Shown here piece after piece: positions 1 to 64,000 of a stretch of DNA of 64,000 nucleotides; position 1 is the stretch's first letter, and the number at the start of each line of letters is the position of its first letter. The notes beneath the pieces are model-generated. The model was given only the letters and a program-made list of their open reading frames with translations, was not told the DNA's origin and made no database searches. The position numbers and the translations under genes were made by a program. Origin of the DNA: Glaciecola sp. HTCC2999 (GTDB lineage: Bacteria > Pseudomonadota > Gammaproteobacteria > Enterobacterales > Alteromonadaceae); the NCBI RefSeq assembly GCF_000155775.1, contig NZ_DS989810.1, forward strand, positions 702,172 through 766,171, written 5' to 3'.

Positions 1-879
1 ATTTAAGCGAGAAAACATACACGGTACTGAAATTGCAGTGGCAGTTCCACATGATGAAACATGATTAAAATACTTCACTCCTAATTTAGGAGTATTAGGA
101 TTAGTAACCCTTTTGTAGCCTTGTAGCGAAAAATTGGATGCGCGTGCGGTTTCACCTACCACCATAACCGTTAACGAAGAACTCGCTTTATTTTCTAATA
201 CAGGCGAATCATCAAGTACTCTAAAAGGTAATGGAGGAAACAAAAAATTATCTCTAAAATATTTATAACCGGCAGTATAAAATGCAAACGGCGTAATATA
301 ACTTGTAAGTTGTCTGTTATTCCGTCCAACTGAAGCATAATCTTCATAAAACGGTACTGCAATCAATGTACAAGTTACTAGTGCGAAGAAGTTTAGTTTA
401 ATAAAGCTTGTTAAATGCGCTCTAAAATTTCCTTTTATTTTCAAATGATGAAATAAATAACTAGGTAGAATACCGGTTAAAAAAATAAAAATGACAAGTT
501 GAATATTTAAATATGAAAATGCTTCACTGGAATCAGTTTCAACTATATTTTGCAGCATACTTTTGTCAAAAATAACACCATAATTAAATGTTGAATAAAA
601 CAAGAATGAACAAATTACTATATTTAATAAAAGTATAGGTTTAACGAAAATAATAAGCGAAAACCAACTTAACACTAATACTATTAGTGAAAAAAGTAGG
701 ATTGGAATACTTAGCATGAACATCCAATGCAAATCGGCTGTTTGTGAAATTGCAATAAGCGTTTTATATAAAAACTGACTATTAAAAGCGATAAGAATAT
801 AAATTGAAACTAAGCAAACAAACTGACAATAACTTATTTGCTTAGAGAAAATACCTAGCCTTCTGTTAGTAATATACAT
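1..879 (-). CDS. eptA: Lipid A phosphoethanolamine transferase, EptA family (3' end outside window)
   Basis: The frame is open from an ATG at 877-879 to the window edge (293 codons); the C-terminal part lies outside. The visible part has about five N-terminal hydrophobic segments followed by the start of the periplasmic sulfatase-like domain. That domain carries VVGETARA (metal-binding Glu), NFSLQGY and SCGTATAISVPCMFS, where the Thr of the GTATA stretch is the phosphoethanolamine-accepting nucleophile in EptA/MCR enzymes. The family moves phosphoethanolamine from phosphatidylethanolamine to lipid A at the inner membrane and can confer polymyxin resistance. It starts two bases after the stop of the upstream sulfatase gene, so the two are probably one transcript. 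Specificity for lipid A rather than another glycan is inferred. Confidence 0.85.
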   Translation of the reverse strand, partial: MYITNRRLGIFSKQISYCQFVCLVSIYILIAFNSQFLYKTLIAISQTADLHWMFMLSIPILLFSLIVLVLSWFSLIIFVKPILLLNIVICSFLFYSTFNYGVIFDKSMLQNIVETDSSEAFSYLNIQLVIFIFLTGILPSYLFHHLKIKGNFRAHLTSFIKLNFFALVTCTLIAVPFYEDYASVGRNNRQLTSYITPFAFYTAGYKYFRDNFLFPPLPFRVLDDSPVLENKASSSLTVMVVGETARASNFSLQGYKRVTNPNTPKLGVKYFNHVSSCGTATAISVPCMFSRLN

Positions 880-881
880 AA

Positions 882-2834
882 TTATTGTTCATCTTTAGGT
901 TTATCTGCTGAACGATAAAGCTTCTCAGTGTAGGCTAAGTTACTAAATAATACATGTGCAAGAGCTTTATTTATCAAAGCGTTATCAAAGTGTTCGAGTT
1001 CTCTTTTTTCCTGTGTTTTGCTTTGTTTGTTATATTGCCAATAACTGATCTTTCGATTGGGCATCAGAATAACCATTTCATCGTTTTCAAGGTATGCAAA
1101 ATTATCGTAGTACTGCATCATCGCCCGTTCAACCGGATAAGTTTTAGTCAGATCAAAACCAAGCATAGGCGTTGCTTTTTCAATACCAAGAAGTGATAAC
1201 AATGTGACTGGTAAATCTATTTGACTTACTAGTCTTTTATCCCTGTGAGCTTCTATACCACTATTTAAAATTACAGCAGGTATATGAAACGATTTTACAG
1301 GCACAGGTTCAGAACCAAATACTCGTACATCATGATCAGCTACAACTAAAAATATGGTATTTTCCCAGTACGCTTGTGTTTGTGCTTTATCGATAAATTT
1401 TCCAAGTGCATAATCCGCGTATTTAATTGCAAGATCGCGTTTGTAATTGTCAGATTCAAGTTCGTTAGGTAAAGATACTTTTCCTTCAGGAATATCAAAC
1501 GGATCATGATTGCTTGATGTGAATATCAAACTAAAAAAAGGCGCTGACGTTTGATTTAAAGTCGATAGTTCATGATCGGCTTTAATAAATAAGTCCTCAT
1601 CACTTACCCCCCAAGATGAAATAAACTCAGGGTGTTCAAAATCATTAATATCCACAATATTGTTAAATCCATTTCCTAAGAAAAAACTTTTCATGTTATC
1701 AAAATGGCTTTCACCACCGTAGATGAATTGTGTTTCATATCCTTCTTGAGCTAATGTATCAGCTAACGAATAAAAACCATGCTGCGATTTAGAGAGTTTA
1801 ACCACTGAACGAGATGGTGACGGTATAAATCCTGTCGTAACGGCTTCAATACCTCTTACTGAACGGATACCGGTAGCATAAAGATGATCAAACCCCCAAC
1901 CTTGCTGGTAGAGCCTATCAAATTCAGGAGTAATTCCTAATCCTCCAAGCTCTCCTACAAAACGGGCGCCTAAACTTTCTTGAAGTATTATCACTAAGTT
2001 TTTTTTATCGCCAGACATGGATGGTTTGTTATGAGATAAGGTTGGAATATCATCGCTAACAAACCGTTTCCTATAAGAGGACTGTCTAACCGTATCTAAA
2101 ATTTGTGGACGAGGCATGGAACCATAGAGATGACTGGCACTTTTTTCGTTGCTCATACTTTTAATTGCAAATGCAACACTATAAGTGGAATTGAGAATGA
2201 GGGAATTTACTAATGAATCCTGAGAAAAATAAACCAGTGCAGGGTTAAGCGGTCTATGACTCAATGTACCTCTAGCAGCCAATAAGCACAGGAATAAAGC
2301 ACCTATTAATAAAGGTAAACTGGTTGTTTTTTTTAATGTATAGGTCTGTGTTTTATGTAATGAATTAAACAAAAATCGATAGCTGTAGACACCTGTTATT
2401 ATAGCTATAAACAATGTACTCAGCATGGCTAATAAATGCCCTTGGACCAACATTGAAAATACTTCTTGAGGATAATCTAGGTACTCTACATAAAGTCGGT
2501 TAGGCCTTACATCATATTGAGTAATAAATGCGGGTGTTGAGGCCTCGATAATCACTACTAAGGTTGTGACTAAGCTCCCGTAAAGCAAAAATATACGCTG
2601 AAATAATGCAGTTTTATTTCTGAAAATCACATCTAATATCAATATAAGTACACCAACTGATACTAAATATCCAAGACTACTTAAGTCTATTTTGATAGCT
2701 CCAGATATAATGAAGCCGATATCTCCATCATTTAATCTTGGATACTGCCATATCAATAAGGCAATTCGAGACGTAACAAATATCGCTAACAACAACGTTG
2801 TTAAACGCACTAGGGGTTTTAGTATGAACATCAT
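882..2834 (-). CDS. LTA synthase-like membrane sulfatase (phosphoglycerol/phosphoethanolamine transferase type)
   Basis: A 650-residue protein with about five transmembrane segments in the first 210 residues and an alkaline-phosphatase/sulfatase-fold domain after about residue 280. Motifs seen are LVIILQESLG (metal-binding Glu), ATGIRSVRG (nucleophile region), YGGESHFDNM and VVADHDVR (metal ligands), all as in the LtaS family. Gram-negative members move phosphoglycerol or similar head groups onto envelope glycans on the outer face of the inner membrane. The substrate cannot be read here. It lies directly upstream of the eptA-like gene on the same strand, so the pair forms an envelope-modification operon. 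A start one codon later (2831) is equally possible. Confidence 0.8.
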   Translation of the reverse strand: MMFILKPLVRLTTLLLAIFVTSRIALLIWQYPRLNDGDIGFIISGAIKIDLSSLGYLVSVGVLILILDVIFRNKTALFQRIFLLYGSLVTTLVVIIEASTPAFITQYDVRPNRLYVEYLDYPQEVFSMLVQGHLLAMLSTLFIAIITGVYSYRFLFNSLHKTQTYTLKKTTSLPLLIGALFLCLLAARGTLSHRPLNPALVYFSQDSLVNSLILNSTYSVAFAIKSMSNEKSASHLYGSMPRPQILDTVRQSSYRKRFVSDDIPTLSHNKPSMSGDKKNLVIILQESLGARFVGELGGLGITPEFDRLYQQGWGFDHLYATGIRSVRGIEAVTTGFIPSPSRSVVKLSKSQHGFYSLADTLAQEGYETQFIYGGESHFDNMKSFFLGNGFNNIVDINDFEHPEFISSWGVSDEDLFIKADHELSTLNQTSAPFFSLIFTSSNHDPFDIPEGKVSLPNELESDNYKRDLAIKYADYALGKFIDKAQTQAYWENTIFLVVADHDVRVFGSEPVPVKSFHIPAVILNSGIEAHRDKRLVSQIDLPVTLLSLLGIEKATPMLGFDLTKTYPVERAMMQYYDNFAYLENDEMVILMPNRKISYWQYNKQSKTQEKRELEHFDNALINKALAHVLFSNLAYTEKLYRSADKPKDEQ

Positions 2835-3051
2835 AAATCGCTTAATTGACTTATCTCTTATATATGATGACCAGATTAAGCTTCTAAACTTAATTAAGAA
2901 TTAAATATACGATAAAAAAATAGATGAATAATCGGTTGAAAACAGACTGATGTTCCATATACAAATTAACAGTGTGACTAGGCAAGAATAAGCTTATTCT
3001 GTATCATCTCAGAATAATTATTTAAACTGCGTTTAATGGCGAGCTGTCTCT

Positions 3052-3351
3052 ATGAAATTTTATTTTTCTACTAAGCATATTCCTGAATTACAAGATGTTC
3101 CGCTCACTGAACGAATTCAGCTGCTAGAAACCGCTACGACAAAATTAACCATTCCAGAAAAAACGCTGCTGAATATTTTAAAACTATGCGTCATTGCCCC
3201 TTTTTTCATCTTATTATTAAGAGTCGTCAATGACTGGACTTCATTGTTATGGGCGGGTTTAATTTTATTACTATACCCAATAGTGGTTCGGCCGATACAG
3301 TTTTCAATGAGTGCAAAGTATTTACCCACCCACGAAAAATCTAACGATTAA
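3052..3351 (+). CDS. Small two-helix membrane protein of unknown function
   Basis: 99 residues, with a charged N-terminus (about 1-40) and then two closely spaced hydrophobic segments (about 42-60 and 66-83) ending in a short polar tail. The 11 bp gap to galE on the same strand suggests co-transcription. The sequence (start MKFYFSTKHIPEL) recalls small conserved proteins of Shewanella-type bacteria, possibly DUF6170, but I cannot confirm the family and assign no function. The 217 bp before it is AT-rich and must hold divergent promoters for this gene and the sulfatase gene. Confidence 0.6.
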   Translation: MKFYFSTKHIPELQDVPLTERIQLLETATTKLTIPEKTLLNILKLCVIAPFFILLLRVVNDWTSLLWAGLILLLYPIVVRPIQFSMSAKYLPTHEKSND

Positions 3352-3362
3352 GGAAAATCATT

Positions 3363-4382
3363 ATGTCTACTATTTTAGTGACTGGCGGAGCTGGCTATAT
3401 CGGCTCTCATACTGTGTTGCAACTCCTAGAAAAAGGCGATGAAGTCGTTGTCTTAGATAACTTGTGTAATGCTTCACCTGAATCATTAGTGCGTGTTGAA
3501 AAGCTTGTGGGAAAAAATGTCACACTGATTGAAGGCGATATTCGCGATAAAACCGTGTTAAGAGATGTTTTCACACAATATCAGATAGATGCAGTGATTC
3601 ATTTTGCTGGACTAAAGGCAGTCGGTGAATCAGTCGAACACCCGCTCAAATACTATGAAAATAATGTTTATGGCTCAGTACAATTATGTGCAGTAATGAG
3701 TGAATTTGGTGTGAAGAACATCGTCTTTTCCTCATCTGCGACTGTGTATGGTGATCCTGTTGAACTTCCATTGAAAGAGTCTATGCCGACCGGTATGCCA
3801 ACTAACCCTTATGGACAGTCTAAACTCATGGTCGAACATGTACTACGTGATTTATTCACTTCAGATAATGAATGGAATATCGCCATATTACGTTACTTTA
3901 ACCCAGTCGGTGCTCATGAATCGGGTCAAATTGGGGAAGATCCGAATGGGATCCCCAATAATTTAATGCCATTTATCAGCCAAACGGCAACGGGTAAACG
4001 AGAGTCGCTTGCGGTATTTGGTGATGACTATGACACGCATGATGGCACCGGAGTCCGTGATTATATCCACGTTGTTGATTTAGCCGAAGGTCACTTAAAA
4101 GCACTCGACGCACTGAAAAAGAAACCAGGTGTTTTGACCGTCAATCTTGGTACAGGGGTTGGATACAGTGTGTTAGATATGGTCCAAGCATTTAAGAATG
4201 CTAGCAACGTTGATGTTCCTTATCATATTGCACCGCGCAGAGCCGGTGATGTTGCTGCATGTTATGCTGACCCTAGCCATGCTAAGGCAATTCTAGGCTG
4301 GGAAGCCAAACTAGATTTACAAGCCATGTGTGACGATACTTGGCGTTGGCAATCAAATAATCCTGATGGCTATCCAACGTAA
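3363..4382 (+). CDS. galE: UDP-glucose 4-epimerase
   Basis: A 339-residue short-chain dehydrogenase/reductase, the normal GalE length. The NAD-binding GGAGYIG motif is at residues 8-14, SSSATVYGDP at about 122-131, and the catalytic YxxxK (YGQSK) at about 149-153. GalE interconverts UDP-glucose and UDP-galactose for LPS and exopolysaccharide sugars and for the Leloir pathway. A ribosome binding site (aaggaaa) precedes the ATG. No other gal genes are adjacent, so an envelope-sugar role is more likely than galactose catabolism. It converges on mlaA across a hairpin. Confidence 0.96.
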   Translation: MSTILVTGGAGYIGSHTVLQLLEKGDEVVVLDNLCNASPESLVRVEKLVGKNVTLIEGDIRDKTVLRDVFTQYQIDAVIHFAGLKAVGESVEHPLKYYENNVYGSVQLCAVMSEFGVKNIVFSSSATVYGDPVELPLKESMPTGMPTNPYGQSKLMVEHVLRDLFTSDNEWNIAILRYFNPVGAHESGQIGEDPNGIPNNLMPFISQTATGKRESLAVFGDDYDTHDGTGVRDYIHVVDLAEGHLKALDALKKKPGVLTVNLGTGVGYSVLDMVQAFKNASNVDVPYHIAPRRAGDVAACYADPSHAKAILGWEAKLDLQAMCDDTWRWQSNNPDGYPT

Positions 4383-4398
4383 CCATCTAATTGACAAA

Positions 4399-4431
4399 CT
4401 AGCTGTGAATAATACTTGTTATCACAGCTAG
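4399..4431. terminator. Bidirectional hairpin between galE and mlaA
   Basis: A perfect 10 bp inverted repeat, CTAGCTGTGA / TCACAGCTAG, with a 13-base loop lies between the convergent galE and mlaA genes. There is no strong T-tract, so termination is inferred from position and symmetry. Confidence 0.55.
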
Positions 4432-4441
4432 GTCCTGACAC

Positions 4442-5236
4442 TTACAAGTCGTCTAATAGTCCTTCAAATTCTTCAAAATCTTCCATCTCTTCCGCTTGTG
4501 CTTCAGGTGATTTTTGAATTTGACCATCATTGACTTTAAATTCTAAACGTTGAAAGTACGCTGTTTTAACAAATGAATATGGATCGAGTGAATTATTCAA
4601 TGTACTTTCTTGAGATAGTAACTGGGCTCGCTTTTCTAATACGTCTACTACCCCAGTAAAAATCGTAAAATTACTCGCTAATACATTCATAGGAAACATC
4701 ATATTATCGACCACGTCCCCTGTCGTAGAGCGAATATCTGTAGGCCCTCTAGCCGGCAGCATAAGATAAGGACCAGTATTTATGCCCCATACGCCAAGGA
4801 CTTCACCAAACGATTCGTCTTTTTCATGTAAATCCATGGTGGATGCAACATCAAATACACCTAAAACACCTACCGTGGTATTGACTAAAAAACGGGCTAA
4901 ACTGACCATTGAACCATCGACCTTTCCCTGTAGCATATTATTCAGAAAGTTAGCTGGCTCTGCTAAGTTATTGGAAAAGTTAACTAACCCACTTCTAACC
5001 GGTTGTGGAGTAACCGCGACATACCCTTGTGTCACTGGTTTTAACAGATATTTATCCAGAATATCATAGTTTAGATCCCACATAGTGCGGTTAAGACCTT
5101 CGATTGGATCCTTAGGGTCATTATATTGAGTTACTTGGTAGTTCGTCGTCTTGGATTGTTCTATCTGAGTTGATTTATTGCTGGCACAGCCAGTCATAAA
5201 TAAAACAATACAACACAATATTAATAGGTGTTTCAC
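4442..5236 (-). CDS. mlaA: MlaA (VacJ) outer-membrane lipoprotein of the Mla phospholipid transport system
   Basis: 264 residues with a lipoprotein signal (lipobox FMTGC, Cys17) and the MlaA core: DPIEGLNRTMWDLNYDILDKYLLKP, then the PVR, FSNNLAEPANFLNNMLQG and VNTTVGVLGVFD regions. The tail is acidic (DFEEFEGLLDDL), which is common in this family. MlaA works with OmpC-like porins to remove phospholipids from the outer leaflet and hand them to MlaC. Its start overlaps the end of ccmI by 4 bp, so it sits at the tail of the ccm operon, although the Mla pathway itself is unrelated to haem. The mlaBCDEF genes are not in the window. Confidence 0.93.
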   Translation of the reverse strand: MKHLLILCCIVLFMTGCASNKSTQIEQSKTTNYQVTQYNDPKDPIEGLNRTMWDLNYDILDKYLLKPVTQGYVAVTPQPVRSGLVNFSNNLAEPANFLNNMLQGKVDGSMVSLARFLVNTTVGVLGVFDVASTMDLHEKDESFGEVLGVWGINTGPYLMLPARGPTDIRSTTGDVVDNMMFPMNVLASNFTIFTGVVDVLEKRAQLLSQESTLNNSLDPYSFVKTAYFQRLEFKVNDGQIQKSPEAQAEEMEDFEEFEGLLDDL

Positions 5237-6483
5237 TTAATTTCCTTATTGACCATGACATCAACGGGAATGATGGCATTGTTAATTTTAGTAAGTTTCG
5301 TCGCCCCCTCTAATTCCCCAGGGCTAGCTTGCACATTTTCATCAAATGATAACCGAGCAGTGACGATGACTTCACTGATATCATTGATTGAGTACGATGC
5401 CATCATGGCATCATCCGGAGTCAATGTAACTGTCATCGGAAGATTTCTTAAATCTAATTTACGAACGGCCGCTGGTAATGGATTATTCGACGCAGCATCT
5501 TTGATAAAGACAAAGAGAAATGAAGGTTGTAAACGATTATGTTGAGCTAACCGTTTATTAATTTCCTCGGTGGCGTTTATCGTAATACTAAAACCCGTCT
5601 TTTGTTGAGGTTGACCTTTTAGCTCGTTAATCTTAGCTTGAATTTGTACAATTGCAGGATTATTAGGTGGCAATAGTGGTTTTATCTGTGCAAAGTAACG
5701 CTCTGATGTCGCTAAATCTCCTAACTGCCCCGCCGTCATTGCTAACATTAATGCTGCTTGATTATTACCCGGCTCTAACGTTAACAAACGCTCTAATACG
5801 GTTTTCGCCTGACGTAAATATTCAACTTGGTTAGGGGTCATCAACGCTTGGGCGTAACTTGCTAATGTTTCGGTATCATTCGGTTTAATTAGCAACGACT
5901 TATCAAATGCTTGAAAGGATTGTTCGAATTGTCCTAGCGAATTATATAATCGCCCTAATAACATCCACCCCGTCGCATCTTCTTCATTATTTTGAATTCG
6001 TGAACGGATCGCTAACGTAAACGCTTGGACATCTTCCAAAGTAACGTCTTGAGAAGGGTCAACAATAATTTTTTGTGTAAGTGCTTGCATATTTGCTTGA
6101 GAATCAAATAAATGCGCCACATTACTGATGTGATTTACCTGCCAATACATCAATAATACACTCACTAATAACGCAGCAAAAATACCATAACCAATGAATT
6201 TTATTTGGCTCGAATGATGCGAGACTGCTTGACCATCAGAAGGTACAGTTTCATCAATTAATGCTAATTTAAGCTCTTTTTGCGCTTGTTGACGATGTTT
6301 ATCAGATATCACGCCTTGGGAAAATTCTTCATCTAACTCAATTAAGCGCTGTTTTATGAGTCGAGTGTTAGACAGAATATAGGCTTGTTCATGAGTCTGT
6401 TTCTTATTTTTAAGAATAGGATAAACGATAAACAAAGCGCTAAGGAGCACTAGAACGATGGCAATAATATAAAACGTAATCAC
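5233..6483 (-). CDS. ccmI: Cytochrome c maturation protein CcmI (TPR apocytochrome chaperone)
   Basis: 416 residues: an N-terminal helix (about 3-22), a charged stretch, a second helix (about 97-117), then TPR-like repeats (about 150-270) and a C-terminal periplasmic domain. This is the two-part CcmI layout. CcmI binds the C-terminus of apocytochromes c and delivers them to CcmF/CcmH for haem ligation. It overlaps ccmH by 4 bp upstream and mlaA by 4 bp downstream, consistent with translational coupling. Confidence 0.92.
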   Translation of the reverse strand: MITFYIIAIVLVLLSALFIVYPILKNKKQTHEQAYILSNTRLIKQRLIELDEEFSQGVISDKHRQQAQKELKLALIDETVPSDGQAVSHHSSQIKFIGYGIFAALLVSVLLMYWQVNHISNVAHLFDSQANMQALTQKIIVDPSQDVTLEDVQAFTLAIRSRIQNNEEDATGWMLLGRLYNSLGQFEQSFQAFDKSLLIKPNDTETLASYAQALMTPNQVEYLRQAKTVLERLLTLEPGNNQAALMLAMTAGQLGDLATSERYFAQIKPLLPPNNPAIVQIQAKINELKGQPQQKTGFSITINATEEINKRLAQHNRLQPSFLFVFIKDAASNNPLPAAVRKLDLRNLPMTVTLTPDDAMMASYSINDISEVIVTARLSFDENVQASPGELEGATKLTKINNAIIPVDVMVNKEIK

Positions 6484-6956
6484 TTATCTTTCTCCAACAT
6501 TGCTTCTGCCTTAGCGATGAGTGCATCCTGGTCAATAGCATGAACTTTATCTGTATCGCTGACACTATTATTTATATCAATAGGCTTACGTCTTACCAAA
6601 ATCCATCCACCAAGCAATAATACAGAAAAAGGTAATATCCATAACCAAATAGTGGTGTTAGTCACGGGTGGTTGATAATGGACAAAGTCACCATAGCGCT
6701 GTTTCATAAAATCGATGACTTGATCATGGTTATTGCCTTGAGTGATTAACTGATACACTTTACGACGCATATCATGAGCAATCATGGCATCAGAATCAGC
6801 AATATTTTGGTTTTGACACATAGGACAACGTAATTCGGCCGTTAGACGCTTAAAATCGACACGCTGTTGATCAGTTTCAAAAGCATAATTTTCTTGCGTC
6901 GCCATCACACTAGTACTTATAATTAACGCTAACATTGTGGCAATAATTATCTTCAT
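6480..6956 (-). CDS. ccmH: Cytochrome c maturation thioreductase CcmH
   Basis: 158 residues with a cleavable-looking signal peptide, the LRCPMCQNQ motif (Cys44 and Cys47) and a transmembrane segment at about 104-121. This is the short CcmH form without the TPR domain, which is provided here by separate CcmI. CcmH reduces the apocytochrome CxxCH disulfide in the periplasm. It overlaps both neighbours in the ccm operon by 4 bp. Confidence 0.95.
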   Translation of the reverse strand: MKIIIATMLALIISTSVMATQENYAFETDQQRVDFKRLTAELRCPMCQNQNIADSDAMIAHDMRRKVYQLITQGNNHDQVIDFMKQRYGDFVHYQPPVTNTTIWLWILPFSVLLLGGWILVRRKPIDINNSVSDTDKVHAIDQDALIAKAEAMLEKDK

Positions 6957-7534
6957 TGAGTCACTCCCTGAGCAATCAGCTCGTCATACAATGGCGCGAA
7001 CTTCGTCTCCCATACACGTGGGTTGATATCACCAATATGATGGACGCGAATCACACCTTGTTGATCAATCAATAACGTTTCTGGTGCACCCGTGACACCT
7101 AAATCTAACGAGGTATCGCGGTAAACATCGAAAATATTAAACTCAAATGGGTTACCTAGTTGATTGGTAGTCTCGGTCACTTCTTGTTGAACGCGTGCTA
7201 GTGTCTTGGTACCGAAATCAGGGTCTAAGTCTTGATCATAATATAATCCTACAAATCTCACACCTTGCTGGCTCAACTCAGTTAAATAGGGCAGTTCAAT
7301 GGCACAGGTAACGCACCATACGCCCCAGATATTGAGCAGTGTCACCTGTCCGATAAACACCTTATTAGTATGTATGACACTGGGATCCATCAAATCAGGT
7401 AAACTGAAAGTGGGCATGGGTTGCGCTAACACTTGAGAATCGCGTTCACGAGGATCAGAAAATAATCCTTGATACAAGAAAAATACCAGTGTCACAAATA
7501 CCACTAATGGCACGATAAAACGTGTATTTATCAT
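6953..7534 (-). CDS. ccmG: Thiol:disulfide interchange protein CcmG (DsbE)
   Basis: 193 residues: a membrane anchor at about 6-24 and a periplasmic thioredoxin fold with active site WCVTC (Cys74/Cys77). The usual residue after the first Cys is Pro, and Val here is a mild variant. The conserved GAPETLLID stretch containing the cis-Pro region is present. CcmG keeps apocytochrome c cysteines reduced for haem attachment. Its start overlaps ccmF by 4 bp. Confidence 0.95.
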   Translation of the reverse strand: MINTRFIVPLVVFVTLVFFLYQGLFSDPRERDSQVLAQPMPTFSLPDLMDPSVIHTNKVFIGQVTLLNIWGVWCVTCAIELPYLTELSQQGVRFVGLYYDQDLDPDFGTKTLARVQQEVTETTNQLGNPFEFNIFDVYRDTSLDLGVTGAPETLLIDQQGVIRVHHIGDINPRVWETKFAPLYDELIAQGVTQ

Positions 7535-9501
7535 GCCGTTTGCACTCCAAAACGCGCAAGTTTTTTCATGCGATAGCGCTTATCCAGCATTGAGCAGATA
7601 CCACCAATAGACATGATCCCTGCGCCTAGCCAAATCCAGATAACAAACGGTTTATAATATACACGTACTGCCCAAGCGCCATTCTCTAATGGTTCACCTA
7701 GCGCGATAAATAAATCTCGGACAAGTGTGGTGTGGATACCCGCTTCTGTCATCGTCATTCTAGTGACAGGATAAAAGCGCTTTTCAGGTTCTAAATGCAC
7801 CACAAACTCATTATTTAAGAACACATCGAAAATACCACGGTCCGCACTATAGTTAGGTCCTTGTACCGTTTCTACATCACTAAATTTAATCTGATAACCG
7901 GCAATCATCACTTCATCGCCATAATTCATGCGCACATCACGTTCAAGCTCAAAATTGCTTACTAATGTAATACCAATTAAAGAGACTGCAAAACCAACAT
8001 GTCCCAAAATCATACCCCAATGACTCGGTGTTAATTTTGTTATTTTCGTTTTTACACCATATTCAGTCGGCATCGCATTTACCCGCTGCGCAACTTCTTG
8101 AACTGTTGATACTAGTATCCAAAATGCACAAAGCATTCCCAGTGTTGCCACATAATCGGCTTTGGTCTCATAACTATTCACTACCAGTAATGCCGCACTA
8201 AAACCAATACCAAACGCAAGTAATACCTGGTTACGTAACGCACCGATAGGCTGTTGTTTCCAGCGACTCAAAGGTCCTATTGTCATAAACATAACAAATG
8301 GGACAATTAACCAAGTGAACATTTGATTAAAGAATGGGGCACCGATAGAGATGCTACCCATGCCTAGTTCTTTATGTACCAAAGGAAACAACGTCCCCAG
8401 TAACACCACCACAGTTGCAGCACACAATAAAATATTATTCCCCATTAGCATGACTTCACGAGAAGCAAGTGAATAAAATGATCGTGTTTTTAACTGCGGC
8501 GCACGAAATGCATATAATAGCAGCGAGCCGCCAATAACGATAACGAGCAAACCAAGAATAAATAACCCTCGAGATGGATCTGAAGCAAATGAATGTACAG
8601 ACACCAGGATCCCAGAACGGACTAAGAATGTTCCCAACAGACTGAGAGAGAATGCTGCAATAGCCAATAATACAGTCCACGATTTAAAGACTTTGCGTTT
8701 TTCTGTTACTGCTAAGCTATGCATTAAGGCAGTACCGACAAGCCATGGCATAAAGGACGCATTTTCAACAGGATCCCAGAACCACCAACCGCCCCAGCCA
8801 AGTTCATAGTATGCCCACCAACTGCCTAAGGCGATCCCTACGGTTAAGAAACCCCACGCAGCAATGGTCCAAGGACGCGACCAGCGCGCCCAAGTCGAAT
8901 CTAATTGCCCAGAAATTAGCGCAGCTATCGCAAAAGCAAACGCCACAGAAAATCCAACATATCCCATATATAACATAGGCGGGTGAATAATCATGCCAAA
9001 ATCTTGTAACAATGGATTTAAATCAGCGCCATCTACGGGATAAAAAGGCAATAAACTATCGAAAGGATTCGATGTCATTAGCATAAATAAGTAAAAACCA
9101 ATCGACACCATTCCTAATACAGATAACACTCGTGCCACCATGACTTCAGGAATGCCTTTACTAAACACTGCAACCGCAACTGTCCAAATCGAAAATATTA
9201 ATACCCATAGTAAAAAGGAGCCTTCATGACCGCCCCATACTGCGGTGACTTTGTAATACCAAGGTAATAAGCTATTTGAGTGATTCGCTACATATGCTAC
9301 GGAAAAATCGTCCGCTAAGAAGCGATTAGTCAAACACGCATAAGCTATCGCGGTAAATACAAATAAACCGACCGCAAGTGGTTTAGCAGATGAAATCATC
9401 AAACGATGATTCGTTTGCGCCCCCCACATAGGATAAATAGCTAATAAGCTGGCTAATAGTAATGCCAGTACAATCGCAATGTTTCCAATTTCTGCTATCA
9501 T
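7531..9501 (-). CDS. ccmF: Haem lyase subunit CcmF
   Basis: A 656-residue polytopic protein of normal family length. The tryptophan-rich WWD domain is seen at about residues 228-254 (WWAYYELGWGGWWFWDPVENASF), flanked by conserved His segments such as GGHEGS (about 90-95) and IIHPP (about 171-175). CcmF forms the holocytochrome c synthetase with CcmH/CcmI, taking haem from holo-CcmE and ligating it to apocytochrome c in the periplasm. It is fifth from the 3' end of the ccm operon, 23 bp downstream of ccmE. Confidence 0.97.
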   Translation of the reverse strand: MIAEIGNIAIVLALLLASLLAIYPMWGAQTNHRLMISSAKPLAVGLFVFTAIAYACLTNRFLADDFSVAYVANHSNSLLPWYYKVTAVWGGHEGSFLLWVLIFSIWTVAVAVFSKGIPEVMVARVLSVLGMVSIGFYLFMLMTSNPFDSLLPFYPVDGADLNPLLQDFGMIIHPPMLYMGYVGFSVAFAFAIAALISGQLDSTWARWSRPWTIAAWGFLTVGIALGSWWAYYELGWGGWWFWDPVENASFMPWLVGTALMHSLAVTEKRKVFKSWTVLLAIAAFSLSLLGTFLVRSGILVSVHSFASDPSRGLFILGLLVIVIGGSLLLYAFRAPQLKTRSFYSLASREVMLMGNNILLCAATVVVLLGTLFPLVHKELGMGSISIGAPFFNQMFTWLIVPFVMFMTIGPLSRWKQQPIGALRNQVLLAFGIGFSAALLVVNSYETKADYVATLGMLCAFWILVSTVQEVAQRVNAMPTEYGVKTKITKLTPSHWGMILGHVGFAVSLIGITLVSNFELERDVRMNYGDEVMIAGYQIKFSDVETVQGPNYSADRGIFDVFLNNEFVVHLEPEKRFYPVTRMTMTEAGIHTTLVRDLFIALGEPLENGAWAVRVYYKPFVIWIWLGAGIMSIGGICSMLDKRYRMKKLARFGVQTA

Positions 9502-9524
9502 GTTTTTTTATGTACTCTAAATAA

Positions 9525-10013
9525 TTAGTAACTAGGTGCAGGGTTTAGACCCGCTTCAGAAGGCTTCACATGCTGAATACCTTTAAGTTGCTCAGCTAAT
9601 TCAGGAGGCATATATTCTTCATCATGTTTAGCTAAGACCTCCTCGGCCACGATCATATTATTTGCTTGTAACACACCGGTAGCAACAATACCCTGACCTT
9701 CGCGAAACAAATCAGGCAAAATACCGGTATAGGACACGGTTACTGTAGGTCCTATATCCATTAGGTCAAACTCCACCGCGAGTGTATCTTGGTTTCGTTT
9801 AACAGATCCTTCCACAACTAAACCACCAATACGAAGACGTTGACCGACCAATGGTTTTACACCGGTCTCGTCTTTGCCCTGTACAATTTCTGTCGGCGTA
9901 TAAAATAAATCAATATTATCATTTAAAGCGAATAACATTAGCGATACGGCGCTGATGACCATCCCACCAATCACGCCAACTGTAATTAATCGTTGCTTAC
10001 GTCGTGGATTCAT
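9525..10013 (-). CDS. ccmE: Periplasmic haem chaperone CcmE
   Basis: 162 residues: a membrane anchor (about 10-30), an OB-fold beta domain and the haem-binding motif KHDEEYMP with His130 and Tyr134, the same position as the covalent haem-binding His130 of E. coli CcmE. It receives haem from the CcmABCD transporter complex and passes it to CcmF. It sits between ccmD (4 bp gap) and ccmF. Confidence 0.97.
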
Positions 10014-10017
10014 CTAG

Positions 10018-10221
10018 TTACTGCTCCTGGATTTTTTTGGCTTCAGCAATACGTTGCTTTCGTGCTACTTGTGCTTTAACAGCTTGAATTAATGAACGTC
10101 TTTCATGGCGCATATATAAGACCATCAGCATGATTGATAAAGCTGAAATACCATAAGACAACCACACAAAGAAGCCATATCCGCCCATATCTAAAAACGC
10201 TGCTAATGAATTAAATTGCAT
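10018..10221 (-). CDS. ccmD: Haem exporter subunit CcmD
   Basis: 67 residues with one transmembrane helix (about 14-37, containing GGYGFFVWLSYGIS) and a basic cytoplasmic tail (RHERRSLIQAVKAQVARKQR), the typical CcmD pattern. CcmD is needed to release holo-CcmE from CcmC and the CcmAB transporter. It overlaps the ccmC stop by one base. Confidence 0.92.
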   Translation of the reverse strand: MQFNSLAAFLDMGGYGFFVWLSYGISALSIMLMVLYMRHERRSLIQAVKAQVARKQRIAEAKKIQEQ

Positions 10222-10985
10222 TATTTAGCTCCTTTTTTCGAAACCGGTTTAGATGAGGTTAATAACTCAGTTACCCAAGGTCTGTGAAGCTCTCGACGTA
10301 GTATCTGATTTTTTAAATTCATTAGTGATAATGTACCAATAAGACCAATAAAGCCGGCAATAGAAATCAAAAGAGGCCACAACATTGAGGTTGCGATAGA
10401 AGGCTGGCCAAATTTGGTAATCGTCGCACCTTGATGGAGTGTATTCCACCACTCAACCGAAAAATGAATAATAGGGATATTAATTACCCCTACCAGTGCC
10501 ATGATTGCAGCAGATTTACCGGCTTGAGTTTTGTCACTAAACGCTGCATATAAAGCCATTACGCCTAAATATAAGAAGAAAAGTATTAATTGTGAAGTTA
10601 AACGCGCATCCCAAATCCACCAAGTTCCCCACATTGGTTTACCCCAAGCAGCACCTGTGAACAATGAGATAAACGTAAGTACGGCGCCCACCGGAGCAAT
10701 CGCAATCATGCTCATATAAGCAGTTTTCCATTGCCATACTAACCCCACAAATCCTGCAACCGCCATCGCAACATAAGTACTCATCGATAAAATCGCAGAA
10801 GGTACATGGACATAGATAATTCTGAACGAATCACCTTGCTGATAATCACTTGGGGCAAATAGCAATCCCCAAACAAATCCTACCAATAGCCCTGCCACAG
10901 CGGTGATAAAGAAATAAGGTAGTAAAGTATTACACAGCGCATAAGCACGTTCTGTTTTTGCGTAAGGATGTAACCAAGTAAACAT
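10221..10985 (-). CDS. ccmC: Haem-handling membrane protein CcmC
   Basis: 254 residues with six hydrophobic segments. The WWD-type signature is at about 119-130 (WGTWWIWDARLT), with the flanking haem-ligand histidines in YVHVPSA (about residue 60) and IIHFSVEWWNTLHQG. CcmC presents periplasmic haem to CcmE. It shares a base with the ccmB stop upstream and with the ccmD start downstream. Confidence 0.96.
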   Translation of the reverse strand: MFTWLHPYAKTERAYALCNTLLPYFFITAVAGLLVGFVWGLLFAPSDYQQGDSFRIIYVHVPSAILSMSTYVAMAVAGFVGLVWQWKTAYMSMIAIAPVGAVLTFISLFTGAAWGKPMWGTWWIWDARLTSQLILFFLYLGVMALYAAFSDKTQAGKSAAIMALVGVINIPIIHFSVEWWNTLHQGATITKFGQPSIATSMLWPLLISIAGFIGLIGTLSLMNLKNQILRRELHRPWVTELLTSSKPVSKKGAK

Positions 10986-11659
10986 TAATGATGACTCACT
11001 CTAATAGCATAACTAATTGCAAACGGGGTAATAGCTATGGCAAAACATAACATGGCACCGATAATAGCAATTTGAGGTAAATAATTTAATCCCAAAGCTG
11101 CGCTCTCTACAGCGGATGTTGCAAAAATCAGTAAAGGAATAAATACAGGAAGTAGAAGCAAGGATAATAAGACCCCTCCGCGTTGTAAACCAACCGTTAG
11201 TGCAACAGCGATCGCTCCGACCAACGATAGTAATGGCGTACCTAACACTAATGTAAATACCAATGACCAATACATAGGTGTGGTTAGATTCAAAAATAAT
11301 GCTAATAATGGTGAAATAAATAACAAAGGTAGAAATGAGACACACCAGTGCACTAATACTTTGACGAACATACCCCAAGATAAAGAAATATTAGATAATT
11401 GAAGTTGCTCTAAACTTCCATCGTTAAAATCATCTCTGAATAGTTTATCCATTCCTAAAAGAGAAGATAAAATGGCTGCGACCCAAATTACACCGGGTCC
11501 AATTTTTTGTAGGGTGTCAGGTCCAGGTCCGATACCTAAAGGAAAAAGTGTAATCACCATGACAAAAAATAACAACGGTTGCAATAATTCAGCTTTTTGA
11601 CGAAACGCCAATAATAAATCACGTTTCATTACACTCATAATAGGACTGACAGTATTCAT
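10985..11659 (-). CDS. ccmB: Haem exporter permease CcmB
   Basis: A 224-residue, six-helix permease. The N-terminal MKRDLLLAFRQKAELLQPLLFFVMV and the DKLFRDDFNDGSLEQL loop are strongly conserved in CcmB. It pairs with the ATPase CcmA; the complex is needed to release haem-loaded CcmE from CcmC. It overlaps ccmA by 4 bp. Confidence 0.96.
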   Translation of the reverse strand: MNTVSPIMSVMKRDLLLAFRQKAELLQPLLFFVMVITLFPLGIGPGPDTLQKIGPGVIWVAAILSSLLGMDKLFRDDFNDGSLEQLQLSNISLSWGMFVKVLVHWCVSFLPLLFISPLLALFLNLTTPMYWSLVFTLVLGTPLLSLVGAIAVALTVGLQRGGVLLSLLLLPVFIPLLIFATSAVESAALGLNYLPQIAIIGAMLCFAIAITPFAISYAIRVSHH

Positions 11660-12345
11660 AAGCGGTACTCTAAGGTGATATCAGTCACTGGTAATCGACT
11701 TTGCAACGGTTGATGAGAAGTCATTAAGACGGCTCCGCCGCTCTCTACAAAATCATCAATCAACTCTTGAATAAAAGTAACCCCTTGAATATCGAGAGAA
11801 GTGTAAGGTTCATCCAATACCCAAATATTAGCGGGTAACAACTGTGTCCGAGCTAAAGAAACTCGTCGTTGTTGTCCTGCAGATAATTCTCCACTAGGCA
11901 CATCTTCTAAACCAACCAAATTGAAACGCGCTAATAGTAGATACAACTCATCGGTTGTGGTGACAACGCCATGCATGTTCGCCCAAAATTGAAGATTTTC
12001 GACACTAGATAGGTGTTTATTTAGACCTAATTTATGACCTAAATAGATCAGCGGATAGGGCTCAGAGGTACTGTTTGATAAAGTTACTGTGCCCGAATCC
12101 GGCGAAGATAAACCGACTAGAATTCGAATTAAACTAGTTTTACCCGCTCCATTAGGACCAAGTAGATGAATAAGCTGACCACTGGACACAGTCAATGAGA
12201 TATCTTCAAACAAAACACGGTCTTGTTTGTGACATGATATCCCTTGAGCAGATAGCAACACCTTATTATCTTGTGTAATGGTACTGTTATCTAACATTGC
12301 CTGATTAGCTGTTGATTTAGCAGCTAAATGAGTCTTGCTATTCAC
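11656..12345 (-). CDS. ccmA: ABC transporter ATPase CcmA
   Basis: 229 residues: Walker A GPNGAGKTS, signature LSAGQQRR and Walker B IWVLDEP are all present. It is the first gene of the ccm operon. The listed start is a GTG that adds a polar N-terminal stretch of about 16 residues relative to an internal ATG (MLDNST); either is possible, and the ABC core begins only near residue 30. The roughly 300 bp upstream to recA holds the promoter, which I cannot place confidently. Confidence 0.95.
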   Translation of the reverse strand: MNSKTHLAAKSTANQAMLDNSTITQDNKVLLSAQGISCHKQDRVLFEDISLTVSSGQLIHLLGPNGAGKTSLIRILVGLSSPDSGTVTLSNSTSEPYPLIYLGHKLGLNKHLSSVENLQFWANMHGVVTTTDELYLLLARFNLVGLEDVPSGELSAGQQRRVSLARTQLLPANIWVLDEPYTSLDIQGVTFIQELIDDFVESGGAVLMTSHQPLQSRLPVTDITLEYRL

Positions 12346-12591
12346 GTGAAATTTCCATCTTTTTTAACGATGATAGGATATCATAATCAAGGACTTATAC
12401 AGTATTATTTAATCCATAATTGGTAGTAGATTGAGTCATTTACCATAGATTTTTTTGGGAAATATCTAAAAAAACTTCATTTTGGTCATTCAAGTTAATG
12501 TCACAGCATAAATTTGAAAATGCACCACCGTTTGATACACATGCATAAATTATATGACGCTTTAGCAATCTGGTAATAGTTAAGCAGATAT

Positions 12592-12621
12592 AAAAAAGGT
12601 CATCTTTAAGATGACCTTTTT
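12592..12621 (-). terminator. Rho-independent terminator of recA
   Basis: The symmetric hairpin AAAAAGGTCATCTT / AAGATGACCTTTTT starts 26 bp beyond the recA stop and ends in a U-tract when read on the minus strand. The rest of the 12,346-12,646 gap is AT-rich and shows no other gene. Confidence 0.85.
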
Positions 12622-12646
12622 AAGTAACTATTTATGTAGCAGTAGC

Positions 12647-13681
12647 TTATGCTTCTTCAGCTTCGTTTTCGCTTTCTGAAGTAGGTTTAGCTTTACATAA
12701 TAACTCAGCACGGATACGGGCTTCAATGTCATTAGCCATTTCTGGGTGTTCTTTCAAATATTTAACGACATTCGCTTTACCTTGGCCAATACGTTCACCA
12801 TTATAGCTATACCAAGCACCTGCTTTTTCCACTAATTTTTGTTTAACACCTAAATCAATTAATTCAGCTTCTTTGGAAATTCCTTGGCCATACATGATTT
12901 GGAATTCAGCTTGTTTGAAAGGTGGTGCAACTTTATTTTTCACCACTTTGACTCGCGTCTCATTCCCAACAATCTCATCACCGTCTTTAATTGCACCTAT
13001 ACGGCGAATATCTAAACGAACTGATGAATAGAATTTGAGTGCATTACCACCAGTAGTCGTTTCCGGATTACCGAACATCACGCCAATTTTCAAACGAATT
13101 TGGTTGATGAAAATAACTAACGTATTTGAACGTTTAATATTACCCGTTAATTTACGTAAGGCTTGAGACATCAAGCGCGCTTGAAGACCTACATGAGAAT
13201 CACCCATATCACCTTCGATTTCGGCTTTTGGTGTTAAGGCAGCAACAGAATCGACGATCACAACATCTACTGCGCCTGAACGTACTAACATGTCACAAAT
13301 CTCTAGCGCCTGCTCACCTGTGTCTGGTTGAGACACTAGCAACTCATCTATGTTAACCCCTAATGCTTCTGCATATACTGGATCTAGGGCATGCTCAGCA
13401 TCAACGAAGGCACAGGTTTTACCCACTTTCTGAGCTTCAGCAATAACTTGTAATGTCAGTGTTGTTTTACCTGAAGATTCAGGACCATAAATCTCAACGA
13501 CTCGACCACATGGCAAACCACCTATACCAAGAGCGATATCAATTGATAGTGAACCTGTTGATACAGATTCGATATCCATAGCTTGGTTATCGCCAAGACG
13601 CATAATTGCACCTTTACCAAATTGCTTTTCAATCTGACCAAGTGCTGCGGACAATGCGCGTGTTTTGTTATCTTCTGCCAT
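12647..13681 (-). CDS. recA: Recombinase RecA
   Basis: 344 residues with Walker [10 protein letters not shown] (about 66-74), the [28 protein letters not shown] loop L2 region, and an acidic C-terminus ([10 protein letters not shown]) typical of RecA. It drives homologous recombination and LexA self-cleavage in the SOS response. A perfect LexA box lies 58 bp upstream. No recX follows; the gene ends at its own terminator. Confidence 0.99.
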
Positions 13682-13738
13682 GTGTGCCTCAATATAAAAT
13701 GTGAGTTAAGATGTAATTCTATGAAGTCGATTATAATA

Positions 13739-13754
13739 CTGTATAATTATACAG
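13739..13754 (-). promoter_or_regulatory. LexA (SOS) box of recA
   Basis: CTGTATAATTATACAG is a perfect 16 bp palindrome matching the gammaproteobacterial LexA consensus CTGT-N8-ACAG, placed upstream of recA. Repression by LexA and damage induction are inferred from this match. Confidence 0.92.
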
Positions 13755-13851
13755 TGCAACAAAAATATTGTTATTTTTTCACTTCACTAGAATTGAGTAT
13801 GATAAATATAGTGCTTTTTATTACGAGTGTCTGCTGAGCTTTTGATCAGTT

Positions 13852-14352
13852 TTATTTGTGAATGCTTAATAAATGCACAACCTGCTCAATTGCATATTCT
13901 ATTGACTGTAATCGCACAGCATCACGGTCACCGGCAAAACATAGCTGTTTAGTATTCACCACATCATTTACGACAAAACCAAACCAAACTGTACCGACAG
14001 GTTTATCAGTACTTCCCCCATCGGGCCCTGCTATCCCACTAATGCTGATACCAATATCAGCACCCACTTGAGACACCACACCCAGCGCCATTTCCGCAAC
14101 CGTTTGTGCTGACACCGCGCCATATTGCGCTAATGTTTCTTCTGAGACACCTACCATCGCCTGTTTTGCCTCATTAGAATACGTCACTACGCTATGTTTG
14201 AACCACGCTGATGATCCTGGCAAAGAGGTGAACGCATAAGCTAGGCCCCCACCCGTGCAGGACTCTGCACACGATATCGTCAAATGATTCGTCGTTAAAT
14301 ACGTCGCTAACTGTACTAGCGCATTTTGTGTATTTTCTTTTAGATAGCGCAT
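13852..14352 (-). CDS. pncC: Nicotinamide-nucleotide amidohydrolase PncC (CinA C-terminal domain protein)
   Basis: A 166-residue stand-alone CinA C-terminal domain: SCAESCTGGGLAYAFTSLPGSSAWF and GISGIAGPDGGSTDKPVGTVWFG are the signature blocks. The enzyme deamidates NMN to nicotinate mononucleotide in pyridine-nucleotide salvage. It sits between recA and divergent mutS, a common gammaproteobacterial arrangement; the 35 bp to mutS must hold both start regions. Confidence 0.94.
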   Translation of the reverse strand: MRYLKENTQNALVQLATYLTTNHLTISCAESCTGGGLAYAFTSLPGSSAWFKHSVVTYSNEAKQAMVGVSEETLAQYGAVSAQTVAEMALGVVSQVGADIGISISGIAGPDGGSTDKPVGTVWFGFVVNDVVNTKQLCFAGDRDAVRLQSIEYAIEQVVHLLSIHK

Positions 14353-14387
14353 GAATTTATTGTTATGCTATATGTATGGATTCATGA

Positions 14388-17012
14388 ATGAAGTATAAAA
14401 ATAAATTGAGCTCAGCACAAACGCAACATACTCCAATGATGCAACAATATTTACGCATCAAAGCCCAACATCCAAATGAATTACTTTTCTATCGGATGGG
14501 GGATTTTTATGAATTATTTTTTGATGATGCTAAACGTGCTGCACAACTTATTGATATTACATTAACTGCTCGTGGTAAAGCGGGTGGCGAACCTATCCCA
14601 ATGGCGGGTGTCCCCTACCATGCCGTGGAAGGTTATTTGGCTAAACTTGTACAAATGGGCGAGTCTGTCGCTATTTGTGAGCAAGTAGGTGATCCTGTTA
14701 CAAGTAAAGGTCCTGTTGCGCGTGAAGTCAAACAAGTCCTCACTCCCGGCACAGTCACTGATGAAGCTTTACTCCAAGACGCTCAAGACACATTAATTGT
14801 CGCAATTACAAGCCAATCATCGTCTAAATCTGCTGGTCAAATCCACTACGGCTTAGCTGCACTTGCATTGAGTACTGGACAGTTTCTCATTACTCAACCA
14901 CTTAGCGAAGAAGCATTATTAGCTGATTTACAACGTTTCAACCCTGCTGAGTTATTGTATGATGAAACCTTAATCGCACCGCAAGTACTCGCCACTTATC
15001 CTAAGTCTGTTAGACGCCCACAATGGGAATTCGATACTGATACTGCGGTGAATCATTTGAATATGCAATTTGGTACCAAGGAACTCACTGGCTTTGGTGT
15101 GGCAGATGCAACTCTCGCGCTCGGCGCAGCGGGTTGTTTATTGCAGTATGTCAAAGATACTCAAAAACGTTCACTGCCCCATATCAAACGCATTAGTTTA
15201 CAAGCACAAAGCGACACTGTGCAGATGGATTTTGCCACTCGTAAAAACTTAGAGCTGACGCATAATTTATCCGGCGGGATTGAGAACACTGTTTTCGATG
15301 TACTCAATAATACGCAAACACCGATGGGGGCACGCTTATTACAACAATGGATCCATCGCCCCATTACCCAACAAAATTTACTCGAACAACGTTATAATGT
15401 TATCGATAGTTTAGTTGAGCACGATGTCGCTGCTCCGGCTCAAATATTGAAAAAAATGGGTGATGTCCAACGTATATTGGCGCGATTAGCATTACGCTCC
15501 GCTCGTCCGCGTGATTTTGCACGTTTACGTGATACGCTAAACTTACTACCTGAGCTGCAAAACATATTAGCTGAGCATGATGAACCAAAACTCCAAGCAC
15601 TCGCCAATACCATCTCAACATTTCCTGAATCAGCAGATTTACTCACCCGTGCAATCATAGATAATCCTCCAGTCGTCATCAGAGATGGGGGCGTTATTGC
15701 GCCTGGATACAATGTGCAACTTGATGAACTCAGAGCCTTATCACAAGGTGCGACAGACTTTTTAACCGTATTAGAAGAGCGAGAAAAAGACGCGACGGGG
15801 ATTAATACATTAAAAGTCGGTTATAACCGTGTTCACGGATTTTTCATTGAAGTCTCAAAGGGTCAAGCTCATCTTGTACCGGGACATTATATTCGCCGTC
15901 AAACACTGAAAAATAACGAACGCTATATTATTGAAGAGCTCAAAGCCCATGAAGAAAAAGTCTTAAACTCGCAAAGCCAAGCTCTTGCCTTAGAAAAACA
16001 ATGCTATGAAGCATTATTTGATGAACTACTACCTCATTTAGATGCGTTAACGCTAAGCGCAAATGCTTTAGCAGAACTCGATGTATTAATCTGTTTTGCG
16101 AGTCAATCTGTGGCACTGAACTTATATCGTCCTGAGTTAACTTCTACACCGGGTATTGAGTACCAAGACGGTCGTCATATTGTAGTAGAACATGTGACAA
16201 AACAACCGTTTATTGCTAATCCTCTGCAGCTTGATGCACATCAAAAAATGCTCATGATCACCGGCCCAAATATGGGAGGTAAATCCACCTATATGCGTCA
16301 AACCGCATTAATTGTCCTATTAGCATATATTGGTTGCTATGTCCCTGCTCAACGCTGCCAAATTGGCCCAATTGATCGGATATTTACCCGTATTGGTGCT
16401 TCTGATGATCTGGCGTCTGGGCGCTCTACTTTTATGGTTGAGATGACAGAAACCGCTAATATTTTGCACAATGCCAGTGAACACAGCCTTGTGTTAATGG
16501 ATGAAATTGGACGCGGCACGAGTACTTATGATGGGTTATCCTTAGCATGGGCATGTGCTGAATATATCAATAATACGATTAATGCCTTTACCTTATTTGC
16601 TACCCATTATTTTGAGTTGACCCAACTTGCTGAAAATACAGAAGGTATGTGTAATGTTCATCTTAATGCTATTGAACACAACGATACCATTAAATTTATG
16701 CACAATGTCCAACAAGGCGCTGCGAGTAAAAGTTATGGATTACAAGTTGCACAGCTTGCTGGCGTCCCCGAACATGTTATTCAAGTAGCGAAACAAAAAC
16801 TGACTACACTTGAGACTCAGTCAATAGCAGTGGACTCCAACAAGACAGATTCAGCAACGGAAACTAACGCGGCAAGCCTGGTTGAACCGGTACAATTGGC
16901 CTTGGATAATTCACATCAAGCATTAATTGATACCTTAGACCAAATAAGTGCAGATGAGCTATCTCCAAAACAAGCCTTAGATTTCATTTATGTACTTAAA
17001 TCCATGCGTTAA
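14388..17012 (+). CDS. mutS: DNA mismatch repair protein MutS
   Basis: An 874-residue MutS1. The mismatch-wedge motif is GDFYELF near residue 39, followed by connector, lever and clamp domains. The C-terminal ATPase has [13 protein letters not shown] (Walker A), the DEIGRGTST Walker B region and ATHYFELT. MutS recognises mismatches and small loops and recruits MutL. The N-terminus ([22 protein letters not shown]) matches the length of E. coli MutS, supporting this start. Confidence 0.98.
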
Positions 17013-17122
17013 AAGCACAACTTCAGATTGTTATTGAATGGATATTTGCGTATAATCACACTCCAACCAAGAAGAGTGTTTCAACTCTTTACACTCGTTC
17101 ATAATTAGACGCCTTTAGGTAA

Positions 17123-20066
<2,944 letters not shown>

Positions 20067-20096
20067 GCTTTACCATACGCTGTCGATTTAATGACT

Positions 20097-20138
20097 AAGC
20101 CAGTCTTAGAGACCCTGTTCTTTTGACTGGCTTTTTTA
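20097..20138 (+). terminator. Rho-independent terminator after eno
   Basis: Stem AAGCCAGTC (20,097-20,105) pairs with GACTGGCTT (20,125-20,133) and runs into a T-tract, 30 bp after the enolase stop. Confidence 0.85.
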
Positions 20139-20196
20139 TGGCATTTCATGCAAAAATCAGTAGTATTACACCCCTTAATTCATTAAAGCAGATACT

Positions 20197-20838
20197 ATGG
20201 TCGAACAAAGCGATATCTTTTTTCAAGATCCCGATTCAGCAGCTTTTGCTGAGTTGTGTAATGCTTTGTATCAAAGAGAATGTTTATTTTTAGCGGAATA
20301 TGGACCAAATCATACGGCATTACTCAAACGTAAACTCAAACATTTACATATCCACGTCACACAATCTGCCGAACAGTTACTTAATAACACCTCCCCTCTT
20401 GTGGTAGATCGTCATAACGCCAGTTATCAAGCTAAACAAAGTTCGAAATGCCCTAGCACTAAGCAAACAAGTGAAACGATAAAAGAATACTTCGCTCAAC
20501 ATCAAACGATTGGTGCTATTTGCGCAGTGAGTATTAATGAGATGGGGATGACGCATTTAGAAATAGATTCTCTAGATCGCGTCGATGCAGAAAAAGCACT
20601 CATTCATGTGAATAAATTTGGCTGGTTTAATATTTCTGGGCAACCGACAAATCGCGAGGGTGACATTCTAAATCAACATGGAATACAACAAATCACGCTG
20701 CTAAAACCGACTAAAGCGATCATGAGTGCAGCATGCTGTGGACATCGTTGGTCACATTCAGGAAAAATCTCGCCACGTGTATTAACCATGCGCGAACTGA
20801 GGTTATCTTTCAACATTAAATGGAAAGGCCTACGTTAA
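20197..20838 (+). CDS. Conserved-looking hypothetical protein
   Basis: 213 residues, no signal peptide or membrane segment. Two features stand out: a central stretch (GAICAVSINEMGMTHLEIDSLD) and a C-terminal cluster AACCGHRWSHSGKISPR with a Cys-Cys-Gly-His core that could bind metal. I do not recognise the family. It stands alone between the eno terminator and the leu leader, so it has its own promoter. Confidence 0.65.
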   Translation: MVEQSDIFFQDPDSAAFAELCNALYQRECLFLAEYGPNHTALLKRKLKHLHIHVTQSAEQLLNNTSPLVVDRHNASYQAKQSSKCPSTKQTSETIKEYFAQHQTIGAICAVSINEMGMTHLEIDSLDRVDAEKALIHVNKFGWFNISGQPTNREGDILNQHGIQQITLLKPTKAIMSAACCGHRWSHSGKISPRVLTMRELRLSFNIKWKGLR

Positions 20839-20964
20839 TCATATTTTTAGGATAAAAATCCTATCGATATTCCTAATTTAAATAATAATCAGCCATTAGA
20901 TATATCATTTATCAAATTCTTAGTATAAAAATCCTATTAAACGCTATTTGCATGCAAGTTTCCC

Positions 20965-20993
20965 TTGACCCACTGCCGACTTAAACGTACAGT
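20965..20993 (+). promoter_or_regulatory. Predicted sigma-70 promoter of the leu operon
   Basis: TTGACC (20,965-20,970) and TACAGT (20,988-20,993) are separated by 17 bp, and the -10 box ends 6 bp before the leader peptide ATG. That spacing is very tight, so the real start site could use another box. Confidence 0.4.
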
Positions 20994-20999
20994 TAACCT

Positions 21000-21056
21000 A
21001 TGAAAAATACATTTCACACATATTTATTATCTGACCTTCTGTTACTGGTAGCATGA
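21000..21056 (+). CDS. leuL: leu operon leader peptide (LeuL type)
   Basis: An 18-residue ORF, MKNTFHTYLLSDLLLLVA, carries six Leu codons out of 18 (two TTA in tandem, then CTT CTG TTA CTG). It is placed just ahead of an attenuator hairpin and the leuABCD genes. Ribosome stalling at these codons when charged leucyl-tRNA is scarce would favour the antiterminator. The sequence is not copied from E. coli LeuL; the call rests on codon content and context. Confidence 0.85.
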   Translation: MKNTFHTYLLSDLLLLVA

Positions 21057-21058
21057 CT

Positions 21059-21114
21059 ACACGGGTGAGTAATAATTTAGAATAAATTAACCCGTGTAAC
21101 CCACGGGTTTTTTT
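21059..21114 (+). promoter_or_regulatory. Leucine attenuator: antiterminator and terminator hairpins
   Basis: ACACGGGT (21,059-21,066) can pair with ACCCGTGT (21,090-21,097) as an antiterminator. The overlapping segment AACCCGTG (21,089-21,096) can instead pair with CACGGGTT (21,102-21,109) followed by seven T's, a strong intrinsic terminator. The two structures share the same middle segment, so they are mutually exclusive, as expected for amino-acid attenuation. Confidence 0.85.
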
Positions 21115-21144
21115 ATACGTAGCGTACATTCAGAGGAGTACCAC

Positions 21145-22698
21145 ATGACGAACCATGTGAAAATTTTCGATACGACTTTAAGAGACGGTGAGCAAGCATT
21201 ACCTGCAAGCTTGACGGTGAAAGAAAAACTACAAATCGCATTAGCGTTAGAAAAGCTCGGTGTTGATATCATAGAAGCTGGATTTCCAGTTTCATCTCCT
21301 GGTGATTTTGAATCGGTTCAAACTATTGCGCGAGAAGTAAAAAATGCAACCGTATGCGGATTATCTCGTGCGTTAGCAAAAGATATAGATGCTTGCGGTC
21401 AAGCACTCGGTGTAGCTGAACAATTTCGTATTCATACTTTTATTGCTACCTCTGATATTCACGTCTCTACTAAGTTACGTAAATCTCAAGATGAGATTGT
21501 TGAGATGGCAGTGGCTGCGGTCAAACATGCCCGCAAATATACTGATGATGTCGAGTTTTCGTGTGAAGATGCTGGTCGTACCCACATAGATTATTTATGT
21601 CGAATGGTAGAAGCCGCGATCAACGCAGGTGCCAAAACCGTCAACATCCCAGATACTGTCGGTTATACTACGCCCACTGAGTTTGGTGGTATTATCGGTC
21701 AATTATTTAATCGTGTACCAAATATCGACCAAGCCATTATTTCGGTTCATTGCCATAATGATTTAGGATTAGCCGTTGCCAATTCATTAGCCGCGGTAGA
21801 ACAAGGTGCTCGCCAAGTAGAATGTACTATTAACGGCATTGGTGAGCGAGCTGGTAATTGCTCTTTAGAAGAAATAGCCATGATTTTGCAAACACGTAAT
21901 GAACGTTATGGATTGCAAACCGGTATTCGTAGCCAAGAGATCTCACGTACCTCAAAATTAGTCAGTCAATTATGTAGTATGCCAGTCCAAGCAAACAAAG
22001 CTATTGTTGGTGCTAACGCATTTGCTCATTCTTCTGGTATTCACCAAGATGGTGTACTCAAAGGACAGAATACTTACGAGATCATGACCCCAGAATCTGT
22101 GGGTCTCAATAAGAATCAATTAAACCTAACCTCACGCTCTGGTCGTCATGTCATTAAACATCGATTGCATGAATTAGGTTATAATGAAACTGATTACGAT
22201 TTAGACGAAGTTTATGCTTCATTTTTACGCCTTGCCGATAAAAAAGGTCAGGTCTTTGATTATGATTTAGAAGCATTACTATTTTTTAATCAACAAAAAC
22301 ATGAACATGCTTTTTATTCATTAGAATATTTACAAGCAAGTTCAGGTAAAGAAATTATCCCTAGTGCCACAGTCTCATTGAATATTGGTGAAGAAACCGT
22401 TACACATAGCGCCACAGGTAATGGTCCTGTCGATGCCGCGTATAACGCTATCATGCAGATCATTAATGAAGATGAAATTAACATTGTTGATTTCAAACTC
22501 GGCTCTAAAGGTGAGGGAGCAAACGCACTTGCCCAAGTCAGTATTGTCGCTAAATATAAAGATCGCCGTTTCCACGGCATTGGCCTAGCAACAGATATTG
22601 TAGAATCCGGTGTAAAAGCACTAATTTTCGTTTTAAATAATATGCATCTTGCTGATCAAATTGATGAGCAAAAACAACACATTTCCACAGGAGTATAA
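21145..22698 (+). CDS. leuA: 2-isopropylmalate synthase
   Basis: 517 residues: N-terminal TIM barrel with [32 protein letters not shown] and [13 protein letters not shown], followed by the LeuA allosteric dimerisation domain (leucine feedback site) at the C-terminus. It commits 2-oxoisovalerate plus acetyl-CoA to leucine. A strong site (GAGGAG) precedes the ATG. First structural gene of leuABCD; leuB starts directly after its stop. Confidence 0.98.
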
Positions 22699-23793
<1,095 letters not shown>

Positions 23794-23804
23794 GGACACT
23801 CCTC

Positions 23805-25211
23805 ATGGCTAAGACCCTTTATGATAAAATCTGGGATGCGCATATCGTATCTCAAGTAGGCGCAGATATCCTACTGTATATAGACCGTCACTTGATCCAC
23901 GAAGTGACCACTCCACAAGCGTTTGCTGGTTTGAATGACAAAGGCAGAAAAGTTCGTTGTCCAGAAAAAACTGTGGCAACCATGGATCATTCAATCTCAA
24001 CACGATCATTAGCATTAGATGCATGTGGTCCGGCAAACCAGTTACAATTACAAACGTTATTACAAAACTGCGAAGATCATGGCATTACCCTCTATCCTGT
24101 AGGTCACCAAAAACAAGGTATTATCCATGTTATGGCACCTGAGCTAGGAGCCATTTTACCAGGGCACACCGTGGTTTGTGGTGATTCACATACAGCGACC
24201 CATGGTGCTTTTGGTGCGTTGGCGTTTGGAATTGGTACATCTGAAGTAGAACACGTCTTTGCTACGCAGACGTTACGCCAATCTAAAGCGAAAAACCTAA
24301 AAGTAGAAGTCAAAGGTAAACTGCCTATTGGCGTGACTGCAAAGGACATCATCTTAGCGATTATTGGTGAACTAGGTCATGCCGGTGCGACGGGTTATGT
24401 GATTGAATATTGTGGTGAAGCAATCAGCGCACTTTCGATGGAAGAGCGCATGACAATTTGTAATATGTCGATTGAGGGGGGTGCCAAAGCAGGTTTAGTT
24501 GCCCCTGACAATACCACATTTGAATACATCAAAGGTCGTGAAAAAGCCCCTCAAGGTGCTGACTGGGACGCTGCTGTGGCCTATTGGGAAACATTATATT
24601 CTGATGCAGATGCGCAGTTTGACCGAGTCGTCACATTACAAGCAGCTGACATTAAACCGCAAGTGACTTGGGGGACCAATCCTGGTCAAGTCATTGGTGT
24701 AGATGATGCCATTCCTGCACCAACTGATTTTACTGATGCAGTGACTCAAGAGTCAGCATCAAAAGCTTTAAAATACATGGCCTTAGAGCCAGGTCAAAAG
24801 CTAAGTGATATTGCTATTTCACATGTGTTCATCGGTTCATGTACTAATTCTCGTATCGAAGACTTACGTGCTGCCGCGAGTGTAGCTCAGCGTGGCAACG
24901 TGGTTGAAAATGTTACAGCTATCGTCGTGCCCGGCTCGGCGGCAGTCAAAAAACAGGCTGAAGCAGAAGGTTTAGATAAAATCTTTGAGGCAGCTGGATT
25001 TGAGTGGCGCTTACCAGGTTGCTCAATGTGTTTAGGCATGAATGATGATTTACTTAAAGAAGGCGATCGATGTGCATCTACATCAAATCGTAACTTTGAA
25101 GGTCGTCAAGGCCGTGGTGCACGTACTCACCTAGTCTCACCAGCAATGGCTGCTGCTGCAGCGATTAACGGCAAATTTACCGATGTCCGTCAATATGAGG
25201 AACAAGTATGA
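23805..25211 (+). CDS. leuC: 3-isopropylmalate dehydratase large subunit
   Basis: 468 residues of the aconitase family. Cluster cysteines are visible in [15 protein letters not shown] and [10 protein letters not shown], and the active-site block [14 protein letters not shown] is intact. With LeuD it isomerises 2- to 3-isopropylmalate. It overlaps leuD by 4 bp. Confidence 0.98.
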
Positions 25212-25807
25212 CCCCTATTACCGTGCATACCGGCACTATGGTGCCTCTGGATATCGCTAATATCGATACCGACCAAATCATCCCTAAACAGTTTTTAACG
25301 GGTGTTACCCGCCAAGGTTACGGCAAGCATTTGTTTCATGATTGGCGGTATTTAGACGAGCATGAGCAAGTCTTAAACCCTGAGTTCAACCTCAACAAAC
25401 CTGAGTATCAAGGGGCAAGCGTGTTGATCACTCGTGAAAACTTTGGCTGTGGTTCTTCTCGTGAACATGCACCTTGGGCACTGATGGATTTTGGCTTACA
25501 AGTGATTATTGCGCCAAGTTTCGCTGATATATTTTATGGCAATGCCATCAATAACAGTATGCTTCCGATCCGTTTAACTGACGCACAAATGGATATTTTA
25601 TTTGCAGAACTAGCTAAAAATGACAAATTGATGCTGACTGTTGATTTAAATCTTCAATTAGTTAAATGTGCGGATCACGAATTTGATTTTACGATTGCTG
25701 AACATCATAAGCATAATTTAATCAAAGGTTTAGATGCTATTGGTCAAACGCTTGAACATGCAGATGCCATTACTGAGCATGAAAAGGGGCTTGCGGATTG
25801 GTTTTAA
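25208..25807 (+). CDS. leuD: 3-isopropylmalate dehydratase small subunit
   Basis: 199 residues with [35 protein letters not shown] and [18 protein letters not shown], the swivel-domain signatures. Last gene of leuABCD, convergent with hemW. Confidence 0.98.
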
Positions 25808-25832
25808 TTAACTAAAAGCGCCTTCATCTTTA

Positions 25833-25876
25833 TCATGTTGACTTGATATGACTTGCAGTACGTCGAGTTAACATGA
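25833..25876. terminator. Possible bidirectional hairpin between leuD and hemW
   Basis: TCATGTTGACT and AGTTAACATGA can form an 11 bp stem (one G-U in the leuD-sense RNA) in the 93 bp convergent gap. No U-tract, so termination is only suggested. Confidence 0.4.
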
Positions 25877-25900
25877 TGAAGCTATCAGTAACCCCTTATT

Positions 25901-27073
25901 CTAAGCAATAAGCTGCTCTAATAAGGTATTAAGATATCGTCTACCTAACGCGGTCACTTGCCAGTCTTTTGCAGTGATAATCATTGTTCCTTTATCCTGA
26001 GCTTGTGCCATTAATGATATTGTACTTGCAGGCAACTTCATCCCCGTCAGCATTTCATATTCATCAACCCCGCAAGCTTCAACCAACCTAAGACGGTTCA
26101 TAAAAAATTCAAATGGATAGTCATCCTTATCTACAAGCCATTGTTTAAATACATAACTTTGACCGATGTTCATATAACCTTTAGGGTGTTTGATTTTTTC
26201 AGTACGTTGAATGCCATGCGATGTCGTAATCTTACTGTGAGCGCCACAACCAATACCTAAATAATCACCAAAGCGCCAGTAATTCAAATTATGCTGACAT
26301 TGGAAACCAGATTGTGCGTAACCCGATATCTCGTATTGTTCAAAACCCGCTTCAGCAAGCAGTACTTCGCCCTGCTCTTGAATATCCCATAACGTATCAT
26401 CATCAGGCAGTTGCGGTGGTTTAGAATGAAATGAAGTATTCGGCTCAATGGTGAGTTGATACCAGGAAATATGTTTGGATTGATGGTGAATAGCCTGACG
26501 TAAATCATCTAAACCATGCACAACAGTCTGCTCCGGTAATCCATGCATAATATCGATATTGAAGCTATGAAGCCCGGCATCATGCGCTTGTGCAATGGCA
26601 TGATGAGCTTGTTGATCGTCGTGTATACGCCCTAATGCCTTTAGTTGCCGAGGATGGAAGCTTTGCACCCCAATCGATAGTCGATTCACGCCACCGGCGA
26701 CAAACCCTGCAAACTTACCCGCTTCAACCGTTCCCGGATTAGCTTCTAATGTGATTTCAGCGTCGAGTGTTACCGGTATTATTTGTTTAACACCATTAAG
26801 TAAGATCGTTAATGCTTCAGGGGATAATAAACTAGGCGTTCCACCACCTATAAATATAGTGCGTATTGAGCGGCCTTGGGCAAGATGCGCATCGGCTCGT
26901 AAATCATCTAATAAATGGGCAACATATTCTTTTTCTGGAATGCCGCCTTTTAAGGTATGTGAATTAAAGTCACAATATGGGCACTTTTGCACACACCACG
27001 GCACATGGATGTACAAAGATAACGGTATGGCAGATACATCATCAACCAAGTAACGACTCCATTTCTGCAACAA
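25901..27073 (-). CDS. hemW: Haem chaperone HemW (radical SAM, CPO-like)
   Basis: 390 residues with the radical SAM cluster motif CVQKCPYCDF, FIGGGTPSLL, EANPGT and RLSIGVQSF, plus the C-terminal HemW domain. Once annotated as coproporphyrinogen III oxidase, the family is now seen as a haem chaperone. The additional Cys of the motif (CxxxCxxCxF) follows HemW rather than HemN. Its start overlaps rdgB by 32 bp. Confidence 0.93.
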   Translation of the reverse strand: MLQKWSRYLVDDVSAIPLSLYIHVPWCVQKCPYCDFNSHTLKGGIPEKEYVAHLLDDLRADAHLAQGRSIRTIFIGGGTPSLLSPEALTILLNGVKQIIPVTLDAEITLEANPGTVEAGKFAGFVAGGVNRLSIGVQSFHPRQLKALGRIHDDQQAHHAIAQAHDAGLHSFNIDIMHGLPEQTVVHGLDDLRQAIHHQSKHISWYQLTIEPNTSFHSKPPQLPDDDTLWDIQEQGEVLLAEAGFEQYEISGYAQSGFQCQHNLNYWRFGDYLGIGCGAHSKITTSHGIQRTEKIKHPKGYMNIGQSYVFKQWLVDKDDYPFEFFMNRLRLVEACGVDEYEMLTGMKLPASTISLMAQAQDKGTMIITAKDWQVTALGRRYLNTLLEQLIA

Positions 27074-27656
27074 GTAGCGCTAGCGCTTTAGCACGATGAC
27101 TCACCGTCGATTTTTCTGATTTGTCACATTGGGCAGCATGTTTTTTCAATGTTGGACAATAAAACACAGGATCATAGCCAAACCCTTGCTCACCAGCGCG
27201 CTGTGTCGCAATTTGACCATGCCAACGCCCTTGGCAAATGATCGGTGTTGGATCATCAGCATGACGCATAAACACCAATACACAGATAAAATAAGCATGA
27301 CGAGCATCTGCAGGCGTATCTGTTAAAGCGTGGAGTAATTTATCAATATTGGTCGCGTCAGTAGCATCTCCAGCATCAGGTGTCGACTCACTATAGCGAG
27401 ATGAATAAATACCCGGTGCGCCAGCTAATGCTTCTACCACTAAACCAGAGTCATCTGATAATGCTGGCAACCCTGTTATTTTGGCGGCATGTCGCGCTTT
27501 GATTATAGCGTTTTCAACAAAGGTGGTACCTGTTTCAGGTACATCTTCCACCCCTAAAGACCCCTGAGCAACAATGCTGATATCATAACGCTCAAACAAA
27601 TGGGCAAACTCATTAAGTTTCCCTTGATTACCGCTGGCTAGGACAATCTTATCCAT
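27042..27656 (-). CDS. rdgB: dITP/XTP pyrophosphatase RdgB
   Basis: 204 residues from the ATG at 27,654-27,656 (MDKIVLASGNQGKLNEF), which is the conserved family start; a longer upstream start would only add residues inside the helicase gene. SDDSGLVVEALAGAPGIYSSRYS and GFGYDPVFY are the active-site blocks. It clears non-canonical purine nucleoside triphosphates. It overlaps the srmB-like gene by 8 bp and hemW by 32 bp. Confidence 0.95.
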   Translation of the reverse strand: MDKIVLASGNQGKLNEFAHLFERYDISIVAQGSLGVEDVPETGTTFVENAIIKARHAAKITGLPALSDDSGLVVEALAGAPGIYSSRYSESTPDAGDATDATNIDKLLHALTDTPADARHAYFICVLVFMRHADDPTPIICQGRWHGQIATQRAGEQGFGYDPVFYCPTLKKHAAQCDKSEKSTVSHRAKALALLVAEMESLLG

Positions 27657-28917
27657 TGTCTTGCTTCCGTGAAGTGATGTTCTTGCCACGGCCTTTTTTC
27701 TTAGGTCCAGAAGATTTTTTACCGCCTTTTTTAGTATTTTTCTTTAACGTGCTTTTCTTTGGCTTTTTGATTGTGGGGGCTTTATGTTTAGGACGCAATT
27801 CATCGATAACCCGTGGCTTAATCACTTCTTTGATGTACCGCGCAATTCTTCCCAGCATCGCAAAGTCATGAGCTTCTACAATGGATATCGCAGTGCCTTT
27901 GGCGCCAGCACGTCCAGTACGACCAATACGATGTAAATACACATCACTGGTACGTGGCATATCAAAGTTAATAACATGACTGATATCGTCTACGTCGATG
28001 CCTCGTGCAGCGACATCCGTTGCTAATAAGATTTTGACTTCCCCGTTTTTGAAGCGGCTCATGGCTTGGTTACGTTTATCTTGTGGCATTTCACCTTGCA
28101 ACCAACAGACATCAATATCATCACTGGCTAAGCGATCTTTTAGTTGCTGCAACCGCTCCCGTGTTTTGACAAACACGATCGCAGATTCAGCTTGTTCACT
28201 GAGGATATGTTTGAGTAATTGATATTTGTGTGAAGCATCATCGGCTAAATGGTACCACTGATGGATTTTCGCTTTTTCTTTACGAGAAGGGTCGACAGTT
28301 ATGGATTCAGGATTCACAAGTAAATCTTTTGAGAATTGAGCTATCCCTGGGCCTTCTAATGTCGCGGAAAATAGCATGGACTGTTTACGCCAGCGAGCTT
28401 CACTGGCTATTTGATTAACAATACTGCGAAAGCCCATATCGAGCATCCGATCAGCTTCATCTAAAATCATGACTTCAATATCACGACAATCAAAGGATTC
28501 TTTCTCGATATGTTCAAACAGACGACCCGGCGTCGCAACCAATATATCCAAATTTTTTGCCAAAGTATCACGGTCTGTACCATAGTTAATACCGCCGGTA
28601 ATAACACCACATACTATATTGGTATGTTGGGTAATTTCTAGGGCATGTTCGTAGGTCTGGATCGCCAACTCTCGGGTCGGGGATAAAATCAAAATACGTG
28701 TGGCACCGTGGTACTCGCGAGGAAAATCGAGCAAAAATTGTGCAGCGGGTAATAAAAACGCGGCGGTTTTACCGGTTCCAGTAGGCGCGGAAGCTAAAAT
28801 ATCGCGCCCTTCCATCGCCTTAGGGATCACTGAGGATTGGATGCTGGTGGGTGCTGTAAAGCCCATATCACCTAGCGCATTACATAAATCGGCATGTAGT
28901 TCTAACTGTTCAAACAT
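27649..28917 (-). CDS. srmB: DEAD-box RNA helicase, SrmB type
   Basis: 422 residues with the full helicase motif set: Q-motif GFTAPTSIQ, SAPTGTGKT, PTRELA, TPGR, DEAD, SAT, and HRIGRTGRAG. Blocks such as RWRKQSMLFSATLEG, KIHQWYHLADD and FNFDMPRTSDVYLHRIGRTGRAG closely follow E. coli SrmB, an assembly factor for the 50S subunit. The C-terminus is a very basic Lys-rich tail, suited to RNA binding. The other DEAD subfamilies fit less well. Confidence 0.9.
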   Translation of the reverse strand: MFEQLELHADLCNALGDMGFTAPTSIQSSVIPKAMEGRDILASAPTGTGKTAAFLLPAAQFLLDFPREYHGATRILILSPTRELAIQTYEHALEITQHTNIVCGVITGGINYGTDRDTLAKNLDILVATPGRLFEHIEKESFDCRDIEVMILDEADRMLDMGFRSIVNQIASEARWRKQSMLFSATLEGPGIAQFSKDLLVNPESITVDPSRKEKAKIHQWYHLADDASHKYQLLKHILSEQAESAIVFVKTRERLQQLKDRLASDDIDVCWLQGEMPQDKRNQAMSRFKNGEVKILLATDVAARGIDVDDISHVINFDMPRTSDVYLHRIGRTGRAGAKGTAISIVEAHDFAMLGRIARYIKEVIKPRVIDELRPKHKAPTIKKPKKSTLKKNTKKGGKKSSGPKKKGRGKNITSRKQDNG

Positions 28918-28958
28918 AACATCTTCAACTGAATAATATACTTTGATAGTTTACCACA

Positions 28959-30095
28959 TCAGCGGTTAAGTAGAGTGCTAATTTGTGCAAGCTGAGCGTG
29001 TTGTAATTGTGTTTTAATGTCAGCGCCCTGATAGCCTTGAGCAATAATGTCTTGGACGTTCACAGACTTTGCCGCTTGCACCACATTTTCTAAAAATAAA
29101 TAGTTAAGCGTAAAGTCACTCACCTGCTCATAACAACTCAGCACTTTTATCATCAGAGCCAGCCGTTGAGGTCGACGATGTATGTCACATTGATTTAAGC
29201 ATTCGAGTAATTGCTGAGCCTCCAACGTATCGAGCTGCTCCATGGTATTCATGTGGCGATGCGTTAATAAAATACAATCTTGCACAAATGTGGGTAAGGG
29301 CAATAATTGAGTCCAAGCCGATACATCTTGTGGCTTATTACCTAACGTTAGTAAGGTCGTTGTGATGGCTAAATGCTCATCTTGCGTTACCTCACCGCTT
29401 TCAAGTAACCCCTTGGCATGTTGAAACGCTAACGCAAGGCTTTCAATGTTCCTGATACTCGCTGATAACTGATCAAACCAAGGGGATAAACATAAAGTAT
29501 CTATTAACACTGAAAAATAGATTTCTGGCGCAAACTCGCCCAATGCCAAGGCAGTTTCTTGCCATACACGTGGGGCAGATAATGCAGCAAGCTCACCTGA
29601 ATGACCGATTTTCTTCATTAATTCAACAGTTTCAGGGGCTATTGTAAACCCATATTGGTGGTAACGTGCCATAAAACGGGCGATGCGTAAGACACGTAAC
29701 GGATCCTCGACAAACGCAGGTGATACATGCTTAAAAATCCGGTGTGCTAAGTCGGCTTGACCATTAAAAGGGTCAATAATATTGCCTTGGTCATCCATCG
29801 CCATTGCATTGATAGTTAAATCTCGACGCGATAAATCTTCTTCTAGTGTGACCGTAGCATCCGTCACAAAACTGAATCCACCATATCCTAAACCCACTTT
29901 ACGTTCTACTCTAGCAAGCGCATATTCTTCTTGGGTTTCAGGGTGTAAAAATACTGGGAAGTCTTTACCTACCGGTTTATACCCCAGCGCAACTAGCTGC
30001 TCAGGACTTGCCCCGACCACCACGTAGTCTCTATCTTTGATACGCCGTTTTAACAGAGTATCTCTAACGGCGCCACCGACTAAATACGTTTGCAT
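28959..30095 (-). CDS. cca: tRNA CCA-adding nucleotidyltransferase
   Basis: 378 residues starting with YLVGGAVRDTLL and a catalytic DRD (about 21-23). EEDLSRRDLTINAMA and DPLRVLRIARFMARY follow, as in class II Cca. It is shorter than E. coli Cca, and no clear HD-phosphohydrolase signature is seen in the C-terminal part. It builds or repairs the 3' CCA of tRNAs. It is separated from the helicase gene by 41 bp on the same strand. Confidence 0.95.
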   Translation of the reverse strand: MQTYLVGGAVRDTLLKRRIKDRDYVVVGASPEQLVALGYKPVGKDFPVFLHPETQEEYALARVERKVGLGYGGFSFVTDATVTLEEDLSRRDLTINAMAMDDQGNIIDPFNGQADLAHRIFKHVSPAFVEDPLRVLRIARFMARYHQYGFTIAPETVELMKKIGHSGELAALSAPRVWQETALALGEFAPEIYFSVLIDTLCLSPWFDQLSASIRNIESLALAFQHAKGLLESGEVTQDEHLAITTTLLTLGNKPQDVSAWTQLLPLPTFVQDCILLTHRHMNTMEQLDTLEAQQLLECLNQCDIHRRPQRLALMIKVLSCYEQVSDFTLNYLFLENVVQAAKSVNVQDIIAQGYQGADIKTQLQHAQLAQISTLLNR

Positions 30096-30257
30096 ACTGG
30101 GTTCTTAACATCCTTTATATTGAAACGCTATTATGCCCTTGCTTAATGTCAATATTCAATAATTCACTGATTTTATTTACCTAAACTTTGACTTATGGGG
30201 CAAAGCGCTTTAGCTTATAGGCAACAATAATAACAGGTAAAAAGTGAACAAGTATTT

Positions 30258-31187
30258 ATGTACTTATCTTATTTTGGTTTATCTGATAATCCTTTTTCGA
30301 TTGCCCCTAATCCGGCCTATTTATATATGAGTGCTCGTCACAAAGAAGCACTGGCACATTTAAATTTTGGTCTACGTGAAAGTGGTGGATTTGTAATGCT
30401 TACTGGTGAAGTGGGTACAGGTAAAACCACCGTTTCTCGCAAACTGCTGCAACAATTACCAGAAAACACCCAAGTCGCCATGATCCTCAATCCAACTTTA
30501 TCCGCATTAGAGTTATTAGCGACGGTATGTGATGAGTTATCGATTAAATATGAGCATCAGCGCAGTAGTTTAAAATATTTCACAGATTTAATATTAGGGC
30601 ATTTAGCGCAAAATCATGAAAAACAAATCAATACAGTATTGATTATCGATGAAGCCCAACACTTACTACCTGAGGTGCTTGAACAACTCCGATTACTCAC
30701 TAATCTAGAAACTAACCGTGAGAAATTATTAAAAGTTGTTTTGATAGGACAGCCTGAATTACAAGCATTGCTCAAGCGCAACGAACTGCGTCAATTAGCT
30801 CAGCGCATCACCGCCCGATACCATTTATTGCCACTTAATGAAGATGAAGTACGCCATTATATTGCGCATCGACTCTCAGTAGCAGATGGTGATATTAGTA
30901 TGTTTGCACCGGCCACCATTAAGGCGGTGTTCCAGATCACTGCAGGTATACCAAGGGTCATTAATCTATTGTGTGATAGAGCATTAACACTGAGTTTTAC
31001 TAAACAATCCGCAGTCGTGCCTAAATATCTATTTGTAGCGGCAGCGAATCAAATTTTAGGTGAAGATGTGGTCGCACAACGGATCCAATTGCCGCATAAA
31101 TGGCTGCTTATCGCAACCCTCATCGTGACAACAGCCATTGGCTTTTTGATTGGTAGTGGAATGAATGGAGGGAGTTATGGTGGCTAA
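30258..31187 (+). CDS. gspA: AAA+ ATPase, GspA/ExeA-like
   Basis: 309 residues beginning YLSYFGLSDNPFSIAPNP, the hallmark of the ExeA/GspA group, with Walker A GEVGTGKTT, Walker B VLIIDEAQ and a single membrane helix near residues 275-295. In Aeromonas, ExeA with ExeB helps place the type II secretin through peptidoglycan. This copy ends just after the helix and lacks the periplasmic peptidoglycan-binding domain of full ExeA, so it is a short form (MshM-like length). It overlaps gspB by 23 bp. Confidence 0.85.
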   Translation: MYLSYFGLSDNPFSIAPNPAYLYMSARHKEALAHLNFGLRESGGFVMLTGEVGTGKTTVSRKLLQQLPENTQVAMILNPTLSALELLATVCDELSIKYEHQRSSLKYFTDLILGHLAQNHEKQINTVLIIDEAQHLLPEVLEQLRLLTNLETNREKLLKVVLIGQPELQALLKRNELRQLAQRITARYHLLPLNEDEVRHYIAHRLSVADGDISMFAPATIKAVFQITAGIPRVINLLCDRALTLSFTKQSAVVPKYLFVAAANQILGEDVVAQRIQLPHKWLLIATLIVTTAIGFLIGSGMNGGSYGG

Positions 31188-32253
31188 AAATCCATTATCA
31201 ATTGATGAGCTTAAGCCTGGCATGATGATTGTTCAAATTGAACAACAAAATGGCCCTGTTAAACTGCGTAAATCAGGGTTAGTCAAAAGTTACGACATGG
31301 TCAAAGGTTTGAAAGAAATGGGGGTGTTGTCGCTGACCATTGATTGGGAAAACTCATTAGAGATTGATACCTCATCAACGTCAGTCACACCGACTAATAC
31401 AGTAGTCCAAACTAACACTCGACAATTATTTAATAATGAAGAGCAGTCAGTTAACAATGCTATGTCAGATCAATTTAACCGCAGCTTATTTTTACCTAGT
31501 CTCCAAGCCCTACCCTCACAATTTTCAGTCTGGAGCCGTTATGCTATTCAATATATCGGAGTCAGTGTGATTGGGCTGGGGATCGGAATTGGGAGCGCGC
31601 ACTTATTATCTCCTCCCATAGAAAGTTCAAATACCGATATGAGTAGTGTTACTACACGCTCGTCTGAACAAATTCAGATTACCCCTACGCCAGACATTGC
31701 CTTAGCTGAGGCGGTAACTAACGTGATAGCGGATGAAGAAGCGGCGGTTGAGCCGGTTGAGCCGGTTGTTTTGCAAGAAACGAATGAACCTGAAAATACG
31801 TTTGACATTGATGATATAGATAACGGTACTTTAGTCACACAACGTACTGACGATAACATAAGCACCTCCCCGTTTATCGCGGCAAAAGTCAATGAAGCAT
31901 TAGCACAACTTGGTGGGCTTGAAGAGCTGACTCAAGCCATGTCAGATGAACCCAATATACAGCCAATGAAAAATGATCCATCTGAACGCGAAACTACGGT
32001 CGAAGTAGTGGATAAAACCCCTCGTGTATCAGAGCTACCTGAGCATATTTTGGTGCAACTACCCGCGATGGTATTTTCTGCTCATATGTTCAGCTCAAAT
32101 GATGAGGATCGTTGGGTCAGAGTCAACAATCGTCGATTACAAGAAGGCGATAGCGTTGATAATAATGTTACGATTATCAAAATTGAACCGCAATTTGTTG
32201 TGCTTTCATTTCGCGGCACCCAATTTAGGATGAATGCGTTAACTGATTGGTAA
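31165..32253 (+). CDS. gspB: GspB-type periplasmic protein with an unusual N-terminal domain
   Basis: 362 residues. The C-terminal 60 residues (LPAMVFSAHMFSSNDEDRWVRVNNRRLQEGD ... VLSFRGTQFRM) form the GspB domain, which sits in the periplasm and works with GspA on secretin assembly. A transmembrane helix lies at about 125-150, followed by an acidic Pro/Glu/Thr-rich linker. The N-terminal 60 cytoplasmic residues (IDELKPGMMIVQIEQ...KSYDMVKGLKEMGVLSLTID) look like the DUF3391 domain usually found ahead of HD-GYP domains. That fusion is unusual and is my inference. Confidence 0.8.
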   Translation: MEGVMVAKNPLSIDELKPGMMIVQIEQQNGPVKLRKSGLVKSYDMVKGLKEMGVLSLTIDWENSLEIDTSSTSVTPTNTVVQTNTRQLFNNEEQSVNNAMSDQFNRSLFLPSLQALPSQFSVWSRYAIQYIGVSVIGLGIGIGSAHLLSPPIESSNTDMSSVTTRSSEQIQITPTPDIALAEAVTNVIADEEAAVEPVEPVVLQETNEPENTFDIDDIDNGTLVTQRTDDNISTSPFIAAKVNEALAQLGGLEELTQAMSDEPNIQPMKNDPSERETTVEVVDKTPRVSELPEHILVQLPAMVFSAHMFSSNDEDRWVRVNNRRLQEGDSVDNNVTIIKIEPQFVVLSFRGTQFRMNALTDW

Positions 32254-32451
32254 TATGGAATGGATTAGATTAGCTTAGTTTTATCAGTTCTGTTACTGAT
32301 GGATACAGGCCATGAGTAAATGACACGCTATTTTGCTGAGTTTTTAAGCATATCTTTAAAATTTTTTACTGTATAGCAAAGTAAGGATGACATTTGCAAA
32401 AAAACTGCTTATACTTCGCTCCGCATTATTTCAATGCATCTACAAAAATAC

Positions 32452-32528
32452 GGCCCGATAGCTCAGTTGGTTAGAGCATCCGACTCATAATCGGCAGGTC
32501 CCCTGTTCAAGTCAGGGTCGGGCCACCA
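32452..32528 (+). tRNA. ileX: tRNA with CAT anticodon, probably tRNA-Ile2 (lysidine-modified)
   Basis: A complete 77-base cloverleaf: acceptor GGCCCGA/TCGGGCC, D arm GCTC...GAGC, anticodon loop CTCATAA, T loop TTCAAGT, encoded CCA. The CAT anticodon is shared by initiator, elongator-Met and Ile2 tRNAs. C4-G69 and C5-G68 in the acceptor stem are the pairs that TilS favours in E. coli, which points to Ile2; elongator Met remains possible. The 27-43 pair is T-C, a mismatch. The 3' half is the island's attachment site. Confidence 0.9.
32484..32528 (+). repeat. attL (tRNA 3' half)
   Basis: From the anticodon loop to the encoded CCA. It matches 63,081-63,125 at 43 of 45 positions; similarity fades in the T-rich run that follows CCA. 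Confidence 0.88.
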
Positions 32529-32617
32529 TTTTTTTCTTCCTTTTTTAGCGATTCCAAACAAAAGAACTTTGAGTTTGAACGATTTTAAATAACTAGAGTT
32601 ATTGTAAATATTATTTT

Positions 32618-32941
32618 TTAAAATGGAATGTCAATATCGGAGTCGCATTGGGCCCACCTTGTCAACTCTGAATCAGTTGGTAATGGCATACCAGTTAAAC
32701 TGAAATTTTCGCTATCCTTTCCACTCTCGTCTATCACTGCTATTTCGATAAGCGAACTTGGGAAATTAACGCATTGATTAAGGCTTACTGCAACTAAAAG
32801 TTCCTTATGGCTCTTACACCTATGCACTTCTCTTTCACAGTATTGGCAAAACCTAATATTTTTATTTGCTGTAAAAGCAAGCTCGCCCCAAATAGCAAGG
32901 CATTTATACCCCCAAATACAGTTCATTGTAATGCCCTTCAT
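32618..32941 (-). CDS. Small cysteine-rich (zinc-ribbon-like) protein
   Basis: 107 residues from the ATG at 32,939-32,941, chosen because GAGGT sits 7 bases ahead of it. Cysteines occur as CIWGYKC and FCQYCEREVHRC, a pattern compatible with a zinc ribbon, followed by KSHKELLVAVSLNQCVNFP. I recall similar short gammaproteobacterial proteins of unknown function. It is the last gene of the minus-strand run at the left end of the island; whether it belongs to the DprA operon is unclear (63 bp gap). Confidence 0.6.
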   Translation of the reverse strand: MKGITMNCIWGYKCLAIWGELAFTANKNIRFCQYCEREVHRCKSHKELLVAVSLNQCVNFPSSLIEIAVIDESGKDSENFSLTGMPLPTDSELTRWAQCDSDIDIPF

Positions 32942-33004
32942 ATTTTCAACCTCAAAATTCCTTAAAAATTTAAGTCTCAACAGTCACATAGATATTTCTT
33001 AGGT

Positions 33005-33316
33005 TTATCTAAATATAAATTCATCCATATTGGCTTTGAGAGCTATTGAAACTACTTTTTCATTTTCATTAATTGTAATAAGAAAAACCGTTGAGCTTTC
33101 TTTATGCACCCAGAACTCCAGACTATTCTGTTTATCTATATAATTAGTCTTTAATGGTAAATCTAACTTTTCAATCTCTTTACTTTGAAGTGATAATAAA
33201 GCTGCTTCTATCCCTTTGCAGTCATCAACAGTATTAATCTGTTCTTTGAAATAGTAGACAACATATTTTGAGATGTTTATTTTACCTATATTAGGCGTTG
33301 CAATATTTGTAAGCAT
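33005..33316 (-). CDS. Hypothetical protein
   Basis: 103 residues, alpha/beta-looking, no signal or membrane segment. It follows the membrane-anchored protease gene by 10 bp on the same strand, so it is probably the next gene of that operon. No family recognised. Confidence 0.55.
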   Translation of the reverse strand: MLTNIATPNIGKINISKYVVYYFKEQINTVDDCKGIEAALLSLQSKEIEKLDLPLKTNYIDKQNSLEFWVHKESSTVFLITINENEKVVSIALKANMDEFIFR

Positions 33317-33326
33317 AATTATCCTA

Positions 33327-34244
33327 CTATAAATAAAAAGGTATATTGTCGTTAGCTACAAAAAGTCGCTGAGTGCGGTTCGCTATGCCTTCTTTTAAAA
33401 GTTCATCATAGGTAGGGAAAAACCCACCGTATGAATCTCTAATCTTGGTTTTGTGTATGAAACTTTTGCTTACCTTTAATCTTTCTAGTGCAGTGTAAAG
33501 GTTTTCATTAAAAAAACGCAGGTGTGGGCTATCATAACTTACTAATTGAGTAGTTTTTTTGATGTAAGTGGCATGAAAACCTATCCATGCTTTTGAGTGT
33601 ATATATCTTGAGTCACTTGCCAAAAGTAATCTAGTACAAGCACTAATGCATTGACCTAATACCTCTATTTGAATGTTATATTGCTTAATAAATGAAGCCA
33701 TTATTATAGCCTCTTGGGGACTACCTCCACCTGAGTGTATTTCTAATGCTATAGGTTTATCCCAATCCACATTATCTGCATTCATTATTTTTCGGATTAG
33801 AGTGTTAGCAGAATTTATTTCAATCGCACCTTTGTATAAAAACTGGTTTGGTTTATCGTTGTCTTGAATTATTACAAAGTCGGGTTGATAGTAATTTGAA
33901 AACGAAGCGTGCTTATGCGACGTATTACTGGCTCCCCAGCCAAACATTGCTATGCAGCCTACCAAAGCCAACCAAACTAATGAACTAAAAACTTTAAAGT
34001 TATATGTTTCGAATGCTAAGCGGTTTGCTTTGAAAAAAGAGACTAATCCTGCAATCGAGAATAAAGCATATGCTGCTAATGCTTCGAAAAGACTAAATGT
34101 TTCTTCCTCAATATACACAGTAAGAAGATATCCAACAACAGGCAGTATGAATACATAAAGTATTAATACTGTAGTTCGTGTTGATTTAATTATAAGAAGT
34201 TTTCTTTGGGACTGAGAAATGAGTGTTAGGTCAGTATTAATCAA
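33327..34244 (-). CDS. Membrane-anchored ClpP/crotonase-fold serine protease-like protein
   Basis: 305 residues. Three hydrophobic segments occupy about residues 25-125; a soluble ClpP-like domain follows. Seen there: IALEIHSGGGSPQEA (oxyanion-region glycines), GQCISACTRLLLASDSRYI (candidate nucleophile Ser in ISAC) and IGFHATY (candidate His). This matches the COG3904-type periplasmic-facing ClpP relatives in pattern. It is 13 bp downstream of a second, soluble ClpP-like gene in an operon with DprA, PRTase and HAD genes, which suggests a proteolytic arm of that system. Catalysis is not proven. Confidence 0.75.
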   Translation of the reverse strand: MINTDLTLISQSQRKLLIIKSTRTTVLILYVFILPVVGYLLTVYIEEETFSLFEALAAYALFSIAGLVSFFKANRLAFETYNFKVFSSLVWLALVGCIAMFGWGASNTSHKHASFSNYYQPDFVIIQDNDKPNQFLYKGAIEINSANTLIRKIMNADNVDWDKPIALEIHSGGGSPQEAIIMASFIKQYNIQIEVLGQCISACTRLLLASDSRYIHSKAWIGFHATYIKKTTQLVSYDSPHLRFFNENLYTALERLKVSKSFIHKTKIRDSYGGFFPTYDELLKEGIANRTQRLFVANDNIPFYL

Positions 34245-34257
34245 TGAGAACCACCTA

Positions 34258-34863
34258 CTATAATGAAGTTTTAGCTATTTTTCTTAGACTGGTGCTTGCT
34301 AGTCGGCTCTTCCAACGTTCATTAACTTCAGATGTGCCCATCCATAAGTCCGTACCATCTATAACACTATTCATTTCTTCACTTGTTAAAAACCCATGGT
34401 AAAACGATTTAAATGCTTCGTTTAAATGTAAATCAGTAAAGCGTTGTCTAGCTTTCATTTCGTGACCTTTACCTGCCATGCCGCCTGAATAGTTATGGAT
34501 CATAAACGATAAATGCTCAGATACTTCGAGGTCATGGCAGGCCATGGCAATTATTGTTCCTGCGGATGCTACGGTGCCTGACAATTTCCCGATGACCTTC
34601 GCTTTAGAATGATGGATAGCATCTACAATCATAAATGCAGAATCAATAATCCCTCCCGGTGTATTTATATGTAAGATAATAGTAGTGTCAATTTCAGCAG
34701 TATGCAGTATGAAGCAAAGCTCGTTGTAGAGCTTCGGTTCATCTATGCTGCCCGTAATAAATGCATGGGTATTATTATTTTTGTCTATAATTATAGGTAC
34801 ATCCCAATCCCAAAGTCGATTTGATGAGATTTTTGGTAATTCAAAAGTAGGCAAATCTGCCAT
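34258..34863 (-). CDS. ClpP-like serine protease (soluble)
   Basis: 201 residues from the ATG at 34,861-34,863 (MADLPTFELPKI), preceded by CGGAGAA at good spacing; a farther upstream start lacks such a site. The ClpP core is clear: ILHINTPGGIIDSAFMIVDAI, GTVASAGTIIAMAC (nucleophile Ser) and LSFMIHNYSGG (His). The housekeeping-ClpP motif GQAASM is replaced by GTVASA, as in phage and island-borne ClpP-like proteins. Second protease gene of the DprA-PRTase-HAD operon. Confidence 0.8.
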   Translation of the reverse strand: MADLPTFELPKISSNRLWDWDVPIIIDKNNNTHAFITGSIDEPKLYNELCFILHTAEIDTTIILHINTPGGIIDSAFMIVDAIHHSKAKVIGKLSGTVASAGTIIAMACHDLEVSEHLSFMIHNYSGGMAGKGHEMKARQRFTDLHLNEAFKSFYHGFLTSEEMNSVIDGTDLWMGTSEVNERWKSRLASTSLRKIAKTSL

Positions 34864-34920
34864 GGCATTCTCCGAAGAATAAAAAGAAGGTGTTAAACAA
34901 TATTTCAATATAAATTCTCT

Positions 34921-35889
34921 CTAAAATAATGAATATTGAATATTTTTTGATTTTTCTGTAATTAGTTTATCTAACAGGTTACCCGCAAGACACATAGTAT
35001 CCTCAGGCTTAATCACATGGATGTTTGTATCTTTTAAAATTAGTTGTCGGTTTAGGTCATATTTTGGATTCCGAGAATCTATTGATATGTTATACATGAC
35101 AGCTCTTTTAATATCGTATTGGAGAGCATACTCCATAGCTAATCGTGCCCCACTATCATTTCCCTGATTATTTTTGGCATAGCTTGCCACTAAAATAACT
35201 GCGTCACTAAAAAGAGCTTGTAGTCGATCTCGTTCTTGATAACGAGCTGTGAATTCGAGTTTTGAAGAGGCATCATGCATATATTCAGTGACCAATAAAC
35301 CTCCGCTTTCAACTATCTCCTTTGCGAGCGATTGATTTCCTCTAGGTAAAATATTATGTAATGAGCTCGGTAATACAGCTACTGTTTTCCCTTGTTTTAT
35401 AACAGCTTGTTTGTGTGCAATAGCATCACATCCATTGGCTAAGCCACTTACAATAATAATATTTTTTGATACCAGTTCATCAACTAAAGAAATTTCTGAT
35501 TTTTCTGTACTAAAATCTGGATCTAAAAGACCAATTACAGCTACGCTTGGTTTACATGGATCAAGTAATCTAATATCTCCTTGATAAAATAAAGCAACTG
35601 GTTTTTGGCTATTTTTAACCGTACCTCTGTGAATTGGGAAATCTTCGTCGACAATAGTTGTAAGTCCATCGATAACGTCTTTTCTTTTTATTAACTCAGA
35701 TAATATTGCAGCCTGTTTATCATTAAAACGGCATAACGAAACTAATTTGTCTTTAGTTGATAAATTAAGGCAATCAATTAGGGACGCTTTACAACTCAAT
35801 ACATCTTGATGCTTGATTATCCAGGCTTTTCCAATGCCTTTAAAGCTAAGGGCTGTAAGAACATTTAGTGCTTGTTGAGAATATTTCAT
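34921..35889 (-). CDS. DprA/Smf-like (SLOG superfamily) protein
   Basis: 322 residues. The Rossmann-like DprA core lies at about 110-265: VAVIGLLDPD, IIVSGLANGCDAIAHKQAVIKQGKTVAVLPSSLHNILPRGNQSLAKEI, GGLLVTEY and the R-x-R region (ARYQERDRLQALFSDAVILV). Housekeeping DprA loads RecA on incoming ssDNA; here it is an extra, divergent copy inside an island next to PRTase, HAD and ClpP-like genes. SLOG proteins in such settings are thought to bind nucleotides or nucleic acid in conflict systems. It replaces the usual GGTG-type glycine stretch with IGLLDPD, so ligand binding may differ. Confidence 0.8.
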   Translation of the reverse strand: MKYSQQALNVLTALSFKGIGKAWIIKHQDVLSCKASLIDCLNLSTKDKLVSLCRFNDKQAAILSELIKRKDVIDGLTTIVDEDFPIHRGTVKNSQKPVALFYQGDIRLLDPCKPSVAVIGLLDPDFSTEKSEISLVDELVSKNIIIVSGLANGCDAIAHKQAVIKQGKTVAVLPSSLHNILPRGNQSLAKEIVESGGLLVTEYMHDASSKLEFTARYQERDRLQALFSDAVILVASYAKNNQGNDSGARLAMEYALQYDIKRAVMYNISIDSRNPKYDLNRQLILKDTNIHVIKPEDTMCLAGNLLDKLITEKSKNIQYSLF

Positions 35890-35899
35890 ATCTATTACC

Positions 35900-36517
35900 T
35901 TAATGACAGCGACTAGTTTTAGACACTACGTAAGACACGACTTTGTTTGCACCAGCATCTAGAAGAGTTTGAAGCATATCTTCAATTACATTCACATCAA
36001 TGGTGTAAACATCATCCACTAGAATAATATCTCTACCTTTAATTTTTGGAGAAATAATACATGTATCTTTTGTTATACCTTCATATGGAAGAATACCTTT
36101 ATCTCGAAAGGAATAAGAGTATCTCAGGTGTGTAGTTTGTGTTGGCTTCATTCTAGTTATCCACTGTGTACCGTTTTTCATGCCAGACATGATTTCCACT
36201 GCATTAGAAACAGCATCTAAAAATAGTAATTGAGCATCAGTATATTTACTGTTTTGTTTAGCCCTTGGCATCACGCACACTACAGGCCTATTTAAACATT
36301 CTTGTATAACGACATTAGGTAAATCCTTGCATAATACATCGCAGACCATCTCTGCATCTTGCATCAATTCGTTAATACCTCTGCTGTGATTATCATTTTT
36401 TAAACGATTGATAAAATCAGGGTTACCCGGTCGATTCATACCAAGATATTTATAATGGAAAAAACCGGGAACGGAATGTTTAAGATATGAATTTGGTTTT
36501 ATCGTAAATGTATTCAA
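35900..36517 (-). CDS. Phosphoribosyltransferase-like protein (ComF-like)
   Basis: 205 residues with a PRPP-loop signature DIILVDDVYTIDVNVIEDMLQTLLDAGANKVVSYVVSKT near the C-terminus. An earlier conserved-looking stretch is VCVMPRAKQNSKYTDAQLLFLDAVSNAV. ComF-type PRTases are linked with DprA in natural transformation; this copy sits in the same order beside a DprA-like gene but in an island operon with proteases. No zinc-finger is visible. The next gene (HAD) ends 3 bp before it. Confidence 0.75.
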   Translation of the reverse strand: MNTFTIKPNSYLKHSVPGFFHYKYLGMNRPGNPDFINRLKNDNHSRGINELMQDAEMVCDVLCKDLPNVVIQECLNRPVVCVMPRAKQNSKYTDAQLLFLDAVSNAVEIMSGMKNGTQWITRMKPTQTTHLRYSYSFRDKGILPYEGITKDTCIISPKIKGRDIILVDDVYTIDVNVIEDMLQTLLDAGANKVVSYVVSKTSRCH

Positions 36518-36520
36518 ATT

Positions 36521-37093
36521 TTATACCTTTTGTATGGAGTTAGCTGGAATGCCGATATCTTGGGCAAGTTTAATTTGTGCTGATTCGTTTTCAAATACCA
36601 TCATGTTATTTACATCAACACTCAAAAACTCAATAGCATGTTGATATTTATTGATATTGAGAGGTCTGTCATTTTTGGATAATACCCCATTAAAATAGGG
36701 CATTAAGTTATGTGCACTAAGTGTCATTTCTGCTCTAACTCTACTTGCATTTGTAATCAGAAAGATATCGCAGTTAAATCTGAGGTTTTTCAGTTTAGCT
36801 ACAACAGGCTGGTTGATGTGGGTTGAAGAGATAAACTCAGCATCAAACTTCACTTTTAATTGAGTAATTCTTTTAAGTTCAAAAATAGAAATGCTAGGCA
36901 GCTGTTTACGGAGCTCATTTCTGTTAAATCGAGCATATACTGGCTTTCTTAAAACCGTTTTATATGGTAACACTACATTAACTGCTTTTTGATAAGCTAA
37001 AAAATTAGCTTCATCGGTATGCACAAGTGTACCGTCTAAATCAAAAAAAACTGTCTTTCGAGGATTATGTACAAGGCTATTAATATTTTGCAT
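36521..37093 (-). CDS. HAD-superfamily hydrolase
   Basis: 190 residues with HAD motif I FFDLDGTLVHTD (two Asp) near residue 18, motif II IFLITNASRVRAEM (Thr/Asn) and a late acidic stretch (MMVFENESAQIKLAQDIGIPANSI) matching the motif IV region, where the usual DD is NE. Likely acts on a phosphorylated nucleotide or sugar. It is 9 bp from the DUF4258-like gene and 3 bp from the PRTase gene, so it could dephosphorylate a product or substrate of the latter (inference). Confidence 0.8.
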   Translation of the reverse strand: MQNINSLVHNPRKTVFFDLDGTLVHTDEANFLAYQKAVNVVLPYKTVLRKPVYARFNRNELRKQLPSISIFELKRITQLKVKFDAEFISSTHINQPVVAKLKNLRFNCDIFLITNASRVRAEMTLSAHNLMPYFNGVLSKNDRPLNINKYQHAIEFLSVDVNNMMVFENESAQIKLAQDIGIPANSIQKV

Positions 37094-37102
37094 TTTCAGC
37101 TC

Positions 37103-37513
37103 CTATCTATACGCACAAGTTATTAATACATTATCGTGAGTCAACACTAAATAAAGGCGCCTTAATTTGTTGATATCAACAGAATTACCAAAACAGCGCT
37201 TAATTTTCTTAATACCGTGTTTTTTGAGCGAGACACTGATAGTGTTCTTAGTATGTTGAAATTTTTCATCTCCATACTCTAATACCAACTGTATCCATTC
37301 ATTTTTGATACCGCGTTGTTGAATTCGTGTATCAGCATGCTTGGTGTTAATTAATCCAGTATTTACATCATATTCAGTTTCATCTCTAAGGCGCTCAATG
37401 GCCTCATGGTGATAATATGTTGCTGACTGACGACTTATGGTTTGTTCATCACTCGTGCTTTTCCCTTTATTTGATTGGGGAATGTTAATTAGACTATTTG
37501 ACCGATTTATCAT
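37103..37513 (-). CDS. DUF4258-like protein
   Basis: 136 residues: a polar N-terminus (about 1-55), then HADTRIQQRGIKNEWIQLVLEYGDE and a C-terminal LYLVLTHDNVLITCAYR strand. This resembles DUF4258 (RelE-like toxin-fold relatives) with its H-x-R...qRgI and terminal T-x-Y-R pattern. First gene of the minus-strand operon, so it may be the toxic or regulatory component. Family placement is from memory of the pattern. Confidence 0.65.
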   Translation of the reverse strand: MINRSNSLINIPQSNKGKSTSDEQTISRQSATYYHHEAIERLRDETEYDVNTGLINTKHADTRIQQRGIKNEWIQLVLEYGDEKFQHTKNTISVSLKKHGIKKIKRCFGNSVDINKLRRLYLVLTHDNVLITCAYR

Positions 37514-37876
37514 AATTGATATTCCTTTTATGGTTTCAATTACATAAACGTTCTATCATCCGAGAAATTAACAATTTATATATGTAATTTTTTTACCTTG
37601 GATGAAATTGCCTCAAATAGTAAGTAAATGTACATCTCACAAAATCGATTTAATTAAGAACAATCATTCTTCAAGCCCATCATTAATGAGAAATATGACT
37701 ATAGCTAATATAGAAACTAGTTTTAATGGTTGGAAATTTAAGAGTTTTTCGTAAAATTGATCTCTTCTAGTAGTAAATTTGAAATCTTTAGAGTTGGCTA
37801 ATTGTAATCAACCAACATAACTAAATTAGAAGAACAGCAGTATGTTATAACCAATTTAATAAATTGGTTTCGTGTA
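37514..37876. other. AT-rich intergenic region (promoter of the DprA operon)
   Basis: About 360 bp with no gene I can support. It must hold the promoter of the minus-strand operon that starts at 37,513. The palindrome AACCAATTTA-A-TAAATTGGTT at 37,849-37,869 lies just past the stop of the small membrane protein and may end its transcript. Confidence 0.45.
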
Positions 37877-38107
37877 TCATTTGGTATTGTTTTTAGTCTT
37901 TTGTTTCGAAAAATTATACTTACCAAGCTTGAACCATATAATTATTGTGATAATTGACGAGAAACCAATTATTCCGTAAAATTCAGCAACATGAACATTG
38001 CCTACCAATGATAATAGCCCTAAGAAGATAATTAAAAAACTTGATATTGTTATGATTGTTCTTATGCTCATTTTTTTCCTACGATTAAAATATTCACGTT
38101 GTTCCAT
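37877..38107 (-). CDS. Small two-helix membrane protein
   Basis: 76 residues: basic start (RRKKMSIRT), two hydrophobic segments (about 15-32 and 37-58) and a Lys/Asn-rich tail (KLGKYNFSKQKTKNNTK). No family recognised. It may start at the internal Met13. Confidence 0.5.
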   Translation of the reverse strand: MEQREYFNRRKKMSIRTIITISSFLIIFLGLLSLVGNVHVAEFYGIIGFSSIITIIIWFKLGKYNFSKQKTKNNTK

Positions 38108-38428
38108 ATCTATTTCACCTAATTGAATAACAGCTAAGCAATAGCATAAGGTGAACGGTTAAACTCCTCAGCGATTTGGTTTACAAGTTGAGCTTTAGAG
38201 TAGATTGTAACTACTTATAATCTCTGATTATGATTCCAATTTTGACAGTGTCTGCTTATTTTTACTTGGAACTTTTTTTCATAGTTACTATCTCCCTTTT
38301 CACACCAAGAGTCATGCATTAACCCGCCATGCTCTTCTGTGTAACCCAAATTTTACATATCATCGGCCCATTCCCCTTTGACATTAAGTTGTTGTTGATT
38401 TAATAAATGTTTACCAAGTAGTTTTATA
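38108..38428 (-). pseudogene. Stretch with possible decayed gene fragments
   Basis: No intact gene. On the minus strand a fragment ending in SKAQLVNQIAEEFNRSPYAIA (stop at 38,134-38,136) recalls the N-terminus of HU-like proteins. Further upstream, about 38,260-38,400, a frame reading KGEWADDM-stop-NLGYTEEHGGLMHD suggests a gene broken by an in-frame TAA. Both are weak. Confidence 0.3.
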
Positions 38429-38671
38429 TTAATCTAGTTTTAGTGGCCTAATTACTTTTCCTCGTTGCCAGATAACTTCGCCGTTAGGTTTGAACCCTAT
38501 TACTTTATAACCAATAGATTTGTTGTTACCTTCTAACCATACAACTTGGTTAAGCTTAGGATTTGGGCAAGCTAGTTTCATTCGACTAACCCAACTATTT
38601 AAATCGCCTTTTAGGTTAAGTGGCTTTGCAATCCATCGATTCGTCTCGATGATGCTTTGTTGATAATTCAT
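38429..38671 (-). CDS. Small hypothetical protein
   Basis: 80 residues from the ATG at 38,669-38,671, which has AGAGGT just upstream; a longer start adds 16 residues without such a site. The protein is basic, with NRWIAKPLNLKGDLNSWVSRMK and a C-terminal GYKVIGFKPNGEVIWQRGKVIRPLKL. No family recognised. It is divergent from the sigma-like gene. Confidence 0.55.
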   Translation of the reverse strand: MNYQQSIIETNRWIAKPLNLKGDLNSWVSRMKLACPNPKLNQVVWLEGNNKSIGYKVIGFKPNGEVIWQRGKVIRPLKLD

Positions 38672-38908
38672 ATAATGACCTCTATGTGCGTTTATGTAAT
38701 AGCTAACTAATAGCCTCAATGATACAAACGAAACGAGAGCGATAAAGTTAACAAATATTTCTACAATATGATTAGATTACTTCTCATTGTTAGATAAACT
38801 GGTTTGTGTTGGGATTAATAATTTGTGGATCAAGAAGATTATGTAAAACAGTTTTATAAAAATAATATAAATGTTTTAATATCAACTATGTGATGATGAA
38901 AATTCAAT

Positions 38909-39613
38909 ATGGGGGGTGTTGTGAACGATGAAAAAAAACTAGCTCAGTTTCTATCACTTATTATAAAACAAGTTGGATACGTATTGAGACACCCAGATCA
39001 TGAACAATATAGAGAAGATATTGTAAATGAAACGTTTATTAAGCTATTCAAATCAGGTGCATTTGAAAAATATTCATTAGATACTTCTGAAAATGGAAGA
39101 ATAGCGGCTGCTTACATAAAAAAAACAATTCATAGTTGCAGTATGGATTACTTCAGTAAGTCAGGTATATATCGACGTTTAACTAAGCGAGAACAAGAAA
39201 GCACGGGTCTAAAGACTCAATCAATAACGAATGAAAATTTTGATGATTTATCAGCAAATGCGACTTTTTTCCAAGAAGATACAAAAACTTACACATCTGA
39301 ACAATATCTTATAGCTAAAGAAGCTTATGGAAATATTCAAAAATGCTTTTCATTGATTACTGCTTCAATAACAAATGATACTCGAGCAAAATTTTTAAAG
39401 GAGGCTTTCTGGAATTCTGATTATTATGATGTGCCTATCAAACAACTTGCTCAAATATTAGGTTACCTAAAAAGTAATCCGACCCAGGATTTTAATCGTT
39501 TTGTTGATAAAATAAGTAACTGTACACAAAAATATAATATAAAAATTGTTAATTCTGGGGAACAAATTGAGTTTCTAAGGCAAATAATATCATTCGGTGG
39601 AGAACAAACGTAA
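38909..39613 (+). CDS. ECF-like RNA polymerase sigma factor
   Basis: 234 residues. Region 2 is seen as EQYREDIVNETFIKLFKSGAFEKYS and AAAYIKKTIHSCSMDYFSK, and region 4 as IKQLAQILGYLKSNPTQDFNRFVDKI, with a variable acidic linker. A GTG at 38,921 behind GGGGGGTG is an alternative start. Its stop overlaps the ATG of the next gene (TAATG), so translation is coupled. ECF factors redirect RNA polymerase to stress promoters and are normally held by an anti-sigma partner. Here the partner candidate is the 182-residue product or the giant Lon-STAND protein. Region 4 is weaker than region 2, so some doubt remains. Confidence 0.7.
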   Translation: MGGVVNDEKKLAQFLSLIIKQVGYVLRHPDHEQYREDIVNETFIKLFKSGAFEKYSLDTSENGRIAAAYIKKTIHSCSMDYFSKSGIYRRLTKREQESTGLKTQSITNENFDDLSANATFFQEDTKTYTSEQYLIAKEAYGNIQKCFSLITASITNDTRAKFLKEAFWNSDYYDVPIKQLAQILGYLKSNPTQDFNRFVDKISNCTQKYNIKIVNSGEQIEFLRQIISFGGEQT

Positions 39614-40161
39614 TGGCTGACGAAAACTTAACAAAACTCATAAAAATGGTGCATGAAGATGAGATAAATAAATCTCTAGTACAAGAAGTTTTGAATGAAA
39701 CCGAATTAAGTATCGATAACAATTTAATAGAGTTAGTCCATACTTTAGTTAAAAGGGCAAATAGTAATATTTTATCTTTCCCAAAAAAATCAATTAGTAT
39801 CGCTCAAAGTCAACTTATGGCTGCTGCTGGACAAAATCTAGGGAACTGGTTTGACTATCCTTTAATTTTCGCTTCTTCTGGGATCATGGTCGATATTCGA
39901 AAGGTTTTAAGTAGTAAGGACGAAGTTGATGTGTATATTCAAGCATATGGTGAAGACAAAAAACAAATTCATGATATTTTACTACCATTTAAAAATAAAA
40001 ATTTACAAGTTCGATTGACCGTTGAGGGACAAGAAGTTCTCAAAGCAGACATTTATGTGGATGAATCAGCAACTGCCGCTGAAGGTACTGGGTTACTTCT
40101 TTCTTTTGAAGATAAAGAATTACATGGAGTTATAGACTTTCAAATCATAGAAAGTAATTAA
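39613..40161 (+). CDS. Middle protein of the sigma/STAND operon, unknown family
   Basis: 182 residues, no membrane segment. The N-terminal 60 residues look helical (LTKLIKMVHEDEINKSLVQEVLNE), and the rest is beta-rich with DEVDVYIQAYGEDKKQI, LQVRLTVEGQEVLKADIYVDESATAAEGTGLLLSFEDKELHGVIDFQII. No family recognised. It is locked between the sigma factor (1 bp overlap) and the giant protein (11 bp gap). It may be an anti-sigma factor, adaptor or protease substrate; this is inference from position only. Confidence 0.7.
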   Translation: MADENLTKLIKMVHEDEINKSLVQEVLNETELSIDNNLIELVHTLVKRANSNILSFPKKSISIAQSQLMAAAGQNLGNWFDYPLIFASSGIMVDIRKVLSSKDEVDVYIQAYGEDKKQIHDILLPFKNKNLQVRLTVEGQEVLKADIYVDESATAAEGTGLLLSFEDKELHGVIDFQIIESN

Positions 40162-40172
40162 AGGCGTTGAAT

Positions 40173-43100
40173 ATGATTCATGTACTTACCAGTACTGGCG
40201 ATAATCTAAAAATAGACGTTCGTCTTCAAGAAGTGCGTAAGGGTGATCCTGCTGTGACTGCAACTTTGTCTTTAGCTCTAAAGCCCATTCTCTCAAGTAC
40301 TGTATTTACTGAACAACAAGAATATCTCTCAACATCGGCTAAAGCTGCTTATGTTGCTCTTAATAAAATTGATCAACGCAACCGTTTTAAAGCTTCTGTA
40401 ACGTTTCACTCAACTTCTTTAAGCAATGTTAATTTAATAGCCGGCAGTACAAGTGCTACTTTAGGGTATACGCTAGCATTATTTAATGCATTTTGGACAA
40501 AACAGCTAGGGAAAGGCGAAGGTATAACAACTCCTATTTTCGCAACTGGAGAAGTACATGGTAGTGGGAATATCATCTCAATTAGTTATTTACAGGAAAA
40601 ACTTCAAAATACCATAAAAGTTGTTAGAGACCAGCAGATATCAAAGTTTACTATTTGCATACCACAATCCAATATATCGGATATTTCTGAGGTACAAAAA
40701 AAAGAAATCGAAGAAATTGGTGGAACTGTTATATCAGCAAATACAATTCCTGAGTTATTAGAACAACTTTTGCACAATGAATATGATGGAGAAGCACTTG
40801 GTCGGTGGACACCTTTTAAAGGATTGAAAAGTTTCGAATATGAAGATTCAATTAGGTTTTTTGGGCGTGATAGGGAAATTGAGAGACTGTATGAAGATTT
40901 AGAGCATAATCGTGGAATTCTTATTGTTTCAGGGCCTACTGGTTCGGGTAAATCATCATTGGTTAAAGCAGGATTGATACCGAAGTTAGCAAATCAAAAA
41001 AACAATTTTAATTGGATTTCTGTGACTCCTACTTCACTTGATAAACCGTTGATTACCTTTTTATTAAATGAAAGCCTTAACATGAATTCAGAATGTATTT
41101 CAGATAAAACTAACATAAAAGCCTTACTCGCCCAGCCTGAAATTTACTTAGATGAGTTAGTTTTGCAGATAAATAATCATAGGAGCCTATTTTTACTTCA
41201 TATCGATCAATTTGAAGATTTTTTCAATCAAGAGAATAAACATACAAGTATTGAAGATTTGCAGCTGATCCATAAGATCACAAAAGCGACAGAAAATATA
41301 AAAGTCGTTTTATCCATAAGGAACGAATACCTATCCACATTATTAGAATCAGGATTTATTGCTTCACCAGTAATCACCAATGTATCAGAGAATTTATCTA
41401 TTGATGCTTGGCGAGATATCGTCATTAAACAGGCTGCTTTTTCGGGTCTAACCTTTGAGAACACACCTGAAAACTTGGCACAAAGAATTATCAATGACGC
41501 CATTCAAACCCCTAATGCGCTTCCAATGGTTGAGTTTGTTTTAGAACAACTTTATGAAAGTGTCAAGCAAGAAAATAGTAATATTAACTATCTGCGAAAT
41601 AATGATTATGATTTCTTAGGAGGAATTTCAGGTGCTATAGCGCAAAGAGCAGAGGATGCAGTGTCGCTAGCACATTCAAAAGATAATACAGTTCACCATT
41701 TATTTAGTGTTATTGTAGGGGTCACTACTGATGGAATACCTTATTCAAAGCAAGTCGCTATCAATGAATCAATTATTGATAACAACATAGAATTATCTAA
41801 TTTAATTCAATCCCTTCTAGACAGTAATATTCTAATGAAGTTTGACTCAAATGACAAAATTGTGATGAAACTTACTCATGATAGTTTATTTGAAAACTGG
41901 GCAAGACTTAAAAGTTGGCTGGAAAGTTCAAAATTATTTTTAGACTGGAAGAATACAATTGAATTAGGCTACCGAAGATGGCAAAAAAATGAGTTCAATA
42001 CAAAACATCTAATCAATGACACCTCATTACTTAATGAAGGGGTGGAATTTAAAAATGAGGGATTCCTCTTAAACCATGAACTAAGTCACTTTATAAAGAA
42101 ATCAATAAAGAATAAGCGAAATAAAGTCATTTCTAATTTCAGCTTGTTTTTAATATTTCCCATCATAGTTGCAATGGTTTTTTGGTGGGATAAAAACATT
42201 AAAAGAAGCGAGTATTATGCTGCTGTAGGATATAAATGGGAGGTGCCTTTTGGTGTTGGCGAGCTAAGCGCTGAACAAATGAAGAAAAAACAATTTAGGT
42301 ATCATTTCATCTACCAAGGTGGGTTGTTGGCTAAATATCTTGGATACGGTAATAAAGTAATCGAATTGCGACATGAAAATTCTTTAGGTTACATGTCTGA
42401 ACTTAATTCCTTAGCTGAGCAGAAAGACGCTAGAATTCAATATTATTATAAAGAAAATGGAGAGATAGACACAGCCTCAACATATAGTTTGACAGATATG
42501 TTGCTTAATAAAAAAAGTTACGAATTCTCAAAAAATCGTGTAACAGTAACTTTTTTAAATAAAAATAACAATTCAGCAAGTTTCAATGGTCCACCTCAAA
42601 ATCATGAATCAGTTTTTTTCAAACGCAGTAATGTTACTCGAATAAAAAAATACTTTAATACCCAAGGATATGTAGAAAAAGAAATTTATCAAAAAGATAG
42701 CTTCGGCGGTATTGGGAATGATGAATTTGGTCGAAGTGGTTACAGTTACTCATATAATAAATATGGCTTAGTTAATGAACTTACTGACATATCTACAGAT
42801 AAATTACATCTTGAAAAGAACAAAAAAAGAATCATAACGAAATATAATTACAACTCGATGGGACTGATAGACACTATTGAGTTTAATAACAATAGTTCTA
42901 TAAGTTCTAAAAATAATAATGAGGTAGCTAAAAAATCATACATTTATGACTCTTATGGAAACATACTAAAAACTCTCCACTTTAATGAGAATAACACCCT
43001 GTCAAATAATAAAAATGGTGTAGCAGTTACAAAATCACACATTAATAAACAAGGCTGGATAGTAGAATTACAATTTTTTGATAAAGATTACAAGCAAGTA

Positions 43101-46100
43101 AAAAATGAAGAGGATGTTTACCGCTACGTCATAGATTACACTACAGAGGGTTATTTAAGATCCATAAAATCTATTTATTCTGAATCAATACCTAATGAAA
43201 ATAATGTTATATTTTCGTTGAAGGAATACTCATATGATAAAAATTTTAGGATTATTAAAACACTCTTTTCAAATGAAAAGGCAGAATATAATAACAGTTT
43301 TGAAACTAAGTATAATGAAAATGGAAATATTGTAGAGCAAATATATATTGACGAGCATGGTCAACCCATAACAAAAGAAAATAAAGTTGCAAAAATAATT
43401 TACGAATATAACGAAAACAACCATATTGTTAGCTCTACTTATTACGACATTTCAAATGCTCTCATAATAAACCCAACTAATGGTTGTGCTATACACATAA
43501 CAGATCGTAATCATTTGGGTTATTTGCTTTCAGAAAAGTGCTTAGACACTCAAAAAGCACCTACAATTATGTCTGATGGTAGCGCTGGCTTGAATATATC
43601 CTATGACGATAATGGCAATTTGATAAAAACAATGTTTTTAGGCATAGATGAAAAACCGATGATTCACCCTGAATATGGCATCGCTGGATATGAGAACGCC
43701 TATGACGATAGTGGCAATGTAGTAAGATTTTTGAACTTAGGCACAGATGAAAAACCAATGATTGATCCTAAGTATGGCTATGCTGGCTTGAATAAATCCT
43801 ATGATGATAATGGCAATGTGATAAAAACAATATATTTAGGCATAGATAGAAAACCGATGATTCACCCTGAATATGGCATCGTTGGATATGAGAACGCCTA
43901 TGACGATAGTGGCAATGTAGTAAGATTTTTGAACTTAGGCACAGATGAAAAACCAATGATTCATCCTAAGTATGGCTATGCTGGATATGAGAAAGCCTAT
44001 GACGATAATGGTAATGTGGTAAAAGATTTCAACTTAGGCACAGATGAAAAACTAATGATTCATCCTAAGTATGGCTATGCTGGATATGAGAAAGCCTATG
44101 ACGATAATGGCAATGTGATAAAAACAATGTTTTTAGGCATAGATAGAAAACCGATGATTTACCCTGAATATGGCATCGCTGGATATGAGAAAGCCTATGA
44201 CGATAATGGTAATGTGGTAAAAGATTTCAACTTAGGCACAGATGAAAAACCAATGATTCATCCTAAGTATGGCTATGCTGGCTTGAATAAATCCTATGAT
44301 GATAATGGCAATGTGATAAAAGAAATATATTTAGGCATAGATAGAAAACCGATGATTCACCCTGAATATGGCATCGCTGGATATGAGAACGCCTATGACG
44401 ATAATGGTAATGTGGTAAAAGAAATATATTTAGGTACAGATGAAAAACCAATGATTCATCCTAAGTATGGCTATGCTGGCTTGAATAAATCCTATGATGA
44501 TAATGGCAATGTGATAAAAGAAATATATTTAGACACAAATGAAAAACCGATGATTCACCCTGAATATGGCATCGCTGGATATGAGAACGCCTATGACGAT
44601 AGTGGCAATGTAGTAAGATTTTTGAACTTAGGCACAGATGAAAAACCAATGATTCATCCTAAGTATGGCTATGCTTGCTTGAATAAATCCTATGATGATA
44701 ATGGCAATGTGATAAAAGAAATATATTTAGGCATAGATAGAAAACCGATGATTCACCCTGAATATGGCATCGCTGGATATGAGAACGCCTATGACGATAA
44801 TGGCAATGTGATAAAAGAAATATATTTAGACACAAATGAAAAACCGATGATTCATCCTAAGTATGGCATCGCTGGTTTTGTGCAATCCTATGACGATAAT
44901 GGCAATGTGATAAAAGAAATATATTTAGGCATAGATAGAAAACCGATGATTCACCCTGAATATGGCATCGCTGGATATGAGAAAGCCTATGACGATAATG
45001 GTAATGTGGTAAAAGATTTCAACTTAGGCACAGATGAAAAACCAATGATTCATCCTAAGTATGGCTATGCTGGATATGAGAAAGCCTATGACGATAATGG
45101 CAATGTAGTAAAATTTTTGAACTTAGGCATAGATGAAAAACCGATGATTCACCCTGAATATGGCATCGCTGGATATGAGAACGCCTATGACGATAGTGGC
45201 AATGTAGTAAGATTTTTGAACTTAGGCACAGATGAAAAACCAATGATTCATCCTAAGTATGGCTATGCTTGCTTGAATAAATCCTATGATGATAATGGCA
45301 ATGTGATAAAAGAAATATATTTAGGCATAGATAGAAAACCGATGATTCACCCTGAATATGGCATCGCTGGATATGAGAACGCCTATGACGATAGTGGCAA
45401 TGTAGTAAGATTTTTGAACTTAGGCACAGATGAAAAACCAATGATTCATCCTGAGTATGGCTATGCTGGATATGAGAAAGCCTATGACGATAATGGCAAT
45501 GTAGTAAAATTTTTGAACTTAGGCATAGATGAAAAACCAATGATTCATCCTAAGTATGGTTATGCTGGATATGAGAAAGCCTATGACGATAATGGCAATG
45601 TGATAAAAGAAATATATTTAGACACAAATGAAAAACCGATGATTCATCCTAAGTATGGCATCGCTGGTTTTGTGCAATCCTATGACGATAATGGCAATGT
45701 GGTAAAAGATCTCAACTTAGGCATAGATAAAAAAACAATGATTCATCCTAAGTATGGCTATGCTGGCTTGAATAAATCCTATGATGATAATGGCAATGTG
45801 ATAAAAGAAATATATTTAGGCACAGATGAAAAACCAATGACTCATCCTAAGTATGGCTATGCTGGCTTGAATAAATCCTATGATGATAATGGTAATGTGA
45901 TAAAAACAATATATTTAGGCACAGATGGAATACCGGTGATTCATCCTAAGTATGGCGATGCTGGATATGAAAAAGCCTATGACGATAATGGCAATTTGAT
46001 AAAAATAATATATTTAGGCACAGATGGAAAACCGATGATTCATCCTAAGTATGGCGATGCTGGATATGAAAAAGCCTATGACGATAATGGCAATGTGATA

Positions 46101-46157
46101 AAAATAATATATTTAGGCACAGATGGAAAACCGATGATTCATCCTAAGGGGTTATAA
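40173..46157 (+). CDS. Lon-like / nSTAND1 ATPase / transmembrane / tandem-repeat protein
   Basis: 1,994 residues from the ATG at 40,173 (AAAGG 8 bases ahead). Residues 1-200 resemble a Lon protease domain: AGSTSATLGYTLAL for Lon GPSAG (Ser94), FATGEVHGSGNIISISYLQEKL for TGEITLRG...GGLKEKL, where the catalytic Lys is Gln141. Residues 212-650 are an nSTAND1-type ATPase: FKGLKSFEYEDSIRFFGRDREI, Walker A GPTGSGKSS (254-262), Walker B LFLLHIDQFEDFF (339-351). One helix follows at about 655-675, with the positive charges before it, so the C-terminal 1,320 residues should be outside the cytoplasm. Those begin with a WEVPFGVGELSAEQ module, pass through diverged YD-like repeats, and end in 26 near-identical 33-residue repeats. 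Probably a membrane-spanning sensor/effector. Confidence 0.85.
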   Translation: MIHVLTSTGDNLKIDVRLQEVRKGDPAVTATLSLALKPILSSTVFTEQQEYLSTSAKAAYVALNKIDQRNRFKASVTFHSTSLSNVNLIAGSTSATLGYTLALFNAFWTKQLGKGEGITTPIFATGEVHGSGNIISISYLQEKLQNTIKVVRDQQISKFTICIPQSNISDISEVQKKEIEEIGGTVISANTIPELLEQLLHNEYDGEALGRWTPFKGLKSFEYEDSIRFFGRDREIERLYEDLEHNRGILIVSGPTGSGKSSLVKAGLIPKLANQKNNFNWISVTPTSLDKPLITFLLNESLNMNSECISDKTNIKALLAQPEIYLDELVLQINNHRSLFLLHIDQFEDFFNQENKHTSIEDLQLIHKITKATENIKVVLSIRNEYLSTLLESGFIASPVITNVSENLSIDAWRDIVIKQAAFSGLTFENTPENLAQRIINDAIQTPNALPMVEFVLEQLYESVKQENSNINYLRNNDYDFLGGISGAIAQRAEDAVSLAHSKDNTVHHLFSVIVGVTTDGIPYSKQVAINESIIDNNIELSNLIQSLLDSNILMKFDSNDKIVMKLTHDSLFENWARLKSWLESSKLFLDWKNTIELGYRRWQKNEFNTKHLINDTSLLNEGVEFKNEGFLLNHELSHFIKKSIKNKRNKVISNFSLFLIFPIIVAMVFWWDKNIKRSEYYAAVGYKWEVPFGVGELSAEQMKKKQFRYHFIYQGGLLAKYLGYGNKVIELRHENSLGYMSELNSLAEQKDARIQYYYKENGEIDTASTYSLTDMLLNKKSYEFSKNRVTVTFLNKNNNSASFNGPPQNHESVFFKRSNVTRIKKYFNTQGYVEKEIYQKDSFGGIGNDEFGRSGYSYSYNKYGLVNELTDISTDKLHLEKNKKRIITKYNYNSMGLIDTIEFNNNSSISSKNNNEVAKKSYIYDSYGNILKTLHFNENNTLSNNKNGVAVTKSHINKQGWIVELQFFDKDYKQVKNEEDVYRYVIDYTTEGYLRSIKSIYSESIPNENNVIFSLKEYSYDKNFRIIKTLFSNEKAEYNNSFETKYNENGNIVEQIYIDEHGQPITKENKVAKIIYEYNENNHIVSSTYYDISNALIINPTNGCAIHITDRNHLGYLLSEKCLDTQKAPTIMSDGSAGLNISYDDNGNLIKTMFLGIDEKPMIHPEYGIAGYENAYDDSGNVVRFLNLGTDEKPMIDPKYGYAGLNKSYDDNGNVIKTIYLGIDRKPMIHPEYGIVGYENAYDDSGNVVRFLNLGTDEKPMIHPKYGYAGYEKAYDDNGNVVKDFNLGTDEKLMIHPKYGYAGYEKAYDDNGNVIKTMFLGIDRKPMIYPEYGIAGYEKAYDDNGNVVKDFNLGTDEKPMIHPKYGYAGLNKSYDDNGNVIKEIYLGIDRKPMIHPEYGIAGYENAYDDNGNVVKEIYLGTDEKPMIHPKYGYAGLNKSYDDNGNVIKEIYLDTNEKPMIHPEYGIAGYENAYDDSGNVVRFLNLGTDEKPMIHPKYGYACLNKSYDDNGNVIKEIYLGIDRKPMIHPEYGIAGYENAYDDNGNVIKEIYLDTNEKPMIHPKYGIAGFVQSYDDNGNVIKEIYLGIDRKPMIHPEYGIAGYEKAYDDNGNVVKDFNLGTDEKPMIHPKYGYAGYEKAYDDNGNVVKFLNLGIDEKPMIHPEYGIAGYENAYDDSGNVVRFLNLGTDEKPMIHPKYGYACLNKSYDDNGNVIKEIYLGIDRKPMIHPEYGIAGYENAYDDSGNVVRFLNLGTDEKPMIHPEYGYAGYEKAYDDNGNVVKFLNLGIDEKPMIHPKYGYAGYEKAYDDNGNVIKEIYLDTNEKPMIHPKYGIAGFVQSYDDNGNVVKDLNLGIDKKTMIHPKYGYAGLNKSYDDNGNVIKEIYLGTDEKPMTHPKYGYAGLNKSYDDNGNVIKTIYLGTDGIPVIHPKYGDAGYEKAYDDNGNLIKIIYLGTDGKPMIHPKYGDAGYEKAYDDNGNVIKIIYLGTDGKPMIHPKGL
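43602..46157 (+). repeat. 99 bp coding tandem repeat, 25 full copies plus one partial
   Basis: In-frame 33-residue units of the type YDDNGNVIKEIYLG-DEKPMIHP-YGYAG-EKA, counted from 43,602; the 26th unit is cut to 26 residues by the stop. Units differ mainly in three cassettes: the middle (KEIYLGIDR, RFLNLGTDE, KDFNLGTDE), K/E before YG, and the end (GYENA, GYEKA, GLNKS, GFVQS). Units 11-12 and 17-18 share the rare ACLNKS variant, pointing to block duplication. About eight older diverged copies precede the array from roughly residue 850 of the protein. Confidence 0.97.
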
Positions 46158-46428
46158 TCCCCAGGAAAAAAGAGCCTTTATAGCTCAATCAGAAGATAGT
46201 TTTGCTAATTTAGAATATTAAATTTTAGAAAAATTTAATATTAATATCTTTGAATCTCAGATTAACTCAAGAGAATCATAATATTTTGTCAAATAAAATT
46301 TTTGTTTTTCTCGTTGAAAATCAAAATATGAATGTAGAGTAGTTATTAGTGGCCTTCTACTTAGCAACCTTTAACATGCGGTGAAGTAATTTAGTTATTA
46401 TAAAAAGGTGTTTTTCTAAATACCTAAT

Positions 46429-47640
46429 TTAAAAACTCATAGATATCTCTAAGTCATGAATAAGAATTTTGTTAGATACAATTTCATGTCTAATGATACG
46501 TTTTTGTTTTATTGCTGATTTTTCACCAAATTCTGCAAATCTATCATTACTAATTATATACGATGTACTATCACTTCCTGCTAAATCCAAAACTGTTTCA
46601 TCAGCTTTAATACTAGTGGCAACAACGTGGAGGTCAATTTCACCCTTTATTTCGTTACTGATTTCATTATCACTCATGCTGAGAAGGCGTCGAATTGAAG
46701 CGTCAAAAACTAATACAACTTTATACTGCTCTACAAGGCTAACAATGAGTGGTTTTAAAGCTACAAAACCAATAAAGGAGCCTCCCTGATAACATAAGTT
46801 ATTACCATCGATGATTAATTTTTGAACCACTCTTGCGGCTTTAGTTGCAATAGATTTTGCTCTTTTGTTAAGTTTGGATAGATCACGATTTAATTTTGTA
46901 ATTTCTCTTGAAGTTTTTGCGATGACTCTCTTAGGGCTACTTGTATGAAATTTATGCTCACAATCTTGATGAATCATGGCGCGCTCATAAGAATTGCTAG
47001 CACTAGATAAATCCTCGTCCAGATTCTTTGCCTCGATTAAGCGTCTCTCCAACTTAATTATCTTGCCTTCTAGTGAAGTAATTTGTGTTATCACTGGCTG
47101 TAATTTATGATCAATTTTTTCTTTCTGTTCCTTTATTGCTTCAAGATCCTTTAATTGTTTGGACAGTAAATTAGCTAGCTCTGCAACTTCTGAACTTTTC
47201 GTATAAATATCAAAGCATTTGTAATCCGCTATTTCTATTAAACTTTCTTCCTTTCTTTTTTTTAACCTTTTGAAGATTCCTTCTTGCTTTGTCTTTTTTA
47301 TTGAAATTTCATTAAGAAGCTGTTTTTTCTCTGCTAGCTCAGTGCGCATGCGACGCTGTTGAATATCAAACCAATTTTTTGGGTTCCATAAGCTTTTAAT
47401 TGATTTATTTAATAACTCGGATGATGATTCAATTTCATTTGCGTTTGTCTTTAGCCGTTTGATTAATTTTGCTTGCGTTTCAAGTTTGCCTTCCAGCTCC
47501 AAGTAATGGAGATTGAGGGAGTTAAGATCGGTTCTTTGATACCAATGAATTTTTTGCTTTTTATCTTCAAGCGTGATGCTGAGAGCTTTGAGCTTGTCAT
47601 TAGCAATCTCATAATCTTGCTCATATGGATTTAATCTCAT
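46429..47640 (-). CDS. Coiled-coil protein with C-terminal NYN/Zc3h12a-like RNase (PIN-fold) domain
   Basis: 403 residues. Residues 1-270 are largely charged coiled coil (Lys/Glu/Leu-rich). The last 130 form a PIN-like NYN domain with acidic positions in LIIDGNNLCY (about 278), VLVFDAS (about 313), KADETVLDLA (about 347) and IISNDRFAEF (about 366), which is the Zc3h12a/Regnase-type arrangement. The family cuts RNA with a Mg-bound acidic centre. It follows a membrane-protein gene by 17 bp on the same strand, so the two likely function together. It converges on the giant STAND gene. Confidence 0.8.
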   Translation of the reverse strand: MRLNPYEQDYEIANDKLKALSITLEDKKQKIHWYQRTDLNSLNLHYLELEGKLETQAKLIKRLKTNANEIESSSELLNKSIKSLWNPKNWFDIQQRRMRTELAEKKQLLNEISIKKTKQEGIFKRLKKRKEESLIEIADYKCFDIYTKSSEVAELANLLSKQLKDLEAIKEQKEKIDHKLQPVITQITSLEGKIIKLERRLIEAKNLDEDLSSASNSYERAMIHQDCEHKFHTSSPKRVIAKTSREITKLNRDLSKLNKRAKSIATKAARVVQKLIIDGNNLCYQGGSFIGFVALKPLIVSLVEQYKVVLVFDASIRRLLSMSDNEISNEIKGEIDLHVVATSIKADETVLDLAGSDSTSYIISNDRFAEFGEKSAIKQKRIIRHEIVSNKILIHDLEISMSF

Positions 47641-47657
47641 GGTTTACCTTTCAAATA

Positions 47658-48563
47658 TTATATTAAGCTTATTTTTAATTTACCTGCAAACTCCCTAACC
47701 ATAACAGACCACCCATCGGCATCCGTTATTGCTAGGTTATTTAAGCTTTCAAGTGTTTTATCAGAAAGTGTACCAGTTACTCTTAGTTCTTGAGGTAAAG
47801 TTTTAGTGATGCTAACAACCCTCGCAATATATTTACGTAGTTCAACCTCATCCATATCTTGAGTAAGTTGTTCTGACATCAAGGTTTCTATACTTTTAGA
47901 AACAATATAATCGTGGGTATGATTACGGCCAGTAAACGCATCAGTTATACTATTTGTCACTCCAGCGGCAATTTCACCGATTGATTTTGACATAGTGCTC
48001 AACCAACTTTCTTCCACTTCTACCATTTCAACTGGTACTAATGCGGTTTCAGAGGATATCTCATAATGACTGATTTGCTCTTCGGTAATAGCGTCAAAAT
48101 CACCTCTGGATTTTTTCATTGATTTAATGTAATCCAACACCTCATCAAATAAGTCTGCGGGCTCATTGAAAGGCTTCAAGCCTGCAGATACCCTTTCATG
48201 GTTTATGTCTTCTAACTGCTCCGTGATGGCCTCAATAATTTGACCTCGTTTGTAATATGCAAACCCACCGGAAGCGACCAGTGCAATCCCAGAAGCAATG
48301 CTAACAGGCATGACCCAAGCAGGTGTTGTTGAAATTAGACCAAGACTAGCAGCCACCCCTGTGGCTGATGATTTGGCACCAGACAGGAACCCTCCAATAG
48401 AAGTAGCCGTAAGAGCTGAAGCACCAGCAAGTAATCCAGAATTCCCTAATACAAATGCACCTAGCCAACTAGAGCTAAGGGTACCAGCTAAATAACCAGT
48501 GCCGCTGTAAGCAATGAATGCGCCAGAAGAATGTAAAACAGGTACCGCCAATAAAGGTAACAT
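47658..48563 (-). CDS. Glycine/alanine-rich hydrophobic membrane protein
   Basis: 301 residues. The first 105 are almost wholly hydrophobic and small-residue-rich (GTGYLAGTLSSSWLGAFVLG..., SASALT-type stretches), ending at YYKRGQ; the rest is soluble and acidic with predicted helices (VEVEESWLSTMSKSIGEIAAGVTNSITDAF). The composition suggests membrane insertion or a pore. First gene of a pair with the NYN RNase. No family recognised. Confidence 0.65.
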   Translation of the reverse strand: MLPLLAVPVLHSSGAFIAYSGTGYLAGTLSSSWLGAFVLGNSGLLAGASALTATSIGGFLSGAKSSATGVAASLGLISTTPAWVMPVSIASGIALVASGGFAYYKRGQIIEAITEQLEDINHERVSAGLKPFNEPADLFDEVLDYIKSMKKSRGDFDAITEEQISHYEISSETALVPVEMVEVEESWLSTMSKSIGEIAAGVTNSITDAFTGRNHTHDYIVSKSIETLMSEQLTQDMDEVELRKYIARVVSITKTLPQELRVTGTLSDKTLESLNNLAITDADGWSVMVREFAGKLKISLI

Positions 48564-48751
48564 AGGATATCTTTTTGTTTATTTAACATTACCTTTGAAT
48601 ATAGCTTAGTGCCAGCATCACTTCTATAAGAAATATGCTTATATTAAAAATCATGTATAAGATATGTCATTAAATTTTTTTAATACCCTATGATTATAAA
48701 TAGAAAGTTGGGGCCACTTATGAGGGATACCTAGAGAGTCCCTTGATGCTT

Positions 48752-48762
48752 TCCCTTAGGGA
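48752..48762. repeat. Palindromic TCCCT-N-AGGGA cluster downstream of the polymerase-like gene
   Basis: The 48,707-48,780 stretch holds several AGGGA/TCCCT words around this palindrome. It is preserved, with a changed central base, in the remnant at the right end of the island (near 62,550). It may be a protein-binding or origin site. Confidence 0.35.
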
Positions 48763-48812
48763 TATCTTAGGGACCATTAAAGGCCTATTGTTATTATCTC
48801 TTCTTATTCTTA

Positions 48813-50330
48813 TTAAGTCTTATAAGAAGTACATCTATTAGTATCATTAAAGGTATCTTTATAGCTCTTAAAGTAGTTCTGCATTAAGTTCCCTTGCTGA
48901 CGGTATTCGTATTCGTTGAGTAAGTCTTCATTAGAAAGAATATCTGAGTCTATAGGACGACTGGCCATATCTTTATTCTTCGTCGTTAAGGTGCGATGGG
49001 ATTTGATGACTTCATCTTTTATCGCTATTGATGCCCCCATGACCTTTTGGTAGCTTTCAAACATTTGCTGTTCGAGTATTGAGTAGTGAGAGACAGTCAC
49101 AATGAAACTATCATGGATAGGCAAGCAGGTTATCCCTAACTTTAGTAGGCTTAGCATCACATCCTCTGCCACACAGCTATCAAGATATTGAGCTTGAAGT
49201 CCGATATCAGTTCCAAATACATCGCTCATCACTGGGTGAGTTTGAATGATTTTATCTTTTAGCGCTTGAGTATTACATCCTAGTACTTTGATAGCAGCAC
49301 CTGATAAATGGTAATTGCCTTTTTCATCATTAATAAAGGCATTAAATGCCTTTTTAATCATGGGACGGCGTTTGTCATTCTTACCTTGCCAGTTTAGTAA
49401 TCCGATATCATAGACATCTTTATTAGGGTCCAGTGTCATGTTTTTAAGGGCGTAAATGATATTAATCGCTATCCCTGAGTAATCTACTTCAATTGTTTTT
49501 TTGTTGTTGATGCGGATAACCGGACGATGCTCCCCTGATACCCCCTGCCACCATCCACCATAAAAGCGACCACCTCTATCTAAGCGCCCTTTTGCAAATA
49601 TACGCCGCAATTGCACCATACTCATATCAATAAAATGCTCATAAGGAGCTTGAGTCTCCTCATTGATACTCTTGCGTGTTAATACTTGAGCCAGTTGCTC
49701 ATCGGTGACATCAAGGTGTATGCATTGCTGGACAAGATGGGCATTAATGGTATGTAGGTTTTGTTGATAATCATGTAGTAAGGTCTGCTCAGGTAAGCTA
49801 TCTAAGGGTATTAAGCTGGCTTGCTTGGTTTCTATATCTTTGTCTCTGACTTCCACTAATTTAGCTAATGGTAAAGGGACTTGCTCCAGCCAGTGAATAT
49901 TTAACGCAGCAAATTTAGTCGCCAATACGTCCTGGACTGTCATCACTGTCACGCTCATTTTGTATGAAGAGCTGTATCTCCCTTTTACTACTTCTATCCA
50001 ATTTAATGCCTCCAGAGCTTTAAATACCACTTCAACCTTGTTGGGGTATACATAGGAAATTTTGTTTATATCGCCGAGACTATAATGACGTTTATGCAGC
50101 GGGATACTGACTGACAAGGGGTGTTTGTGCATGCCTGTTTGCTGATGAGTAATGAATAAGGCGCACAATATATGTCGAGCAATCTGTGTTAATGCGTGTT
50201 CTCGCTTTTCCCTTGAGCCTCCTTGGTCACTTCGATTCAGCATCACAATGCTACTGTCAACCAACTCATCAACTAACGGGGTGAAGCTGTCATTATTAAA
50301 CACAGGAAACCAATCGAATCTTTTATCCAT
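48813..50330 (-). CDS. Polymerase-like protein with PolA/T7-RNAP-type palm motifs (element replication?)
   Basis: 505 residues. The N-terminal 130 look like winged-helix DNA binding. In the C-terminal half I see a motif A-like IEVDYSGIAINIIYAL (Asp283), a motif B-like KRRPMIKKAFNAFIN (about 320-333) and a motif C-like LPIHDSFIVTV (His406-Asp407), in the order and spacing of family A DNA polymerases and T7-type RNA polymerases. RGGRFYGGWWQG precedes motif A. It has no exonuclease domain. A 3' fragment of a second copy lies at 62,501-62,797, so this gene is part of the element core. Function as primase/polymerase is inference. Confidence 0.6.
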   Translation of the reverse strand: MDKRFDWFPVFNNDSFTPLVDELVDSSIVMLNRSDQGGSREKREHALTQIARHILCALFITHQQTGMHKHPLSVSIPLHKRHYSLGDINKISYVYPNKVEVVFKALEALNWIEVVKGRYSSSYKMSVTVMTVQDVLATKFAALNIHWLEQVPLPLAKLVEVRDKDIETKQASLIPLDSLPEQTLLHDYQQNLHTINAHLVQQCIHLDVTDEQLAQVLTRKSINEETQAPYEHFIDMSMVQLRRIFAKGRLDRGGRFYGGWWQGVSGEHRPVIRINNKKTIEVDYSGIAINIIYALKNMTLDPNKDVYDIGLLNWQGKNDKRRPMIKKAFNAFINDEKGNYHLSGAAIKVLGCNTQALKDKIIQTHPVMSDVFGTDIGLQAQYLDSCVAEDVMLSLLKLGITCLPIHDSFIVTVSHYSILEQQMFESYQKVMGASIAIKDEVIKSHRTLTTKNKDMASRPIDSDILSNEDLLNEYEYRQQGNLMQNYFKSYKDTFNDTNRCTSYKT

Positions 50331-50512
50331 TTATCTGCCTTTGCAATATCAATCACTCTAATGAGGAGCGGAAAAAGGTATTTTGAGCATCTGTAACTGA
50401 TTAATTAAACCGAGAAAAAATCAGTATCTATATTGGAAGATGTCCTTCCGCATTAGCCAGGGTCACTCACAGTGGCCCTATCTCAATATATTTACTTATC
50501 GGAAATACCATT

Positions 50513-50815
50513 ATGTATATCACATCATTATGGCCAGAGCGTGTTGCTCTTGGTCTATCTAAACACGTCTATAAAGCGTTAATCAACAATCTTACCACAC
50601 CCTTTGAGTCTCTCGAACAAGCACAATCCTTTTGGGATGAAGGCGCCTGTCAATTGATTCATATCAACCCTAGTGAACTATCGATGTTAGATGAGCAGCA
50701 ATGGCTTTGTATGACTGAGCCTGATTTCATTGATGTATTAGCTGGCTATTCACTGCATTGTCGTATCACCAACGATATCGGTGGTGGTTTGTTTATTTTG
50801 ATAAAGAACAATTAG
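50513..50815 (+). CDS. Hypothetical protein of the element core
   Basis: 100 residues, acidic, soluble: SLWPERVALGLSKHVYKALINNL, ACQLIHINPSELSMLDEQQWLC, and a hydrophobic end GGGLFILIKNN. Divergent from the polymerase-like gene and 10 bp before the next ORF. No family recognised. Confidence 0.6.
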   Translation: MYITSLWPERVALGLSKHVYKALINNLTTPFESLEQAQSFWDEGACQLIHINPSELSMLDEQQWLCMTEPDFIDVLAGYSLHCRITNDIGGGLFILIKNN

Positions 50816-50825
50816 GAGTACCACC

Positions 50826-51200
50826 ATGACAACTATCATCAAATCTGGGCAATGCTCAATGCTCAATCGTCAATCAAAAGGCAAAATACACTATGACATT
50901 ACCCTGAATCAATCCGGTGAACGTTTCATTCGCTTAACTAAAAGCACCGGAGGTGGCTTTCTTAGTCAAGACGATATCGCTGAGAGTGACATATCAGCTT
51001 GTTTACTGGCCATTAAAGGTAACAGTCACTTCAGCTCCACAATCTTTAATCCGTTATTCATAGGTAAAAGTGCCAATAATGCTGCTTTTTTAGCGGCAGT
51101 ATTACGGGCTGAGCATGTCATTTCAAAATCCAAAACGCATCTATATAAACACACCGTGTTAAACCTCGATGCGCTCGCTTTACTCAAACCAGCTAAATAA
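50826..51200 (+). CDS. Hypothetical protein of the element core
   Basis: 124 residues, basic, no membrane segment. The order GKIHYDITLNQSGERFIRLTKSTGGGFLSQDDI suggests beta strands. Preceded by a good site (AGGAGTACC). Same transcript direction as the recombinase genes; function unknown. Confidence 0.6.
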   Translation: MTTIIKSGQCSMLNRQSKGKIHYDITLNQSGERFIRLTKSTGGGFLSQDDIAESDISACLLAIKGNSHFSSTIFNPLFIGKSANNAAFLAAVLRAEHVISKSKTHLYKHTVLNLDALALLKPAK

Positions 51201-51283
51201 CTGATTCTAAACCCACATTGTGCATATCACTAAATGTCCCTTTAGCGACAATGCACTTTTATCATATTCAAAGGAGACCCTCG

Positions 51284-51445
51284 ATGCTCTTGATAATATT
51301 GTCATTCATCATCTATCTAACTATTCAACACCCTCACATAATACTTACATTGTTACGCCTTAGCATAGGGATCATTACTGCCCTTATTGCCATAGTGACA
51401 AAGCTGTATTCATTGTATCAATCTGTAGCTAAGGAACGACGATGA
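51284..51445 (+). CDS. Small membrane peptide
   Basis: 53 residues from the ATG at 51,284, chosen for the AAGGAGA site just ahead. It is almost entirely hydrophobic (LLIILSFIIYLTIQ ... LLRLSIGIITALIAIVTKLYSLY) with a basic end. Its stop overlaps the recombinase ATG by 4 bp. No family recognised. Confidence 0.5.
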   Translation: MLLIILSFIIYLTIQHPHIILTLLRLSIGIITALIAIVTKLYSLYQSVAKERR

Positions 51446-52113
51446 AACACACTAACTATGTAGCCTATTACCGCGTGTCTACTTCAAAACAAGGTCAGAC
51501 GGGATTAGGTATGCAAGCGCAACAACAAGCCATCACTGATTTTTTACATCATCATGGAGGCAAGCTGGTTGCCGAGTTTACTGAAGTAGGCTCTGGTAAA
51601 AAAGCAGACCGCCCTGAGTTTGAAAAAGCCGTCGATTATGCACACCTTGCCAATGCAGTGTTATTGGTGGCTAAACTCGATAGGCTCAGTAGAGACTTAC
51701 ACTTTATTACTGAGCTACAGAAAAAAGGCATACGTTTTAAACTCGCCGATTTTCCTGACATCGACCAGCTCACCATTCATATCTTAGCCGCAATGGCTCA
51801 ACATGAAGCTCAGATGATTTCACAACGCACTAAAGCGGCACTTCGTGCTGCCAAGGCTCGAGGTGTCACACTCGGTAACCCTCAGCTTGATACCTATCGC
51901 AATCACAACCCTCAGCTCGCCACACTCGTTCGCACGACTGCACAACGTCAATGGCGGCAAAAAATCATCAAAGTCATTCATCACATCCAACAGTTACAGC
52001 CTCAAGTAACGAGTGTAGAGATAGCTAAAACACTCAACCAACGTGGGTTATCTAGCTATCGCAATAAGCCTTTTACAGGTGCCATTGTTTCTCGCTTACT
52101 GCGCCAACAATAA
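51442..52113 (+). CDS. Serine recombinase (resolvase/invertase type)
   Basis: 223 residues. Catalytic Ser lies in AYYRVSTSKQGQTGLGMQAQ (about residue 12), followed by VLLVAKLDRLSRD (conserved Arg) and a C-terminal helix-turn-helix like region (SVEIAKTLNQRGLSSYRNKPFTGAIVSRLL). Domain order fits a small resolvase rather than a large serine integrase. It may resolve element dimers. It is adjacent to the tyrosine integrase. Confidence 0.88.
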   Translation: MKHTNYVAYYRVSTSKQGQTGLGMQAQQQAITDFLHHHGGKLVAEFTEVGSGKKADRPEFEKAVDYAHLANAVLLVAKLDRLSRDLHFITELQKKGIRFKLADFPDIDQLTIHILAAMAQHEAQMISQRTKAALRAAKARGVTLGNPQLDTYRNHNPQLATLVRTTAQRQWRQKIIKVIHHIQQLQPQVTSVEIAKTLNQRGLSSYRNKPFTGAIVSRLLRQQ

Positions 52114-52182
52114 TCATACATGGCAGGTTTATCCTGCCTGTATATCTATGTAATCGTTAATCATTTCATACTGGAGATACAC

Positions 52183-53334
52183 ATGAAATATACCCATATC
52201 GACCAAACCTTTATTGATAACCTTCCTACCCCTACAGATAAAATTAAAGCTGAATATAGAGCCGATAATTTACCTAAAGGGTTTCGGATTGAAATACGTA
52301 AGACATCCAAAGGCATTGGTACTTATCGGTTTCGAACCAAAGTAAAAGACCACAATCTTGGCCGTACTAATGCATTGTCATTGGAGCAAGCCTTACAACA
52401 AGCCGCACAACTTATCCCTTCCCCAACGCCCCCCCATATCCCCCTTTCACCACCCATCGCCCAAGCATCCCCCACTTGCACATTCACCCTCAATGAGTTT
52501 TGGGAGCAGTACTATTGGCCCCACATTAAAACCCGATTACGCACCTGTCGTAATATTGAATCCATGTGGCGTATACGCATTCAGCCCACCTTTGGTCATC
52601 AACGGCTCGATGACATCAAAGTACTAGAATTAGAACGCTTCCAGACGAGCTTAATCGAAATGCAGTTATCCGGCAGTCATGTCACAGGCCATATTAAGCT
52701 GCTCAGTCGTATGTTTACCCTTGCTATTCAATGGGAGCTTATTACCAAAAACCCTTGTGATAAAGTGGAATACATGAAGTTTGATAATCAAAAGGAACGC
52801 TTTTTAAGTAGCGATGAACAGACGCGTTTTATTAGTGTCCTGATGGAACACCCTGAGCGCCCTGTGAATCTATTGATGATTTTCTTACTCGTCACCGGTG
52901 TAAGAAGCGGTGTGGCTAAATCGTTGCGATGGTCATGGATCAATATGGAGAAACAGATAATTACTGTACCACCTAGTATTGCTAAGAATAAGAAACAAAA
53001 TACTATTTTTCTCAATACAACTGCGATGGACATTCTCAAACGCCTAGCTGGAATCAATCCAACATATGTGTTTATCAATCCAATGACACAACTGCCCTAC
53101 AATGATTTTAAGAAATCGTTTAAAACCGCACTCAAAGCAGCACAGATTTCAGATTCTGTGAGGATCCATGATTTGCGTCACACCTTTTGTAGTAACTTAG
53201 TGTCTAACAATGTGTCTCTCGCCAGTGTGCAGCAATTAGCAAATCATGCCTGCTATTCAACGACACTTCGCTACGCCAAAGTATCACAAGATACACTCAG
53301 AGAAGCTTGTCAAATTGCAGCGATTCAAATCTGA
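52183..53334 (+). CDS. int: Tyrosine recombinase / integrase of the island
   Basis: 383 residues from the ATG at 52,183, which has TGGAGA ahead of it. Arg lies in FLLVTGVRSGVAKSLRWSWIN, His-x-x-Arg in HDLRHTFCSN, and the catalytic Tyr in ANHACYSTTLRYAKVS. The N-terminus holds an Arm-type DNA-binding segment (FRIEIRKTSKGIGTYRFRTK) and a SAM-like core-binding domain. Its last 24 residues are duplicated at 62,798-62,872 in the remnant element. It presumably acts at the tRNA site bounding the island. Confidence 0.92.
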   Translation: MKYTHIDQTFIDNLPTPTDKIKAEYRADNLPKGFRIEIRKTSKGIGTYRFRTKVKDHNLGRTNALSLEQALQQAAQLIPSPTPPHIPLSPPIAQASPTCTFTLNEFWEQYYWPHIKTRLRTCRNIESMWRIRIQPTFGHQRLDDIKVLELERFQTSLIEMQLSGSHVTGHIKLLSRMFTLAIQWELITKNPCDKVEYMKFDNQKERFLSSDEQTRFISVLMEHPERPVNLLMIFLLVTGVRSGVAKSLRWSWINMEKQIITVPPSIAKNKKQNTIFLNTTAMDILKRLAGINPTYVFINPMTQLPYNDFKKSFKTALKAAQISDSVRIHDLRHTFCSNLVSNNVSLASVQQLANHACYSTTLRYAKVSQDTLREACQIAAIQI

Positions 53335-53342
53335 AAACTAAC

Positions 53343-53390
53343 AGCCCCTCTGCTTACTCATATCATATGGGTAGGTGGAGGGGCTTTTTT
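53343..53390 (+). terminator. Terminator of the integrase gene
   Basis: AGCCCCTC (53,343-53,350) pairs with GAGGGGCT (53,378-53,385), extended by an inner TACTCATAT/ATATGGGTA stem, then a T-tract. The same structure is preserved at the right end (62,881-62,927). Confidence 0.85.
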
Positions 53391-53549
53391 ATTATTTTTT
53401 TTTCGTTTTTCCGCTGAGTACTTCTACATATGCGGCATGGAATTGCTGTATTTCCGTTAACTTTCCGACGTTAACAAAGCGGAGAAAACAAGAAAAAGAT
53501 AATAAACGATTGATTATACTAGTCATATAGCTTCATTCAGCTTAGCTCA
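53391..53549. promoter_or_regulatory. Integrase arm-site region ending in a broken att half-site
   Basis: This stretch matches 62,928-63,084 at the right end, including an inverted TTTTCCGCT / AGCGGAGAAAA pair and GTTAAC repeats that could be Int-binding arms. In the right copy it runs into the tRNA repeat at CTCA/TAATCGG. Here it follows CTCA (53,546-53,549) and then breaks into unrelated sequence. Confidence 0.55.
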
Positions 53550-53552
53550 ACT

Positions 53553-53834
53553 TTAATGTTTCTCTTCCTTGACGATAGAGCCATCTACTGGGTTAAAGTA
53601 AATTTCAATTTTATCGCCCTGCGCATTTTGCCCATATATTTCATAACAATTTCCATCTGTTACTTTAAACTCTTTTATCTGATACCCATCGGATAATAGT
53701 CCAGCTTGAAACTGCTCTTGATTCAGCCAGTCACTCTGCGGTGCGCTAGTGCAAACGGTTGTTTCGTTAGCAACTCCACAACCTCCTAATAAAGCAGCGA
53801 CAAAAATGCCTCCGACATACATTTTAAATTTCAT
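53553..53834 (-). CDS. PepSY-like small lipoprotein
   Basis: 93 residues with a lipoprotein-type signal (lipobox ALLGGCG, Cys19) and a PepSY-like domain: DGYQIKEFKVTDGNCYEIYGQNAQGDKIEIYFNPVDGSIV. Many such proteins sit beside metal-resistance genes in the envelope. It lies at the left edge of the metal block, on the minus strand, starting the segment that interrupts the att half-site. Confidence 0.8.
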   Translation of the reverse strand: MKFKMYVGGIFVAALLGGCGVANETTVCTSAPQSDWLNQEQFQAGLLSDGYQIKEFKVTDGNCYEIYGQNAQGDKIEIYFNPVDGSIVKEEKH

Positions 53835-53900
53835 ATCTACTCTCTTTAATTGGATAATTGTTTAAATTGATAATTTACAAAAATAAAAGACATACTGTAT

Positions 53901-54107
53901 TTATTCAATATTGTTTGATTTTGTAGGGGTTGCACAAGTCTGTATTCCTAATAAAGAATAAGCAGGGCAAGACTTAAATAGCGCAGTAGCTAATGATACA
54001 ATTCCGACCCACGCCCAAACAGGTCCTCCTAGCACTGCCCAAGCAATTAATGCAATACCTGCAAGAGCACGAAGTGCCCTATCTATATTACCTACATTTG
54101 TTTTCAT
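53901..54107 (-). CDS. DUF2892 family small membrane protein
   Basis: 68 residues: KTNVGNIDRALRALAGIALIAWAVLGG then a second helix and CPAYSLLGIQTC, the DUF2892 pattern (N-in, two helices, Cys-rich end). Often found with rhodanese or heavy-metal genes. It is upstream of the PepSY-like gene on the same strand. Confidence 0.85.
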   Translation of the reverse strand: MKTNVGNIDRALRALAGIALIAWAVLGGPVWAWVGIVSLATALFKSCPAYSLLGIQTCATPTKSNNIE

Positions 54108-54618
54108 ACGACATCCTTAATGTTGGAGTGAGCTACGCTTACTTCACTTTCATAGCGTATTAAAAGTATATAGCACAATAACTTTCGATATAGAATTTTT
54201 GGTTTCTAAATTGACGCAAATCAAATTGTTGCTTTGGTGCAGAAACATCAAGCTAGGCCATAACTATGTGCTGTATCTAATTCTTTAGTTTATGTGGCGC
54301 AAACAGCTTTTAGCACTAGATTTATAATTCTAAGCTAAAAAAGCCAAATGTCGGATTTTCATTTAGGTGTTTTAACCTAGAAAAAACGAACAGCAGCCAA
54401 AGGATCGCAGCTGCACATCGAATAGTTCCAACTTTTGCCGCAGAATTAGCTAAAATACTCTGTCACTGAACGACTCCTTTTGGATGTCTAGTGACGAATG
54501 GCTATTAATTTTTATTGCACTTTAAGTTCAGTATTTACGGCAAGAGCGAGGCAGAAGCGGACGAATCTATAATAGTTATTTTTCGAAGCTACACCGATTT
54601 TTCATTTGAAATTAACCA
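54108..54618. other. Intergenic region, no gene seen
   Basis: About 510 bp between the DUF2892 gene and the MerR-type gene. I see no ORF with family support, only short AT-rich inverted words (TTTAGG/CCTAGA near 54,362). It may carry the DUF2892 promoter. Confidence 0.4.
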
Positions 54619-55038
54619 TTACTTTTTGTAAGTGGCCTGCATCTCAACGATATTATCCAATTTGTGCAATACTCCGCATTCTTTGATTTTGGTATCAATA
54701 GTACAGCTTGATCTCATGGAGATAAGCGTGCTTTGTAACGCTTTCAATTCGTCTACACGATGTTCAATATCGGCTATATGCTTGTCGATAGTCGCGTTTA
54801 CTTCTGCGCAGCTATTATCAGGGTTGGCGCGAGCTTGTAAAACTAAGCTTATCTCTTCAATTGTCATATCCAATGCGCGGCATTGCTTGATGAACATAAA
54901 CTGTTTAAGTGCAACATCTGAGTAGCTTCGATAATTTGATTGCGTTCTCTCTGGTGCGCTCAGCAATGCTTTGCGCTCATAAAAACGAATTGCCTGAATA
55001 CTTAAGCCTGTTTTTGTGGATAACGCGCCAATTTTCAT
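54619..55038 (-). CDS. cadR: Cd(II)/Pb(II)-responsive MerR-family regulator (CadR/PbrR type)
   Basis: 139 residues from the ATG at 55,036-55,038 (MKIGALSTKTGLSIQAIRFYERKALL), the conserved MerR start; a longer start would run across the operator. Metal-ligand cysteines appear as DNSCAEV, SSCT and KECGVLHKL, the CadR/PbrR layout. It binds the divergent 19 bp-spacer promoter and switches on the efflux genes when metal is bound. Confidence 0.92.
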   Translation of the reverse strand: MKIGALSTKTGLSIQAIRFYERKALLSAPERTQSNYRSYSDVALKQFMFIKQCRALDMTIEEISLVLQARANPDNSCAEVNATIDKHIADIEHRVDELKALQSTLISMRSSCTIDTKIKECGVLHKLDNIVEMQATYKK

Positions 55039-55055
55039 AATCACAAACCAAATGC

Positions 55056-55086
55056 TTGACCCTATACTTGGTATAGAGTTTACACT
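55056..55086 (+). promoter_or_regulatory. MerR-type operator/promoter of the efflux operon
   Basis: TTGACC (55,056-55,061) and TACACT (55,081-55,086) are 19 bp apart, the over-long spacing typical of MerR-controlled promoters. The spacer carries the palindrome CTATAC-TTG-GTATAG (55,062-55,076). Confidence 0.9.
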
Positions 55087-55136
55087 TCTGATGTAAGTTG
55101 GTAAAGCCAATGAAAAATAAAGCAAAAAGGATAGTT

Positions 55137-55502
55137 ATGAATTTTACGCAATCAGCAGCACCCTATGTAAACCAAAAGCTGAGTCAAGCCAGCATCGCCT
55201 TTTCCCAAAATAATAACGAAGCTGGCTTCAAAGCATTAGAAGATGCGCACGTTATTGGGCAGCACTCAACATTCCATCATACAGTTGTGCACTATCAGAT
55301 GCTTAAATTTGGCGTAAAACAGCGTGACGTCAAAGAAGTTTTTGGTCAAATTTTCAGGATAATTGGCGCACTGACGAAAACCGCAATCGGTTTATTGCCG
55401 GAGGGTAATACGGGCGGTGCAAATGTTAGTCCGTTCGCGCCTATGCGTGTTTCGGCTGCGAATAAATCAATCTTAGATAAGATCAAACATGCACAGTCAT
55501 AA
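55137..55502 (+). CDS. DUF3703 family protein
   Basis: 121 residues from the ATG at 55,137, which follows AAGGATAG; upstream alternatives lack such a site. Family blocks: FKALEDAHVIGQHSTFHHTVVHYQMLKFGVKQRDVKEVFGQIFRIIG and LLPEGNTGGANVSPFAPM. The family sits next to CDF or CzcABC genes in metal islands; its role is unknown. The His/Asp-rich centre could bind metal. It overlaps the CDF gene by 14 bp. Confidence 0.88.
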   Translation: MNFTQSAAPYVNQKLSQASIAFSQNNNEAGFKALEDAHVIGQHSTFHHTVVHYQMLKFGVKQRDVKEVFGQIFRIIGALTKTAIGLLPEGNTGGANVSPFAPMRVSAANKSILDKIKHAQS

Positions 55503-56400
55503 TCATTCACATAGCCATGCACACTCCGATGGCAATTCAGACGATGCATCTAGGCGCATTGGCTGGGCGTTCTTTTTAAATGTGGTGTTCACCATCATCG
55601 AGTTTATCGGTGGATGGCTAACCAACAGCACCGCTATCATGGCAGACGCGGTTCATGACCTCGGCGATAGTTTGTCAATTGGCACAGCTTGGGGATTGAA
55701 CAAGCTTAGCGATAAAGATGCCAATCAAACATTTTCAAATGGATATAAGCGCTTTTCTTTATTGGGCGCATTGATTAACGGTTTAGTGCTCACGGTTGGC
55801 TCTATTTGGATCTTGTTTGAAGCGATACCGCGCTTAGCAGCACCAGAAATGCCGCAAGTTGAAGGCATGTTAGCCTTATCTATTTTTGGTATGGCAGTAA
55901 ACGGTTTCGCCGCTTATAAACTTAGCGAAGGAACGTCATTAAACGAACGAGTGCTTAATTGGCATTTGCTAGAAGATGTTCTCGGTTGGGTGGCAGTATT
56001 TATTGTATCCATCGTCTTAATGTTTAAGCCTTGGGCGATTTTAGATCCCATCTTATCCATTAGCTTCACTTTGTTCATTCTCTTCAATGTGTTTCGTAAC
56101 CTAAAAGAAACCCTGATGCTATTTTTACAGGCAACGCCAGATGAAGAGCAAATGTCAAAAATCCGAAACGACTTGCTTGCAAACGAAAAGGTAAGCGACC
56201 TCCATCATTTTCACATTTGGTCTTTAGACGGAGAGCGCAATGTTATGACTGTCCACCTTGTCTTAAAAGGAGAAGTCAGTGTTGAACACATTCAGTCATT
56301 AAAGGAGAGCATACAAAGCTCATTAGCTAAATATCACTTTGAACATACTACAGTAGAGCTAGAATTTGCCGATGAACAATGTCGTGACGAAGTGAAATAG
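55489..56400 (+). CDS. czcD: Cation diffusion facilitator (CzcD/ZitB type)
   Basis: 303 residues: a His-rich N-terminus (HSHNHSHSHAHSD), six membrane helices, metal-site residues in ADAVHDLGDS (TM2) and NWHLLEDVLGW (TM5), and the cytoplasmic C-terminal domain with HHFHIWSLDGERNVMTVHLVL. Proton-coupled efflux of Zn(II), Cd(II) or Co(II) from cytoplasm to periplasm. Confidence 0.95.
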   Translation: MHSHNHSHSHAHSDGNSDDASRRIGWAFFLNVVFTIIEFIGGWLTNSTAIMADAVHDLGDSLSIGTAWGLNKLSDKDANQTFSNGYKRFSLLGALINGLVLTVGSIWILFEAIPRLAAPEMPQVEGMLALSIFGMAVNGFAAYKLSEGTSLNERVLNWHLLEDVLGWVAVFIVSIVLMFKPWAILDPILSISFTLFILFNVFRNLKETLMLFLQATPDEEQMSKIRNDLLANEKVSDLHHFHIWSLDGERNVMTVHLVLKGEVSVEHIQSLKESIQSSLAKYHFEHTTVELEFADEQCRDEVK

Positions 56401-56419
56401 GCTTGGTAAACTCGCGCTC

Positions 56420-56797
56420 ATGAAAAATTTAAAACGTATAAGTTACATAATGATATCACTGATACTGTTTCAGTCGTTTTCTGCTGTGGCCAATTCATTA
56501 GATTTTCATTCAATAGATACCCAACATCTGCAACATGAACACCAGCATTCAGAGCACAATCAAGCTTCAAACGATATGCCAACTAAGGCGCTTGGTGAGT
56601 CAGCAAAAGCAGATCACCATAATCCTGCCGATTGCCATCATTGTGGCCACTGCCACGGTACGCATGCACAGTGGTTAAGTCAGCACAACATCAACAATCT
56701 ACAATCTGTGGTATCTATCCACAACTTTAATTATTTGGATGCGATCATCGACGCACCCATCAACCGATTACTACGCCCACCCAAAACACTATCCTAA
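56420..56797 (+). CDS. Periplasmic His/Cys-rich protein, CzcI-like
   Basis: 125 residues with a signal peptide (SYIMISLILFQSFSAVANS) and a metal-rich middle: HLQHEHQHSEH, then DHHNPADCHHCGHCHGTHA. The end is INRLLRPPK, as in CzcI-type proteins. Placed between the CDF gene and czcC, it may buffer metal in the periplasm or regulate the efflux genes. Confidence 0.75.
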   Translation: MKNLKRISYIMISLILFQSFSAVANSLDFHSIDTQHLQHEHQHSEHNQASNDMPTKALGESAKADHHNPADCHHCGHCHGTHAQWLSQHNINNLQSVVSIHNFNYLDAIIDAPINRLLRPPKTLS

Positions 56798-56868
56798 TAT
56801 CGCTTTCGATAGTGTCTCGCTGAAAAAAAGCGCGTCACTGAATATTGATAAATTATTAGGATATTCTA

Positions 56869-58296
56869 ATGAAAATGTTTCATATTTTTGTGCATGCACG
56901 CGCCATTGCGTTTGCTTGCATGCTGGGCTTGACATTGAGTCCAATTGCCGCACAAGCGGTGCAAACTAGTCGCTATTTAGAAGAAGGTGTTCAAGCGCCT
57001 GTACGACAAACGCTAAGCCTTGAAGATACAATCAGACTTACACTTTCCAATAATCCAAGTTTGTATGAGTTTGAATTTAGACAGCGAGTAATTGACGGTG
57101 ATTCAAAAACCGCCGCGCTTAAACCCGCACTGAATGCTGGGATTGAACTAGAGAACTTTATGGGAACCGGCGAGGTTTCGGGCATTAAGGAGCTCGAAGT
57201 CAGTTTGACCTTGTCATCTGTGTTACAGCTCAACGACAAGCCTAGCGCAAGATTGGACGTACTCTCTGAGCGTAAAATTCAACATGAGGTGGAAAAGAAA
57301 ATACGCACATTAGATGTCCTTGGCGAGCTGAATCGTCGTTACATCGAAGCACTCGTATTACAGGCCACCTTAGACGTGCAAAACGACGCAGAGACACTTG
57401 CACTCTATACCTATAACGCAGTTTCTAAGCGCGTTGATGCAGGCGCGTCTCCATTGCTAGAGCAAAAACGCGCCCAAGCAGCGCTAGCCCAAGCAAAACT
57501 CGATGTTAAATTAGCCCAAGAAGCTCTTCAATTTGCATTGCGAAGTCTTGCCATCATGTGGGGCGAACATACGCCCACTTTTAAGCGTGTGGAAGGTCAA
57601 CTTTTTGCGTTTCAAGATATTGGGTCATTCGAGATGCTTTCTGCCGCTATCCAAAGTAGTCCGCATATAGAGTTGTTCGCAAAACAAAGTCGTGTTCAAG
57701 CAGCGCAGCTTAGATTAGTGCAAGCCAACAATCGAGCTGACATTGAATGGTCAGCGGGTGTTCGGCGACTACAAGGTATTGATGAAACTGCTTTTATAGC
57801 CGGGATAAGCGTGCCACTGTTTCAACAAAAACGAAACCTAGGTAAATACGAGGCGCAAAAAGCTCGCCTTGATGCAATAGAGGTGCAAAAACAGAGTAAT
57901 GTGCGCAGTCTTTTACATTCAGTTAATCAAGCATTAGGTGAGCACACCCGCGCATTATTAGAGGTTGACGCTATTCAACAAACTGTCATACCGCCTCTTA
58001 CAGAAGCCTTGGATTTAGTCGAAAGCGCCTATTTAGATGGCCGGTTTAGCTATTTGGAGTGGGTATCTACTCGACAAGAGTTCTTAAATACGCGCCTGAC
58101 ATTAATTGAGGCGGCGTCTCAGGTGCACCTAAGCAAAACAGAAATTGAAACGCTTACCGGTCTTGCACTTAAGGCTTCACAAAGCACCACTGTAAAAACG
58201 GATACTGCAAAGAGAAGCGCTTCCAAAAAGTTAGCGCACAACATCACTATGCAGCAACCATCAAACATTTCGATAAGAAGTAACGATCATGAATAA
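56869..58296 (+). CDS. czcC: Outer-membrane channel of the RND metal pump, CzcC type
   Basis: 475 residues with a signal peptide (cleavage near AQA-VQ) and two outer-membrane efflux (TolC-like) repeats, seen as SLEDTIRLTLSNNPSLYEFE and helical EKQ-rich stretches (RAQAALAQAKLDVKLAQEAL; SVNQALGEHTRALLEVDAIQ). It overlaps czcB by 8 bp. Confidence 0.9.
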   Translation: MKMFHIFVHARAIAFACMLGLTLSPIAAQAVQTSRYLEEGVQAPVRQTLSLEDTIRLTLSNNPSLYEFEFRQRVIDGDSKTAALKPALNAGIELENFMGTGEVSGIKELEVSLTLSSVLQLNDKPSARLDVLSERKIQHEVEKKIRTLDVLGELNRRYIEALVLQATLDVQNDAETLALYTYNAVSKRVDAGASPLLEQKRAQAALAQAKLDVKLAQEALQFALRSLAIMWGEHTPTFKRVEGQLFAFQDIGSFEMLSAAIQSSPHIELFAKQSRVQAAQLRLVQANNRADIEWSAGVRRLQGIDETAFIAGISVPLFQQKRNLGKYEAQKARLDAIEVQKQSNVRSLLHSVNQALGEHTRALLEVDAIQQTVIPPLTEALDLVESAYLDGRFSYLEWVSTRQEFLNTRLTLIEAASQVHLSKTEIETLTGLALKASQSTTVKTDTAKRSASKKLAHNITMQQPSNISIRSNDHE

Positions 58297-59236
58297 ATTT
58301 ACTCAATTAAAAACATTCACAATATTAAAAGTACTCGTTTTAAGCGTCACGCTAATGATGATACATGGGACGGTGAGCGGCGGAGACAAACATGCAGACG
58401 GTGATTCTCATGAGGATGATAAACACGCAGGTGAAGTCATTACGATGAGCGACGAGACTGCTGTGCAAAATGGGATCACTACCACAAATGTCATTGCTGG
58501 CGACATTGCACTTTCGACCACACTTTATGGCCGAATAAGTGCAGATCCTGCTTCTTTGAGTCATATCAGAGCACGTTTTGACGGTGTGATCAAAGATGTC
58601 AAAGTCAACATTGGCGACACAGTTAAAAAAGGAGATATTTTAGCGGTCGTAGAGTCAAATGAGAGTTTAAAAAGCTACTCAATTACATCTCCCTTTGATG
58701 GCAACGTTATCGCGCGGCATGCCAACAATGGTGAGTTATCAAACGGGCAAGTACTATTTTCTTTAGCCAACTATAAGAATGTGTGGGCACAGTTAACCGT
58801 GTTCTCGCAGCACCTCTCCAAAATAAAGGTAGGACAAGCTGTTGAATTAAGGCATGCAAACTTTGAGCAGCTATCTGAAATTGCTTACCTCACACCATCT
58901 GCCGATAGTAGTCCGCATTCGCTTGCCAATGTCACTGTTGACAATAGTAGTGGCTATTGGCCATTAGGCACCTTGGTAAAAGCGCAGGTAACCACTGCCA
59001 CTAAGGCCGTAAGTCATATGGTGCCTGTTACTGCCGTGCAAGAGTATGAAGACAAGCAAGTGGTATTTGTTAATCATGATAATGAATATAAACCACGCCC
59101 TGTGCAGCTTGGTGTGACCGATGGTCGCTTTATTGAAGTCATAAGCGGCATTGAAATAGGTGAGCGTGTGGTGGCTACCAACAGTTACCTGATCAAAGCA
59201 GATTTGGAAAAATCGGAGGCCGGTCATGACCATTAA
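58289..59236 (+). CDS. czcB: Periplasmic adaptor of the RND metal pump, CzcB type
   Basis: 315 residues with an N-terminal membrane/signal segment and a short His/Asp-rich stretch (DKHADGDSHEDDKHAGE). Barrel/lipoyl domains follow (GRISADPASLSHIRARFDGVIKDVKVNIGDTVKKGDILAVVES). It lacks a long coiled-coil hairpin, so it is a compact adaptor. Ends with a His-rich tip (EAGHDH). Confidence 0.92.
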   Translation: MNKFTQLKTFTILKVLVLSVTLMMIHGTVSGGDKHADGDSHEDDKHAGEVITMSDETAVQNGITTTNVIAGDIALSTTLYGRISADPASLSHIRARFDGVIKDVKVNIGDTVKKGDILAVVESNESLKSYSITSPFDGNVIARHANNGELSNGQVLFSLANYKNVWAQLTVFSQHLSKIKVGQAVELRHANFEQLSEIAYLTPSADSSPHSLANVTVDNSSGYWPLGTLVKAQVTTATKAVSHMVPVTAVQEYEDKQVVFVNHDNEYKPRPVQLGVTDGRFIEVISGIEIGERVVATNSYLIKADLEKSEAGHDH

Positions 59237-59296
59237 TGCCTCAATACAACCCGAATATACATGTTTGCCACTGCAAGGCTTTAAAGGAGGCTTAAC

Positions 59297-62200
59297 ATGC
59301 TAGCTTCCATTATTCGCATCGCAATAGACAGGCGCGGTATATTTTTGATGCTGAGTTTTTTAGTCATTGGTTTTGGCTTATTTAGTTATAAAAAGCTGCC
59401 TATTGACGCCGTACCCGACATCACCAATGTCCAAGTACAAATTAATACACAAGCAACTGGTTATTCGCCGCTCGAAACTGAACAACGCATCACCTTTTTG
59501 GTAGAAAACGCTCTAGCGGGTTTACCAAACTTGGATTATACCCGTTCACTATCTCGTTATGGCTTGTCTCAAGTGACCGCCGTATTTGAAGAAGGCACCG
59601 ACCTGTATTTTGCCAGAAACCTCATTAATGAGCGCATAGGCATTATTAAAAGTCAGCTACCAGAGGGTATTGAGCCAGAGATGGGACCGATTGCCACCGG
59701 TTTGGGTGAAATCTACATGTACACGCTCAGCGCTGAGCCGGGCACATTAACATCCGATGGCAGAGACTTTGATGCGATGGCTTTAAGAGAGTTGCATGAC
59801 TGGGTGGTAAAGCCACAACTCGCGTTAGTAAAAGGTATTACCGAAGTTAACGCCATTGGCGGCTTTACCAAGCAATATCATGTGAATCCTGATCCTCAAC
59901 GTATGCTTAATTATGGTGTGAGCACTGACGATCTGCTGCGAGCATTGAGGCGCAATAATGCCAATCAAGGTGCGGGATATGTTGAACGCAACGGTCAACA
60001 AATACTGGTGCGCTCTCAAGCGCAGCTGGCCACAATTGAAGATATTGGTAATGTCGTGGTGACACTCGCTAACCAGTCTCCAGTGACCGTGAACGATATT
60101 GCCGACGTCGCTATTGGCAAGGAGCTTCGAACGGGGGCTGCGACACGAGAGGGTAAGGAAACCGTCTTAGGCACTGCCATGATGCTCATTGGTGAGAATA
60201 GTCGTGCCGTGGCCTTGGCAGTGGCTGATAAAGTGGATGAAATCCAAGCTAGCTTGCCCGAAGGTGTGGTAATAGAAACTGTTTACGATAGGACCGCACT
60301 GGTTGATAAAGCCATCAACACCGTTCGCAAAAACCTTGTTGAAGGCGCATTGCTAGTGATTGTGGTGTTGTTTCTGCTGCTTGGCAATATAAGAGCAGCC
60401 ATTATTACCGCAGCTGTGATACCGCTGGCGATGCTCGCCACAATAACAGGGATGGTGCAAACAGGCGTTAGCGCAAACTTAATGAGCTTAGGGGCACTAG
60501 ACTTCGGGTTAATTGTGGATGGTGCAGTCATTATTGTTGAAAACTGTATCAGGCGATTAAGTGAAGCGCAGAGGCGAACCGGCTCAGTGCTGCCCATCAA
60601 GGAAAGGCTCGAAGTCGTGTATGAGGCAACCAATGAGGTTATACGGCCGAGTCTGTTTGGCGTGATGATTATTACAATCGTGTATATCCCCATTTTCAGT
60701 TTAACAGGGGTAGAAGGGAAGATGTTTCACCCGATGGCAGCCACCGTCATCTTGGCATTACTTGCTGCGATGGTGTTCTCAATCACCATTGTGCCAGCAG
60801 CCGTTGCGATGTTTATGTCGGGTAAAGTCAGTGAAAAAGAGAGCCCAATCATAGTGGGGGCGAAATCGGTCTATCGTCCTGTTCTGTTATGGGCGCTGAA
60901 GCTACGTTGGTTGGTAATAGGCTCAGCGACATTACTGGTTATTGTGAGCGTTTGGCTAAGCATGCGTCTTGGCTCTGAATTTATTCCTCAACTGGATGAG
61001 GGGGATATTGCCTTGCACGCAATGCGAGTGCCCGGCACTGGCATTGAGCAAGCCGTGGATATGCAAAAAAGACTTGAAGACGTCATTATGCAGTACCCAC
61101 AAGTGAGCACTGTATTTGCTAAAACGGGCACGGCAGAAGTTGCCACCGATGCGATGCCGCCCAATGTTACCGATACCTTTGTAATGTTGAAACCTATCGA
61201 CCAATGGCCAGATCCTACTTTATCCAAAGTCGAATTTGTTGAGCAAATGGAGCGTGAGCTGCAAAGCGTACCCGGCAATAATTACGAGTTTACTCAACCT
61301 ATACAAATGCGGTTTAACGAATTAATTAGTGGCGTTAGAGCTGATTTGGGGATAAAAATTTATGGTGATGATTTAAATAAACTGCGCGATTCGGCTGGTG
61401 ATATCTTAGCCGTTTTGCAAGAGATTCCGGGTGCGGCTGATGCCCGTGTTGAGCAAGTTGATGAAATTCCCATCTTTACCGTGAACCCCAAACCTTATGC
61501 TTTAGCGCGTTATAATTTGGATGTTACTGACCTGCAAACATGGCTAAGCGCATCGGTTGGAGGTAAAGAAGCGGGCTTGATATTCGAGGGCGACAGGCGA
61601 TTTGAGATAGTGGTGCGCTACTCAGAGAATATTCGCAATAATCTTGATACGCTAGGCAGCATAGCTATTATGACAGGGACTGGTGATTATGTGCCTATAG
61701 CAGAGGTTGCAACACTTGAACATGCCAGTATACCCAGTCAAATCAGCCGAGAAAACGCCAAGCGCCGTATTGTGGTGACAGCCAATGTAAGAGAGCGCGA
61801 CCTAGGCTCGTTTGTTACTGAAGCAAAAATGCAAATAGCAGAAAATGTTGTATTACCAAGTGGTTATTGGGTCGATTATGGAGGCACGTTCGAGCAGCTT
61901 GAAAGTGCGAGTCAGCGATTGAGCCTTGTTGTCCCAGCGACGCTTTTCTTAATTCTTGCATTGCTAGTCATTGCCTTTGGCTCGGTGAAAGATGCACTGA
62001 TAATTTTCACTGGCGTGCCTTTAGCATTAACAGGTGGCGTTTTTGCGCTATGGGTGAGAGACATGCCCTTGTCTATATCAGCAGGCGTTGGTTTCATAGC
62101 GCTGTCTGGCATTGCTGTGCTTAACGGTTTGGTTATGTTGTCGTTTATTCGCCAAAGGCTGGAAGAGACAGGAGAGTTAATTAACGCTATTGTTGACGGT

Positions 62201-62407
62201 GCATTAACGCGTTTGCGGCCGGTATTGATGACGGCATTGGTTGCTAGCCTTGGTTTTGTGCCAATGGCGCTGAATGTAGGAACGGGAGCAGAGGTGCAGC
62301 GTCCGCTAGCGACGGTTGTTATCGGTGGAATAATATCGTCAACACTTTTAACGCTGATAGTGTTGCCTGTGTTATACCGATTAGTTCATAGCAAAGCGAA
62401 TTCATAG
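59297..62407 (+). CDS. czcA: Heavy-metal RND transporter, CzcA type
   Basis: A 1,036-residue HME-RND protein of normal length. The TM4 proton-relay block LGALDFGLIVDGAVIIVENCIRRL (Asp, Asp, Glu) defines the Zn/Co/Cd group. N-terminal KKLPIDAVPDITNVQVQINTQATGYSPLE is the family signature. With CzcB and CzcC it moves divalent metal from periplasm to outside. Confidence 0.97.
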   Translation: MLASIIRIAIDRRGIFLMLSFLVIGFGLFSYKKLPIDAVPDITNVQVQINTQATGYSPLETEQRITFLVENALAGLPNLDYTRSLSRYGLSQVTAVFEEGTDLYFARNLINERIGIIKSQLPEGIEPEMGPIATGLGEIYMYTLSAEPGTLTSDGRDFDAMALRELHDWVVKPQLALVKGITEVNAIGGFTKQYHVNPDPQRMLNYGVSTDDLLRALRRNNANQGAGYVERNGQQILVRSQAQLATIEDIGNVVVTLANQSPVTVNDIADVAIGKELRTGAATREGKETVLGTAMMLIGENSRAVALAVADKVDEIQASLPEGVVIETVYDRTALVDKAINTVRKNLVEGALLVIVVLFLLLGNIRAAIITAAVIPLAMLATITGMVQTGVSANLMSLGALDFGLIVDGAVIIVENCIRRLSEAQRRTGSVLPIKERLEVVYEATNEVIRPSLFGVMIITIVYIPIFSLTGVEGKMFHPMAATVILALLAAMVFSITIVPAAVAMFMSGKVSEKESPIIVGAKSVYRPVLLWALKLRWLVIGSATLLVIVSVWLSMRLGSEFIPQLDEGDIALHAMRVPGTGIEQAVDMQKRLEDVIMQYPQVSTVFAKTGTAEVATDAMPPNVTDTFVMLKPIDQWPDPTLSKVEFVEQMERELQSVPGNNYEFTQPIQMRFNELISGVRADLGIKIYGDDLNKLRDSAGDILAVLQEIPGAADARVEQVDEIPIFTVNPKPYALARYNLDVTDLQTWLSASVGGKEAGLIFEGDRRFEIVVRYSENIRNNLDTLGSIAIMTGTGDYVPIAEVATLEHASIPSQISRENAKRRIVVTANVRERDLGSFVTEAKMQIAENVVLPSGYWVDYGGTFEQLESASQRLSLVVPATLFLILALLVIAFGSVKDALIIFTGVPLALTGGVFALWVRDMPLSISAGVGFIALSGIAVLNGLVMLSFIRQRLEETGELINAIVDGALTRLRPVLMTALVASLGFVPMALNVGTGAEVQRPLATVVIGGIISSTLLTLIVLPVLYRLVHSKANS

Positions 62408-62414
62408 TACTCAC

Positions 62415-62442
62415 GGGCACTAATGTTGTTTCATTAGTGCCC
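62415..62442 (+). terminator. Hairpin after czcA
   Basis: GGGCACTAATG and CATTAGTGCCC form a perfect 11 bp stem with a 6-base loop, 8 bp past the czcA stop. No T-tract, so likely but not certain. Confidence 0.7.
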
Positions 62443-62500
62443 AGTTCTATATAAGGAAACGTCTTAGAGAGCTATCATCGTGATAAACTGAAAGATTAGA

Positions 62501-62797
62501 GTTGGGGCCATTTGTGAGGGATACAAAGAGAGTCCCTTGATGCTATCCCTAAGGGATACCTTAGAGTCCATTAAAGACCTATTGTTATTACCTCTTCTTA
62601 TTCTTATTAAGTCCTAAACAGAGGAACATCTATTCTTATCCTCAAGGATATATTGATAGCTTTTAAAGTAGCTCTGCATTAAGTTTCCCTGCTGACGGTA
62701 CTCGTATTCTTTGAGTAAGTCTTTATTAGAAATAAATATCTGAGTCTATAGGCCGGCTAACGATATTTTTATTCTTCGTCTTTAAGGTTCGATGGGA
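62501..62797 (-). pseudogene. Remnant of a second polymerase-like gene (3' end)
   Basis: About 300 bp clearly homologous to 48,707-48,999, covering the 3' non-coding stretch and the last ~60 codons of the polymerase-like gene. An extra base at the TTAGAAATAAATATC segment shifts the frame. It ends at GATGGGA, where integrase sequence begins. Confidence 0.88.
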
Positions 62798-62872
62798 ACG
62801 ACACTTCGCTACGCCAAAGTATCACAAGAGATACTCTGTGAAGCTTGTCAAATTGCAGCGATTCAAATCTGA
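62798..62872 (+). pseudogene. Remnant of a second integrase (last 24 codons)
   Basis: It encodes TTLRYAKVSQEILCEACQIAAIQI-stop, nearly identical to the end of the intact integrase and including the catalytic Tyr. The fusion to the polymerase remnant shows an internal deletion in an element of the same family. Confidence 0.9.
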
Positions 62873-62880
62873 AAACTAAC

Positions 62881-62927
62881 AGCCCCTCTGCTTACTCATA
62901 TCATATGGGTAGGTGGAGGGGCTTTTT
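62881..62927 (+). terminator. Duplicate integrase terminator
   Basis: Same AGCCCCTC...GAGGGGCT hairpin and T-tract as after the intact integrase; part of the remnant element. Confidence 0.8.
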
Positions 62928-63080
62928 ATTATTTTTTTCGCTTTTCCGCTGAGTACTTTTGGATATGCAGCATGGACTGGATGTATTTCCGTTAACTTTC
63001 CGATGGTTACAAGGCGGAAAAAACAACATCAAAGTAATAAGCCATTGATTATACTAGTAATATAGTACCATTCAGTTTAG

Positions 63081-63125
63081 CTCATAATCGGCAGGTCCCC
63101 CGTTCAAGTCGGGGTCGGGCCACCA
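63081..63125 (+). repeat. attR (partial tRNA copy)
   Basis: Matches the tRNA 3' half except two paired changes in the T stem (CCCTG...CAGGG becomes CCCCG...CGGGG, T-A to C-G), so pairing is kept. It has no acceptor 5' half or D arm and cannot form a tRNA. Confidence 0.9.
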
Positions 63126-63485
63126 TTTTTTCTTTCTTTATTTTATTGAGCATTTTAAGTTCATATACGAACCATTCTAGTGGTGTTAGTTGGCGCACTC
63201 ATTTAAACCTTTGTGCATGCAACATTATAGTCTAGTTATTTTTGCATTTTAGAATGAGAAGGTTATAAATTGTAATCCTCCCAAAAAAGATAGCAGTTTT
63301 GAATAGCAAATTCCCTCAACTATCAGCAAAGATAGTTATCAATGAGAAAATCAAAATATAGTATTGGCTAAAACATGGCTTTTGTGAAGCAAAATTAGCG
63401 CTGCCGCCAGTAAACTTCGAGAACCTATATCAGGAGCAACTGAGAAATTGTCTGAGATATCAGAGACTATTGATTAACATATAAT
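63126..63485. other. Region after attR, no gene seen
   Basis: About 360 bp, AT-rich, just outside the island boundary. No ORF with support on either strand; the first bases after CCA resemble those after the intact tRNA. Confidence 0.4.
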
Positions 63486-63659
63486 TCAAGTTGATTTATC
63501 ATTCATATTTAAAATAAACCTATAAAAGCTTTTAATTTTAGACATTTTATTTGTTCGTCTTTTTTCAATTAATTCATCTATTTTCAAAATCGTTTTGCTT
63601 GTTTGAGATAAAAAAGTATCTCTTCTAGCTTGATCTTTTTGATAATCTTTATCGTTCAT
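63486..63659 (-). CDS. Small hypothetical protein overlapping the gene upstream
   Basis: 57 residues, MNDKDYQKDQARRDTFLSQT..., very basic and helical. The ATG overlaps the stop region of the upstream gene by 11 bp, which suggests coupled translation. No family recognised. Confidence 0.5.
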   Translation of the reverse strand: MNDKDYQKDQARRDTFLSQTSKTILKIDELIEKRRTNKMSKIKSFYRFILNMNDKST

Positions 63660-64000
63660 ATTGCATTCTGCTCAAAAATTTATAAAAGTGAGTTTCAATA
63701 CCTAACATGAACATTTTAAATGCATTCTTAGATTCAGCGTGGTCATAGACCCTCACAAAATGACGACATTCTTTGACAACAGATTCTTTAAATAATGACT
63801 CGCTCTGCTCCCATAAATCTGTATTACGTTCATATCTGCCAACAACACGAAGAATATTAATGTTGTTTTCAGCTTCAATCCTTCTTGCTTCCGGCCATCC
63901 AGAAAATACCTCTAAGTTAGACTCATTTATGACTATATTGAACACATACTGAATATCACCTGTTATTTCGTCTGCCCAACATGGGGGATGATCTAAACCA
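63649..64000 (-). CDS. Hypothetical protein, 5' end outside window
   Basis: The frame stays open through the window's right edge (GLDHPPCWADEITGDIQYVFNIVINE is read before the GTG at 63,943-63,945). The gene therefore starts outside; 116 codons are visible. HPPCW...YVFNIVI is a pattern I have seen in soluble proteins of unknown role. The C-terminus is ...FLSRMQYER. Confidence 0.6.
   Translation of the reverse strand, partial: GLDHPPCWADEITGDIQYVFNIVINESNLEVFSGWPEARRIEAENNINILRVVGRYERNTDLWEQSESLFKESVVKECRHFVRVYDHAESKNAFKMFMLGIETHFYKFLSRMQYER

What the first reader, a model, noticed from the sequence alone, without database searches (positions are those of the whole stretch)
32618..37513. DUF4258-HAD-PRTase-DprA-ClpP-membrane ClpP operon: second candidate system
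At least six same-strand genes follow each other closely (gaps of about 3-60 bp). They combine a DprA/SLOG protein and a ComF-like PRTase (partners in DNA uptake), a HAD hydrolase, a DUF4258-like protein and two ClpP-fold proteases, one membrane-bound. The mix of nucleic acid/nucleotide sensing, nucleotide chemistry and proteolysis in an island suggests an immune module, possibly acting on incoming ssDNA. I do not know a described system with this full set.
Basis: partly seen in the sequence, partly recalled or inferred. Interest (0 to 1): 0.82.

Follow-up and report, generated by a model that had tools for sequence, protein, structure and literature searches.

The report
Split ShosTA-like operon with added proteases
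A mobile island in a bacterial genome carries an unusual version of a known type of anti-virus suicide system, in which the toxin seems to be split into two separate genes, followed by two extra protease genes of uncertain role.

Summary
The operon is real: eight same-strand genes, window 37513 to 32618, gaps 3-24 bp as listed, beside a tRNA-Met in an AT-rich island. Its core is not a new kind of system. HAD, PRTase and DprA are the parts of ShosTA, a toxin-antitoxin phage-defence system: ShosT of phages P2 4C9 and PfAC02a is a HAD-PRTase fusion; here the halves are separate genes. Foldseek's top hit for the predicted PRTase is solved ShosT, though ComF scores higher on realignment. The three-gene core recurs in a genome of the same order, a Synechocystis plasmid, a Caldilineales and a Fusibacter genome. 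DUF4258, both ClpPs and the two small genes occur in 0 of 7 other loci of this PRTase family. The first ClpP is phage-type: 57% identical to Alteromonas phage AD45 and 63-69% to ten viral contigs. Verdict: a divergent, split-toxin ShosTA-like system with passenger or accessory genes; strict ShosTA membership is unproven, and a six-gene immune machine is unsupported but not excluded.

The parts
37103..37513 (-). DUF4258-like protein, 136 aa, first gene of the operon
   Evidence: PF14076 E 6e-5, 23.7 bits, cut-off 25; not in the 7 other loci of the PRTase family
36521..37093 (-). HAD-family phosphohydrolase, 190 aa, intact DLDGT motif; proposed separate first half of a split ShosT
   Evidence: HAD_2 5e-10; homologues beside PRTase and DprA in L127, L006, L010, L011; profile match to the HAD part of Pf ShosT, probability 85%, E 7e-6
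35900..36517 (-). ComF/ShosT-like phosphoribosyltransferase, 205 aa; proposed second half of a split ShosT
   Evidence: PADLOC ShosT 2.8e-4; model pLDDT 83, Foldseek top hit ShosT 8zvd (E 7e-5, TMq 0.52), VIA Z 11.8 to 8zvc over 177 residues, Z 13.8 to ComF; profile match to a ShosT set, probability 87%, E 3.6e-6
34921..35889 (-). Divergent DprA/SLOG protein, 322 aa; proposed ShosA-like antitoxin/DNA partner
   Evidence: PF02481 9e-36; PADLOC ShosA 3.8e-45 (this model also hits housekeeping-type DprA); family clade with support 1.0, apart from the sampled housekeeping-type DprAs
34258..34908 (-). Phage-type ClpP protease, 216 aa as listed (probable ATG start at 34863), catalytic Ser-His-Asp kept
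   Evidence: phrog_1827 6e-50; 63-69% to ten viral contigs; 57% to Alteromonas phage AD45; triad invariant in 9 of 9 aligned
33327..34244 (-). Membrane ClpP-fold protease, 305 aa, three predicted N-terminal membrane segments, protease domain predicted periplasmic
   Evidence: PF00574 25 bits, cut-off 20.2; hydropathy segments peaking near 25-43, 50-68, 83-101; S201-H224-D270 kept in its one good relative
33005..33316 (-). 103-aa protein of unknown family, co-directional
   Evidence: no Pfam, NCBIfam or PADLOC match at E <= 0.1; no plasmid match
32618..32980 (-). 120-aa Cys-rich (zinc-ribbon-like by eye) protein, last gene of the operon
   Evidence: no family match at E <= 0.1; 2 of 147 relatives match: own and a weak one, E 4.5e-4
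32452..32528 (+). tRNA-Met (CAT) gene, likely island attachment site (left)
   Evidence: ARAGORN, Rfam
63080..63125 (+). Partial copy of the tRNA-Met 3' end, right attachment-type repeat
   Evidence: a further copy near G000:C8:778,245
51442..53334 (+). Serine resolvase and tyrosine integrase of the island
   Evidence: PF00239 2e-29, PF00589 5e-27; similar genes in the next tandem element L123

Best explanation
The core is a ShosTA-like toxin-antitoxin phage-defence locus whose toxin is made as two polypeptides. The PRTase (half of ShosT) would use PRPP and a purine-type base, and the HAD protein would act as the phosphohydrolase/pyrophosphatase half; together they would disturb the purine nucleotide pool and damage DNA replication. 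The DprA-like protein would be the antitoxin, keeping the toxin in check or repairing its damage by working at DNA, until a phage function disturbs the balance and the cell stops or dies before phage release. The island carries the operon between hosts by integrating at tRNA-Met. DUF4258, ClpP, membrane ClpP and the two small genes are co-transcribed accessories or passengers, not part of the conserved unit. Shown here: gene order, domains, intact HAD and ClpP motifs, the PRTase DD motif, a recurring three-gene core, mobile context. Inferred: toxicity, antitoxin role, nucleotide chemistry, defence, co-transcription.
For: Three-gene unit: HAD-PRTase-DprA adjacent in the window, G1073 (L127), Synechocystis plasmid pSYLB (L006) and Caldilineales (L010); Fusibacter (L011) has PRTase-DprA-HAD; UBA664 (L009) has PRTase-DprA. 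So 5 of 8 loci hold all three and 6 of 8 hold PRTase plus DprA; L007 and L008 hold a lone PRTase. ShosT counterparts are fusions: P2 4C9 (PADLOC ShosT 3e-294; Pfam Hydrolase 2.9e-4 and Pribosyltran 1.1e-4, both under their cut-offs) and Pf PfAC02a (HAD_2 4e-23, Pribosyltran 1e-8, annotated ShosT, beside a DprA annotated ShosA). Solved ShosT chains match the P2 4C9 protein over its whole length, 977 bits; one of these entries is titled 'The ShosTA toxin-antitoxin system provides phage defence'. The PRTase model maps onto ShosT residues 168-366, the part after its HAD stretch. L010's PRTase hits PADLOC ShosT at 4e-9. The DprA clade lies apart from the sampled housekeeping-type DprAs and next to Pf ShosA, support 0.848. 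The genome has another, housekeeping-type DprA. Defence by a DprA-PRTase pair is published (PMC9122126, passage read); ShosT as PRTase and pyrophosphatase is summarised in PMC12593503 (passage read).
Against: The window PRTase matches the ShosT profile only at 2.8e-4, on realignment ComF scores higher (Z 13.8 against 11.8), Foldseek TM to ShosT is only 0.52 at rmsd 8.2, and a profile of the family found no ShosT chain in the PDB by sequence at E <= 1. The ShosA profile matches 200 of 229 genomes of the class at E 1e-25, and the genome's other DprA scores 219 bits against 152 for ours, so the ShosA hit alone proves nothing; by sequence our DprA profile hits a competence DprA (3uqz, 6e-20) and ShosA (9vzo, 1e-19) equally. 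In the PRTase tree this family is a group of its own, not nested among the four ShosTs used; those four are themselves very divergent. The family lacks the G-[AST]-R signature found in all 9 other DprAs printed, so DNA binding may differ. L054, a high-scoring two-gene ShosTA, shows no HAD gene in its 3.8-kb locus, so HAD is not universal. No activity was tested.
Confidence: 0.7

Rival explanations
1. All six to eight genes form one immune system: the ShosTA-like core senses or signals, and the ClpP pair acts as the proteolytic effector or removes the DprA antitoxin on infection, with the membrane ClpP at the envelope.
For: Same strand, gaps 3-24 bp as listed, the ClpP genes directly behind DprA; catalytic triads of both proteases kept.
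Against: 0 of 7 other loci of this PRTase family have any of the five extra genes. The ClpP is a phage auxiliary-type gene found beside ribonucleotide reductase genes in viral contigs L045 and L047. The membrane ClpP protease domain is predicted on the periplasmic side, where it could not join a cytosolic ClpP barrel (inference). None of the eight proteins has an AAA+ domain match.
Confidence: 0.15
2. The DprA and ComF-like PRTase serve DNA uptake (natural transformation) rather than defence.
For: DprA and ComF are transformation proteins; VIA places the PRTase closest to H. pylori ComF (Z 13.8).
Against: The DprA family is a clade apart from the sampled housekeeping-type DprAs and the genome has another DprA. 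The unit is patchy and mobile: 2 of 305 genomes of the order have this PRTase, and one copy is on a plasmid.
Confidence: 0.05
3. The PRTase and HAD make a nucleoside-like signal, as proposed for the Ter systems, and the DprA/SLOG protein binds that nucleotide ligand rather than DNA; the membrane ClpP could be a downstream responder.
For: HAD plus PRTase signal synthesis is proposed for Ter (PMC7824862 passage); the family has lost the G-[AST]-R signature of DprA, compatible with another ligand.
Against: No Ter-domain match in the eight operon proteins; no ligand shown; the 7 other loci lack the extra genes of this operon.
Confidence: 0.08

Closest known systems
ShosTA of E. coli P2-like phages (P2 4C9; PADLOC ShosT PDLC03012)
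   Same: HAD-like plus PRTase toxin parts and a DprA-like partner in one locus on a mobile element; PRTase fold.
   Different: ShosT is one 424-aa fusion with a degenerate HAD motif and the DprA gene comes first; here HAD and PRTase are separate genes, the HAD motif is intact, the order is HAD-PRTase-DprA, and five more genes precede or follow.
ShosTA of Pseudomonas filamentous phage PfAC02a
   Same: HAD-PRTase then DprA, intact HAD DLDNT motif, same gene order; its DprA is the nearest neighbour of this clade in the tree.
   Different: Fused HAD-PRTase with C-terminal zinc ribbons; weak similarity of the PRTase, profile probability 36%.
PsyrTA / RqlHI
   Same: DprA-type partner and a ComF-like PRTase domain (PMC5512222 passage).
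   Different: There the PRTase is fused to a helicase (same passage); no helicase here.
ComF-DprA competence proteins
   Same: PRTase fold and SLOG fold.
   Different: Divergent clade, linked HAD gene, mobile and patchy distribution.
Phage auxiliary ClpP (phrog_1827; Alteromonas phage AD45)
   Same: 57-69% identity, same catalytic residues, same C-terminal region.
   Different: In the viral contigs looked at it sits beside nucleotide-metabolism genes; here it follows a ShosTA-like core and precedes a membrane ClpP.

Membership tests
ShosTA | DprA-family protein encoded next to a phosphoribosyltransferase | tested here: met
   DprA 9e-36; PRTase by ShosT/ComF profiles and fold; gap 10 bp
ShosTA | PRTase belongs with ShosT rather than another PRTase group | tested here: inconclusive
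   Best PADLOC hit ShosT 2.8e-4, 4e-9 for relative L010; Foldseek first hit ShosT, but VIA puts ComF above ShosT, no ShosT chain was hit by sequence in the PDB, and the tree gives a separate group
ShosTA | DprA belongs with ShosA rather than housekeeping DprA | tested here: inconclusive
   Apart from the 29 DprAs that I labelled housekeeping-type, next to Pf ShosA at 0.848; but the four ShosAs are not one clade there and the ShosA profile is not specific
ShosTA | HAD-like part accompanies the PRTase, fused or adjacent (fused in the P2 and Pf ShosT; not seen in the L054 locus, so not strictly defining) | tested here: met
   Separate HAD gene directly upstream (3 bp gap); likewise in L127, L006, L010, downstream in L011; as a fusion in one polypeptide it is not met
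ShosTA | Toxic PRTase, neutralised by DprA; phage protection | not testable with these tools
   needs expression and phage assays
Competence DprA-ComF | DprA of the housekeeping/competence clade | tested here: not met
   Family clade with support 1.0, apart from the 29 housekeeping-type DprAs; G-[AST]-R replaced by G-L-[LV] in 5 of 5 family members printed
Ter system | TerB/TerC/TerD/TerF components with the PRTase and HAD | tested here: not met
   No Ter-domain match at E <= 0.1 in any of the 8 operon proteins
Phage head-maturation protease | ClpP gene in a head/packaging module | tested here: not met
   Best match is phrog_1827 ATP-dependent protease, head-maturation families weaker; viral contig L045 has it beside ribonucleotide reductase genes

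The most novel reading that the evidence does not exclude
A ShosTA-like core has recruited a phage-derived ClpP and a membrane ClpP-fold protease into one operon, so that proteolysis sets the DprA antitoxin level or the phage-like ClpP acts as bait or sensor for infection: a protease-gated, split-toxin DprA-PRTase immune system of a kind not found in the literature searched here.
Probability: 0.12. Interest if true: 0.7.

Novelty: new variant of a known kind. Interest (0 to 1): 0.42.

Why it matters
It suggests that the ShosT toxin can exist as two separate proteins, HAD and PRTase, in a coherent, scattered family (the window's own order, a cyanobacterial plasmid, a Caldilineales and a Fusibacter genome) that the PADLOC ShosT profile scores only weakly. 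That makes the division of labour between the two ShosT halves directly testable. The linked phage-type ClpP raises a smaller, testable question of whether proteolysis can regulate such a toxin-antitoxin pair.

Tried and rejected
Six-gene conserved system: rejected as a conserved unit in what was searched, because tblastn of all eight proteins against the 7 other core loci found no DUF4258, ClpP, membrane ClpP, 103-aa or 120-aa gene at E 0.01. ShosA profile hit as proof of membership: rejected, since the profile matches 200 of 229 class genomes at E 1e-25 and scores the genome's other DprA (219 bits) above our protein (152 bits). Structure of membrane ClpP: the model failed (pLDDT 41.5) and was not used. 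Viral contigs for PRTase, DprA, HAD, DUF4258 and membrane ClpP: no relatives confirmed, though those scans rest on short peptide patterns and can miss much. The single genome-contig scan also rested on two short patterns and found 5 loci, so the family is probably larger than counted. The 25 PRTase hits other than our own in the phylum sample cover about 40-50 residues each (E 2e-7 or worse); they were taken as general PRTase similarity and dropped from the core counts. G075 (E 5e-4) was dropped likewise. L004 (G070) shows the same gene sizes and match values as L009 and was counted once. Empty-site test: only partly informative. In G664 the tRNA is followed by a kinase-like gene, but that contig ends under 1 kb after the tRNA, and that gene was not found in the 17 kb around the last tRNA-end copy in our genome, so the right-hand chromosomal junction is not confirmed. 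Promoter scan: nothing beyond chance; terminator-like sites 6 against 3.1 expected, none just after the operon's end. Literature: searches for ShosTA, ShosT/ShosA, DprA with PRTase, HAD or ClpP listed no paper that I recognised as describing a ClpP-containing DprA-PRTase operon or a HAD gene separate from ShosT; the lists were capped, only listings, abstracts and matching passages were seen, and most subscription papers are not in that library. Pu et al. 2025 (the ShosTA mechanism paper) is not held; its content is known to me here only through the review passage in PMC12593503.
Full report
What is there. Window 32618-37513 holds eight - strand genes in a row: DUF4258-like, HAD, PRTase, DprA, ClpP, membrane ClpP, a 103-aa and a 120-aa gene, with gaps of 9, 3, 10, 12, 13, 10 and 24 bp between the listed ORFs. 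The ClpP ORF probably starts at an internal ATG at 34863, because its phage relatives align from that Met. G+C of this stretch is 0.31-0.38 per kb, against 0.39-0.44 per kb in 26-32 kb to its left.

Setting. The operon ends about 90 bp from a tRNA-Met gene (32452-32528). A partial copy of the tRNA 3' end lies at 63080-63125, and another near base 778,245 of the same contig. A resolvase and an integrase lie at 51442-53334; a second, neighbouring element has, by eye, near-identical resolvase, integrase and 505-aa genes and its own cargo. So the operon looks like cargo of an integrative element that exists in tandem copies. In G664 of the same genus the tRNA is followed by a kinase-like gene and not by this operon, but that contig ends under 1 kb later, and the kinase-like gene was not found beyond the last tRNA-end copy in our genome, so the outer junction is not proven. 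By reading, the integrase 3' end is repeated around 62830-63050, which suggests that the metal-efflux region 53.6-62.8 kb came in as another insertion.

What the core is. HAD_2, DprA (PF02481) and ClpP domains are clear. The PRTase has no Pfam hit; its named hits are PADLOC ShosT, 2.8e-4, and NCBIfam ComF, 0.0056. An AlphaFold model built from six family members (pLDDT 83) has solved ShosT (8zvd, E 7e-5, TMq 0.52, rmsd 8.2) as first Foldseek hit and ComF second. VIA realignment gives ComF Z 13.8 (162 residues, rmsd 3.0) and ShosT 8zvc Z 11.8 (177 residues, rmsd 3.6), with our PRTase laid on ShosT residues 168-365. By sequence alone the family profile reached no ShosT chain in the PDB at E 1; its best hits were PRPP synthetases at 0.34. 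In ShosT of phages P2 4C9 and PfAC02a the residues before the PRTase are a HAD stretch (clear in PfAC02a; under the Pfam cut-off in P2 4C9). Solved ShosT chains match the P2 4C9 protein over its full length. So the separate HAD gene and PRTase gene here correspond to the two halves of ShosT, and the DprA takes the place of ShosA.

Conservation. I compared 8 loci of this PRTase family: the window and 7 others (L127, L006, L010, L011, L009, L007, L008; L004 matches L009 in gene sizes and match values and was not counted again). HAD, PRTase and DprA are together in 5 of 8: window, G1073 of the same order (L127), Synechocystis plasmid pSYLB (L006, where an Abi_2 gene lies nearby), a Caldilineales (L010) and Fusibacter (L011, with HAD downstream, 23% identity). 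L009 has PRTase and DprA only; L007 and L008 have a lone PRTase. The window HAD does not reach L011's HAD by tblastn at E 0.01, but blastp 5.8e-6 and Pfam HAD_2 1.4e-8 do. The five extra genes of the window are in 0 of the 7 others.

Frequency. This PRTase is rare in what was searched: in a class sample 3 of 274 genomes at E 0.001 (own, G070, and a weak fragment in G075), 2 of 305 of the order at E 1e-10 (own and G1073), 1 of 72,556 plasmid records and none of 50,697 phage records. In the phylum sample 26 of 398 genomes matched at E 0.001, but the 25 others only over about 40-50 residues. The DUF4258 gene matched 1 plasmid record; the two small genes none.

DprA. In a FastTree of 38 DprAs (5 family, 4 ShosA, 29 that I labelled housekeeping-type, taken from L002 and L056-L083) the family is one clade, support 1.0, next to Pf ShosA (0.848, midpoint root) and apart from the housekeeping group; the P2 ShosA and the two ShosAs of L054 and L055 fall elsewhere, so ShosA itself is not one clade here. 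In the 14 rows printed, the Rossmann G-[AST]-R signature is present in 9 of 9 others and replaced by G-L-[LV] in 5 of 5 family members; L127 also reads GLL. I recall that this region contacts nucleic acid phosphates in DprA; that was not tested. The ShosA profile is not specific: 200 of 229 class genomes match at E 1e-25. A profile of three family DprAs hits the solved competence DprA 3uqz (6e-20) and ShosA 9vzo (1e-19) equally well.

Mechanism. Published: a DprA-PRTase pair in P2-like phages protects against T7 and lambda, and DprA homologues act as antitoxins (PMC9122126, passage). ShosT is summarised as PRTase and pyrophosphatase disturbing purine metabolism, ShosA as DNA-binding and promoting recombination, T7 Gp0.7 as trigger (PMC12593503, passage, citing Pu et al. 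2025, which I could not read). For PfAC02a the authors describe ShosTA as two genes and could not separate its effect from that of Kiwa (PMC11878078, passages). I therefore think the window core works the same way with a two-piece toxin. The HAD here keeps its DLDGT motif, unlike P2 ShosT and like Pf ShosT. The PRTase keeps the DD motif; after it the family reads YTxx[VI]N in 8 of 8, where P2, Pf and L055 ShosT read TxG, so its substrate handling may differ.

The extra genes. ClpP is a phage-type protease: phrog_1827 6e-50, 63-69% identity to ten viral contigs (in L045, the contig whose neighbours were scanned, it lies beside ribonucleotide reductase, polymerase and pyrophosphohydrolase-like genes, and L047 has a reductase too), 57% to Alteromonas phage AD45, best of 109 phage records at E 1e-20. 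Its Ser-His-Asp (115, 138, 187 as listed) is invariant in 9 of 9. The membrane ClpP has three hydrophobic segments and, by the positive-inside rule, a periplasmic protease domain (inferred); Ser201, His224 and Asp270 are kept in its one good relative, a shorter reading frame in G658 (51%). It matched no phage or plasmid record. Only the two island ClpPs were found in the genome, while 9 of 9 other genomes of the genus have a normal-scoring ClpP; since the assembly is 82% complete, the normal one may simply be missing from it. The DUF4258 gene could be a toxin-type RNase domain (recalled, not tested).

Verdict. Ordinary in kind, new in detail: a divergent split-toxin ShosTA-like core on a tRNA-Met island, with unproven accessory genes.

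Noticed in passing
window 38909-46157: Three + strand genes beside the operon: a 234-aa and a 182-aa protein and a 1996-aa protein with an nSTAND1 NTPase (9.5e-65) followed by long repeats with MORN_2 matches; probably a separate defence-type cargo.
   Followed up: partly
L123:1821-6278 (G000:C8:765820-770277): The next tandem element, with a like integrase and resolvase, carries genes weakly like ZorA (3e-5) among its cargo.
   Followed up: partly
window 53300-53550 and 62830-63050: The integrase 3' end and its flank appear twice, around a metal-efflux region; looks like a further tandem insertion that broke one attachment repeat (read).
   Followed up: no
L007:5468-6124, L008:6968-7624: Lone copies of this PRTase in two Bacilli genomes, with no DprA or HAD match in the 13-15 kb held; may have another role.
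   Followed up: partly
L120:7615-8088 (G658): A shorter relative of the membrane ClpP (157 aa, lacking the part with the membrane segments) near an integrase-like gene in the same genus.
   Followed up: partly
G000, whole assembly: No housekeeping ClpP found in this 82% complete assembly, though 9 of 9 other genomes of the genus have one.
   Followed up: partly
L054:876-2379 (G029): A two-gene ShosTA (ShosT 7e-45, ShosA 4e-91), with no HAD gene seen in its 3.8-kb locus.
   Followed up: partly
L115:3866-4483 (plasmid pIOMTU792): A distant ClpP-like gene close to dfrA23 and ISCR1 on resistance plasmids.
   Followed up: no
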